Virus record (IMG/VR): IMGVR_UViG_3300008113_000067
Location: 1 to 50,639 of that record
Length of the DNA stretch: 50,639 nucleotides
Source of the DNA: a virus
Reading direction: 5' to 3' (one strand)
Below are positions 1 through 50,639 of the stretch, in pieces. Each line of letters opens with the position of its first letter. Position 1 is the stretch's first letter. Below the pieces are notes generated by a model, which saw only the letters and a list, made by a program, of their open reading frames with translations, was not told the DNA's origin and did not search any database. The position numbers were made by a program, and so were the translations under genes.

Positions 1-213
1 ATTTACTTTTACGGGATTACCATAGTTATCAACTATAACAACCGAATCTGGAATCAATGCTGTTAAAATTGTAAACAACTCTAAATTTGCAGTCCATATT
101 CCTCCTTGCTCAACAAAGGTTAACTTGCTGGTATACTTATCTTTTAATTGTGCTTTTTGGGAATTATGACTAAATCTAGCTTTAGCATCATTTATTAATT
201 GTACTGTATCCAT
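1..213 (-). CDS. Unrecognised small phage protein, 3' end cut by window
   Basis: An open frame of 71 codons begins at an ATG at 211-213 and runs off the left edge, so only the N-terminus is seen. It starts MDTVQLINDAKARF and is a soluble, mixed-charge sequence with no membrane segment. A good ribosome binding site (CAGGAG, 6 bases upstream of the ATG) supports the start. It is the most downstream visible member of the leftward structural gene series, after the two paralogous fibre-like genes, so a virion or assembly role is possible. I do not recognise a family and assign no function. Confidence 0.6.
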   Translation of the reverse strand, partial: MDTVQLINDAKARFSHNSQKAQLKDKYTSKLTFVEQGGIWTANLELFTILTALIPDSVVIVDNYGNPVKVN

Positions 214-255
214 GAATACTCCTGAAAGTATTTAATGAATAGATGCTGAGAGAAA

Positions 256-1467
256 TTAATTTCCGGTAACTGACCCAACGACTGATACTGTTCCCCAGGT
301 ATTAGTGAGATAACCATTTGATGTATTGTCTATGGGATAACGAACAACTACCGTTGTTGTAGAATTATTTACCGGTCCTGTATTGTTGCCCGGTAATACA
401 TTTAATCCATTTGGTACTTGATCCCAAACTGTAGTTACTGTAATAATTGATCCAGCGTCACTATTTGTTCCCTGAGTTCCATTTGATTTTATATTAACTG
501 AAATATTAGATTCAATATAATACCCACGAACACCGCCGGTGATAGGCGCAAACTGCTTAAATGCAAGTTGATCCTCAGTAGTTAAATCATAATAACCAAT
601 TCTTTTAATTGTAGCAGTTCCGGATCCACCTACTTTTGTAAATCCATAATATTCAGTTCCTGTAATAGAACATCTAGTACCATATGGCGGTGCGCTTAAT
701 ACTAATGTACCACATTGTGATGCTAAATCACTAAACATCTTATCAACTGGTGTACCAGTAGCCGCATGAGTAAAATTCAATGCAATTTGTCCGCCGGCAT
801 TAAAAAAGTAACGTGTTTTATCAGCAGATTGAAAAGTAATAGTGTGAGTAAATGTTATAGAATTTTTCCAAGCTGAGGGGAGATATCTAGTAACTGTAGT
901 ACTAGTTGGTCCTTGTGCAGCCGCATTATTTTTATTTGTATATTGTGTAGTAAGTTGATTTACTAACTTATCCAAATAAGTTATTTTATCGTTTGTTGCT
1001 GGGACTATTAAAGGAGGAGTTTGTGTGAATACAAATGTTGCTGACCCAGATGCGTTTGCAGTTGTACTTACTGTAATACTCACATTGGCTACGATGCTTA
1101 CAACAGTAACTAATACATTTGATGGGACACCGGTGCCGCTTATATATTGTCCTTTAGCTATACCAGTGGTACTAGCCATTGTAATTACTGCACTTCCCGT
1201 TGTTGCAGTGCCAGTTTTAGCTGTGATGACACCTACCTGATGCCTATTGATAATATTAATTCTACTGGTCAATGATGCCCAGGCATCATAAGAGATAGTT
1301 GCATTTGCGGTGACATGCGGGATTGCTGGTTGACCGTAACCCCAACGTTCAGTACCTATTCCCCATATCGTATTTAATTTATTGGCAGCAGTGCTAGGTG
1401 AGTCGTAGGTACCTACTAATAAGTTATAATCACTTGCCTGAATTAACCCGCCTGCTGAGTAGGTCAT
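256..1467 (-). CDS. Tail-fibre-like structural protein, paralogue of the next gene, with inserted module
   Basis: 403 residues, rich in Thr, Ser, Gly, Asn and Val with alternating hydrophobics, as in beta-structured phage fibres or adhesins. It is clearly paralogous to the gene at 1470-2423: both begin M-x-Y-S, share an N-terminal LNTxWGIG...GYGQ region, a central TRYFFN-GGQIAL region, and end in VVGSVTG. It differs by an extra block at about residues 84-148 that resembles an Ig-like phage module also found in the giant protein of this window. The start has a CAGGTAG-type ribosome binding site and lies 2 bases from the upstream gene's stop, so the pair is probably co-translated. The fibre or decoration role is inferred from composition and position beside baseplate genes. 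Confidence 0.65.
   Translation of the reverse strand: MTYSAGGLIQASDYNLLVGTYDSPSTAANKLNTIWGIGTERWGYGQPAIPHVTANATISYDAWASLTSRINIINRHQVGVITAKTGTATTGSAVITMASTTGIAKGQYISGTGVPSNVLVTVVSIVANVSITVSTTANASGSATFVFTQTPPLIVPATNDKITYLDKLVNQLTTQYTNKNNAAAQGPTSTTVTRYLPSAWKNSITFTHTITFQSADKTRYFFNAGGQIALNFTHAATGTPVDKMFSDLASQCGTLVLSAPPYGTRCSITGTEYYGFTKVGGSGTATIKRIGYYDLTTEDQLAFKQFAPITGGVRGYYIESNISVNIKSNGTQGTNSDAGSIITVTTVWDQVPNGLNVLPGNNTGPVNNSTTTVVVRYPIDNTSNGYLTNTWGTVSVVGSVTGN
1024..1218 (-). repeat. Inserted Ig-like module (copy in 403-residue protein)
   Basis: This stretch encodes residues about 84-148 of the 403-residue protein and is absent from its 317-residue paralogue, whose sequence continues directly after the shared RHQ. 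It carries the motif ITMASTTGIAKGQYISGTG, which closely matches [19 protein letters not shown] in the giant protein (9225-9411). Bases near 1161-1180 and 9363-9381 are nearly identical, which suggests module exchange and not chance. Confidence 0.6.
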
Positions 1468-1469
1468 AG

Positions 1470-2423
1470 TTAACTACCTGTCACTGATCCAACTACTCCA
1501 ACTGAACTCCAAGTATTTGCTAGATATGATGTAGAAGGATATCTGACTGTACATGTTGTTGCTGTTCCACTAGTTAATCCTAACGTTGCCCCACCATTAG
1601 GAACTTCATCCCATAAAGTAGTAATCGTAATTACACTACCAGATCCAGGTAATGCATTTATTCTTGCATTAACCGATATGAAAGATCCTGCATAAGCACT
1701 AGGAGTACCTGTACCCAATTGTTTAAAAACTTCTTGGTTAGTTGTAGTTAATCCATAAAATCCTGCATTAGGAACTATTGTAGTAACTGAACCTGATCCG
1801 CCTATTTTAGATATACCATTATATGATGTTCCTGCAATAGTTGCACTGCCGGAACTTGGTGCGCTTAATACTAATGTACCACATGCAGTTCCTAAAGCAC
1901 TCATCAATGCGTTAACACCGCTACCTGTTGGATGACTAAATGTTAGAGCAATTTGTCCACCAGTGTTGAAAAAATAACGTGCAGTATCAGCACTTGTGAA
2001 TGAAACAACATGGATGAAAGTAATAGCACTACTCCATGCAGTACCCACAGTCGTAGTAGAGGGCACACTAGCACCCTGTGCAGTAGCATTCAATCTATTA
2101 GTATAAATGCTTGTTAGGTTAGTAGAGATAGGAGCAATAACTTCAATTCTATCGCCTTGTTGAGGAACTGTAACTGATGTTATTGCAGTATTTTGGTGTC
2201 TAGCAATAGTAGTAGTTGTGTTTAATAAATTACCCCAATCACCATTGACTATCAGATTATTTTGTGAGACTTGAGGTACTCCAGTTTGTCCATAACCATT
2301 ATTACCACTACCGATACCCCAAACAGTGTTTAATGTGTTTGCTGTGGTTATACCCACAACAGCATTGCCTACAAATGCATTAAAATCAGATGCTTCAATT
2401 CTTCCGTACTGTGAATAGGCCAT
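1470..2423 (-). CDS. Tail-fibre-like structural protein, shorter paralogue
   Basis: 317 residues, beta-rich and low in charge, matching the 403-residue downstream gene across most of its length: N-terminal SDFNAFVGN, LNTVWGIG, GYGQ, then RHQ at residues 75-77, ARYFFNTGGQIALTF in the middle and a shared C-terminal SYLANTWSSVGVVGSVTG. It lacks the inserted module and may represent the ancestral form. An AAAGGAT ribosome binding site precedes the ATG. It sits between a fibre-like protein with a C-terminal chaperone-like domain and its own duplicate, suggesting a set of distal tail proteins. No enzymatic motif is visible. Confidence 0.65.
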   Translation of the reverse strand: MAYSQYGRIEASDFNAFVGNAVVGITTANTLNTVWGIGSGNNGYGQTGVPQVSQNNLIVNGDWGNLLNTTTTIARHQNTAITSVTVPQQGDRIEVIAPISTNLTSIYTNRLNATAQGASVPSTTTVGTAWSSAITFIHVVSFTSADTARYFFNTGGQIALTFSHPTGSGVNALMSALGTACGTLVLSAPSSGSATIAGTSYNGISKIGGSGSVTTIVPNAGFYGLTTTNQEVFKQLGTGTPSAYAGSFISVNARINALPGSGSVITITTLWDEVPNGGATLGLTSGTATTCTVRYPSTSYLANTWSSVGVVGSVTGS

Positions 2424-2433
2424 TTCGTATCCT

Positions 2434-3633
2434 TTAGTTTACAAAAACGACTGCTTCTAGCATGCCTTCGCCGTCATCATCTTTATTAGCTAATGCACGA
2501 CCGATAGTATTAAACGATGTTAATTCTTCCTTAGAACCAGCACGTGCTTTGCCGTTGCCTGCGCTAACTAATCGTTGACCTTTTTTAACTTTTCCTACTA
2601 CTAATACATGTACACGTCCGGCTAGTGCAACTGCTGGGTGTGTATCATCATCTCCGGCAGTACTATTCATTAAGTAGGCAGCACTATTACTGATAACACC
2701 AAAGACTTCTTCGCTTAAGTCATCTTTAACTGAAGTGATTTCTTTCTCACCACCAATTTCTACAACTGTGCCTACTGGGTACACAGCATCTGCTTCATAG
2801 CGTTCAGCCAAGTCAGCGTATGTTGCTTGAATACGTGCGCCACTTGCTAATGTCCAAACGTTAGCAATTGTACCACCACCACCGATATAACCGGTAATTA
2901 GATTGCTTGGATATAAGTTACCAGTGTAACCTGCGGCATTATTAAGATATAACGCAACGTTACTGTTACCGTATGTACCTGCAGGATTGAATGGACTACC
3001 ATTACCATACATATAGTTGTCTGATTTTATACCATATGTAGCACTTGAAAATGCAATATTTCCCTGACCTAAAACTAAACCATTTCCACTAGTATTACCA
3101 CTTATAGTCCATATACCTGTTAAAGTACCTGCTGTCGTTGCGGCACCAGTAGTAATTGTTTGAGTTCGTACTGTTGTTAAATTCGCGGTTGTAATATTAG
3201 CTTGGAGTGCAACTAAATTTGCGGCAATGTTAGCATAATTAACATCTATTGTGTTAGCTGTTATTCCACTAGTAACGGCAATATTATTTGCATCAATGTC
3301 ACCAGTAACAGTTACGTTTCCTAAGGTAGTATCACCTGCACTTGAAGTTGTAGTTAATGTTACCCAATTACTAGCAGTAGTAGTATTGTCTGCTGGACAT
3401 ATACGCAAAGTGCTATCATTTGTATTATACCATAGTTGCCCCCTTATTGGGTTAGCTGGTACAGTATCTTTTGCAAAGTTTTCTAACATTCTAACTAGAT
3501 TAGTATCTAGTGTTTGTCCGTAACTTGCATAATTTCTTCCGGGTAGACCTAAAGAAGTTGCTGTTGTATTGATAGTACCGTCCTGTATTGTTGCTAGAAC
3601 GTTACCGTCACTTCGTATAATTGTGTATGCCAT
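2434..3633 (-). CDS. Tail fibre-like protein with Peptidase_G2-like C-terminal domain
   Basis: 399 residues in two parts. The N-terminal 100 residues (GLPGRNYASYGQTLDTN, then NPIRGQLWYNT) match an attachment region common in marine T4-like phage fibres. A beta-repeat shaft rich in Asn, Thr and Ala follows (about 105-260). The C-terminal 130 residues start YADLAERYEADAVYPVG and contain EVFGVISNSAAYLMN; this resembles the Peptidase_G2/intramolecular-chaperone class of phage spike ends. I cannot identify catalytic residues, so self-cleavage is unproven. A GATAAATA late-promoter box lies 24 bases upstream of the ATG, and a GGAG-type ribosome binding site is present. Its neighbours are other fibre-like and baseplate genes. 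Confidence 0.65.
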   Translation of the reverse strand: MAYTIIRSDGNVLATIQDGTINTTATSLGLPGRNYASYGQTLDTNLVRMLENFAKDTVPANPIRGQLWYNTNDSTLRICPADNTTTASNWVTLTTTSSAGDTTLGNVTVTGDIDANNIAVTSGITANTIDVNYANIAANLVALQANITTANLTTVRTQTITTGAATTAGTLTGIWTISGNTSGNGLVLGQGNIAFSSATYGIKSDNYMYGNGSPFNPAGTYGNSNVALYLNNAAGYTGNLYPSNLITGYIGGGGTIANVWTLASGARIQATYADLAERYEADAVYPVGTVVEIGGEKEITSVKDDLSEEVFGVISNSAAYLMNSTAGDDDTHPAVALAGRVHVLVVGKVKKGQRLVSAGNGKARAGSKEELTSFNTIGRALANKDDDGEGMLEAVVFVN

Positions 3634-3657
3634 TTAGTTATTACTCCGCTATTTTAT

Positions 3658-3665
3658 TATTTATC
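3658..3665 (-). promoter_or_regulatory. Late promoter box GATAAATA
   Basis: GATAAATA on the minus strand, one base from the T4 late consensus TATAAATA, ending 24 bases before the ATG at 3633. Its placement leaves room for a normal leader with a ribosome binding site. It fits recognition by the gp55 encoded in this window. Confidence 0.6.
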
Positions 3666-4286
3666 TTAAACCGTAACCAGATTTGTCAGGCTCTGAATAC
3701 GCACTGTATAATCTATCTGAATCTGACGATTCAAACTCTTTTGAACCGGGTGAAAAATCACATGGGTCAATAATTTAGTTAATTCGTTTCCGGAAGTATC
3801 TGTTCCGTTATAAGATAATAGTCCCAATTCGTCAAACACAAATTGACTTTCTGTTTGTGTCCCATTATCAAATGCTAATTGTCCGGGAGGCTCGCCGTAA
3901 TCCAATAAACACTGAACAATAATATCTGTATATACTTTACCAGAGGTGTGATTTATAGACATTTTATTTCTGATAGGGTTGTTGTTCAAAATGTTAGTAT
4001 CATCAACTACTTTAGCGTAAGTTTGATTATATAGTGCGGCATTTTGACCTGTAGTATTAGGTGGTAGATATGTGATAATACCAGTCTCGTCTACGCTTGC
4101 ACCCCCATTTCCAAAAGCCATTTTATAGATAGTTCCTACCCCTCGATTGCTGAGTGCTTGGGCAATTGCTATACTCATGTTTTCATAATGGATAGCATTG
4201 CATCCGTCAAAAAAGACTTCATGGTTGTTAGGATCATAAATTTTTAAGAATCCTTGGATTGTTATCGGAATAGTAACTTCTGACAT
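3666..4286 (-). CDS. Putative baseplate/tail structural protein with N-terminal KIYDPN motif
   Basis: 206 residues. It starts MSEVTIPITIQGFLKIYDPN and continues as a mixed alpha/beta soluble protein with no signal or membrane segment. The N-terminal KIYDPN-x-x-EV stretch is shared with the 50-residue protein encoded immediately upstream, and the two genes overlap as TAATG, so their translation is probably coupled. Sequences of this type occur next to giant tail proteins in other T4-like aquatic phages as far as I recall, but I cannot name a family with certainty. Position between the giant protein and a fibre gene suggests a connector or fibre-attachment role. Confidence 0.6.
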   Translation of the reverse strand: MSEVTIPITIQGFLKIYDPNNHEVFFDGCNAIHYENMSIAIAQALSNRGVGTIYKMAFGNGGASVDETGIITYLPPNTTGQNAALYNQTYAKVVDDTNILNNNPIRNKMSINHTSGKVYTDIIVQCLLDYGEPPGQLAFDNGTQTESQFVFDELGLLSYNGTDTSGNELTKLLTHVIFHPVQKSLNRQIQIDYTVRIQSLTNLVTV

Positions 4287-4438
4287 TAGGTGTCGCCTCG
4301 CATTTGTACTAACACTTCTTCGGTATTAGGATCATATATTTTTATCGCTGAACTGAAATAAAATCCCCCAATTTCGTCAACTTTATCCGTAGTAGGAGTA
4401 TTAGATTTTTGGTCAGTATTCTCGGTATTTTCATTCAT
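4286..4438 (-). CDS. 50-residue protein with KIYDPN motif, coupled to the downstream gene
   Basis: A short gene of 50 codons plus stop, beginning MNENTENTDQ and ending VQMRGDT. The N-terminal 20 residues are polar and probably disordered; residues 24-45 (GGFYFSSAIKIYDPNTEEV) look like a beta-hairpin and match the start of the 206-residue protein. Its TAA overlaps the next ATG by one base (TAATG). A GATAAATA box ends only 7 bases before its ATG and there is no strong ribosome binding site, which points to a nearly leaderless late mRNA. It sits in a gap that would otherwise be empty between two structural genes. The function is unknown. Confidence 0.6.
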   Translation of the reverse strand: MNENTENTDQKSNTPTTDKVDEIGGFYFSSAIKIYDPNTEEVLVQMRGDT

Positions 4439-4445
4439 AATAAGT

Positions 4446-4453
4446 TATTTATC
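4446..4453 (-). promoter_or_regulatory. Late promoter box GATAAATA, 7 bases from start codon
   Basis: Minus-strand GATAAATA just before the 50-residue gene. With T4 late geometry, where initiation falls about six bases past the box, the mRNA would begin about two bases before the AUG. Confidence 0.55.
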
Positions 4454-4458
4454 TTTCT

Positions 4459-7400
4459 TTAATTTCTGCTTTGCAAGAATTTTGCATATGTGGTATCGCT
4501 AATTTGTAGCGGGTCACCATAAGTTACGATATTTTCACTGTTCCATGTAGAATTATATCCTGCTTCTGACAATTTTCTTGCATTATTAATGCCGTAACCA
4601 ATAGCATATTGTGAGTGGGTTCTTGCTGAACTTGTACCCTGAATTCCCCTAGTCAATCCAGTAATAGTATTGTTTACTGTATCAATATAATCAAATTTGA
4701 TTCTTTCTCCTTCGATTTCTACTATATTACCCACAGTCAACGTGATCCTGACTAAATCCCCTGCTGTTACTCCGCCAGTAAACAATACTGTAGGTTTACC
4801 GTCTAGTAAAATAATACCATAATTAGTAGAATCAATATTTTGACCAACAGTTACATTATATACCAATACTTCTTTAATTTCGTTAATATCACATTGAACA
4901 CGTGCATATGTGTTCAACCCGACAGTCACGACATTAACTGAGGTCGTAAATGTTTCCACTAAGTTAGATACATTGTAAAAATGCATAGTATCATCATTTA
5001 GTTCAAATTCTTGTGTTAGCCAAGAACCATCTTGTGGATTAGCTCTATATATTGATGCCTCACTATATTTGTTTATACTATAATTGAAACTCATAGAGTT
5101 AGGACTTGCACCAGTAACCATTGATGTTACAAGTAACAAATCAGTAGTATCTAGGTTAGCAAATATTGACAATTTATTGTCTACTGAGGTAGTTATTGCT
5201 GAAGATGCTACAGTTTGTGAGATATCGACTTCATAAGTTCCTATGCCACCAACACCTGATATCATTCCCACAATATATGTATTAGGTGAGATACTAGAGC
5301 CAAATATTTCTTGACCTATATTTATTAGTCCAGATGCTATTGCAGTAACAGTTAATGTTGTTCCAGATATACTTCCTGTAAAACTAGCACTTGTGCTAAA
5401 TCTTAAGTGCTGTGGATTTAAACGTTGACCATTGATAGTGAACCATGTTCTAGAACCATCTGTATATGTCATATCAGGTAATATAGGAGGTTCCATATGA
5501 CCCGGGGTAGCCGGAGTAGGTATTTGAATTGTAGAACTATCTAGCCATGCATACCCGCCACCTGTGTATCCACCAAAGTCCGGACCTACTACAGGTGTAG
5601 TTAATCCAATATCAGTATACAAGTTATAAAGTGTGGCTGAGATTTTATCTACATAATAAGTCATGTTGTTTATACCGCTTGTTCCAGATACATCATCAAT
5701 TCTAATTATATCTGTATCAACGAATCCCGGATCACTTGTAAACGTAACTTCCATTGGAGTTTTACTATGGTCTACATAGCTAATAGCAGTTACATTGATA
5801 CCAGTACCACCTGTATAATCTGCTGTTGTTAAGAATTGACGCTCTGTATCATAGAACGTAGTAATTGCAATAACATCAGTTGATGCTGGTGTAGCAGTAA
5901 TTTGTAAGTAATTAGTACCGCTTACACTAGCAAATGTATATTCAGCACCAGTCAAATTAGGAGGAATTAATCTTTGTCCATTAACTTCAACAATAGAATT
6001 GTCAATGTTATCTCCTGTTAATGTTGTTAAAGAGTCATCCAATGCAAATCCATTTACAGGAACAATATCTGAACCCAAGAATACCTGAGTTTCAGGAATT
6101 GAATATCCATATTGTGTCAAATTATAGTCTGTGCGTGAATTACCTACAATAGAGAACGATACATAATCAGTGTTAGGATCAAGTGTAGTATTCAAAAATA
6201 ATAACTTCATAAAGTTAGTATAAGTGTAGGAAATTATATAATCTACATTGTATTCTAATTTGTTTAGTGTGCCGCCGGCAACAGAAACGTATACTAATGG
6301 ATCATTTACTATTTCTTCGTATTCAATATCAAAGATAAAGCAAGACCATCCAGTATCTTCATCTACCCTGATTGGGGTATATTTACTATTGCTTCTTATT
6401 AACTCTTTACCATTACCAACTTCATACATTTCAATCATAATTGATTTTCCTGCAGGTAGTGATTGATTAATTGTAATGATTTGATTATACCAATCTATTG
6501 AATAGGTATATGTGAATGTGCCAGTAGTTGTATTTTCATATATTCTATAGCTGTCATTAGTTACATCATCTATTATAAACACTGACATCCTTGTTGGGTT
6601 AACTACTACGTTATCAAAATTTATTTCTAAATTCAAATTAGGTTTAGTAACAGTAGAGACCATATTAAACCCGGTATGTTTATACCATATAGAACCATCG
6701 TTACCTAAATTCCAATATGCACCAGGTGCAGTATTGACATACATTGACAATGTGTCTGTAACTACGCCTGCTACCAATTCTTCTGGTCCGTACCCATACA
6801 AGAAGTCATTACCCTGTACTACATAGTACGGATCATCAACTTGAAGATTTGATAAATCTACCCAATTAATACCGTTATTACTTCTTAGAATAACATTCTC
6901 TTCACCCACTGCGTAGAAATAACCACCACTATAATATACAGAATTTAGATTTCTAGTAGGCACAGAACCACCAGTAGCTTGAGTCCAAGTGATCCCATTA
7001 CTTGAGTATATGATTAGTGCAATATCTGTACTTGAAGATCCAATCTTATCTCCCACAGCAACAAACAATGACCCACCACGTGCTACTGAGTTAAGATTAG
7101 CAGTTACTGCTGGACCAGAGATTGTACCCTGTACCCAATTATTTGTGTTGTTGCTATACCAAACGGTAGCTTCATCACCTACAACTGCTACCAATGTACT
7201 AGATGCTGCCACTCCGTTAAATCCAACTGTATCTAACGTTGGTTGTAAATCCCAAACTGTAGTTCCGTTAATACTAGTAACTACCCTAGATACTTCTGAT
7301 ATCGTAGGAGAACTTGTTCCTTGGCCGGATATAACTTGATATCCTAACCCGACACCTATATATCCAGTAAATGCCGGTATATCAATATATGCAATATCAT

Positions 7401-10400
7401 TTATAGTGTTATTTAACCTAGAAGCAAATGCGTAAACTTGAGTCCAAGCTAAGGCATCGGTACTTCTTAAGATAGTATTACCGGCACTAAAATAAATTCC
7501 ATTTACATATAATACAGAATTCATCGGGACATTAGGAGCAGATATCTCAGTAGAATCAAAACCACCTGCGCCAAATTCGATTGAATCGAATGCAGTAAAT
7601 TGACCTAGAGTCACCCATAACACAGCATCAAAACTAACTAAGATAGGCATCAATTCATTGGTACTAGTAATAACATAAACATCATCATCTGAATTATATG
7701 TTATATCAGTAATTCCTAATGACACGCTAGCAATCTTATAACTATTCCATGTACCTGTTTCATTGTACACTAGCACTAAAGAATGGTCAGTGGCATCACA
7801 AGCGGCAACTATTGTAGTTCCATTATACACGACTGCTTTTACGTTTACACCAGTTGGATAGAATGGTTCGTCACGCACAATGAAATCTAACGGTAATTCA
7901 TCTTCTGGTGCAAAAGCATTACCATAATAAACATTATTTGGATATGATATTCCCTTGACGAGTTGTTGTGCATCTTTGCCGGGCATGCCTACAGTAGGTT
8001 CATAATATGCTTCAATTCTATCTAACGCATTTAAGGCAGAATCAGAACTTAATAATGGATACCAGTGTGTGGGTGTAAACTCAGTATCGTTGTTTGCCTC
8101 AATACATTGCCATATTACGCCTGCATATGATACCACAGAACTTATATCATATCCGTATGCATAACTACTGCCAATTGGCTCTGGTAAGTAAGCATAATCT
8201 TCCCCGGATCCGTCCCATATAAATGATGAGTATGATACTGGTACTGTTAATAGTGCATCAGCATATATTGCAAGTTCATTATCACTTGTTGGTTTTACAA
8301 AATATTGTCCAAACTCTCCCACAGCAATACCATTGACGTTAGCAGAGAATATACTACCACCATTAACAGTTAAACCAACAACAATCTTAGCATCATTGAT
8401 AATATCAACACCACCCAACAATGAGCCAGCTATTACTATTACATCGCCCACAGAATAAATGTATCCTGAATTTACTATTTTAATATAGTATAAATTATCA
8501 ATTATCTTGGGGTTGAATCTAGGTCTGTATATTTTTATTATTGCACCGCCGCTAGTATTGAATCCGCTAGCGGTTATTGTAGCAGTTATTGTCGTTGAAG
8601 CTACAGATTGAGTTGTACTAACTGTATATGTACCTATTCCACCAAGACTGCCGCTAATTTGAGATACAATATATGTACCTGCAGTTACTCCAGAACCTGA
8701 AATAACTTGATTATTTTTTAATGTGCCTGCTGTAACACCAGTAACAGTAAGTGTCGTTGCATTAATAGATGCAGTAACTATTCCACTGCTAGTATTAACC
8801 GTGTATGTTCCTGTACCGCCCGATGCTGACAAGAATGCACTGATTACTGTTCCCGAAGGTACATTAATACCGTATACACTATCACCAACTACTAATGATG
8901 AACCATCTTCAATAGCAGTTACTGTCATAGTTGTTCCAGTTATACTTGCTGTAAAGTTTTTACCAGTATCATCATATGTGTATCCAGAATGTACTCTATA
9001 AAAATACATATTTCCACCATAGACTTGACCTGGTAGTAGTCCCAATGTATATGTTACATTTACTATTGCTTGACCGTTGACATCTGATAGAGTATTAATA
9101 GGTAATACAGCACCTTGCAGACTTGATAAGTTTGCATCAATAGCAGTACCCGCAATTGATATTGTACTAATTTCTCCACCAGCACCAATAGATTCTACAG
9201 TAATTAAACAATCATTTGGTATATATCCAGTTAAGAATAATAAAAGAGTTGTATCTGTTTCTGTTGCAGGATTACTTATGATAATGTTAGTATTAATGTC
9301 TATACTCACCACTACAGTATCGTATGGTATACCATAACCAGTAATATAGTCACCAACAGTAATACCAGTAGTACTTGCCATATTGATAATAGTAGCATCC
9401 TTGACTATTGAACCTGCTAATTGTGCAGTAGAAGGATAACCAAATAATGGACTTAGTGATGAGATAACATTTGGTATGATTCTAATAACATCTCCGACAA
9501 CATAATTAGCACCCGGGTTTATAACATCAGCATCATACGTTCCACCTAGTAATACATTGTATACTCTAAACGATGCATTTGTACCTGAACCACCAGAATA
9601 GTATGCTGATGTAATTACACTAGTTGGTTGTGCAACCTGCAATTTTACCGGGCTACTAGCGTCATTACCAATACTTAAGTATGGACTTGAATAATATTCT
9701 CCAGCTACCCATGGCTTAATTCTTGCTCTATAACTAGTTCTATCAAATTTTAGTGTCGTAGCCATTGTACGAACTTTAGAACTGTTCATTGTAGGTATGG
9801 CTCTTGCTCTGATACTTACGGTATGTGTATAGTCATTTGACATTAGTGTTTCATTAGTAAATTGAACACGATTAGTGCCATATATACTATCATCATATGT
9901 TTTATAGAATGAAACTAATGATGCATTACCAGTAAATGCAAACAACAATGCACTAATTTGAGTACTATTAATATAATAGTATCCATCTGGAATCATATTA
10001 ACTCCGTTAGTTGAAATACCCTGTGAGTAAACCAATTGACCAGTTACAAAGTTAGTTGATAACAATTGTATAGTGTTATCAACAAAGTTTATTCTAAAAA
10101 ATTCTGAAGTTTCTTCATAACTAGAAGAAAAAACGATTTCAGGAATAACTACATATCCTTCACCAGAATCAATAATATCAACACCTATGACTTTATCGTC
10201 GGACATCAAAGCTACTAGTTTAGCTTCTCTCTTAGGTGCAGGATATATTGTTGTGTCTACGTATGCAGTAACAGTAGGAATGTCAGCATACTGACTTCCT
10301 GAATCTAGTACTACTATGCCAGGCAAATCCATTATGATAGGAATTCCTGCATAATGGTCTACTGGCACAGTGTTATTGACACCGCGACTTATTCCACTTA

Positions 10401-13400
10401 ATATTTTGTGTACTCTATCAACGACAGTATAACCAATTATTTCATCTTCTATTTGTACAGTTCCTGCGACTGGTATCCCCTCAGCACTGTCTATGTAAAT
10501 TTCTATATCAACTGATGACATGAATTTAGCTACATTGCATATTGGTGTATTTGGTATATTTTTAATCAGAGTTCCATAACTAGCAAACCACTGGGAGTAC
10601 TCAGCAGAAGACCATATTGGACTATCTTCTGGGAATTCGTCAGGATAACTTGCGTACACCGGTGTAGTATCATCAGGTGGGCTAGACAATCCATATAGTA
10701 GTTGAGGTGAAACAAATCTACCTATTTCTGAATTATAGAATGCCGGTAAATCGTAATCTGTAAAATCACCCTCAAACACATCAGTCTTATTATACTGTAG
10801 GTAAAACTCTTTAACAACTACGTGGTAAGGTTTAAATTCATTTATATAGCCTTCTAATAAACTTTGGTTATCACGTTGAAACTTTTGATTAGTAGTTAAC
10901 TCACGTACTGAATAATTAACATCTGCAAAACTAGTTTTAGTTAGCCATGGCAAATAGTTTTGACTTTCAATATTTTCACTTTGAATATATTCAAATAACA
11001 ATATCAAACTCTTATTTCTATGTTCAAACAATGGACCTACATATATCTGTTCATTCAATGCACGAACAATGTATCTAGTTTCTGTTGAAGGGAAAAAATC
11101 AAATGATTCACCACTGAATGAATCTCCAAAGCCTGTTTTGTATTTCTGATAATTCCATAAAGTTGGTAAGAATTTTAATGTACCGTTTTGTACTCCAATT
11201 CGTACCCAAGTACTATCAGTGTAAATATAAACTTCACGATTACCTTGACTATTACTTGCAACACCTACTATTAATCCTTCAGTTGCTTCTGTAAGAGTTA
11301 GTAAATCAGTATAGATAGCTACATCCAATGCGGCTCTAGTACTATCACTATATCCTTCTGCCCACCAATAAATCTTTTCCCAATAATTAATAGTATTGAA
11401 TGTATCACCTTGTGCGACCAAGAATGTTGTATTACCAAATTCAAGTATAGGGTATAATGCTATGACTGAGTTGGCATATTCTAAATAATTTCTTAGTGCT
11501 TCTAATCTGTTAATAAACAAACTTTGTCTTGGTCTTACACTTACACCTATTTGTAATAATTTAGGTAGTGTTGGATCAGGTACTGTTGCACCGGTCTCGT
11601 CAGTACCTGATATACTGTCTAATAGTCTATCATATAATCCAACTGGATCATTGTATCCTTTATCACGATTTGGGAATCCTGATAAGAAGTCAGATGGATA
11701 TTCACTGCGAATTAATTCAAATTCTAAATGTCCTGAAGGGCCGTTTGCACTGTTACCATATCCCAAATGTAAATTAGTAGAAACATCATTTACATATTCT
11801 TGTGCATTATAAAATGCATATGTATTTTGTTTTAACGGAGCAAAGAAAGCAATACCAGAATTCTTTGGATCAGCAATATATCTTTCTAAGATTGAATCTG
11901 ATAATGTTTTACCTTGTAAACTGAATAGTCTATTTGTATTTCGCACCCAGAAATAATATTTAGGAATCAAATTATTATTGCTATCAGTAACTAGTGTAAC
12001 AGAATATGTTCCTATATCATATGGGACTCCTGGTCCTGTATAGAATGCAGGAGATACATCACTTTCTATCCATGAATAAACTGTGACTGTACTACCTGGG
12101 AATACTGTTCCCCAATACTTACTATTGTAAACTACATCATCTTGATGATAGTTCATAAATCTTGTTGTAGTAGTATTGAACCATAATTTACCTAGATGGT
12201 CTTTGGTCCAAACAATATTACCAACACGTAATTGAGGACCGTTATATCCAGCTGGGTCAGTAGAACTAATATAATCTAAATGTTCTGCTACAGTACCTAA
12301 TAGTTTACCTTGTAGCGGGTCTACATAATCTAAACCGATTAAGTTTTCATTGTTAGTATTATTATACAATGATACTTTTTGAATCTTTTCAACATCAACA
12401 ATTGGATCAGATTCACGGTATGAATGCCAGTTTGGTATTCCAGATTCATTAGTGAATACTAGTACTTTACCCTTTGTAGTTAGTGGTTTGAAATTAGGTG
12501 TTCCTACCATAACTACATTGTCATTAAATGCCAGTGCAGTACCGTACATAGGTTGTGCGCCATAATCCATTGCAATGTCATTGCATGATTGTGCGTATAT
12601 GTATTTTCCAATATTGAGTAAACTCTCGTCATATGATTGTATATAATCATACATGTATACACTACCTGCATTACTACTAACATCTTGGAAAGTTGTTAGA
12701 TTGTTATCAAATACTGTATCATTTTTAATGTTGTTATCATTACTAAAATCAAACGTAGTAGAAATATATCTGTCATTAGCAGGTGCGCTAACAACAAATG
12801 AGTTCTCATCATTAAATTTTACAGCATAACCAAATTGAGTTCTAGTTTGTAGATGAGGATCTTGAATAACTTGAGATTTGATATAGTCAGTAAAACCCAA
12901 CTCGTATAAATCATTACCATTGAATACACCAATGTTCAACTTATTATTGATTGGTCCTAAATTTATATCACGCAATCTAATTACCAAACGACCATCTTGT
13001 GTAGAATACGCAAAGGTGTTAGTTATGTTAAAACTGTTAATAGCATTTGCAACTGTGGCTGCATTGCCTGCAGGTATAGTCACTCTATAACCATTGATTA
13101 GAATATAGAACGGACTTGTTACGTTAGTTGCAATTAAACCTGTCATTATTCCAAATCGTTTTCCACCGTTCGTAAAACGATATACTGCACCTTCTTTTAA
13201 CGAATCGGTTACATCGAACGGGCTACCTATAATTACTTCGCTACCAAAAGTGTTGCAATCAACACTATATCCAAATAATTCACCTGGACGTAATTCATTT
13301 AAATTATCATAACCATATATTTGTTGAGTCAATACAAATTGTGCGCTACTAATAGTAACTATATCACCAGCATACATACCAATTGTACCAATGATTACAA

Positions 13401-16400
13401 AATTCAATATTACAACATATTTGTTAGTAGCTAACAATACACCATTGATATAAATTCTAGTTTGATTTGTTGGGTTGAACGCTAGAATAATAATATAAAA
13501 CTCATCAGGTCTTTGGTCATATTGAACTTCAATATTCTCTACTAACCTGTCATACATATATGCAATACCAGTATTAGGTAAACTCAAGCTGTAATCTGTA
13601 TACGGGGCACCTGCAAATAATTTACTACCGTCATAATTAGTAGCTAAACTATAACTAAACTGGTCACCAGCGGCTACCATAGGAGGAGAAATTGACCCAA
13701 CAAGACTAAAGTTAACACTAGCTATGTAAACATAAGACCCGGATGGTGCTGAGTATTGAATTGGTTCTATAACATAGAATGTTGTTTTATTAGTAGTAGA
13801 GTTATATGTTGCTGTAATCACAGTATAAACTGCTTCTTCACTAAATGTAATCTTATAAACTGTTTGTCCTACGTTAACTGTCGCATCTGCCATTTCTACA
13901 GTATAGAATGTAGTAGTGTTTGATCCAGGATCATATGCCTCGCTAGCGATAGTATACAAACGAGTACTTGCTGGACCGTTATTAGTAAACGTAACTTTAT
14001 CTCCATTGGCCAAATCACTTCTTTGGTCACCGGTACATACAAAATAATAATCTCCAGCACTTACTGTACTTGAAATAGTAGAACCAATTGAAGTATATGA
14101 TGTTACAAAGTTTACACGTTGTCCTTCAAGTAATGTTGGGTTTGGTGACAAACAATTTCCAGAACATACAAAATATGTCTTATCTAATAATGTTGCGGCA
14201 CCAAGCACAAGTCCAGAACTTGTATACGTTAGTGTTTTATCACGTTGGAATGCAAGTGCAGTATTATCATTCTTAGCACCTAAATACAGTATATTACTGT
14301 CACCGGAAATATCCATTGCATCGCCAACTCTACCACCAAAAATACTAATAACTTGTTCAAGTATAATACTGTTAATATTAGTTGCCGGAGGAATTCTATA
14401 AACAAAAATTTGACTTAGTATGTCATCAGGACTTGATACAATAATCAAATCATTACTACGTGTAATGCTTGTACCAAAATTACCACCTTCATCAATCGTG
14501 TTTCTCAAGTAGAAGAAGCCGCTTGAACTTATTGCATAGTGATACAACTTGCCTTCGCCTAAGTCTGACACAAAGTACCCTACATTAGGAATATGTGCAA
14601 CTGCTGTTCCAAAAGTAGTGTTACTACCTATATGTGATATTTGAGTACCTGGCGTAGGGTAATTATTTGTCTTTTCATACACTGTCCAAGTGCCATTAGT
14701 ATTTGCGTCTACCCAAACTTTATTAACTGAATATTCAGCATTTAATAATGGCAGAGCATCAATGTCTCTTGCCGTTATGACACGCTGACTTTGCAATAGA
14801 TAGCTTAAACCTTTTCCAGAAATAGAAGTTGTGCTAGGTGTTAATGTAGTTGAAACAACTAATGAAGTTAAGTTGATTACTTCATTGATAGTATGGAAGC
14901 CATTAATAAGTGGGTCAAAGTTTAAAATACCTATTGATTGATTTTTCAATAACCCATGTGGTTTATTAAACACAACGGTAACTGTGTCATTTAAGTTGTT
15001 AATAACGTTAACTACCAATGCACCGGTCGATACAGGTGTATATATTTGCCAAGTGTTATCTTTTTCTGCTACCCAAATATATTCGTTTTTATATATAGAT
15101 CCTATAGAAGAATCAGCAAGAGTTCCGATAGAGTATGCAATCTCGGTAACATCATCAATGTTAACATATCCTGCACTTGGTAATTTTTCTTGGTATGTAT
15201 AGTCTAGTGTAGGAAGAATATTTGTTGATGCAATAGGTCTTCCATAATTCTTAATCTTATACAACGGTACTGATTGTTCAGCACCGATAACAGGCTCATC
15301 TTGCACAATACTAATTATGCTTGGATTACCGGTCAACTCAGCTTCATTCAATGTTACTTCAATAAAGTTTTGGTTTAATAGTCCACCAAATTCGCCAGCC
15401 TTGATTGCCCAATTTTCATGCACTTCATAATTCAGTGAATTTTGTTGTAAGTTTATACCTTGTAATTTTGTTACACTATCAACTGTTCCTTTAACAGGAA
15501 TCATATTCTTATATAAATTAACTTGTGTAGCATCAGAGAAATTAGCATCTGCAAAATAAGTACGAGGTCTAAATCCAATTAATGATGCACTCAACAAATC
15601 ATTATCATTTTCTAAATTAGGATTGGTTGTGTCATAGAACATAGTAGCTTCATATGCTCTAGTACTAGGATTAGGTAACAATCCTTTTTGTATATCGTCA
15701 TAGCTTGTCTTAGACCACTGCGTATAATCAAATGTGGCACTCGGCAATATTACAATATTTTCTGCAATATAATAATCGTTCTTAAATCTGACAATCGTAC
15801 CTTTAGTATATTTTACATTCTCTTGCCATAATTCAATATTATCTTGGTTTATAATATAACCACTAGCATTAACTAATCCGTTCCATTCAGCAGATTTGGA
15901 ACCCTTAACATATATACGTTGTTGACGAAGTCCTGTAATCAAATTGTATATTACATCGTTAAACACAGTGACGTTATCAAAAACAACTACATGCTCCATA
16001 GAACTTAAATTAGCCCTAAAGAAAGACATACTATCACCCTCGTTTAAAGACTTGATGTTGAAATCTACACCGTTTCGGTTTATAAACAAGTCACTTGTTG
16101 CAATTGGTAACAAATTTTGATTTAATACAAAATTTTCTCTCTGTATAGTAAGTGGTTGAACTATGTTATTTTCTTTACTAACAAAAATATTTCTAGCATT
16201 AGGATTAACGTTGATGGAACTACCATAGTCCCATCCAGTTTTAACCCAATACAACATTTCCAATATCATTTGATCCCAAGTTAATTCTATACCATTTTCA
16301 ATATCCGTAAACTGTAGACCTTGACTAGTTAAGTATAATCCATGACCTCTTATAAATTCACACAATTCAGTAATTGTATTAAACTCATGACCGTATGGTA

Positions 16401-19400
16401 TGAGTATTGTACGTGGATAATAGTTTTTAGGGACTTGTACACTTAACCCATCAATTGTAAATGTATCATACAATCCATTAGTGATTGGTATTTGTGCAGT
16501 AAAGTATGTTCTATTTTGACTATTACCAAATACTTTATATCCGGTTTGAGTTTTTTGAACAATTACTGAACTATAAACTATAGTATCGCTAGGTTGATTA
16601 TCATATAATAATACACTATAACTATCATCTGGTATCAATAAAGAATTGTTTTTACTATTAGGTGTGCCTTTTTCTACATAAAAATTAAGTAAGTCTTTAT
16701 CGCTAAAGCCAGCTAACCTGTAAGACAATCTAACATCTAAATTTTTAATCAAAGTTGTGATACTAGTAGAACCATCAATACCAAATTGATATAGATAATC
16801 TACTAACCAATTGATGTAACTATGTACCGAGGTACCAGCACCATAAACAACCAAATTACTTATAGAATCTCTATAACGATTGTTATACAAGTATTGATTA
16901 AATTCTGTGTTAAACTTGTACTTGTCTACATCTATGCCTAAAGCAAAAAACTTAGCTGGTTTTAGCAATGCGGCAAGACGCATCAAGTCAAATGGCCATG
17001 TGCTACTTCTTAAATAACTAAATTCTGCAGGACCCACATCACCGACAGTCCACGGATTATCAAAGTCATTAGAATTATATGCATTCAATAAGAAATCAAA
17101 AGGTGATAATAAATTACCATTTGAATCAACAGGGATAATATTTAATAAGTCTGGTCTTATACGATTTTCGTTGATATAAGGATCACCGTCATTCCAAATA
17201 TAACCGTTGCTAATGTCTGTCCACATGTACGTGTTTTCGCTAGTATATGGTGCAATACCATATCTACTATCCCACCATGTTGGTTTATCAGTCAAACCTA
17301 ACATTTCCCAAGGTGCTAATGCTGGATTAGTTGTGTCATAGAACCATAAATAAATTCCGCGCCAGCTACCCTGTGTTATAACTTTCTTGCTATTCTTGTA
17401 AACACTCTTGTTATAGTTAAATGTAAACGGATTTGTAGAACTGAACAAATGTTCTTTATAATCAATACGATTTTGTCCAATCCAATTTAAAAACTGTGTT
17501 GAGTACATGTTTCTAAAATTCTCATAACTTATACCAACATCTCTAAATTCTCCAGGAACTATCTCATCATAGTTAATAGGTATCTTAGCACTAATTTTTA
17601 AGTTATTAAATATTCTTGTTTCAAATTCCAACAAGACACTATCACGGTAATCAGTTAGAGCTCCATTTTCGTATTTACCATATAACTTATTATAAGAACC
17701 ATCATGTCCTCTAATAAAATATGTGTCCGGTATGTAAGTACTATCTAATATTACACTCGGTATTGTTGCTGGATATAATCCTAATTTGGTAGGAGTGTTT
17801 GGTACAAAACTACCATAAGTTTGGTCATATTCTTTAATGACAATAACATCATTGTTAATCAAGTCTTTAGTAATTGTTAGACTTTTTTCTGTTTCAGAAA
17901 CTTCATAGTCTACTCCTCTTACTAATTGAGTAGTTGTAATTGCTCTGCCAATTCTTCTAGTCAAGTATACCAATACACTATAATAATTAGCTTCAGTAAA
18001 ATTATAAATTCTACTTAGATTAAAAATACTAGTTGAAATATCCGTTTTGAATGTGTAGGTATTGGTTACTGTTGCATTCTTAGAAGGAAGCATATCACTC
18101 CAAAAGAATGGATTGGTATTAATTCTTACCTCAGAAATCTTAGACATCACATCATCTAAAATATACGCGGAAGTTTGCAATGAAGTATATTCATTGTTCA
18201 CTAATGTGTTTATCAATAGGTTTTTAAATTTGATATATTCATTTGCATTATAACTTAGTGCATCAAAGAAATTATTACTGTTGTTACGCAAGAATGCTGA
18301 TGCATTTACTAATGGCGCACTATTTTGTATAATTCGCATGCCGTATGGCACAACATTACCAATATCTCTATAGTTATTAGCACCAAACGCTAAACCTTCA
18401 AACCCAGGTGCATTGTTACAAATACTCTTATAATGTCCTCTTATATCACCTGAATTAATAGTAGTAACTTCTGAATTGAAAGGGTTGTGATCCAAGTTAC
18501 TTGGTATTTGATAATATCCAGTAATACTGGTTTGGTCGCTATAAAGCATTATTACGACCTTAGTACCCATTAATGGTGGTGTAGATAATGTTACTGTAGT
18601 CGTAGTATCAGTTGTAATTACAGCAAAAGAAGAATTAGAAATTCTAGCGTTATCTACATAAACAACAATTACCGGCCATGGTGTGGTCGTTTGATCCTTA
18701 ATTGCAACATCTAAAGTGAATTCAGGTGATATAGGAGTTGCATTATATGTTTTTTCAAATACTTGATACTGGAAACTTTCACCTGGAGCAGTCTCCCAAC
18801 CTACATTACGTACATAATCGGTTCTAGTAGAATAATCATATACATAACCACTATTAACTACTTCAGTGACGGATATCCCGCTTGAATCATAGTTAAATGT
18901 TTGTGTATTCAAGCTAACTTCAAATGAGATATCACCTAAATTATTAAATGAACTATATTTGATTGGGAACCCCAATACTATATCGTCAGCTCCTGTGCCA
19001 ATTGCATATTGAAATAATGTGCAACCTTCAAAATCAGTACTTGGATAAAAATCTCGGTCTCCAAAACTTATACTGTTGCTGTCAAAAATATCAAACAACG
19101 GTGGTTGATTGACACGTTCTTTAAATTGTGCTTGTATCCAGTTAGTACCGTCAAAGTAAAAACTTTTACCCTGATATACGTAACCTTGTGTTATAACCGT
19201 TTGTTCATTATAACTTACATCACCATCATCTGCTTTAGCTAAACTAATAATCGGAGCAGGTTGAATTAATGTTGGTTGTGAATTACTAAACACGCCCGGA
19301 TTAGTATCATATTCTAATGTTACCGTGTTTAATGAACTACCCACAGCAACGTAATTACCGTTATATAATTCATTGCTATTACCAGAAACTGTATAAGTTA

Positions 19401-21690
19401 CGCCAAGTGCTGGTGGTGTAAGCTGAGTAGGTATATTTAATGTTACTATATAAGGTCCTGAACCTGTTTTAGAACTAAAAGTGACTGTACTTGTGACTCC
19501 ACTTAAAGTGATAAAATTACAAGTCCAAATCTTATTACGTACTTCTACATCTGTATCACCGGCAAAGATAATAGTTGCACCATCATACAATACTGAATTA
19601 ACTCCGTCTGGTTTAAAATTAGGTTGTCCGGCAACTTCGTTAAATGCATCTGTAGCAGAGAAGTTGATGAAACTTGTATTTGGTTTGGCAACAGTACCTG
19701 ATTGGTATAATTTTAAATTAGGGTAAAACTCGATGATTGGTCGCTTTGCTCTCTTATCTGGGTTACCTAAGGCCTCTGTACTTATGGGACTAACTAAACT
19801 TTTTTCAATTACAGTGTTTAGTACATCAACATGAAACCAGCGATTACTGCGACTCCATGCATTCTTATTAAAACTATTTCTTGCGATAGTTATGTAATCA
19901 GGTGATAATGGATAGAATAATGTTTCTCCCCATGGAAAACTATCAAACGGTTCTCCATCAAAAGGTGAGGTGTAAGGTGTACCAAATGGTTCAGGAATAT
20001 CAAAGTTGTCAACTGGTAATAGTTGTATGCTAGCACCTACGCCCTCTACATAGTATTGACCTTGTGCATATATTTCTGGAAAAACATTTCCAGAAAATTG
20101 AACTTTTAATCCATTAGTAAATTTAATATCGTTTGGACTAGTATATACTTTCTTACCTAATATTTGATTAATATCAATAATATCAGTACTCACACCATCT
20201 ATCAAACGTATTAAACCAACTTTTTCTGAGTTAGAGCCATCTTGGTAATATAAAGTATCTAACGATGCTGTTAAATTAGGTATCAAAATGATATCGCTAT
20301 AACTGTTCTTTACAAACTTTCTACCAATATACTCTGTACCATAACGAATAGTCAAGTTTGTGTTGTCAGGTAATACACCTTCTTCTGTTAAACGAATAAC
20401 ATAATTATCTTCATCACCTAAGAAATTAATTTTATAATAGTGTTTGTTGATTTCAGTAGGTACTGCATCTTCTAATAAACCTTGATCCACTGTTCCCAAC
20501 ATTGTTCCGGTGTCAGTTGTTAGACCAATTACAGTACCATCAGGCTCGTTAGATATGCTAAATGTAGTTGAACTATCAATTGTTTTTACATAGTATGTGC
20601 CGCCTGCATCAAGTCCGCCAATTGCAACGGTACCCATAGTAATTGTTTCATTCAAACTTAAACTAGCAGTAGAATCACATGTTAGTAAGTCAGTACCAGC
20701 ATTAGTGCTAGAAATTGTAACTGTTACAGTAGAGGTAAGTGTAGGATCATTTATATCATATCCTTCACCAAAGAACTTGCTTATATATCCTAGTGTGCCT
20801 GGGGCTGTTCCATAAAACAAAAGTGTTTTATTTTGCAAGTCAAAAACATTGTCAATAGATTCTATGCTATCTACACGTTGGCCATTAATTTGGTCAAATG
20901 ACAATGTAGTTGCTATATCTATATCTAAGTTACCAGTATATACAAAGTCATTTTGTGCATCTGCACTTGGTACAGTAAATGTTATTGTTCCGTTATTTGT
21001 TCCGTTATTTTCTACACCGTATACTTCTCTGGTGCTTATATTTGGTCTAGCGTCACTTACGCCACTTACGCCAGGTACTGATTGAATATAGAAATTACTA
21101 GGTTGGTCTACTACAAACTGATAGGTCCCGCCCCTAATCAATGTTATAATTGGATTGAGTTGATTTATTACATTTTCACCTGCCACAAATTCATATCCAA
21201 TAGCTTTAGATGTTACTCCATAAGTCAATGATTTATACAATGTGGTATTGGTAATAGTCAATGCTTCAGGACCATTGGGCAACCAGTAATATTGGCTATG
21301 ATTGATTAGTTTATCTAAATCAACAAAGCTATCCCAAGAATAAAATTGATTAGCGAACAAATTATTATTGTTATCAGCATATCCACCTTGTAGTTTGATA
21401 CTGTCTAAGAATCCAGGATATGTTAATAAGTCAACCGCAATCTTGGTATCTTTCTTTTTAAAAACTACTGTAGGTTCTAATTGATAATCAGTTCTAATTT
21501 TAGAAGGTTCTGTAAGATACTTGTCTCCGGAACTAATTCCGTAGCCAAATTTACTACCAATATATCCTTGTATTTTTTTGAAATCAGGCTGTTGTACTAG
21601 CTGGTCTAGTGTAGCAGATAAAAACTGGTTGTTAGTCCTAGTCTTAAATATATCCGGTAAGAAATCAATTGTTCTAACTTTTGTTACCAT
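4459..21690 (-). CDS. Giant (5743-residue) phage structural protein with two predicted beta-propellers
   Basis: One uninterrupted frame occupying a third of the window. The N-terminus ([20 protein letters not shown]) and the central Trp/Tyr-rich part (about 1400-1520) look like the very large tail proteins of aquatic T4-like phages. Residues about 2350-3095 hold seven FG-GAP-like blades (such as [19 protein letters not shown] and [17 protein letters not shown]), as in integrin-type propellers. Residues about 4610-4955 hold Asp-box-like repeats ([26 protein letters not shown]), suggesting a second propeller. Ig-like SGTTLTVT modules occur at 4246-4373 and 5437-5504. No enzyme motif or membrane segment was seen. 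It is directly downstream of gp6, so a baseplate-associated adhesin or fibre is likely; this is inference. The start has only a weak AGG ribosome binding site, so coupling to gp6 (17 bases upstream) may help. Confidence 0.8.
5180..5382 (-). repeat. Third copy of the SGTTLTVT Ig-like module
   Basis: Encodes residues about 5437-5504 of the giant protein, starting [18 protein letters not shown] and including [16 protein letters not shown]. It aligns with the two tandem copies at 8572-8955, with the conserved order SGTTLTVT, an I-x-G-x-x-I turn, GGIGTY and a Ser/Thr-rich end. Confidence 0.65.
8572..8955 (-). repeat. Two tandem Ig-like SGTTLTVT modules
   Basis: Encodes residues 4246-4373 of the giant protein: two copies of about 58 and 70 residues back to back. 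Copy one has [14 protein letters not shown] then [13 protein letters not shown]; copy two has [14 protein letters not shown] then [16 protein letters not shown]. Such modules are widespread in phage tail and decoration proteins and probably form beta-sandwiches. Confidence 0.65.
9225..9411 (-). repeat. Module shared with the inserted block of the 403-residue protein
   Basis: Encodes residues about 4094-4155 of the giant protein, including [19 protein letters not shown]. This is the counterpart of the insert at 1024-1218. Confidence 0.55.
12405..14640 (-). other. Region encoding a predicted seven-bladed FG-GAP-type beta-propeller
   Basis: Encodes residues about 2350-3095 of the giant protein. 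Seven repeats follow the pattern F/Y-G-x-A/S-V/L ... V/I-I/V-x-x-S/G-A/T-P ... G-x-V/A-Y-x-Y/F. They begin [48 protein letters not shown] and YGTALAFN. Longer insertions separate blades three and four and blades five and six. The blade count is by eye; the fold is a prediction. Confidence 0.55.
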
Positions 21691-21707
21691 TATTATTACC
21701 TATAAAA

Positions 21708-24700
21708 TTAACTTGTTGGTTGTAGTTCGCTTGGAGTAAGAGCAGTTATAACTGTAATATCAGTTGCTTGTGCCGCACTTACAAAAATCTCATATGGAGC
21801 ACTATGTATCTCGTACAAATCTCCAAAACTTAATGTATTGTCATTTGGTACTAGGACGACTGAACTAACTAAGTCACCTATTTGTGAATGCAGATACGCA
21901 CTCAATTCACTAAAATAGAATGTATCTCCAAAGTCCCAATTATCAATGCTGAAATACGTATTAATTTCTGACAGTACGGTTGTACGTATTTCACTATCGC
22001 TTGCTGTGGTAGTGGCAGATTTTATCACCTTGATTGTTGCACGTAATTGCGGCACTGCCTTATCACCAAACAAAGGTTTAAATCTAGCACTGTTAAGTAT
22101 GACACTATCTGATAACATTTTATACTCGTTTACTTTACTGTATGCAGTAGTTAAGTCATTGATACTAGGTCTAGTAGGTTCTTCTAGTGTACCAGTAGTA
22201 TCACGAATCCAATTAGTGTAGGCAGTATAATAACTTTGACTTAACACATATAAATCAATAATGTTAGTTGTACCTGGATCAATTCTAGTTGTGTCACCTG
22301 AAATATGTTTATACTGGAAGTATAATCCTTGACGACCTGTTTTTACTGTGTATGTTGTTTGCAATTCTAAATTAACAATATTTGCTGAGGTAGTATCATT
22401 AACTGACTTATAGAATTTACCTTCTAAAACTGCATAGTAAACTTGCCCAACAGGATATTCATATTTAATAATTCCAATATCAGCTTGCGTACCGTATGCA
22501 TATACAATATCAGTTGAAGGGACCATTTCATAACGTGATAACAAATTTGCATCAGTTACACGTTGGAAGAATACAAAGTTTTGTAGATTTCTAGTGCCAG
22601 GTACATATCCAGTCACATCTATGAAGAAGTCCGGATTCTTTAAACTACCCACTGTAGTTAAATCTGCTGTGCTAACTTCTACACTAAAGTCATCTACATA
22701 TCCATCTGCCTCTACAGTTTGCCCGATTACACTTAATTTGATATCACGAGGATATGGAAAATTATAATTAGGTTGTGTATTACATTTTAAAATGCTAATG
22801 AAGTCTTGCAATAACTTACCGGTTGCAGGGTCATATATTACTTTGTCCCTGTCAAATGTAAATCTGACATCGTACACACTACCAAAATAATATTTTACGC
22901 TATGCCATGCTACTAGATATCTATTATATCCTAAACTTTGAAATCTTACAAAATAATTATTAGCCGAGTAACTACTAGTTGCCCAACGTTCTTGATTTGC
23001 TAATAAACTATTATCATATACTAGTGAAAAATTTTGATTCAAACGAATTTTAGTAACACACTCTTGTATTAATTCTGTACCCAATGAATTTGTAAAGCTA
23101 GGTATAATGACACTTAATATTGCTCCGTCAGGAATTAAATTTGTTAATGTTACTGGACCCAAACCAGTATCTAAGTTGCCGTCACCGCCATTATATCCAT
23201 CGCCAACAACACTTGATACACTAGTCCAAATAGATTGTAAATCACTTGGTAATGGTAAACCAGCAACAAGTCTATTGTCTGGTCCAAAGTAATAACCACT
23301 CGGTGCAACAAATCCTAATAAAGCACCTTCAGTAACATACTTTACATTACCGGATGAATATACACCAACTGAGATAGGTAAAGTTGTGTAAAAATATCCC
23401 GTTGACTCGCCTGATTGGTTACTGGATTGATTCCAATATACTGCTTCATCGTTTACTAGATATCTAGGATAAGCCTGAGTATAGTATTGATATGTTCTTT
23501 CACCACCTAATACACTGGGTAAATATTCTGTTAAAAAGTTTACAATATCATTTGTGGTGCTAGCAGTAAAAATAGTCACACCATCATTGATATCTTCGTA
23601 CAGTCCGCCATCATCTGCAAAATCATTTGTGCTGGAATATTTTGCACTTGGATCTAACAAATCAAAATTGCGACTGGTGCCTACACTACTACGATTAATA
23701 GCTTTGCTTTTAATAATTGAACTGTATAATGTGAATGGGAAATTATTATAATCTTCACCATTAACCATACGATTTTGTGTGTAGTAACGTTGTGGGGCAC
23801 GTTCTTTAATATCAGCAATTGTCTCACGTGCTTGTGCAGTACTTACCGGAAGTTGTAAATCAAGCGTCATTGTTACTGTCTCTTGTCTTCCAGTACGACT
23901 TAAATAATTTAAAGACAATGTAATACTTTGGAATTCGCTTGGGTCGATTGTATATGTCAATCCATTACCAGAACGAACATAACTTATAAAAGAACCAACT
24001 GGTATTTCGCTGAACACACCATCACCAAATACATATGTTACTTGGTCATTGGTTCTAGAGTTTACGCTAAAAACTTTTTTGCCACTAGTTAATTTTTGTA
24101 AACTTCCATTTTCATAAACACTATCTACTTGTTTCCATCTACTGTATTGTCCAGTAGTTGAGTTAATTTCATATAACCATGTGTCAGTATTATTAACACC
24201 TTGAATATCAATATCTACTATCTGATTACTAATTTGCTCAGGTACATTAAATGAATATGTCTTTAATGCTCCTTGCTTAAAATATAAGAAAAACCCTGTA
24301 TTAGGACTGCCATAACCCAATTTATCATTTCTATATAATAAATTAAAAACATTTGAGTTACCAGGAGGTATTTCATACACTGAATCACTATCTACGCTGG
24401 TTACGCTAACTGCTTCAAAATTCATTGAATTGCCATCGACGGTAGCTGTAAACGGAATAACTGGTACATCGCCTGTTGGTAACAATATGCTATATTCGTC
24501 AGTCTTAATATTCAACAATACATTTGTATTTCCGGGTTTTCCGATACGTTGTGTATCTATAAGAGCGGCGTTAATGATAGTATTAAACTGTTCTTGCCAA
24601 TTTGGGTTTGCTGGGTCATTCCATAATACAGTAAGATTACTCAAACTTAAGTTAGTTACATCTCGTATTTGTTCTGAAGTGCTAATGGATGTAATCTTTA

Positions 24701-25052
24701 CATACCCCTGGCCAGCAATATTTCTTTTAGGTGTATATCCTACTAAGTTAGCTAACTTGATTACGCTGTCCCTACGTTCAGCAGTATCAATAAAATTCTC
24801 ACGTGCATTCAAATCGCCCCTAAAACTTAGGGCTTGACCCATATATGCGATAACGTCCATTAAAGCAGAAAATTCACTGCTTTCAATATAGTCATTGAAT
24901 GTTTCTGGGTAGTATAAGCGAAGGTAATCTACAAATGTCTTACGCAGTGTTTCATAGTCATAACTCTGAAAATCAGCTTGACTATAGTTTTTGTAGATTG
25001 ATTTCCAATCATTTACACCAAAAATACTTGATTGTCTTGAACTTGTGGCCAT
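21708..25052 (-). CDS. gp6: Baseplate wedge protein gp6
   Basis: 1114 residues, much longer than T4 gp6 (about 660). The N-terminal region is diagnostic: YDYETLRKTFVDYLRLYYPE (31-50), a conserved helix ALMDVIAYMGQALSFRGDLN (63-82) and ARENFIDTAERRDSVIKLAN (83-102) followed by GYTPKR. This is the gp6/baseplate-J-like family, which dimerises to form the inner ring of the baseplate and joins wedges together. The central part is beta-rich and larger than in T4; the C-terminus (SEIRTTVLSEINTYF and following) is also typical. A GATAAATA box lies 21 bases upstream of the ATG. The giant gene begins 17 bases after its stop, so both are probably on one late transcript. Confidence 0.9.
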   Translation of the reverse strand: MATSSRQSSIFGVNDWKSIYKNYSQADFQSYDYETLRKTFVDYLRLYYPETFNDYIESSEFSALMDVIAYMGQALSFRGDLNARENFIDTAERRDSVIKLANLVGYTPKRNIAGQGYVKITSISTSEQIRDVTNLSLSNLTVLWNDPANPNWQEQFNTIINAALIDTQRIGKPGNTNVLLNIKTDEYSILLPTGDVPVIPFTATVDGNSMNFEAVSVTSVDSDSVYEIPPGNSNVFNLLYRNDKLGYGSPNTGFFLYFKQGALKTYSFNVPEQISNQIVDIDIQGVNNTDTWLYEINSTTGQYSRWKQVDSVYENGSLQKLTSGKKVFSVNSRTNDQVTYVFGDGVFSEIPVGSFISYVRSGNGLTYTIDPSEFQSITLSLNYLSRTGRQETVTMTLDLQLPVSTAQARETIADIKERAPQRYYTQNRMVNGEDYNNFPFTLYSSIIKSKAINRSSVGTSRNFDLLDPSAKYSSTNDFADDGGLYEDINDGVTIFTASTTNDIVNFLTEYLPSVLGGERTYQYYTQAYPRYLVNDEAVYWNQSSNQSGESTGYFYTTLPISVGVYSSGNVKYVTEGALLGFVAPSGYYFGPDNRLVAGLPLPSDLQSIWTSVSSVVGDGYNGGDGNLDTGLGPVTLTNLIPDGAILSVIIPSFTNSLGTELIQECVTKIRLNQNFSLVYDNSLLANQERWATSSYSANNYFVRFQSLGYNRYLVAWHSVKYYFGSVYDVRFTFDRDKVIYDPATGKLLQDFISILKCNTQPNYNFPYPRDIKLSVIGQTVEADGYVDDFSVEVSTADLTTVGSLKNPDFFIDVTGYVPGTRNLQNFVFFQRVTDANLLSRYEMVPSTDIVYAYGTQADIGIIKYEYPVGQVYYAVLEGKFYKSVNDTTSANIVNLELQTTYTVKTGRQGLYFQYKHISGDTTRIDPGTTNIIDLYVLSQSYYTAYTNWIRDTTGTLEEPTRPSINDLTTAYSKVNEYKMLSDSVILNSARFKPLFGDKAVPQLRATIKVIKSATTTASDSEIRTTVLSEINTYFSIDNWDFGDTFYFSELSAYLHSQIGDLVSSVVLVPNDNTLSFGDLYEIHSAPYEIFVSAAQATDITVITALTPSELQPTS

Positions 25053-25073
25053 ACGTTTATTCTCTTAATAATG

Positions 25074-25081
25074 TATTTATC
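25074..25081 (-). promoter_or_regulatory. Late promoter box GATAAATA before gp6
   Basis: Minus-strand GATAAATA in the 60-base gap between gp25 and gp6, ending 21 bases before the gp6 ATG. It would drive gp6 and the giant gene. Confidence 0.65.
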
Positions 25082-25112
25082 ATAGAGGAAAACGTCGGTT
25101 TTTGTTAGCAGA

Positions 25113-25589
25113 TTACGAACGTGATACCCCTGGCATTAAAGATGATACACGTGCCATCCCTGAATCAGTATCAAACATCACTGCCATTTGTTGAACTACA
25201 TTAAATGGAGATATAGCAAATTCCATTTCAACCAAAATTCCATTATCTTGTGGATATGAAATTACACTGTTAAGAAGCAATCTAGGGTCAAGGCCTGCAA
25301 CTCTTTTCAATTCTCTCTCAATTTCTATTTGGGTATCTAGTGTATTTGGTTCATACACATAGCTCCATACTGTTGTGCCATATTGCGGTTTACCGGGTTT
25401 TTGTCCTTGTGGTATATTTAATGCATTTAAGAAATCTTGTATAACTAAGTCTTGGTCAACTATTCTAAATTTTTTGTTTACTCTTATTGGATTAGTGATA
25501 GAGCCAGAACCTCCGTCTACTCCCGAGGCAACTTGGCTCCTTCTAACCTGGTCAATGTGTAATGTGCTAAATCCTATAAATGTTGCCAT
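25113..25589 (-). CDS. gp25: Baseplate wedge protein gp25
   Basis: 158 residues, the expected size for the gp25/gpW-like family that nucleates sheath assembly on the baseplate in contractile machines. The N-terminal half has GFSTLHIDQVRRSQV; the family core includes a GKPQYGTTVWSYVYEP stretch (66-81), DTQIEIERELKRVAGLDPRL (85-104) and a C-terminal strand ILVEMEFAISPFNVVQQM. It lies between gp5 and gp6, matching the way wedge genes cluster in T4-like genomes. A CATAAATA box lies 18 bases upstream and an AGGATAT ribosome binding site precedes the ATG. Confidence 0.85.
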   Translation of the reverse strand: MATFIGFSTLHIDQVRRSQVASGVDGGSGSITNPIRVNKKFRIVDQDLVIQDFLNALNIPQGQKPGKPQYGTTVWSYVYEPNTLDTQIEIERELKRVAGLDPRLLLNSVISYPQDNGILVEMEFAISPFNVVQQMAVMFDTDSGMARVSSLMPGVSRS

Positions 25590-25607
25590 AGTATATCCTA
25601 ATAATAT

Positions 25608-25615
25608 TATTTATG
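25608..25615 (-). promoter_or_regulatory. Late promoter box CATAAATA before gp25
   Basis: Minus-strand CATAAATA, ending 18 bases before the gp25 ATG and overlapping the stop codon of gp5. Confidence 0.55.
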
Positions 25616-28600
25616 CTGTTTGTCCTGCGTCACCGCTAGCAATTTTGCCTAGTTCTTCTCTTAGAGTTTGTACCTTCTGCATTGAGGCTTTATATGCTTC
25701 ACTTGTTGTATCTACTTGCTCTTGTGTTCCTTTACCCTGACTTAAAGCATATTTTGCATCTGCGGCAGCTTTTCTTGTGACCCACATATTATCTTCTTCT
25801 TTTGCTATTTCAGCTTTTACTTTATCATATTCTTTTACTTGGTCAGCACTCAATGGTTTAGTAGGTATTTTAACTCCACCAAGATTTAATGGAGGAATCT
25901 TGTCATCACCCAATAATGATTTAGATTGTGCTAATATTCCACCAAAATCAAATGTGTTTGATGCAACAGTAGGTCCTTTAACTTCAACTGAGCCTGGGCT
26001 ACCAACACTGGATATAGCCCCTTGAAACTCTGCGGCTGCTTCAGGATCTAGCCCAGTTGAAGCAAGTGCCTCAAGACCTCCTTTACTTGCTAGCGCAGGT
26101 TTAGCCCCGTTTGATGCCTCTTTAACACCTTTGCTGCCTTTAGAAATAGATCCGGCTAATTTCTTAACAGTAGCAACTAATCCTGCAACACTAGCTAATC
26201 CAACAGTTTTGCCTGCTATAACTACTCCACCAACTGCTCCGGTACCACCAAGTAATCCCGGTATGCCAGGTACACCACCTTTAGTTAATGCGTTGGTTGC
26301 TAAATTAGCTAACTTCTTAGTAGTTTCATTCTGAGGTTTGTCAAATGTGTTTGCTAACGTGTTGCTTACACTACCACCTGTTGTCCCACTTTCTAATGGT
26401 GGAATTCCTAATCTAGAACGTATGAACGGGTCTGTTGGGTCTGCGTTACCAAGAGATTTGATTTGACCTTCACTTAGACCTGCATATGGATTGGTAACAG
26501 TGACTTCAGATGCTGTTGCTTTATTAGTTGGCGCCGGTTCTGCTGAAGATTCTTTAGCATTAGCAACCGTTAGATTCTGAGGTTGTTTACCCTTCAATGC
26601 TTTAAATGCTCCTGTTATTTTTGCGAATGCACCGGCTACGGCGCCTTTTAAACTATCTCCTATTTTTACTCCACCCAATGGTCCTGATTTATCAGCTACA
26701 TTAGATGCCGCATTTCCGCTAGCAAGAGCAGTCTTTGGATCAGCTAACGGATTAGGTAGTTTAAGACCTAATCCACTAGCCGCAGTTAATTTTGATGATA
26801 GCGCATCTAGTGCCGCTGAGCCAGGTGCCCCGTTTCCACCTATTGCGTTTTTTGCTAATTTTAACGTTAGTCCTAGCCCTGCAGTTGCTACAGCAAGCAT
26901 TAATCCACCTTTTTGTGTTATACTTTCTTTACCAGTTATTAAACCTGTCTCTTTTAACTTTGTTTCACTTTGTGATAATAATGTTGTTGCGGCAGTTGTT
27001 TGTGCCGGTGTGTTGTTTACTAAACTAGTTAAGGAAGATACACCATCTTTACCTGTAAATACGTTTGGTGGCATAGCTTGCGATAATGTAAGACCTCTTG
27101 ATAATCCTGCATTTATTGCAACATCTGCGCCTGGCTTTACTATTCCAGCTTGTTCTAATTGTGTTGGTGTAAGAGCCATTGGGCCGACGCCAGCAACTGT
27201 TTGTCCATCAGAGCTAACGACGCCAGCTGTTTGAGTTACAGCCGAACTCATAGGTCCGTCTGACGCATTAACTGCCATTTGCGAAACAAGTGTACTTGTT
27301 GATACCTGTGATACATCTGACGATGCAGCCTTTACATTTGGTACAGTTGCGGCAACTGCAGGAGTTGTTGATTTTACTTGGGTCCCTGCGACAGAACTAT
27401 TTACTTGTGCTAAACTAGGAGAGGGTGATGCAGGTAAATTAGATGACGCTGATGAATCAATTTTCACATCCACCCCTTGATTAGCACTTGCCCATGGTGC
27501 ATGTGCAGGTGCCCTACTTACAATACTTGATAGTTTTCCAGGAGCTGGTGCATATCCTTTTTTATCATCACGCAATGTATCAGTGTGTGCAATCACAGTT
27601 AATTGTTTAACCTCTTCTGGTACTAGTGAACTAGCTCCGGTATTCAATTTTACATCCGGGCCGCCATTTAAATAATTTGTACCACCGCTTTTAATACTAC
27701 TATCACCCGAACTTTCAAAACTCATTTTGCTATTAACTTTTACAGTATGGTCACCTTTAGTAAATTGTTTAAAGGTTGTACCTGCAAATTGTTGTGTTGC
27801 TTCTAAACTTTCTGTATTAATATTTGTAGCAGATACATTTAAATTTTTCCCAGCATTGATGTTTATATTATTATCAGCATGTAAGTTTAAATCACCCTGT
27901 GTTCTAATGTTAACTGAATTAGTAGAAAACATATCAATAGTGCCTTCTTTACCTAACTCAATGTAACTTAATCCATTTGCATGAATGATAAAAAGCGTTT
28001 GTGCAAAATCATTCATCAGTATCATGTGACCGTTAGATGTTCTTAATCGTAGTAACTGGTCTCTGCCTGATATATCGCCGTCATCCATCACAAATGTATG
28101 ACCACCGGTACGACCTGTAACTTTAAAACTTGTATCTGGTATAGATGAATCTTGTACAGCACCAACAATACTTGTATTGTCGTATCCACCTTGAAATATA
28201 GGTCTACCCGGAGTACTCATACCAAAGACCCTACTAGGACTTTCACGTTGGGCGCTACTAGATATTGCTCCTCTATCAGGATCTCTTAACAAACCTTGAT
28301 TATTAAGTACAGCAGTTTGAAAACTATGTATTGGTCTAGGTAAATCTTGTGGTGTAGAACTGTTTGCTTGTTTATCGTCAGCATCATTATATTCAGTTAC
28401 AGGTAATCTATCTGCACCTCCATACGATTCTGCTTCTCCATCATTTGGAATTACATTGGCAGTTGCGCCAATTGCAGGCACCATGTGTGTCAATGACGGT
28501 TGCGGTATACCACCTATATAATATCCATTGCCCGGGTCACCGTTAATGAATATACAGATAACCTGTGTACCTAAATCAGGGGGTGTAGCCCAAAAACCGT

Positions 28601-28889
28601 AACTGTTACGATTGCCAACAAATGTACCATAATCATCAGGACTAGCTGTATTGGGTGTGTACCCAAAGAATGGACTAAGGTAACTTACCGGTGTCCAATT
28701 ATTAGGATCATCTTCATCTTGTCCGTTTAATCTAGCTAAAAATACTTGTATTTTTCCTGCACGAAGCGGGTCAATATTTTGCTTAACGATGCCTAGAATA
28801 GGATGAGGGTATAGTGTAGCACTACCTCTATCATCTTTGTAAGCACTAGATGTGCCCCGTTGTTTTACAATATCTTCATTACCACTCAT
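25611..28889 (-). CDS. gp5: Baseplate central hub/spike protein gp5-like, no lysozyme domain seen
   Basis: 1092 residues. The N-terminal part (about 25-140, with YPHPILGIVKQNIDPLRAGK, GTFVGNRNSYGFWATPPDLG and GYYIGGIPQP) is the OB-fold of gp5/VgrG-like spike proteins. Residues about 255-415 (SGRDQLLRLRTSNGHMILMN, NSVNIRTQGDLNLHADNNIN) form the repeated strands of a triple-stranded beta-helix needle. T4 gp5 carries a lysozyme between these parts; here the linker shows no lysozyme-like motif. The long C-terminal half is Ala/Gly/Ser rich, with LTPTQLEQAGIVKPG (about 575) and FTGKDGVSSLTSLVN, and two hydrophobic stretches near 660-680 and 865-905. The start has a weak ribosome binding site, and the upstream hub-like gene ends 13 bases before it. 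Confidence 0.8.
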   Translation of the reverse strand: MSGNEDIVKQRGTSSAYKDDRGSATLYPHPILGIVKQNIDPLRAGKIQVFLARLNGQDEDDPNNWTPVSYLSPFFGYTPNTASPDDYGTFVGNRNSYGFWATPPDLGTQVICIFINGDPGNGYYIGGIPQPSLTHMVPAIGATANVIPNDGEAESYGGADRLPVTEYNDADDKQANSSTPQDLPRPIHSFQTAVLNNQGLLRDPDRGAISSSAQRESPSRVFGMSTPGRPIFQGGYDNTSIVGAVQDSSIPDTSFKVTGRTGGHTFVMDDGDISGRDQLLRLRTSNGHMILMNDFAQTLFIIHANGLSYIELGKEGTIDMFSTNSVNIRTQGDLNLHADNNININAGKNLNVSATNINTESLEATQQFAGTTFKQFTKGDHTVKVNSKMSFESSGDSSIKSGGTNYLNGGPDVKLNTGASSLVPEEVKQLTVIAHTDTLRDDKKGYAPAPGKLSSIVSRAPAHAPWASANQGVDVKIDSSASSNLPASPSPSLAQVNSSVAGTQVKSTTPAVAATVPNVKAASSDVSQVSTSTLVSQMAVNASDGPMSSAVTQTAGVVSSDGQTVAGVGPMALTPTQLEQAGIVKPGADVAINAGLSRGLTLSQAMPPNVFTGKDGVSSLTSLVNNTPAQTTAATTLLSQSETKLKETGLITGKESITQKGGLMLAVATAGLGLTLKLAKNAIGGNGAPGSAALDALSSKLTAASGLGLKLPNPLADPKTALASGNAASNVADKSGPLGGVKIGDSLKGAVAGAFAKITGAFKALKGKQPQNLTVANAKESSAEPAPTNKATASEVTVTNPYAGLSEGQIKSLGNADPTDPFIRSRLGIPPLESGTTGGSVSNTLANTFDKPQNETTKKLANLATNALTKGGVPGIPGLLGGTGAVGGVVIAGKTVGLASVAGLVATVKKLAGSISKGSKGVKEASNGAKPALASKGGLEALASTGLDPEAAAEFQGAISSVGSPGSVEVKGPTVASNTFDFGGILAQSKSLLGDDKIPPLNLGGVKIPTKPLSADQVKEYDKVKAEIAKEEDNMWVTRKAAADAKYALSQGKGTQEQVDTTSEAYKASMQKVQTLREELGKIASGDAGQTA

Positions 28890-28902
28890 GTGTTATCTTT
28901 CA

Positions 28903-31740
28903 TTATCTTGGCGTAAGCCTACGTGTTTTATTAGTAGTATCATATGTTCTAGGTGCTCCTCTGCCTGCTACTGGTTTAGGTTTTTCTCTAACATCGTCAG
29001 CGGGCCTTGCCGCATTCATAATTGCGGCCCCATCAGTTGTGCCCATTGGATCGGTGTAATCATCATTTGAATTACTAGTGCCTGCAGACACCGGAGTTCT
29101 TCGCGGAACATAATTTTTCATACCTTCTGCTGTGTTACTATTAACCACTGCTGGTGTTGGCTTAGGATTATTATTAGTTACTACCGGCGGTCTTGTAGGT
29201 GTTACTACTGGTGCTGCCGGCTCTCTAGCTGTTGGTGGAGTGGTAGTTTTATCAGTACTAGCAGTAAAGTCTGGAAGAATAGTTTTCAAATCTTGTGTGA
29301 ATATTCCTCTACCAAATTTGCTAGTTACTTGTGTAACCATATAAATCATTCTGCCTTGACTTACTTGTTCTATATCAGATGGGTAGTTCCAAAATTTAAT
29401 ATTATTTTTTGGCTTTAATAATCCTGAATCATTGTCATAATCTTCTACTTCTTTAAACCCAATTTCAATAAACACTTGACCAGTATTTGCATTTATAGAA
29501 TAATCTTCACCATACCATAACTCTAGTGCCTGTTGAATAGACCCGGCTTCCACAGGCATTAAAAAATCTGGATCACCTAAAATCTTTAGTTGTGCCTTCA
29601 ACTGGTCTGCCGGACTATACAAAAATGTTTTGATATTGTTTTGTAATTCAAACTTACCAGGTAACTTGCCTGTTGGATCAGCTCCCTGGCCAGGTACAGG
29701 ACTATTTGGTGCAGTGTCTCTGGACTCTGTTGCAGATTCACTAGATAATGCCGCGGTATTATAATATAACAAGTTGAATTGCATTTCATAACTTAGCACT
29801 TCAGAATTTTCTCCAGTGTACCAATAGTTATAAATTTTATGAGGTCCATAATAAGTTGATTTACCTTTTAATAAGAGAGACCTAACATAAGGCACTTTAT
29901 ATTGTTGTATAATATATGTTATTTTATAAGCATAATCTTTTCTAACATCATCCCACTCTTTTATATCAACTTGTGGTCGTACACTATACCAAGTTAAAAC
30001 TTTAGGATTTTTATTAGCTTCAACTGCTGTATCAGATTCACTAGTCTGTTCTGTTTCTTCTTTATCATATGCTTTCATAGCATCTCTAAGATAAGTACTT
30101 TGCGAAATTATTTGGTCTATAGCTGTCATTATCGGAACACCTTCTGCTATCTTGACTGCTCTTTTACCCTTATCAACTGTTTGACCTTTTAATTGTGCTG
30201 TACGTAAATTAACTTGATTAGCATTAGTGACAGATACCGTTGGTGCAAATGTCTTAACATAAAAGTCTTTGTCTACAATTAATGCATCACCTATATTACT
30301 ATCTTTTTGAAATACAATTTTATATTCATCAGCTACAGCCTGTTTCTTTGCAGTTACTAATGCTAATTGTTGTGCATTAAATTTATCCAGTAAACCATTT
30401 TTACTGTTATCAGTGCCACCTAACGCATTTTCTACGGTGTCCGCAGTAACTGTAATACCTGTCTTAGTTATACCTCTTTTTAAACCATATGCAATTTGTT
30501 CATTTAACAACTTGCATGTTACATCATATACTGTTGTTTTGTTTTCTAGCTTAAACGTTAGTTTAGTAATCAATACTGGAAACGCACGTTCAAACGCCGC
30601 AGTAGTATCTGTTTTAGTAAAGCTATTACTTGCACCACTATCAATGGGCTGAGTTACTAAACTACCATTAGCATCATAGCCGTAAAATCTCACTACAAGT
30701 AGAAACGGAGTATTCATTGCTTCAATTTCACTATTCAACTGTCTTGAAATTCTTGCACGTTGTTGTAAATCTACTTGAGCAGCCACTAGTTTAGATGGGA
30801 AAGTCATGCCATAAGGTTCAAATATTTGAAATTTTAAATCTGATTGATTACCTGCAACAGCCGTTTCTTTTGAATTAGTTTTTGTAATTATTTCTAGATT
30901 ATCAATGTACATATCTAAATTGAAAAACTTATTTCTAGCACTATCTACTCCCGCTGTTACTCCCCCGCTTTGTAATATTAATTCTAAATCTTTTGTTATC
31001 CACTTACCTTGTGTAAAAAAGTTATTATATGCGTCAGGTGTAAGGGCATATAAACTTATTTTATAAGTCACGCTACTAAATTTACTCAATGGATTATATT
31101 GACGTTTGTTTGGTTTACTACTGGTAGAGTTTTCTGGTATAGACTCTGCCTTCTCTACTTGTGCTCCTGCACTATTAACTGCTGATGAATTAGTAGCCTG
31201 TGATTCTGAATTTCCTTGTTTTGATGTCTCTACCGGTTTAGTTTCATTTATTTTTGGATTATCATCGTTTACTTTATTTTCAGCTTGTGCTTTTGGAGGA
31301 GGATTTTCCGGAGAAGATTTATTTGGAGTTCCTAAATTGGATTCTAATTTTGCAATAGCTTCATTGTTTTTAGATACCGCAGTTTCTAGTCCTTTAAGTG
31401 TGTCTGCCTCAAACTTAAGATAGGTTACAGCATTTGAGCCAGGTGTAGACGGCAACTCCGACTGATTTAAAAAGATAGCTTTAGAATCAGCAATAGTTAT
31501 ACTTAATATTTCAGCTAATGGGCCCTTACGTATTTCTAAAATTTTTTGATTTTTTTCAGTATCACTAAGAGTAGAATTAGCTCTTATTTCTTTTATTTGA
31601 TCCGTAAATTTGCCAACTTCTCTATTTCCGTTTTCTACTGTTTGTTTGAATGAATCATAAAATTGTTTGTTTAACTGTCTGTTTTTTTCTATTGCCGCAA
31701 TGTTAGCGTCAAAATCAGCTTGATTTTTAATGTCTGCCAT
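28903..31740 (-). CDS. Large baseplate hub-type protein (possibly gp27-like)
   Basis: 945 residues. The first 150 are charged and helical (coiled-coil-like), followed by a Pro/Asn/Ser-rich linker to about 215. The core (about 220-715) starts YNPLSKFSSVTYKISLYALT and contains PFLLVVRFYGYD, VPIMTAIDQIISQSTYLRDA and YSVRPQVDIKEWDDVRKDYA, plus an aromatic YGPHKIYNYWYTGENSEVLS segment. The C-terminus beyond about 820 is Pro/Thr-rich and probably disordered. Location between gp53 and gp5, and the layout of beta-domains around a helical segment, suggest the hub partner of the gp5 spike (gp27 in T4). I do not see decisive gp27 motifs, so this stays tentative. The upstream gp53 stop ends one base before its ATG. 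Confidence 0.5.
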   Translation of the reverse strand: MADIKNQADFDANIAAIEKNRQLNKQFYDSFKQTVENGNREVGKFTDQIKEIRANSTLSDTEKNQKILEIRKGPLAEILSITIADSKAIFLNQSELPSTPGSNAVTYLKFEADTLKGLETAVSKNNEAIAKLESNLGTPNKSSPENPPPKAQAENKVNDDNPKINETKPVETSKQGNSESQATNSSAVNSAGAQVEKAESIPENSTSSKPNKRQYNPLSKFSSVTYKISLYALTPDAYNNFFTQGKWITKDLELILQSGGVTAGVDSARNKFFNLDMYIDNLEIITKTNSKETAVAGNQSDLKFQIFEPYGMTFPSKLVAAQVDLQQRARISRQLNSEIEAMNTPFLLVVRFYGYDANGSLVTQPIDSGASNSFTKTDTTAAFERAFPVLITKLTFKLENKTTVYDVTCKLLNEQIAYGLKRGITKTGITVTADTVENALGGTDNSKNGLLDKFNAQQLALVTAKKQAVADEYKIVFQKDSNIGDALIVDKDFYVKTFAPTVSVTNANQVNLRTAQLKGQTVDKGKRAVKIAEGVPIMTAIDQIISQSTYLRDAMKAYDKEETEQTSESDTAVEANKNPKVLTWYSVRPQVDIKEWDDVRKDYAYKITYIIQQYKVPYVRSLLLKGKSTYYGPHKIYNYWYTGENSEVLSYEMQFNLLYYNTAALSSESATESRDTAPNSPVPGQGADPTGKLPGKFELQNNIKTFLYSPADQLKAQLKILGDPDFLMPVEAGSIQQALELWYGEDYSINANTGQVFIEIGFKEVEDYDNDSGLLKPKNNIKFWNYPSDIEQVSQGRMIYMVTQVTSKFGRGIFTQDLKTILPDFTASTDKTTTPPTAREPAAPVVTPTRPPVVTNNNPKPTPAVVNSNTAEGMKNYVPRRTPVSAGTSNSNDDYTDPMGTTDGAAIMNAARPADDVREKPKPVAGRGAPRTYDTTNKTRRLTPR

Positions 31741-31741
31741 T

Positions 31742-32041
31742 TTAGAATCCTAATGCTGTTTTTAACACAGGCAGTTGTGGTAGGTATATTTTTGTACCTG
31801 TAACAAAATCAAACAAAGGATCCTTAATAGTATTGGGATTTCGTTGTGCAAATACCCACCATAGATTGCTATCATCGTATAAATCATATGCCAACAAATC
31901 AGGTCGCAAACTGTAGGTTTGAGTTATCTCCCAATACTGATCCAATGGATTTAATGGTACGGGTCTGTTAGTCATAAAGTCTAAAAATTTATTATTATAA
32001 ATTTTACTAAGATAATAAGGGCTAGTTTGGGGATAAGACAT
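31742..32041 (-). CDS. gp53: Baseplate wedge protein gp53
   Basis: 99 residues from the ATG at 32041. The C-terminal half has the gp53 pattern of a LysM-like fold: LLAYDLYDDSNLWWVFAQRN then PNTIKDPLFDF and GTKIYLP. gp53 joins neighbouring wedges during baseplate assembly. An alternative TTG six bases upstream is rejected: a strong AAAGGAGG ribosome binding site lies nine bases from the ATG but only three from the TTG. The ATG overlaps the previous gene's stop as TAATG, so the two are translationally coupled. Length is shorter than T4 gp53 (196 residues) but usual for marine relatives. Confidence 0.82.
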   Translation of the reverse strand: MSYPQTSPYYLSKIYNNKFLDFMTNRPVPLNPLDQYWEITQTYSLRPDLLAYDLYDDSNLWWVFAQRNPNTIKDPLFDFVTGTKIYLPQLPVLKTALGF

Positions 32042-33759
32042 TACCAAATGCCTCCTTTAAATAATTTTCCTGTAGCATACTGTTCTACACTAAAGTTGTT
32101 AGATATATCATTGCGAGTAACTACTGGTAAACAGGTCAAGTTGATTTGTAATTTAGTAGGTACATATGTTGCTTGAGGTCCTGACAATGAATTCCAAGCA
32201 GGATCTGCTGATATACCACCTTTATTTAAATTATTACTTGACCTTCTTAAAAAGCTAGTTATCTTAGCTAATGCTCCACCACCTGATGCCTGGGCGCTAG
32301 GTTTGGGTGCGTATGCTGATATATTCTGGCCTGCCCATTGCGATGTACTACCTGCTCTGATATAGTCAACATCATTAGGTAAGTTATATGTAAACTGTGA
32401 TATCAATAATGGATGGTCACTATATTGAAAATGACCGTAACCAGATAGGTAACATAAAGGAGGAGGAGTTCCCGCACTTGGGCCGCCACCTTTACCATCT
32501 TGACCATAAAACATTTTAGTAACCGTTCTGAAGAAATGTATCACTGCTAACATATAGTTAGCTTCAGTTGTATCTTGTGCAGTAAATTCTGCTTGAATAG
32601 TTATATCATCCACCGAACTATTTCTATAGTAAAACTGTTTAAAATTTACATGGGTTAAATCTGCTGGGTCATAATTTGCACGATATGCACTATTGATAAC
32701 AGGAGTATAAGGGAATATAACACCATTAGTACCTTTTAGTGGGTATAGTAAATCATCTTTAGTTGCAACATTATATAGGTAATTTGCAGAAGGTGCTAAT
32801 TGTAATCTAACTCTCCAATCATCTTGTTCTCTAGTTAATCTTGTTGTTTGATTTACTGCGGTTCTTCTAGCCGCGTCCACACTGCTTGAAATAGATACTG
32901 GATTGTTTATAATTGCACCCAACACATTATTTCTTGTAATCTCAATGGCACTCGGATTTAATGGATTAGAACTCGTTTGGTCGATGACTTGTTGTGGGGT
33001 TGGGGATGCATCTCTAGTTGGAAAATCGCCTCTAAGTGAGTCACCTGGATTTTGTTGTTTTGCGGTTGGCGGTGCCAATACAGGTGACCCTGATATAATT
33101 TCAGCAGTAGTAAGAGTTTTCTGGGGTGCCGGGGTCTCCGACGTACTACCTGCCGAACCGGGAGCATCAGCAGTTAAATCTACACCGGGTGCTACGTTAA
33201 CTCTACCAGCATTAACATCGCCTCCAGGAACTACTGGAGATAATTCTACAGTTTGTTGTTGGGTAACAGGAGTAAAGCCACTCTCTCTTTGTTCTGTTGT
33301 TAATTGTGGTACTGGTTCTTGTGTAACAGGGGGTTGTTGAATATTAACTGGTACAGCGACTGGTGTCGCAAGTGGTGAAGGTGCGGCAGGTTCAGTTGCT
33401 GGAGATTGGGGTGGTGGGTCAGATGCCGGTGTTTGTGTCTTTTCAAATGCGGCCTTTTGTGCTGCCGAAGGCTCAGTATTACTTCTAAATTGTGCTCCTG
33501 TAGCAGGATTAGTGTATATTGCTAATCCAGTATTTGGATCCTGTCCTTGATATACGCCGGTCGCAGGACTTTGATTAGTTGTTCGTGCTAATTCTGTCCT
33601 TAAGGCAGCTTCTTGATTTCGTAATTTTGTTCTCTCTGCTAGTAAAGAATCAAAGTTTTTACCACTGGAAGTTTCTGCCTGTAATTGTTTCTTCAGGTCT
33701 GCTTGCTTTTGTGCAAGAATATTTTGTTCTTCTTGTATCTCTTGGACTGTTCTAGCCAT
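32041..33759 (-). CDS. Tail/baseplate structural protein with disordered linker
   Basis: 572 residues. Residues 1-60 are a charged coiled coil (EEQNILAQKQADLKKQLQAE); about 70-260 is a Pro/Thr/Gln-rich, low-complexity linker; the folded part is about 295-445 and 525-572, with WRVRLQLAPSANYLYN, GVIFPYTPVINSAYRANYDP and TTEANYMLAVIHFFRTVTKM. This folded part resembles structural proteins encoded next to gp53 in other T4-like aquatic phages; a tube-initiator role (gp48/gp54-like) is possible but not shown. It is the first gene of the leftward late operon: an AAAGG ribosome binding site precedes the ATG and a GATAAATA box lies 20 bases further upstream. Its end overlaps gp53 as TAATG. Confidence 0.55.
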   Translation of the reverse strand: MARTVQEIQEEQNILAQKQADLKKQLQAETSSGKNFDSLLAERTKLRNQEAALRTELARTTNQSPATGVYQGQDPNTGLAIYTNPATGAQFRSNTEPSAAQKAAFEKTQTPASDPPPQSPATEPAAPSPLATPVAVPVNIQQPPVTQEPVPQLTTEQRESGFTPVTQQQTVELSPVVPGGDVNAGRVNVAPGVDLTADAPGSAGSTSETPAPQKTLTTAEIISGSPVLAPPTAKQQNPGDSLRGDFPTRDASPTPQQVIDQTSSNPLNPSAIEITRNNVLGAIINNPVSISSSVDAARRTAVNQTTRLTREQDDWRVRLQLAPSANYLYNVATKDDLLYPLKGTNGVIFPYTPVINSAYRANYDPADLTHVNFKQFYYRNSSVDDITIQAEFTAQDTTEANYMLAVIHFFRTVTKMFYGQDGKGGGPSAGTPPPLCYLSGYGHFQYSDHPLLISQFTYNLPNDVDYIRAGSTSQWAGQNISAYAPKPSAQASGGGALAKITSFLRRSSNNLNKGGISADPAWNSLSGPQATYVPTKLQINLTCLPVVTRNDISNNFSVEQYATGKLFKGGIW

Positions 33760-33779
33760 ATGTGTACCTTTACTAAATA

Positions 33780-33787
33780 TATTTATC
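33780..33787 (-). promoter_or_regulatory. Late promoter box GATAAATA heading the leftward structural operon
   Basis: Minus-strand GATAAATA, 20 bases before the ATG at 33759, in the divergent region shared with gp55. It is well placed to drive the 572-residue protein, gp53, the hub protein and gp5. Confidence 0.65.
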
Positions 33788-33819
33788 GTATAAAAAACAC
33801 CACTTTTTTACCATATTAG

Positions 33820-33848
33820 TTGCATTTTTACAACTATAGTGCTATACT
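33820..33848 (+). promoter_or_regulatory. Extended -10 promoter for gp55
   Basis: TTGCAT (33820-33825), a 17-base spacer and TATACT (33843-33848), preceded by TG to give the extended -10 TGCTATACT. This looks like a host sigma-70-type phage early or middle promoter. Transcription should begin near 33855, leaving a short leader with GGAGA before the ATG at 33874. Confidence 0.6.
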
Positions 33849-33873
33849 TTTCTTATCAAAACTATGGAGAAAT

Positions 33874-34767
33874 ATGAGTTTACCAAGCAAAAAACCAGTT
33901 AATTATCTTAACAACAAAGATATTCTTAAAGAAATACACACAAGCAAAAACGCATTTTGTACATTTCTAGACCCAAATGAGGATCACAAATATGATTTTA
34001 TTGTAGACATGCCTACCGAATCTATTGAAAAAAGTTTAGAGTATGCAAACAAGCGGGATAACATAAAACAAGCACGTGAGACTAGAGCGGCAAGGTTAAG
34101 TGTAGAAACCGGAACTAAAATTGATCCAAAATCTATCCCTGTAACTGACCTAGTGTTTAGAGTGATGACTTGGGATCATATTCCAGTTGCACCAAAACAA
34201 CCTAGAAAAGTAGATAAGAAAAAAACGGCTAAAGATATTTTTGAATTTGATGAGGCTGGAGATGAAATATTTGCTGAGTTAGAAGATCCGACTACTATAA
34301 AAGAAATTGATGACATGGTTCATGTCAAAGTTAATTTTCCCCCATTTCAACATTTTAGAATTGATGATACTAAAACATTTAAATGTATCGGAAAAAGTCA
34401 TTGGATGGGCAATTTAGAAAACGGCGAGTTTAGTAAGGACCATGGCAATATCACTAATAAACTTGCCCGTATGTACATTATGATGTGTGAAAAATACGCC
34501 ATGAAATTTAATTGGCGTGGGTACACATACAATGACGAAATGCGTAATTCGGCAATATTACAACTAACATATGTTGGGTTACGTTTCAATGAAGCCAAGA
34601 GTGCAAATCCTTTTGCATACTATACTGCGGCTATCACTAATAGTTTCTGTCGTGTACTAAACAGTGAAAAGCGCAATCAAAATATACGTGATGACATATT
34701 AGAAATGAATGGTCTTAATCCAAGTTGGACTAGACAAGGAACATCTAGTATGGTTTACGAAGAATAA
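33874..34767 (+). CDS. gp55: Late-transcription sigma factor gp55
   Basis: 297 residues from the ATG at 33874, chosen over an upstream TTG because GGAGA sits five bases away and the promoter -10 would fall inside the longer version. The conserved region is at about 205-290: FNWRGYTYNDEMRNSAILQL, then GLRFNEAKSANPFAYYTAAI and NSFCRVLNSEKRNQNIRDD, matching T4 gp55 (FNFSGYT..., NPHAYITQACFNAFV). The family directs host RNA polymerase to TATAAATA-like late promoters. The first 200 residues form an extension absent from T4 gp55 (185 residues in total), including a Lys-rich linker near 110-125. The last residues SSMVYEE recall the hydrophobic-acidic clamp-binding tail of T4 gp55; that is inference. 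Confidence 0.85.
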   Translation: MSLPSKKPVNYLNNKDILKEIHTSKNAFCTFLDPNEDHKYDFIVDMPTESIEKSLEYANKRDNIKQARETRAARLSVETGTKIDPKSIPVTDLVFRVMTWDHIPVAPKQPRKVDKKKTAKDIFEFDEAGDEIFAELEDPTTIKEIDDMVHVKVNFPPFQHFRIDDTKTFKCIGKSHWMGNLENGEFSKDHGNITNKLARMYIMMCEKYAMKFNWRGYTYNDEMRNSAILQLTYVGLRFNEAKSANPFAYYTAAITNSFCRVLNSEKRNQNIRDDILEMNGLNPSWTRQGTSSMVYEE

Positions 34768-34774
34768 TTTAACC

Positions 34775-34804
34775 ACAGGGGTTGTAATCCAACCTCTGTT
34801 TCTG
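34775..34804 (+). terminator. Possible terminator after gp55
   Basis: ACAGGGGTTG (34775-34784) pairs with CAACCTCTGT (34790-34799) around the loop TAATC, with one G-T pair, then a short T-rich tract TTCTGTT. The tail is not a clean U run, so termination may be partial. The hairpin overlaps the -35 of the next promoter. Confidence 0.45.
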
Positions 34805-34811
34805 TTATACT
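34782..34811 (+). promoter_or_regulatory. Extended -10 promoter for gp47, no leader
   Basis: TTGTAA (34782-34787), an 18-base spacer and TGTTATACT (the -10 hexamer is 34806-34811). The predicted start point is about 34818, which is the A of the gp47 ATG. Confidence 0.5.
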
Positions 34812-34817
34812 ATACAA

Positions 34818-35831
34818 ATGAGTAACCTTTTTAAGAAAGCCGCCGTATTTACGGACATACATTTTGGTCTAAAGAGTAACAGCCTACAACATAATTTAGA
34901 TTGTGCTAACTTTGTAGACTGGTTCATACAAAAAGCAAAACTTGAGGGATGCGAGACTTGTTTCTTTCTCGGTGATTACAATCACCATAGAGCAAGTATT
35001 AACATCCACACTTTGCAATTTGGACTACAGGCATTAGAAAAACTAAATGCTAACTTTGATAGAGTATATTTTATCCCAGGTAATCATGACCTTTATTATC
35101 GTGACCGCCGTGACATTCATAGTGTTGAGTGGGCTAAACATTTACCCAATGTTCAAATCATCAATGACTTTTTTAGTGAGGGCGATGTAGTAATAACACC
35201 CTGGCTAGTACAGGATGATTATAAAAAGATTCAAAAACTAAGTGGCAAATATATGTTTGGTCACTTAGAATTACCTAGATTCTACATGAATGCTATGGTA
35301 GAAATGCCAGACCACGGCGAGATTAATGAAGACCACATGACAGGCTTTGACAAAGTATTCAGTGGGCATTTTCATAAACGACAAGCACGTAAAAATATTT
35401 GGTATATCGGTAATAGTTTTCCACATAATTATGCAGATGCCGGTGATGATGCACGTGGTATGATGATATTAGAATGGGGCGAAGAACCAACATTTCATAG
35501 TTGGCCAAGACAACCGTTGTTTAGAGTTTATAAACTTAGCGATGTACTAGAAAATCCAGAAGGGTTGCTATTGATTGACAGTCATGTTAGAGTACATCTT
35601 GACATTGATATTAGCTATGAAGAAGCAAACTTCATCCGTGAAACTATGATACCAGAACATAAACTTAGAGAAATGGCATTGATACCGATGAAAATGGAAC
35701 AAACAGAGACTCAAGGCTTTGACGGTCTTAAGTTTGAAAGTGTAGACCAAATCGTCATTGACCAGATTAACAGTATTGAATCAAATACATTTGATAAAAA
35801 AATACTGTTGGAGATTTATAACAACCTATGA
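34818..35831 (+). CDS. gp47: Recombination nuclease subunit gp47 (Mre11-like)
   Basis: 337 residues with the metallophosphoesterase motifs of the Mre11/SbcD/gp47 family: D13 and H15 in FTDIHFG, D53 in FLGDYNHH, N89-H90-D91 in PGNHD, H149 in FGHLE, and H184/H186 in SGHFH. With gp46 it forms the nuclease that trims DNA ends for recombination-dependent replication and host DNA breakdown. The start cannot be moved downstream because motif I lies at residue 13, and a stop is in frame just upstream. There is no ribosome binding site, fitting a leaderless transcript. The last codons overlap the following gene as ATGA. Confidence 0.92.
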   Translation: MSNLFKKAAVFTDIHFGLKSNSLQHNLDCANFVDWFIQKAKLEGCETCFFLGDYNHHRASINIHTLQFGLQALEKLNANFDRVYFIPGNHDLYYRDRRDIHSVEWAKHLPNVQIINDFFSEGDVVITPWLVQDDYKKIQKLSGKYMFGHLELPRFYMNAMVEMPDHGEINEDHMTGFDKVFSGHFHKRQARKNIWYIGNSFPHNYADAGDDARGMMILEWGEEPTFHSWPRQPLFRVYKLSDVLENPEGLLLIDSHVRVHLDIDISYEEANFIRETMIPEHKLREMALIPMKMEQTETQGFDGLKFESVDQIVIDQINSIESNTFDKKILLEIYNNL

Positions 35832-36049
35832 AGATACCCAGAGAAGTTAGAGAGTTAGAATCATTGATAAAAGTTAATAAGCATTTGGGTATTGCTTTGT
35901 CTGAGTTGACTAACACTCATTCTTACATAGGTAGTTTAAGAGAACAAAAGAAACTAATTGGAGTTAAACTTAAACTAGAAGGCGTTATTGAGCGCACACT
36001 GAAGGCTGAAAAATTAGCCAAAGACAGTTTTTTTAGAAAATTAAAATGA
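35828..36049 (+). CDS. Small gene between gp47 and gp46
   Basis: 73 residues, basic and almost wholly helical (MKIPREVRELESLIKVNKHL, then REQKKLIGVKLKLEGVIERT). It overlaps gp47 and gp46 by four bases (ATGA) on each side, so the three are translationally coupled and likely made in fixed ratio. T4 also has small genes between or near 46 and 47, but I cannot claim homology. A role as an accessory subunit or regulator of the nuclease is inferred from coupling only. Confidence 0.7.
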   Translation: MKIPREVRELESLIKVNKHLGIALSELTNTHSYIGSLREQKKLIGVKLKLEGVIERTLKAEKLAKDSFFRKLK

Positions 36050-38118
36050 TAACACTGAAGAATATTACATTACGAAACTTTTTATCAATCGGACAAGTCA
36101 CTCAAGCAGTTGACTTTAACCGCCAAGACTTAACACTTATTCTAGGTGAGAATCTAGACTTAGGTGGCGACGGCGCTCGTAATGGTACAGGCAAAACTAG
36201 TCTTATTCAAGGTCTATCATATGCATTGTTCGGCGTGCCCATTAACTCAATCAGAAAAGATAATTTAGTTAATCGTACAAATGGAAAGGGTATGCTAGTT
36301 ACATTAGAGTTTAGTGTAAACGGTATAGACTACAAGATTGAGCGTGGTCGTAAACCAAACCTGTTAAGATTTTATGTAAACAATGATTTGCAAAAAGGTA
36401 CGGATGACGCACAGGGTGAGAACAAAGAAACACAGGCTCAGATTGAAAAAATAATTTGGATGTCTAGTAGCATGTTCCGTCACATTGTAGCACTCAATAC
36501 ATACAGCGAACCTTTTCTAGCACTAAAAGCAAACGAACAACGTGAAATCATTGAACAACTGTTGGGTATTACACTACTATCCGAAAAAGCAGAATCAATA
36601 AAACAGTTACTAAAAGAAACCAAAGACTCTATTCAAAGTGAAGAATTTAAAGTCAAGGCTATTGAAGAGGCCAACAAGCGTGTAAAAGAACAGATTGAAA
36701 GTTTGAAACGTAGACAAGGGCTTTGGCAAAAGAAACATGAAAGTGATTTAGCTTACTTAGTTGCACAATATGATGAACTAGCAAAAATTGATATTGATGC
36801 GGAATTGTTAGCGCACAACGAATTAGTAATTTGGAATCAAAAGAAAAAGCAACAAGATACATATAACTCATTGCTAGCTAGACAAACTGCATGGAAGCAG
36901 AAACAAGATAAAGACATTGATGATTTAGTTGTAAGTAGTGCAAAATTAGACACTATAGATATTGTCGCAGAAATTTTAGCACACCGCACATTAGCCGAAT
37001 ATAATACCAAGTCATCAGAGTTAGAAAATCGTGACAAAGACCTAGCACGACTACAAAAAGATATTGACAAAGAAAATAAGTTAATTAAGAAACTTGAGGC
37101 AGAGGTTGCTACACTACGTGACCATCAATGCTATGCATGTGGGCAAGAGTTCCATGATGAACAGCATACTAAGGTTCTACATGATAAAGAACACATGTTG
37201 CTTGAAGCAAATATACACGTAACTTCATTATTAAATCAATACAAAGAACAAAATGACAAAGACATTGTACCTGGTATTAAACCAAAGACACATTATAAAA
37301 CAGAAGCAGAGGCAATTCGTCACGGTAGTGCTGCCGAAAATATTCGTACTAAAATACTTGAAAAAGAAGCAGAAACTGATCCATACGCTGAACAACTAGC
37401 AGAACTTACAATAGTAGAAGTGGGTCCAATGCCTGTTACTCAGTATGATACTGAATCACAAGCGGTTGAGCATCGTAGTAAAGTGTCTGGGTTGTTACAA
37501 CAAATAGAAACTAAATCAATTGAAACGGATCCATATGCTGAACAAGTTTTTGAGATGGAAAGTAATGCATTGCAAGCAATTGACTTTGAAGCAATCAATA
37601 AACTAACAAAGACTATGGAGCATCAAAAGTTTTTGTTAGATATATTAACTAGTAAGGACAGCTTTGTTCGTAAGAAAATCATTGACCAGAACCTAAGTTA
37701 TTTGAATAGTCGTTTGACACATTACTTAGATAAGATTGGCTTACCGCATCAAGTTATCTTTCAAAATGATTTGAATGTTGAGATTACAGAGTTGGGTCGT
37801 GAACTTGACTTTGATAACTTAAGTCGAGGTGAACGCAATCGTTTGATATTGGGATTAAGTTTTGCATTTCGTGATGTATGGGAGAACCTGTACGCACCAA
37901 TCAATACCTTATTCATTGACGAATTGATTGACAGTGGGTTAGACACAATGGGTGTTGAAAACGCTATCGCTATTCTTAAGGATATGTCACGTAGGCGACA
38001 CAAATCTATTTGGCTTGTTAGTCACCGTGAAGAACTAGCAGGACGAGTACCCAGTGTCTTAAAGGTAGTTAAAGAAAACGGATTTACAACATATAGTAAT
38101 GCAGTGGATGTAGAATGA
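36046..38118 (+). CDS. gp46: Recombination nuclease ATPase subunit gp46 (Rad50-like)
   Basis: 690 residues with the SMC/Rad50 plan. An N-terminal Walker A lies at about residues 44-52 (GARNGTGKTS). Long coiled coils (about 170-350 and 390-540) flank a zinc hook CYAC-GQEF near residue 362. The ABC signature LSRGERNRLILGL is near 592, and Walker B TLFIDELIDSGLD is near 621. The partner gp47 is encoded just upstream. Length is above T4 gp46 (560), mainly from coiled coil. The start overlaps the 73-residue gene, and the end overlaps the cytidylyltransferase gene (ATGA). Confidence 0.92.
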   Translation: MITLKNITLRNFLSIGQVTQAVDFNRQDLTLILGENLDLGGDGARNGTGKTSLIQGLSYALFGVPINSIRKDNLVNRTNGKGMLVTLEFSVNGIDYKIERGRKPNLLRFYVNNDLQKGTDDAQGENKETQAQIEKIIWMSSSMFRHIVALNTYSEPFLALKANEQREIIEQLLGITLLSEKAESIKQLLKETKDSIQSEEFKVKAIEEANKRVKEQIESLKRRQGLWQKKHESDLAYLVAQYDELAKIDIDAELLAHNELVIWNQKKKQQDTYNSLLARQTAWKQKQDKDIDDLVVSSAKLDTIDIVAEILAHRTLAEYNTKSSELENRDKDLARLQKDIDKENKLIKKLEAEVATLRDHQCYACGQEFHDEQHTKVLHDKEHMLLEANIHVTSLLNQYKEQNDKDIVPGIKPKTHYKTEAEAIRHGSAAENIRTKILEKEAETDPYAEQLAELTIVEVGPMPVTQYDTESQAVEHRSKVSGLLQQIETKSIETDPYAEQVFEMESNALQAIDFEAINKLTKTMEHQKFLLDILTSKDSFVRKKIIDQNLSYLNSRLTHYLDKIGLPHQVIFQNDLNVEITELGRELDFDNLSRGERNRLILGLSFAFRDVWENLYAPINTLFIDELIDSGLDTMGVENAIAILKDMSRRRHKSIWLVSHREELAGRVPSVLKVVKENGFTTYSNAVDVE

Positions 38119-38507
38119 GAAGGATAATAGTCAACGGAACGTTTGATATTTTACATAGAGGTCATTTAGAATTATTACAGTTTGCACGTAATCAAGGTGA
38201 TTATTTAACTGTAGCAATTGACAGTGACCGAAGAGTAAAAGAGTTGAAAGGCAACAGTCGCCCAATCAATGATATGAATGAACGTGGAATATTACTTATG
38301 TACTTAAAACCCGTTGACCAAGTTGTAGTGTTTGATACTGATACAGAACTAGTAGAATTGATACAACAACATGATGCAATGATTAAAGGTAGTGACTATA
38401 GGGGCAAATCAATCGTAGGTGAAGATGTTTGCAAAGAATTAATATTTTTTGAGGTAATAAATGGATACAGCACAACAAACAAAATACAAGATATTATTAA
38501 TCGGTGA
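38115..38507 (+). CDS. Nucleotidyltransferase resembling the ADP-heptose synthase domain of HldE
   Basis: 130 residues, a single cytidylyltransferase fold. The signature GTFDILHRGH (8-17) contains the HxGH nucleotide-binding motif. Other HldE C-domain features are the KGNSRPIND loop (45-53), VVVFDTDTELVELI, IKGSDYRGK and a C-terminal STTNKI (119-124). In HldE this domain attaches AMP from ATP to heptose-1-phosphate; TagD-like glycerol-phosphate cytidylyltransferase is the main alternative. The neighbouring kinase and HldD-like genes favour heptose. Its 3' end overlaps the kinase gene by 47 bases in another frame, and its start overlaps gp46. Confidence 0.75.
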   Translation: MRRIIVNGTFDILHRGHLELLQFARNQGDYLTVAIDSDRRVKELKGNSRPINDMNERGILLMYLKPVDQVVVFDTDTELVELIQQHDAMIKGSDYRGKSIVGEDVCKELIFFEVINGYSTTNKIQDIINR

Positions 38508-39219
38508 TACATGTGATGACACATACACATACGGTTATGTAAATCGCATTAGTCCCGAAGCACCTGTTCCTATTTTTGAACCTAGATATCATATCAATCA
38601 CGATGGCATGGGCGGCAATGTACGAAAGAATTTAGAAGCATTAGGGTGTGATGTTAAGTTCTTACACGGAAAAGTAAGCAAAAAGAATCGTCTGATTGAT
38701 GCCCGCACTAAGCAACAACTACTAAGGCTTGATGAAGATTATATCAGTGATCCTATTACATTTGAAACAGCAATACCACCTATATATGATGCTATCGTTA
38801 TCAGTGATTATAACAAGGGCACAGTAAGCTATGAGTTGATAGAAGAATTGGTTAAAGAAGTAAACATACCAATCTTTGTTGATACAAAGAAAACAGATTT
38901 AGCAAGACTAGACGGGTGTTATGTTAAGATAAACAAATTAGAAAAAAGCCGTGCTACTAGTGAGTTACACAATAAGGAGCATTTGATTGTTACTTATGGT
39001 GATTTGGGTGTTATCTGGAACGAGTGGGTATTCCCTGCTGAGATTGTAGGTGATGTAACTGACGTATGTGGCGCGGGTGATACATTCTTAGCGGCACTAA
39101 CATACAAGTTTTTAGAAACCAAAGATATGAGAGAAGCAGTTATATTTGCAAATAAGGCTGCATCAATAACAGTACAACACGTAGGGGTGTATGCACCCAG
39201 ATTGGAACAAATCAAATGA
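38461..39219 (+). CDS. PfkB-family kinase resembling the heptose-7-phosphate kinase domain of HldE
   Basis: 252 residues, shorter than the roughly 315-residue HldE kinase domain. Family features are ILLIGDTCDDTYTYG (12-26), RISPEAPVPIFEP (29-41), GMGGNVRKNLEALG, VISDYNKG and the catalytic anion-hole motif DVCGAGDTF near 200. The SPEAPVP segment and overall match point to HldE, which phosphorylates heptose-7-phosphate at C1. The gene starts inside the preceding gene with a GAGGT ribosome binding site eight bases upstream, so the two HldE halves are separate and in reverse order. Sugar specificity is inferred. Confidence 0.72.
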   Translation: MDTAQQTKYKILLIGDTCDDTYTYGYVNRISPEAPVPIFEPRYHINHDGMGGNVRKNLEALGCDVKFLHGKVSKKNRLIDARTKQQLLRLDEDYISDPITFETAIPPIYDAIVISDYNKGTVSYELIEELVKEVNIPIFVDTKKTDLARLDGCYVKINKLEKSRATSELHNKEHLIVTYGDLGVIWNEWVFPAEIVGDVTDVCGAGDTFLAALTYKFLETKDMREAVIFANKAASITVQHVGVYAPRLEQIK

Positions 39220-39575
39220 CACAATTACACGGATTAGTACCCAAAGGTTGGGGATCGGAATTTATATGGGCTAGTAATGATAGATACTGTGGCAAGTTTT
39301 TAAATTTTGAATCAGGTAAAAAATTCAGTATGCACTTCCATAAAGAAAAAGAAGAAACTTGGTATGTACAATCCGGTAAGTTTATTGTTCGCTGGATTGA
39401 TACCAACACTGCCGAACAACAAGAAACAGAATTGAGCACTGGTAGTGTTTGGCACAATAATCCGTGTTCTCCACATCAATTAGAGTGTATTGAAGCTGGA
39501 ACAGTTATAGAAGTTTCTACACCAGATAGTGTCGAGGATAACTATAGGGTACTTCCTGGAGATAGTCAGAAATGA
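39216..39575 (+). CDS. Small cupin protein
   Basis: 119 residues forming one cupin barrel. It opens with PKGWGSEFIWAS, then has the metal motif at H40, H42 and E46/E47 (MHFHKEKEETW) and H87 (SPHQLE). It resembles the cupin part of mannose-phosphate isomerase/guanylyltransferase proteins and WxcM-like sugar enzymes. It overlaps both neighbours by four bases (ATGA) inside the heptose cassette, so a sugar-nucleotide or sugar-phosphate isomerase role is reasonable but unproven. A regulatory, non-enzymatic cupin cannot be excluded. Confidence 0.65.
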   Translation: MTQLHGLVPKGWGSEFIWASNDRYCGKFLNFESGKKFSMHFHKEKEETWYVQSGKFIVRWIDTNTAEQQETELSTGSVWHNNPCSPHQLECIEAGTVIEVSTPDSVEDNYRVLPGDSQK

Positions 39576-40378
39576 AAATATTAGTTACCGGACATAAAGG
39601 GTTTATTGGACAGAACATGGTTCGATACCTACACAACAATACTGACTGGGAAGTTGATACATATGATTGGGACGGTGGTATACTACCTTCAATTATTGAC
39701 CAAGATTGGATATTACACTTAGGTGCCATTAGTTCTACTACTGAACGTGATATTGATAAAGTTATGTTTCAAAATTTTGATTTTACTAGACAACTATTTG
39801 ATGCTTGCAAAACATATGGAGTAAATTTACAATATTCTAGTAGTGCAAGTGTATATGGATTTGGAACTGACTTCACTGAGGATGCAATCCCTGATCCAAA
39901 GACACCATACGCATGGAGTAAGTATCTAGTTGAGAGGCATCACCGAATGCATCAGGGCGGTAATATAGTACATGGATTCAGATATTTTAACGTATACGGT
40001 AACGGTGAAGAGCATAAAGGATCACAGGCTAGCCCTATTTCAAAATTTAGAAAACAAGAAACTATCAAGTTATTTGAGGGTTCAACCAAGTATTTTAGAG
40101 ATTTTATATGTGTTGAAGATATATGTAGAGTACACGTTGACTTCATTAAAAATGTTAAAAAATCAGGTATTTTTAATCTAGGTACGGGCAAAAGTTACAG
40201 TTTTCAGCAAGTAGCTGACTTGATATCAAGTAAACAAGAATTAATTCCTATTCCAGAAGAAGTAAAATACAGCTATCAGGAACTAACTTGTAGCGATAAT
40301 ACTAAACTAGAAAGTGTACTAGGTAGTCAAAAATGGATAACTATCGAAGAATTTTTGGAATCAAGTAATAACAGATAA
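39572..40378 (+). CDS. hldD: ADP-glyceromanno-heptose 6-epimerase-like protein (HldD)
   Basis: 268 residues, a short-chain dehydrogenase/epimerase. NAD(P)-binding GxxGxxG is at 7-13 (GHKGFIG), the catalytic Ser at about 89-91 and YxxxK at Y113/K117 (YAWSK). Several stretches follow E. coli HldD closely: LGAISSTTERD (compare EGACSSTTEWD), GFRYFNVYG, EHKGSQAS, KLFEGS, RDF, and GIFNLGTG. HldD inverts C6 of ADP-heptose to the L-glycero form used in inner-core LPS. It follows the HldE-like genes and the cupin, overlapping the cupin as ATGA. Confidence 0.8.
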   Translation: MKILVTGHKGFIGQNMVRYLHNNTDWEVDTYDWDGGILPSIIDQDWILHLGAISSTTERDIDKVMFQNFDFTRQLFDACKTYGVNLQYSSSASVYGFGTDFTEDAIPDPKTPYAWSKYLVERHHRMHQGGNIVHGFRYFNVYGNGEEHKGSQASPISKFRKQETIKLFEGSTKYFRDFICVEDICRVHVDFIKNVKKSGIFNLGTGKSYSFQQVADLISSKQELIPIPEEVKYSYQELTCSDNTKLESVLGSQKWITIEEFLESSNNR

Positions 40379-40386
40379 GTAAGTCT

Positions 40387-40947
40387 ATGCCAAGTCCACA
40401 AAAAGCTAAAGGTTCAGGATACGAAAGAGAAGTTGCAAAATTTCTCTCAGATTTGTACGGTGAGAGTTTCATTCGTGCTCCTGGATCTGGTGCATATGTG
40501 GGTGGCAAGAATCAAGCAAGAACTCAATTCTTACATGAGGGACAGATTCGTTCTTTCAAGGGCGATATTGTTCCGGGAGAGAGTTTCAGCAAAATGAATG
40601 CAGAGTGCAAGTTCTATCAGGACTTCCCGTGGCACCTAATACTTACAGGTGAATGCAAACAACTTGATTCGTGGCTACAACAATTGTTAGATGTTGCCGA
40701 TCCTAACGATTTTAACATTCTTTTTATGAAGTTTAATCGTAAAGGACAATATGTCGCAGTACAACCAAAGCATACATGGATAATAGATAATTTCTGTTTC
40801 TATGGTAGCAAAACGTACGGTGATTGGTACATCACAGAATTCAATAGCTTTTTCAAACTTAACAAAGACTTAGTAAAATTATACTCAGGCTCAATCTCAG
40901 ACACCAAGTCAATCAATACATTAGATTCTACAATCGTAAATAATTAA
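40387..40947 (+). CDS. PD-(D/E)XK-type nuclease, resolvase-like
   Basis: 186 residues. The start GSGYEREVAKFLSDLYG has the conserved Glu (E13) of endonuclease-fold resolvases, followed by APGSGAY, D60 in FKGDIV and E73-C-K75 in NAECKFY, giving the E...D...ExK active-site order. This fits a Holliday-junction-resolvase or VRR-NUC-like enzyme processing branched DNA with gp46/47. It starts eight bases after the epimerase stop. The last 60 residues carry no motif I recognise. Confidence 0.65.
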   Translation: MPSPQKAKGSGYEREVAKFLSDLYGESFIRAPGSGAYVGGKNQARTQFLHEGQIRSFKGDIVPGESFSKMNAECKFYQDFPWHLILTGECKQLDSWLQQLLDVADPNDFNILFMKFNRKGQYVAVQPKHTWIIDNFCFYGSKTYGDWYITEFNSFFKLNKDLVKLYSGSISDTKSINTLDSTIVNN

Positions 40948-41402
40948 AAATTTGTTGGCTCAATTGTGAGTCCTCCTTGAGTTTGTACAGATTGTGCTGT
41001 GCCGACAGAACTGGAGTATGCGTATCAGCAATGATACGGAACACCGAGAAGGCAATCGGAAAAGCGAACCTTCAATGAGTCTATATCTAACTCTATCTTG
41101 CGGATATAGAACATGCGTTGCTGAAGAATTGTATTAAACAATAGCTTCACTACAGTCCCATAAACTTTACAGAGCAACCGGTGGCGAATGATAACAAAAA
41201 AGGTTAATTGTTCGGGGAATAGATGGCAAAGGATGACGGGCATGGCAAGTTTCCATTGGTAGTGCTGAATAGCACTACCATGGCTTCAAAGCGGCAATCT
41301 ATTTAAAAGAGATAACAATTAAAAAGAGTTTAAAACAATACCGAACAATGCGAACGAAGTGAGCAATGTGAAGGTATTAGATGACCGAAGGTCATCTTTT
41401 AA
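40948..41402 (+). ncRNA. Candidate structured RNA in a 498-base gap without genes
   Basis: No convincing gene lies here, yet the strand shows many stable foldings. CGTATCA pairs with TGATACG at 41021-41038 with a GCAA (GNRA) loop. CCGA/TCGG (41044-41059) interleaves with GAAGG/CCTTC (41048-41073), an H-type pseudoknot. TCTATATC pairs with GATATAGA (41080-41110). TGAAG-ATTGT pairs with ACAAT-CTTCA (41122-41149). TTAATTGTT and AACAATTAA (41204-41322) enclose AATAGAT/ATCTATT, which encloses a 13-pair stem with a GAAT loop at 41253-41283. A terminator-like hairpin follows. Strand is assigned from that terminator. I recognise no RNA family; it could be a 3' untranslated region. Confidence 0.45.
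41379..41400 (+). terminator. Intrinsic terminator of the rightward operon or RNA
   Basis: AGATGACC pairs perfectly with GGTCATCT around a GAA loop, and the stem runs into TTTT and AATAG. There is no T run on the other side, so it acts rightward. Confidence 0.65.
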
Positions 41403-41445
41403 TAGAGTAGTAAGATGTTAAGTTGTGATAAATGACTTACTATGG

Positions 41446-41634
41446 TTAGAAGAATGGTAGATTTGATTTCTTAGTAGTTTCTAAGTTATCTTCAATAATT
41501 TTATTAATGGCATTTCGTTCATCTATACTCATGTTTAGTATATCTTCATAACTTATACCACCGCGCATATACCAAGCCATTTTAAGCGAGTTGGATTTAA
41601 TGGCTTTACACTCCTCTTCCATAGTATCTATCAA
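41446..41634 (-). CDS. Short gp51-like hub assembly protein, possibly the tail of a frameshift product
   Basis: 62 residues from a TTG at 41634, preceded nine bases upstream by GAGGAG; an ATG at 41622 would give 58 residues. The core KMAWYMRGGISYEDILNMS and the end NLPFF resemble the small proteins annotated as gp51 (baseplate hub assembly catalyst) next to gp26 in cyanophage-type genomes, as I recall them. The frame is open upstream into the end of gp26, where TTTTTTC lies at the junction, so it might also be made as a gp26 extension. It is transcribed leftward, convergent with the operon that ends at the terminator above. Confidence 0.6.
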   Translation of the reverse strand: MIDTMEEECKAIKSNSLKMAWYMRGGISYEDILNMSIDERNAINKIIEDNLETTKKSNLPFF

Positions 41635-41669
41635 CTTCTTAATCTCCTCGGAGTCAAGAGACAGAAGTC

Positions 41670-42500
41670 TTAACCGAAAAAATCAGATACGTTTATATTG
41701 AATGGTTGTTCGTATTCATGTTCACAATGAATACACTTAAATTCTAATGGTTTTGTTTCAGTTGTCTTTTTAAGATTTATTGAGGCTTCTCTTATTTTCT
41801 CATAAGTTTTGATATCACAATTAGATAGATATTCTTTGATAAAATCTCTATCCATTACTACGGAGCCGTCAGCTTTGATAAACTCAATCATATCTACTAT
41901 TAAATTCATAGCCAAATCGTTCATACCTTTAATAAGGTCACCGGATCTGTCATCTCTTTCTTTACCTTCGGGCATTGATTGAATTAAATTCAAAGCACGT
42001 TGCACTTCAAATTGGTTGTTACTAGCTTCATTCACTTTCTTATAAGTTAAAGACTTAAATTTAATTTGCAACTCACCAATTGGTAATAGTGTTTCATAGT
42101 TTCCGGGTTGATATCCACTTAGTAATCCGGATAAGTTTATATCATAGTTACTAATCTCACCGCAATCAGTGTTTTGACATTTTGATTCAATTTCCATAGT
42201 GGATCCATTACTTGCTATTTTAATAGCTAATAATAGCGCATCTAAATCTGTCTGTAGAACACTCCACGGGTCAATAATATTAGGGACACAACTTTTGATA
42301 AGTTCAGCTACAGCTACACCATTGAACAATGCATCAGGCGTTCTTGCAGTTATCTCATCAATTGCAGTCATTGGATATATAGGCAGTTCACCGTTATCTG
42401 GTAGATTGATAGAGCCTGGAGGATACCCCTTGGCCTCGCTGGGAAGTCTCAGAAACAATGAAGGTCTGCGAAAATATTGTTTTAACGGATTATCGGACAT
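41670..42500 (-). CDS. gp26: Baseplate hub assembly protein gp26-like
   Basis: 276 residues. It belongs by pattern to the T4 baseplate protein family that includes gp26: an N-terminal FLRLPSEAKGYPPGS and ELPIYPMTAIDEI, a Cys pair C108/C113 and a C-terminal C256-IH-C259 motif (probable zinc site), then FNINVSDFF at the end. It helps hub assembly but is not necessarily in the mature virion. An AGGAGA ribosome binding site precedes the ATG, and an AATAAATA box lies 53 bases upstream. The last codons contain the slippery-type TTTTTTC. Confidence 0.75.
   Translation of the reverse strand: MSDNPLKQYFRRPSLFLRLPSEAKGYPPGSINLPDNGELPIYPMTAIDEITARTPDALFNGVAVAELIKSCVPNIIDPWSVLQTDLDALLLAIKIASNGSTMEIESKCQNTDCGEISNYDINLSGLLSGYQPGNYETLLPIGELQIKFKSLTYKKVNEASNNQFEVQRALNLIQSMPEGKERDDRSGDLIKGMNDLAMNLIVDMIEFIKADGSVVMDRDFIKEYLSNCDIKTYEKIREASINLKKTTETKPLEFKCIHCEHEYEQPFNINVSDFFG
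41676..41682 (-). other. Possible -1 frameshift heptamer T TTT TTC
   Basis: In the gp26 frame the end reads GAT TTT TTC GGT TAA. A slip back by one base at T TTT TTC continues CGG TTA AGA and runs open into the short gp51-like frame. The heptamer fits the X XXY YYZ rule for -1 slippage. A GAGGAG sequence 27 bases further on could also stimulate it. Confidence 0.4.
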
Positions 42501-42532
42501 CTTTTCTCCTAATTTTTTGGATGTTTTAAAAT

Positions 42533-42540
42533 ACTAAATA
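42533..42540 (+). promoter_or_regulatory. Late-type box ACTAAATA before the tape-measure gene
   Basis: ACTAAATA ends 32 bases before the ATG at 42573. It differs from the GATAAATA class at the first two positions, but the same variant and spacing recur before the acidic core gene. Confidence 0.4.
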
Positions 42541-42553
42541 GATATGTACCGAT

Positions 42554-42561
42554 TATTTATT
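42554..42561 (-). promoter_or_regulatory. Late-type box AATAAATA before gp26
   Basis: AATAAATA on the minus strand, ending 53 bases before the gp26 ATG. With the rightward box it forms a divergent late promoter pair. Confidence 0.4.
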
Positions 42562-42572
42562 AAAGTAAAATT

Positions 42573-45305
42573 ATGGCAGAACCTTTCTCACCTGAACAGC
42601 AAGACAATTTAAACCGTTTCATGGAGTTGATAACCAGTGTCAACCGTGAAATGGATCCATTAGTACAGGCTGAAAAAGAAGCCGCAGAAAGAGTACGTAA
42701 AGCTAACGATGAATTCAAAAAACTTTCGGATACTCTAAAGCAACAATTAGGTGATTCAAGTATTAGAATAGGTAAGGCTATGCTTAATACTGAGCCCGGA
42801 TTAAACAAGTTCTCAGAAGGAGTTACCGGGGCAAGTGATGCTGTTGGTAATTTTGCTTATGCTATGGGAGGTGCTTGGAAAGTTGTAGGCCTCTTTATCA
42901 AGGCAATAGGATCCTTAGTAGGTGCTAGTCTTAAGCAAAATGATGATATGATGAAATCATATCAATCATTGAGTGATATGGGTTATGTAGTATCTGATGG
43001 ATTTGATGGGTTATTGAATCAGTTACATAGAGTTGGATTAGTAGCAAGCGAAGCAGAAAAGTTTGAAAAAGCACTAAAACCAGTAACTGGTGAAATGGCT
43101 TTGTTCGGCGGCAGTGTTACAAAAGGTTCTGAAAAACTCGTAGGCGTTATACAAGGATTAGTAGGCCCTAATAATGAACTTGAAAAAACACTATTACGTT
43201 TGGGATATACAACACAAGATATACGTCAAGGTGCCGCAGACTTTGTACAACGCCAAACTAGATTGGGCTTGGCCCAATCGGCTACAACCGGGGATTTAAC
43301 AAGACAGTCATTTAAATATTTGACAACTATGAAAGAGTTACAAGAGTTGACTGGTATGACACGTGATGAACAACAAAAAGCCAGAGATGCCATTATGGCT
43401 GATGCTAGAATGACATTATACTTAAGTAAACAAAAGGGCGATGATGCTGAAAATTTAAGCAATTATTTGTTAGCATATGAACAAAGATTTGGTAAAGAAG
43501 CAGCCGCTGGTTTAAAAGATAGAATTGTTAATCAGGGTAGAATCACTACTGATTTAGCAGCCGCCTCGTATCAATCAGCCGCTACAGCATATGATGACGC
43601 AATGAAGGCACAAAAGGGCGGTACTAAAGTATTCATGGAATCGTTGACTAATACTGCAGGATCTATTAGAAAAAGATTGCGTAGTGTTGAAGGTAGCTTT
43701 ATGATAACTGAAGGTGGACTCAAAGATATGGGTCTTACTAGCGAAGCAGTTAACGGTGCAATAGGACTAACTGATGTAAACAGTAAAGAATATGCAGAAA
43801 CACTTAAGAATCTTAATAATATTGGCAAAAAGGAAGAAGGTCAATTAAACAATAACATTCTTAATGAACAAAAAATGAGAGCCATGCGAATTGCCGCAGA
43901 TAAAATGGTAGCTGGAGCTGGTGAGTTAGTAGTTGGTATGTTTACTAAACTTATTGATATTGGATATAAGTTTGCTAAATTTATGGCTAAAATGGTTGAT
44001 AAATTTAGCCTGGTAGTTTTAGGGAAAAAGACCAATTTATCAGCCTCATTCAGAGACTCGGATGATGTTGCTGAAGATGAAAAACAGTCTAAAAGAAAAA
44101 TTATACAGTTACGACAAGAACTTTCAGATTCAATTTCAGATTATAAAATTGCAATGGAAGGTAAAACAGGTGTAGAAGACCAAATAAAAGAGCAACGAAA
44201 AATAATTGATAATCTAGAAAAACGTAAAGATGATGAAAAATTATCTGACTTGGAAAGACTCAGAGCAGAAGTTGGTTTAATTGCCGCTGAAAAAAGATTA
44301 AAATTACTAGATGAAGAATGGTCACAAACACGCAAACTGACAGGCGGTACAGACTTTGAAAAATTAAAAATTCTACGTATGAAACGATACAACGAATTAG
44401 AGGCTTCTGGATTTGAAACAGAAAAAGAATTACAAGAACTTAAAAAAGAGAAAATAGAAATAGCTAAAAGACAATCAGCTAGTATTGGTCAAATGGATCC
44501 TGATACCGGAGTAAAAACAGCAGGAAATCAAGGTGCTGAGGTAGACATACAGGGTAAAAAAGTATCAACGGAAAAAATGGCTCAACGACAGTCTGCACAA
44601 AATTCATTGCAAACAGTAGGTGCAACTCGTAATAGTGATGAAATTCTATCTAAAATTAAATTTAGAGATAGGGATGAAAACACCGGTGGCGGTGGCGCGG
44701 ACCCTGCATTACTTGTATTAGCTGAAAGAATACAACAGGCTATTCCTGGTTCTATGGTAACTGGAATGAATGATTTATATCATAAAATAAATGCTCCAAA
44801 TAGTAGACATACACAGGGTAAAGCATTAGATTTTGTACTACCAGAAAACCCAACACCAGACCAAGCAAAATTAATCAAAGAACAGTTAAAAGATTTGGGA
44901 GCGGCTAAAGTATTAGACGAATACTATCAGGATAAAAACAAAAATACAAAAGGCGGTCATTTTCACGTTGAGGTAGCTAGATTTGGGGGACTGTTTAGTG
45001 GACCCGACCAAGGTTACCCTATTATGATGCATGGTAAAAAAGAAAGTGCTTGGCCTGAAAAAGAATTAAAAGGTTTATTAAAAGACGTTCAAAAAAGTAG
45101 TTTAACACAATATAAGAAAGAACTGATGCAAGAGATGGGATTAAACACAGACAATGCTGGCGGTACAGGTGTTGCTAATCCTAATAACGATAGATTGTCT
45201 GTTATGCTTGTGGAAACACTGACAGCTAAATTAGATGCTGTTATATCAAGATTGGATAAGGGTAACGGAATCCAAGATGATATATTAACATACACTAAAG
45301 CGTAA
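42573..45305 (+). CDS. Tape-measure-like tail protein with M15 peptidase domain
   Basis: 910 residues. The N-terminal 500 are helical, with a hydrophobic segment near 93-117 (FAYAMGGAWKVVGLFIKAIG) and another near 445-485, as in tape-measure proteins; residues about 500-650 form charged coiled coils. Around 710-800 lies a peptidase M15/VanY-like domain: SRHTQGKALDF near 743 supplies the metal-binding His and Asp, and GGHFHVE near 793 supplies HxH. The enzyme would cut peptide cross-links of peptidoglycan. The position just before the portal gene and after gp26 is unusual compared with T4 gp29 (590 residues), so the exact T4 counterpart is uncertain. The ribosome binding site is weak. Confidence 0.68.
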   Translation: MAEPFSPEQQDNLNRFMELITSVNREMDPLVQAEKEAAERVRKANDEFKKLSDTLKQQLGDSSIRIGKAMLNTEPGLNKFSEGVTGASDAVGNFAYAMGGAWKVVGLFIKAIGSLVGASLKQNDDMMKSYQSLSDMGYVVSDGFDGLLNQLHRVGLVASEAEKFEKALKPVTGEMALFGGSVTKGSEKLVGVIQGLVGPNNELEKTLLRLGYTTQDIRQGAADFVQRQTRLGLAQSATTGDLTRQSFKYLTTMKELQELTGMTRDEQQKARDAIMADARMTLYLSKQKGDDAENLSNYLLAYEQRFGKEAAAGLKDRIVNQGRITTDLAAASYQSAATAYDDAMKAQKGGTKVFMESLTNTAGSIRKRLRSVEGSFMITEGGLKDMGLTSEAVNGAIGLTDVNSKEYAETLKNLNNIGKKEEGQLNNNILNEQKMRAMRIAADKMVAGAGELVVGMFTKLIDIGYKFAKFMAKMVDKFSLVVLGKKTNLSASFRDSDDVAEDEKQSKRKIIQLRQELSDSISDYKIAMEGKTGVEDQIKEQRKIIDNLEKRKDDEKLSDLERLRAEVGLIAAEKRLKLLDEEWSQTRKLTGGTDFEKLKILRMKRYNELEASGFETEKELQELKKEKIEIAKRQSASIGQMDPDTGVKTAGNQGAEVDIQGKKVSTEKMAQRQSAQNSLQTVGATRNSDEILSKIKFRDRDENTGGGGADPALLVLAERIQQAIPGSMVTGMNDLYHKINAPNSRHTQGKALDFVLPENPTPDQAKLIKEQLKDLGAAKVLDEYYQDKNKNTKGGHFHVEVARFGGLFSGPDQGYPIMMHGKKESAWPEKELKGLLKDVQKSSLTQYKKELMQEMGLNTDNAGGTGVANPNNDRLSVMLVETLTAKLDAVISRLDKGNGIQDDILTYTKA

Positions 45306-45307
45306 GA

Positions 45308-45315
45308 GATAAATA
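45308..45315 (+). promoter_or_regulatory. Late promoter box GATAAATA before gp20
   Basis: GATAAATA just after the stop of the tape-measure gene and 7 bases before the gp20 ATG. Predicted initiation is about two bases before the AUG. Confidence 0.5.
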
Positions 45316-45322
45316 TTTAACT

Positions 45323-47092
45323 ATGTCATATAAAAAGCGTTTTTCTAATTTAACCGGGCAGATGAGCCCTATTACAGGGTACAATAATAATACTGGTGCC
45401 TGGAATGGACCGGGGCAAAACAACAGTCCTACAGGTGGTTGGAACAACACAGACTTTGGTTATAAGAATTATCAAAGTCGTTTACCGGAAGTATATACTG
45501 GTCACCCAAATCGTATTGAACGTTATAATCAATATGAAATGATGGATGTAGATGCTGAAATCAATGCATGTCTAGATATTATTGCTGAGTTTAGTACACA
45601 AAAAAACGAACAGAATAGTACACCTTTTGAGATTGAATTTCGTGAAGAACCAACACCCCATGAAGTTGAATTAATTAAAAAGCAACTACAACAATGGTGT
45701 AAACTCAATGAGTTTGATACAAGAACATTTAAAATATTCCGTAACACTATAAAGTACGGTGACCAAGTCTTTATTCGTGATCCAGAAAACTTTAAGTTAT
45801 ATTGGGTAGATATGACTAAAGTTAGTAAGGTTATTGTTAACGAGAGTGAAGGTAAAAAACCTGAACAATATGTGGTTAAAGATATTAATCCTAATTTACA
45901 AAATTTAGCAATAGCTGAAAAAACAACAACAGATTTCCAAGCACAACCACCAACTGCTGGTTATAGTGCCCCGTATAGCTATACAGTTCCAAACGAACCT
46001 TATGGTACAACTGGTAGCAGATTTAATTTGGGGATTAATGAAGCCGCAATTGATGCTAAACATGTAGTGCATTTAAGTTTGACAGAAGGGCTGGACCGTT
46101 ACTGGCCTTTTGGTCAATCTATATTAGAAAATATTTTTAAAGTATACAAACAAAAAGAATTACTTGAAGATGCTATTTTAATCTATCGTATTAGTCGTGC
46201 ACCAGAACGTAGAATCTTTAAAATTGATGTGGGCAATATGCCAAGTCACATGGCTATGGCGTTTGTTGACCGTATTAAGAATGAGATACATCAACGTAGA
46301 ATTCCAAGTGTAAACGGTGGACAAAGCGTAATTGATGCTACATACAATCCATTAAGTATCAACGAAGATTATTTTTTCCCAGTAACTGCTGACGGCAGAG
46401 GTAGTGATGTAACCACTTTACAAGGTGGACAAAATCTTGGTGAAATTGATGACTTAAAATATTTCAATAACAGACTAGCACGTGGATTGCGTGTTCCGAG
46501 TAGTTACTTACCTACTGGTCCTGAAGATAATGCAACTCCATTAAGTGATGGCCGTGTTGGTACAGCAATGATACAAGAGTTTCGTTTTAATCAATATTGT
46601 GAACGACTGCAAAAGTATATCAGTCAAAAACTCAATGATGAATTTAAATTATTCATGCGTTGGAGGGGATTGAATATTGATAGTAGTTTATTTGATATTA
46701 AATTTAACGCACCTCAAAATTTTGCCGCATATCGTCAAAGCGAATTAGATACAGCACGTGTTACCGTGTTTCAAACAATGGAACAATTTCCGTATATAGC
46801 AAAAAGATTTGCTATGCAACGTTTCTTAGGATTAACTGAGGAAGAGATTGAAGAAAATAGCAGATTGTGGTTTGAAGAACGTGAGCAACCAGAAGATAGT
46901 GAAGCAACTGGTAGCGATTTACGTAGTATTGGTATCAGTGCCGGTGACATTGAAACTGATAGTGATAATGCAGAAAATCTTCCAGATGAAGAAAATCAGG
47001 GTGACCAAATGCCACCTGAGATTGGGCCTGCAGTAGCAGGACCTGAAGCTATGCCAGCCGGTGGGTCTCCTCCCCCACCTCCTCCAGCATAA
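45323..47092 (+). CDS. gp20: Portal vertex protein gp20
   Basis: 589 residues, close to T4 gp20 (524). Conserved portal stretches are YNQYEMMDVDAEINACLDII, FRNTIKYGDQVFIRDPENF, AEFSTQKNEQN, EGLDRYWPFGQSILENIFKV, LIYRISRAPERRIFKIDVGN and LARGLRVPSSYLPTGPED. The protein forms the dodecameric channel for DNA entry and exit at the head vertex. The C-terminal 70 residues are acidic and Pro-rich. Its ATG is preceded by a GATAAATA box with almost no leader and only a weak AAGAG sequence further upstream. Confidence 0.93.
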   Translation: MSYKKRFSNLTGQMSPITGYNNNTGAWNGPGQNNSPTGGWNNTDFGYKNYQSRLPEVYTGHPNRIERYNQYEMMDVDAEINACLDIIAEFSTQKNEQNSTPFEIEFREEPTPHEVELIKKQLQQWCKLNEFDTRTFKIFRNTIKYGDQVFIRDPENFKLYWVDMTKVSKVIVNESEGKKPEQYVVKDINPNLQNLAIAEKTTTDFQAQPPTAGYSAPYSYTVPNEPYGTTGSRFNLGINEAAIDAKHVVHLSLTEGLDRYWPFGQSILENIFKVYKQKELLEDAILIYRISRAPERRIFKIDVGNMPSHMAMAFVDRIKNEIHQRRIPSVNGGQSVIDATYNPLSINEDYFFPVTADGRGSDVTTLQGGQNLGEIDDLKYFNNRLARGLRVPSSYLPTGPEDNATPLSDGRVGTAMIQEFRFNQYCERLQKYISQKLNDEFKLFMRWRGLNIDSSLFDIKFNAPQNFAAYRQSELDTARVTVFQTMEQFPYIAKRFAMQRFLGLTEEEIEENSRLWFEEREQPEDSEATGSDLRSIGISAGDIETDSDNAENLPDEENQGDQMPPEIGPAVAGPEAMPAGGSPPPPPPA

Positions 47093-47094
47093 TA

Positions 47095-47102
47095 GATAAA
47101 TA
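47095..47102 (+). promoter_or_regulatory. Late promoter box GATAAATA, 5 bases from start codon
   Basis: GATAAATA directly after the portal stop. Predicted initiation (six bases past the box) is the A of the next ATG at 47108, so a leaderless transcript is likely if the promoter is used. Confidence 0.5.
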
Positions 47103-47107
47103 GTAAT

Positions 47108-47332
47108 ATGAAACTTTTTGAAATGTATGACGCTCCAGTACAAGGTTATCAAGATACGAGTCAAGATAACAGTAAGTACAAGTGGGGCGAAACTCGCAAA
47201 ACAAAACTAACATTAAGACAGATTCGCAAATTGCGTAGGATGTTGGATGTTCGTAACTATGAGCATGCCAAAAATCTCAAAAAAGTTCGCAAGCAATATA
47301 CTCCTGTAAGTCCAGAACAGCCTGGTTTATAA
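47108..47332 (+). CDS. Small basic head protein, gp67/gp68-like by position
   Basis: 74 residues, starting MKLFEMYDAPVQGYQDTSQD, then a Lys/Arg-rich helix (RKTKLTLRQIRKLRRMLDVR) and KNLKKVRKQY. T4 genes 67 and 68 lie between portal and protease and encode prohead core proteins; this gene has the same place, but similarity is too slight to call gp67. It has no Shine-Dalgarno, consistent with a leaderless or coupled start 15 bases after the portal stop. Confidence 0.6.
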   Translation: MKLFEMYDAPVQGYQDTSQDNSKYKWGETRKTKLTLRQIRKLRRMLDVRNYEHAKNLKKVRKQYTPVSPEQPGL

Positions 47333-47352
47333 GCACTTTTAGGCAAAAGTGT
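47333..47352 (+). other. Hairpin after the small head gene
   Basis: GCACTTTT pairs with AAAAGTGT around the loop AGGC. It is followed by an A run and not by T, so it is not an intrinsic terminator in this direction. It might stabilise an mRNA end. Confidence 0.4.
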
Positions 47353-47370
47353 AAAAAAATAGCACTTATT

Positions 47371-47391
47371 GAGTAGTTTTACCGACTACTC
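47371..47391 (+). other. Hairpin next to the ACTAAATA box
   Basis: GAGTAGT pairs with ACTACTC around the loop TTTACCG and ends exactly where the ACTAAATA box begins. A protein-binding or RNA role is possible. Confidence 0.4.
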
Positions 47392-47399
47392 ACTAAATA
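47392..47399 (+). promoter_or_regulatory. Late-type box ACTAAATA before the acidic core gene
   Basis: ACTAAATA ends 33 bases before the ATG at 47433, the same variant and spacing as before the tape-measure gene. Confidence 0.4.
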
Positions 47400-47432
47400 A
47401 TTCTACAAAGCCATTTTATCAGGAGAAAAACA

Positions 47433-48314
47433 ATGGATAACAAAAAATTTGAGCAACTTATTGATTTAATTATCAATGAAGATGAAGATAAAGCACGTGC
47501 GTTGTTTCACGATATCGTAGTTGAAAAAAGCCGCGAAATCTATGAATCAATGATTAGCATGGATGAAGAAATGATGGATGCCCCAGTAGAAGGTCTTTTA
47601 GACGAAATTTCTGCTGAAGAACAAGGCATGACAGAAGAAGAAGATGAATTTGCCGATATCGAAATGGATGACGGCGAAAGCGATATGGAAGTTGACCTAG
47701 ACGCTGACGATATGGGCGGCGAAGAAGGTGAAGGCGATTTAGAAGACCGCGTTGTTGACTTAGAAGATAAGTTAGACGAATTGATGGCCGAGTTTGAAGA
47801 ACTAATGGGTCAAGAAGGCGGCGAAGAAGGCGGCATGGGTGACGAAGAAGGCTCAGGAGACTTTGGTGATGAAGATATGATGGAAGCCAAAGAAGATGAT
47901 GAGTTAGAAGAATCTGAAGAACTTGAAGAAGAAGAAACGCTTGAAGAAGCAGTTCAACTTCAAAAAGTTTCTGTAACAAAAAACCCAAATGGTGATAATG
48001 TAAAAAGTATCACATTAGGCGCAAATAGTAAAGTATCTAGTAACGGTGCAAAAGCTGTTAACTTTACATCTGGCGACGGTGGTAAAGGTGGTACACAAGG
48101 TGGTTTGTTAAACCCAGCTACTAAAGACCTAAAAGGTGCAGGACAATTTAAGAATGCTCCAGGCAAAGGTAACTTTAGTGAAAAAGGTGAGGCAGCTCCA
48201 AAACCAAAACATGGTGATGATGGTGCAGACAAGAAAAGCCCAGTAGCTGAATCTAAGAAGATGGTTAAAAAGCCAATCACACAGCAAGCTACTAAAAAGA
48301 TTGTTAAGAGATAA
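47433..48314 (+). CDS. Acidic prohead core protein
   Basis: 293 residues. The first 45 are a helix (FEQLIDLIINEDEDKARALF, then HDIVVEKSREIYESM). Residues about 50-170 are extremely Asp/Glu-rich with Gly repeats (a likely disordered scaffold region). The remainder is Lys/Gly/Asn-rich and ends in basic repeats. This composition fits internal core proteins that fill the prohead and are cut out by gp21. The exact T4 counterpart is unclear. A CAGGAGAAAAACA leader gives a good ribosome binding site. Confidence 0.6.
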   Translation: MDNKKFEQLIDLIINEDEDKARALFHDIVVEKSREIYESMISMDEEMMDAPVEGLLDEISAEEQGMTEEEDEFADIEMDDGESDMEVDLDADDMGGEEGEGDLEDRVVDLEDKLDELMAEFEELMGQEGGEEGGMGDEEGSGDFGDEDMMEAKEDDELEESEELEEEETLEEAVQLQKVSVTKNPNGDNVKSITLGANSKVSSNGAKAVNFTSGDGGKGGTQGGLLNPATKDLKGAGQFKNAPGKGNFSEKGEAAPKPKHGDDGADKKSPVAESKKMVKKPITQQATKKIVKR

Positions 48315-48328
48315 GGAAATCTGAGATA

Positions 48329-48973
48329 ATGGCTTTGTATCTCAAAGAGCATCTAACTTTCGACCGTGCCAGTATGGAGGTCTTGAGTGAAGGTGAAGGC
48401 AGCAAGAAGTCCCTTTATATGAAAGGGATATTCATTCAGGGTGGGGTACGCAACGCTAACGAGCGTGTGTATCCTGTTTCTGAAATTGAAAGCGCAGTTC
48501 AACAACTTAATGAGCAGATTCAAGAAGGCCATTCTGTATTAGGTGAAGTGGATCACCCAGATGACTTAAAAATTAATTTAGACCGTGTATCGCATATGAT
48601 TACTAGTATGTGGATGGACGGTGCTAATGGATTCGGCAAATTAAAGATTTTACCAACTCCAATGGGACAGTTAGTGTCTACAATGTTGGAGAGTGGTGTC
48701 AAACTAGGAGTTAGTAGCAGAGGTAGCGGTAACGTTAACGATGCTAATGGCCAAGTTAGTGACTTTGAAATAGTCACTGTGGATATTGTCGCCCAACCTA
48801 GCGCACCCAATGCATATCCTAAAGCAATCTATGAAGGCATGATGAATTTACGTCATGGACATAGAATGTTAGATATTGCAAAAGATGCACAAAGCGACAG
48901 AAAAGTACAGAGATACCTGAAAGATGAAGTGGTTCGTCTTATCAAGGATCTCAAAATCAATAAAGGGGATTAA
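48329..48973 (+). CDS. gp21: Prohead core protease gp21
   Basis: 214 residues, as for T4 gp21 (212). The herpesvirus/S78-like serine protease motifs are H76 in LGEVDHPDD and S129/S130 in LGVSSRGSG, with a second conserved His at 89 (RVSHM) as a possible triad member. It cleaves head proteins after (I/L)xE during maturation. The gene lies between the core protein and scaffold, with AAGGAAAT as ribosome binding site. gp22 begins two bases after its stop. Confidence 0.9.
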   Translation: MALYLKEHLTFDRASMEVLSEGEGSKKSLYMKGIFIQGGVRNANERVYPVSEIESAVQQLNEQIQEGHSVLGEVDHPDDLKINLDRVSHMITSMWMDGANGFGKLKILPTPMGQLVSTMLESGVKLGVSSRGSGNVNDANGQVSDFEIVTVDIVAQPSAPNAYPKAIYEGMMNLRHGHRMLDIAKDAQSDRKVQRYLKDEVVRLIKDLKINKGD

Positions 48974-48975
48974 GC

Positions 48976-50076
48976 ATGTTAGATGCTATCAAACCATTAC
49001 TTGAAAGTGGATTAATCAATGAAGAAACTGGTGTCGCTATTAATGAGGCATGGGAATCAAAATTGAATGAAGCCAAAGAGCAAGTACGTGCGGAACTTCG
49101 TGAGGAGTTTGCACAACGTTATGAACATGACAAACACATAATGGTTGAAGCCCTTGATAAAATGGTATCAGACGGTTTATCAGCAGAAATTGAAGAATTT
49201 AATGCTGAGAGACAAGCGATGAATGAAGACCGTGTTAACGCAAAACGCAAGCTACATGAAAATGCAGTTAAGTTCAATAATTTTATGGTTGAGAAATTAG
49301 CCGAAGAAATTAAAGAACTACGCAATGAGCGTAAACTACAAATGGAAAGTCAGCAAAAGCTAGAGCAATTTATTGTTAAAGCACTTGCGGGTGAAATTAA
49401 AGAATTTGCCCAAGACAAACAAGCAGTTGTAGAAGCAAAGGTTAAGTTGATTGCAGAAGGTCGTAAACAACTTGAAGCATTGAAGGCGAAATTCGTCACT
49501 GAAAGTGCTAAGAGAATGAACGAGTCTGTATCTAAACATCTTAAGGGTGAATTAGGTCAATTGAAAGAAGATATTAAGACTGCACGTGAAAACGATTTTG
49601 GTCGCCGTATCTTTGAATCTTTTGCAGGGGAATACAGTAGTACTTATTTAAATGATAAGGCTGAAACACGCAAACTATTTGTACAACTACAAGCTAAAGA
49701 TAAACAATTAGCCGAGTCCATTAATACAATTAGCAACGCTAAGAAGTTAATTGAAAGTAAAGAACGTGAAGTTCGTATTATCAAAGAAAGTAACCAACGT
49801 GAGAAGGCTATGGGAGAATTGCTAGGAACTCTTAATGAGGAAAAAGCAACGATAATGCGTGACTTACTAGAAAGCGTCCAAACACCTCGCCTACAGGCCG
49901 CTTTCGATAAGTATCTACCAGCAGTACTTAATAACATTACTGAAAAGAAAGAGTCTAAAAAACCTATGCTTTCAGAAAATGTTAAAACAGTAACTGGGGA
50001 TAAAACTGCCACAAAACAAGTTGAAGGTGAACCACGTGATAACGTGATTGACATAAGACGTTTGGCAGGGCTTTAA
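48976..50076 (+). CDS. gp22: Prohead scaffold protein gp22
   Basis: 366 residues, longer than T4 gp22 (269), nearly all charged coiled coil. The start MLDAIKPLLESGLINEETG and later FAGEYSSTYLNDKAETRKLF and PRLQAAFDKYLPAVLNN are typical of scaffold proteins encoded between gp21 and gp23. Abundant LxE and IxE triplets give many possible gp21 cleavage sites, consistent with scaffold removal. The ribosome binding site AAAGGGG lies within the end of gp21. Confidence 0.85.
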   Translation: MLDAIKPLLESGLINEETGVAINEAWESKLNEAKEQVRAELREEFAQRYEHDKHIMVEALDKMVSDGLSAEIEEFNAERQAMNEDRVNAKRKLHENAVKFNNFMVEKLAEEIKELRNERKLQMESQQKLEQFIVKALAGEIKEFAQDKQAVVEAKVKLIAEGRKQLEALKAKFVTESAKRMNESVSKHLKGELGQLKEDIKTARENDFGRRIFESFAGEYSSTYLNDKAETRKLFVQLQAKDKQLAESINTISNAKKLIESKEREVRIIKESNQREKAMGELLGTLNEEKATIMRDLLESVQTPRLQAAFDKYLPAVLNNITEKKESKKPMLSENVKTVTGDKTATKQVEGEPRDNVIDIRRLAGL

Positions 50077-50104
50077 AACAAGACATTATTAGGAGAATAT
50101 TAAC

Positions 50105-50639
50105 ATGTCACAAGTTCTATTAGAAAGCCGTTGGGACGAGACCAAAGAAGCCCTACTTGAAGGTCTTAAAGGTCCACGCCGCTCAACAATGCAAGTTATT
50201 CTTGAGAATACTCGCAAACAGTTACTAGCTGAAAGTTCAGCTGGAACAACAACAGCAGGTAATATCGCTACATTAAACCGTGTGATTCTACCAGTTATCC
50301 GTCGTGTCATGCCAACAGTTATTGCTAACGAGTTGGTTGGTGTACAGCCAATGACAGGACCAGTTGGTCAAATTCACACATTACGTGTACGCTATGCTCA
50401 AGGTCTAAATGACACAAGTGCAGCCAATACAGACGTAACACAAGGTGAAGAAGCATTGAGCCCATTCAAAATTGCTCAAGCATACTCACGTACTCGTGGT
50501 GATGTTCCTAATGGTACAGCAGTACCTAGCTACACAGCCGCAGATACAGCAAGCCTAGAAGGCAATGGTGGTCGTCAGATTTCCGTTCAAATTCTACGTC
50601 AAGCTGTTGAAGCTAAGTCACGTAAGTTGCAAGCACGTT
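50105..50639 (+). CDS. gp23: Major capsid protein gp23, 3' end cut by window
   Basis: 178 complete codons visible. It starts MSQVLLESRWDETKEALLEG and contains the gp23 hallmark VIANELVGVQPMTGPVGQIH followed by TLRVRY. T4 gp23 is 521 residues, so most of the gene lies outside. The N-terminal segment has candidate gp21 sites LLE (5-7), LLE (17-19), ILE and LAE before TTTAGN. AGGAGA sits 11 bases upstream of the ATG. No GATAAATA box was seen in the 28-base gap, so this very abundant protein may depend on upstream promoters. Confidence 0.93.
   Translation, partial: MSQVLLESRWDETKEALLEGLKGPRRSTMQVILENTRKQLLAESSAGTTTAGNIATLNRVILPVIRRVMPTVIANELVGVQPMTGPVGQIHTLRVRYAQGLNDTSAANTDVTQGEEALSPFKIAQAYSRTRGDVPNGTAVPSYTAADTASLEGNGGRQISVQILRQAVEAKSRKLQAR

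What the first reader, a model, noticed from the sequence alone, without database searches (positions are those of the whole stretch)
4459..21690. A 5743-residue phage structural protein in a single 17.2-kb frame
One uninterrupted frame covers 34% of the window. It is one of the longest open frames expected in any phage this size. No stop breaks it and it overlaps neither neighbouring gene (gp6 upstream ends 17 bases before it). Domains change along its length: conserved N-terminus, aromatic core, propeller-like parts and Ig-like modules, suggesting growth by domain addition. It probably forms a baseplate or fibre organ of unusual size.
Basis: partly seen in the sequence, partly recalled or inferred. 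Interest (0 to 1): 0.75.

Follow-up and report, generated by a model that had tools for sequence, protein, structure and literature searches.

The report
Giant jumbo-phage baseplate protein, intact
The 5743-residue reading frame is real and unbroken, and it is an ordinary-sized member of a large, mostly uncultured family of giant virion proteins encoded directly behind baseplate gene 6 in jumbo phages; the cultured members are shorter but already known.

Summary
In detail: one frame, 4459-21690, minus strand, 5743 aa, ~633 kDa, 17 bases behind gp6, coding-like throughout. It is not an assembly join. A separately assembled contig carries the same gene with 11 SNPs (one amino-acid change), and eight distinct full-length genes of this clade (window included) run 5281-6444 aa. 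A 50-record check gave frames up to 6542 aa. Interrupted frames are rare (3 of ~95 loci).
It is not isolated: it matches PHROG 10938 (E 2e-184) and 57 sequenced jumbo phages (PA5oct, Atu_ph07, RaK2, 121Q, CBB, SCTP-2 types), which encode 3.3-4.6 kaa homologues at the same locus. Published mass spectrometry finds homologues in phAPEC6 and CBB virions.
The window is a fragment of a jumbo-type phage, so 'for a phage this size' misleads. The protein is a conserved core (about 1-170, 550-2150, 3100-3700) plus a conserved C-terminal cap; extra length is mostly inserted internally, including propeller-like repeats.
Best reading: a gp7-position baseplate wedge/rim protein carrying surface-binding modules. 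Homology to T4 gp7 was tested and not found. Cyanophage P-SSM2 already has a 5195-aa protein at this locus. Known kind; modest interest.

The parts
4459..21690 (-). giant virion structural protein, 5743 aa, gp7-position, family of PHROG 10938
   Evidence: ORF and coding signal; PHROG hit E=2.1e-184; 57 jumbo phages by tblastn; single frame in relatives
21181..21690 (-). residues 1-170: conserved N-terminus (helical, low model confidence up to about residue 110)
   Evidence: aligned in cultured jumbo phages and 72+ relatives; model
20041..21093 (-). residues 200-550: beta-sandwich insert containing a mobile FCCH-like module at about 301-400
   Evidence: absent or shorter in cultured phages; beta-rich model; foldseek local matches to E1 FCCH domains (assignment to 301-400 is inference)
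15241..20043 (-). residues 550-2150: conserved core, aromatic-rich
   Evidence: alignment A1 with invariant W/Y/G/P columns across 17 phages; occupancy mostly over 0.9 in 86 sequences apart from 701-850
12421..14703 (-). residues 2330-3090: FG-GAP repeat region, beta-propeller-like insertion
   Evidence: Pfam FG-GAP_2 E=1.8e-9, 38.1 bits over a 23-bit cut-off, two stretches; poorly conserved in cultured phages
10591..12393 (-). residues 3100-3700: second conserved core with a helical segment at about 3535-3618
   Evidence: alignment A2; AlphaFold model
4771..10593 (-). residues 3700-5640: variable zone where relatives gain or lose modules
   Evidence: occupancy and identity drop (occupancy partly lowered by truncated loci); no tblastn match of residues 3731-5743 in 50,697 phage records
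8011..8253 (-). residues 4480-4560: weak CBM5/12-like motif
   Evidence: below Pfam cut-off: E=0.013 in the window, E=0.017 in relative L047
6811..7893 (-). residues 4600-4960: repeated W/G motifs, second propeller-like region
   Evidence: Pfam DUF6242 E=5.8e-5, below its curated cut-off; propeller reading is inference
4462..4728 (-). residues 5655-5743: conserved C-terminal cap (xIxGExIxFxxIDxxxNTIxGLxRGxxGT ... DPLQISxTxxAxFL)
   Evidence: same module at the extreme C-terminus of PA5oct, Atu_ph07 and Phosso proteins, hhalign P=1.1e-8
21708..25052 (-). gp6-like baseplate wedge protein, 1114 aa
   Evidence: TIGR02243 E=5e-9, below cut-off; Gp6-like_1st E=3.7e-4, below cut-off; tblastn to annotated gp6 of jumbo phages and cyanophages
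25113..25589 (-). gp25-like baseplate wedge protein
   Evidence: PHROG 975/261/43
25611..28889 (-). gp5-like baseplate hub protein
   Evidence: PHROG 13211 E=2.3e-41
31742..32047 (-). baseplate wedge subunit in the gp53 position
   Evidence: PHROG 7145 'baseplate wedge subunit' E=1.3e-20; annotated as gp53 type at the same place in CBB and Vibrio phage 2.275.O
3666..4286 (-). 206-aa protein directly downstream, same position and similar size in several jumbo phages
   Evidence: PHROG 11259 E=3.1e-65; ~200-aa genes after the giant gene in PA5oct, Phosso, SCTP-2, Vibrio 2.275.O (their homology was not tested)

Best explanation
The frame encodes a giant structural protein of the contractile-tail baseplate of a jumbo-type phage distantly related to the T4 superfamily. 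It sits where T4 has gene 7 and most likely does a comparable job: it binds the gp6-containing wedge through its conserved core and extends outward as the body or rim of the wedge, in about six copies per virion (about 3.8 MDa in all, if six). Between the conserved core and a conserved C-terminal cap, lineages have inserted beta-propeller, beta-sandwich and possibly carbohydrate-binding modules, which probably contact the cell surface or dock fibres and pass the binding signal to the baseplate. Shown: intact gene, family, synteny, core-plus-insert anatomy. Shown by published work for homologues: presence in virions. Inferred: wedge location, copy number, gp6 binding, surface-binding role of the inserts.
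For: PHROG 10938 'virion structural protein' E=2.1e-184 and 4.9e-77 on two thirds of the protein. Homologues in 57 jumbo phages, each a single gene directly after gp6 in the records read. PA5oct homologue marked ESI-MS/MS; phAPEC6 gp245, 381.9 kDa, 17 peptides, next to baseplate wedge gp244 (PMC7247149; homology inferred from size and position in a 121Q-type phage); CBB_236, 21 peptides (PMC5259590). Neighbours are gp6-, gp25-, gp5- and gp53-position proteins. Core and cap conserved, inserts variable. FG-GAP repeats. P-SSM2's 5195-aa protein after gp6 belongs to a small cyanophage-type set whose N-terminal profile matches the T4 gp7 core, P=1.4e-9.
Against: No sequence homology to T4 gp7 or Mu gp48 detected in any segment tested. 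No confident match to a solved baseplate protein for either model. No direct virion data for this phage. Carbohydrate-binding and second-propeller calls are below curated cut-offs.
Confidence: 0.72

Rival explanations
1. It is chiefly a host-recognition fibre or adhesin organ, attached to the baseplate but not part of the wedge.
For: Adhesin-like content of the variable zone: FG-GAP, propeller-like repeats, weak CBM5/12 match; the PHROG 38233 tail-fibre match falls in the C-terminal third.
Against: Roughly 2400 residues of core are conserved across phages of very different hosts and the gene keeps its place directly after gp6; host-range fibres usually vary most and move around.
Confidence: 0.17
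2. It is a polyprotein cut into several virion proteins after translation, so that no 633-kDa chain exists in the particle.
For: The locus encodes a head-maturation-type protease; peptide coverage of homologues in virions is low (7.6-7.7%), so full-length chains are not proven.
Against: That protease type acts on head proteins; no cleavage signal was identified; the N-terminal and C-terminal ends are both conserved.
Confidence: 0.07
3. The frame is an assembly or chimera artefact.
For: None found; three relatives show interrupted frames, of which at least one looks like a sequencing error.
Against: Separately assembled contig with 11 SNPs and one amino-acid change; eight distinct full-length genes incl. 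the window; 50 of 50 records with no stop inside the match.
Confidence: 0.01

Closest known systems
Jumbo-phage 'virion structural protein' of PHROG 10938 (PA5oct gp355 3857 aa, Atu_ph07 gp180 4449 aa, Phosso 294 4555 aa, SCTP-2 140 3807 aa, 121Q 582 and RaK2 ORF070w about 3.3 kaa, CBB_236 3340 aa)
   Same: Homologous core, C-terminal cap (in PA5oct, Atu_ph07, Phosso), gene position directly after gp6, single frame, virion protein by published MS for several
   Different: The window protein is 1200-2400 aa longer, with larger insertions at 200-550, 2200-3100 and 3700-5640; its residues 3731-5743 find no match in sequenced phages at E 1e-5
Uncultured clade in IMG/VR (G002-G065)
   Same: Same architecture and length range, single frames of about 4.2-6.5 kaa, 41-71% identical in the core
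   Different: Module content between residue 3700 and the cap differs from lineage to lineage
Cyanophage giant gp7 (P-SSM2 PCMG_00114, 5195 aa; S-SSM7 gp7, 3007 aa)
   Same: Giant frame directly after gp6 in a T4-superfamily phage
   Different: The cyanophage-type proteins carry a T4 gp7-like core at their N-terminus; the window protein has none detectable, so large size at this locus may have arisen separately
T4 gp7 baseplate wedge protein, 1032 aa
   Same: Gene order gp6 then gp7; presumed place in the wedge
   Different: 5.6 times shorter; no detectable sequence or fold similarity in the segments tested

Membership tests
PHROG 10938 jumbo-phage virion structural protein | significant match to the family profile over most of its length | tested here: met
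   E=2.1e-184 (profile to 1464) and 4.9e-77 (profile 1465-2133 of 3324)
PHROG 10938 jumbo-phage virion structural protein | gene directly downstream of a gp6-type baseplate wedge gene | tested here: met
   window gp6 17 bases upstream; same in the phage records read
PHROG 10938 jumbo-phage virion structural protein | present in the virion | not testable with these tools
   only homologues: PA5oct annotation, CBB and phAPEC6 proteomes
T4 gp7 baseplate wedge initiator | sequence homology to gp7, including its gp6-binding core | tested here: not met
   hhalign of every segment against a six-phage gp7 profile at noise level; positive control cyanophage-type N-terminus against T4 gp7 P=1.4e-9
T4 gp7 baseplate wedge initiator | same fold as gp7 | tested here: inconclusive
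   models of residues 1-1190 and 3060-3960 give no confident PDB match; residues 1191-3059 and 3961-5743 were not modelled
T4 gp7 baseplate wedge initiator | synteny gp6-gp7 | tested here: met
FG-GAP beta-propeller proteins | FG-GAP repeats above the curated cut-off | tested here: met
   38.1 bits against a cut-off of 23, two stretches; a complete propeller was not modelled
Carbohydrate-binding module family 5/12 | match above curated cut-off | tested here: not met
   15.9 bits against a cut-off of 26.2

The most novel reading that the evidence does not exclude
In this uncultured clade the giant protein has taken over host recognition: propeller, beta-sandwich and sugar-binding modules inserted between the wedge core and the C-terminal cap form a built-in receptor-reading rim of the baseplate, in place of separate short fibres.
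Probability: 0.2. Interest if true: 0.6.

Novelty: new member of a known kind. Interest (0 to 1): 0.33.

Why it matters
It shows that single baseplate proteins of 600-700 kDa are the rule in a large group of uncultured jumbo-type phages (at least 590 encoding stretches of the family in IMG/VR). It also says where the extra length goes: mostly into insertions between conserved elements rather than onto the end. Six copies would add about 3.8 MDa to the baseplate. It gives a concrete target for cryo-EM in cultured relatives and a warning that gene callers or annotators should not split such frames.

Tried and rejected
Assembly artefact: rejected. T4 gp7 homologue by sequence: not supported. Mu gp48 homologue: not supported. 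A weak profile match to P-SSM2 (residues 3716-3786, P=6e-4) was first taken as the gp7 core; it covers P-SSM2 residues 70-137, outside the part that matches the T4 gp7 core, and looks like a small shared module, so it was dropped as evidence. Some very strong hhalign scores over two columns against S-SSM7_103 were discarded as alignment artefacts. A motif count for GxGYxxxPxV repeats was only slightly above chance in the window (4 against 0.8). Solved-structure sequence searches gave nothing useful. Fold searches of the two models against the PDB gave only local or low-probability matches; against BFVD the second model finds the Atu_ph07 homologue and uncultured-phage 'YHYH' proteins. Testing whether the C-terminal modules occur as separate downstream genes in cultured phages gave no signal. 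Tape-measure protein considered and set aside: both models are beta-rich and homologues lie in the gp6 operon.

Full report
Observation. The frame 4459-21690 lies on the minus strand, starts with ATG, encodes 5743 residues (~633 kDa) and has no internal stop. It takes up 34.0% of the window. The gp6 frame (21708-25052) ends 17 bases upstream and the 206-aa gene downstream (3666-4286) does not overlap. At its base composition, 5743 open codons have a chance of ~6e-201, and each 300-codon block fits the phage's own codon usage best in this frame.

Not an assembly join. A separately assembled IMG/VR contig (L043, record G001) spans window 3956-23856 with 18 SNPs, 11 of them in the gene, and the protein differs at one of 5743 residues. 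Eight distinct full-length proteins of the clade, the window included, are 5743, 5706, 5281, 5284, 6145, 6444, 6169 and 6046 aa, with conserved first and last residues; three of the relatives were assembled twice, with at most one base of difference. In 50 further records the frame holding the core carries no stop inside the match and reaches 6542 aa (stop-to-stop; some are cut by contig ends). Against the 5706-aa relative, dN is 0.22-0.48 and dS about 1.5-3 (near saturation; undefined in one segment) along the whole gene, variable zone included.

Exceptions. Of about 95 loci, L105 has one in-frame stop near residue 1530, L117 has two frame changes, and in L080 the last ~640 residues lie in a separate overlapping frame with its own ATG. 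These may be sequencing errors or real fissions; the reads are not available.

Genome context. The window is a virus fragment without end repeats. It carries portal (PHROG 213), head protease (PHROG 207), a gp5-type hub (PHROG 13211), gp25-, gp53- and gp6-position wedge genes, a T4_baseplate (PF12322) protein, an SbcC/SbcD-like pair and a sugar-nucleotide cassette. The order closely resembles that of PA5oct (286.8 kb), 121Q (348.5 kb), RaK2 (345.8 kb) and CBB (378.4 kb); Atu_ph07 (490 kb) shares the gp25-gp6-giant block. Some IMG/VR relatives sit on contigs of 315.8 and 344.2 kb. So the phage is very probably a jumbo-type phage, and the length should not be judged against 50 kb.

Family. PHROG 10938 'virion structural protein' (profile 3324) matches at E=2.1e-184 and 4.9e-77. 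tblastn finds 57 sequenced jumbo phages, with single genes of 3326-4555 aa directly after gp6 in the records read. The last third of the window protein (residues 3731-5743) finds nothing there. A core profile finds at least 590 encoding stretches in IMG/VR. Published proteomics finds CBB_236 with 21 peptides (PMC5259590), and phAPEC6 gp245 (381.9 kDa, 17 peptides) next to baseplate wedge gp244 (PMC7247149). PA5oct's protein is annotated ESI-MS/MS.

Anatomy. Alignments of 17 and 86 sequences show a core at about 1-170, 550-2150 and 3100-3700, with insertions at 200-550, 2200-3100 and 3700-5640. Occupancy at the C-terminal end is partly lowered because many loci are cut there. The last ~90 residues are a cap that is also found at the extreme C-terminus of PA5oct, Atu_ph07 and Phosso proteins (hhalign P=1.1e-8); for the 121Q/RaK2/CBB group the match is weak (P=1e-3). 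So growth has been mostly internal. Inside the insertions: FG-GAP repeats at about 2330-3090 (E=1.8e-9, above cut-off), a weak DUF6242 match at about 4889-4943, and a weak CBM5/12 match near 4514-4535.

Structure. AlphaFold models of residues 1-1190 (mean pLDDT 79) and 3060-3960 (81.5) are beta-rich, with helices near the N-terminus and at about 3535-3618. PDB fold search gives only local or low-probability matches, such as cupredoxin-type sandwiches and E1 FCCH domains for the first. BFVD returns the Atu_ph07 homologue and uncultured-phage proteins, and, weakly, the cyanophage Bellamy 'baseplate wedge initiator'.

Relation to T4 gp7. Position agrees, but profile comparison of every segment with six gp7 sequences is at noise. 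As a positive control, the N-terminal profile of four cyanophage-type gp7-position proteins (P-SSM2, S-SSM7, Melnitz-1, Cr30) matches the T4 gp7 core at P=1.4e-9. P-SSM2's protein is 5195 aa and follows gp6, so giant proteins at this locus have a cultured precedent. The window family may have reached such size separately; that is inference.

Mechanism. Shown: an intact gene, family, synteny and core-plus-insert anatomy. Published for homologues: presence in virions. Inferred: that the core joins the gp6 wedge, that six copies are present, and that the inserted modules bind cell-surface sugars or dock fibres.

Verdict. Real, intact, not exceptional within its clade, and a longer member of a known virion-protein family. 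Interest is modest and rests on the size, the internal mode of growth and the lack of any solved relative.

Noticed in passing
window 38115-40378 (+): Sugar-nucleotide cassette inside the structural/recombination region: cytidylyltransferase (PF01467), PfkB kinase (PF00294, together resembling a split HldE), cupin/mannose-phosphate-isomerase-like, and NAD-dependent epimerase (PF01370).
   Followed up: no
L003:19275-28568 (Salicola phage SCTP-2): The gene in gp6 position is itself a giant, 3096 aa, next to the 3807-aa homologue of the window protein.
   Followed up: no
L080:19875-21830; L105 near 9980; L117:9470 and 13108-13126: Rare relatives with interrupted giant frames; in L080 the C-terminal ~640 aa form a separate overlapping frame with its own ATG.
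   Followed up: partly
L060:2562-21656 (cyanophage S-SSM7): Two ~3000-aa proteins, both labelled gp7, flank a gp9-like connector gene behind gp6; P-SSM2 has one 5195-aa protein at that place.
   Followed up: partly
window 4462-4728 and about 10366-10467: The short module xIxGExIxFxx...GLxRGxxGT occurs at the C-terminal cap and, weakly, at residues 3742-3775; similar modules recur in relatives.
   Followed up: partly
window 256-1467 (-): The small downstream protein carries a 'GIxxGQxIxGxGVP' repeat like those inside the giant protein's variable zone (seen by eye; no PHROG match).
   Followed up: no
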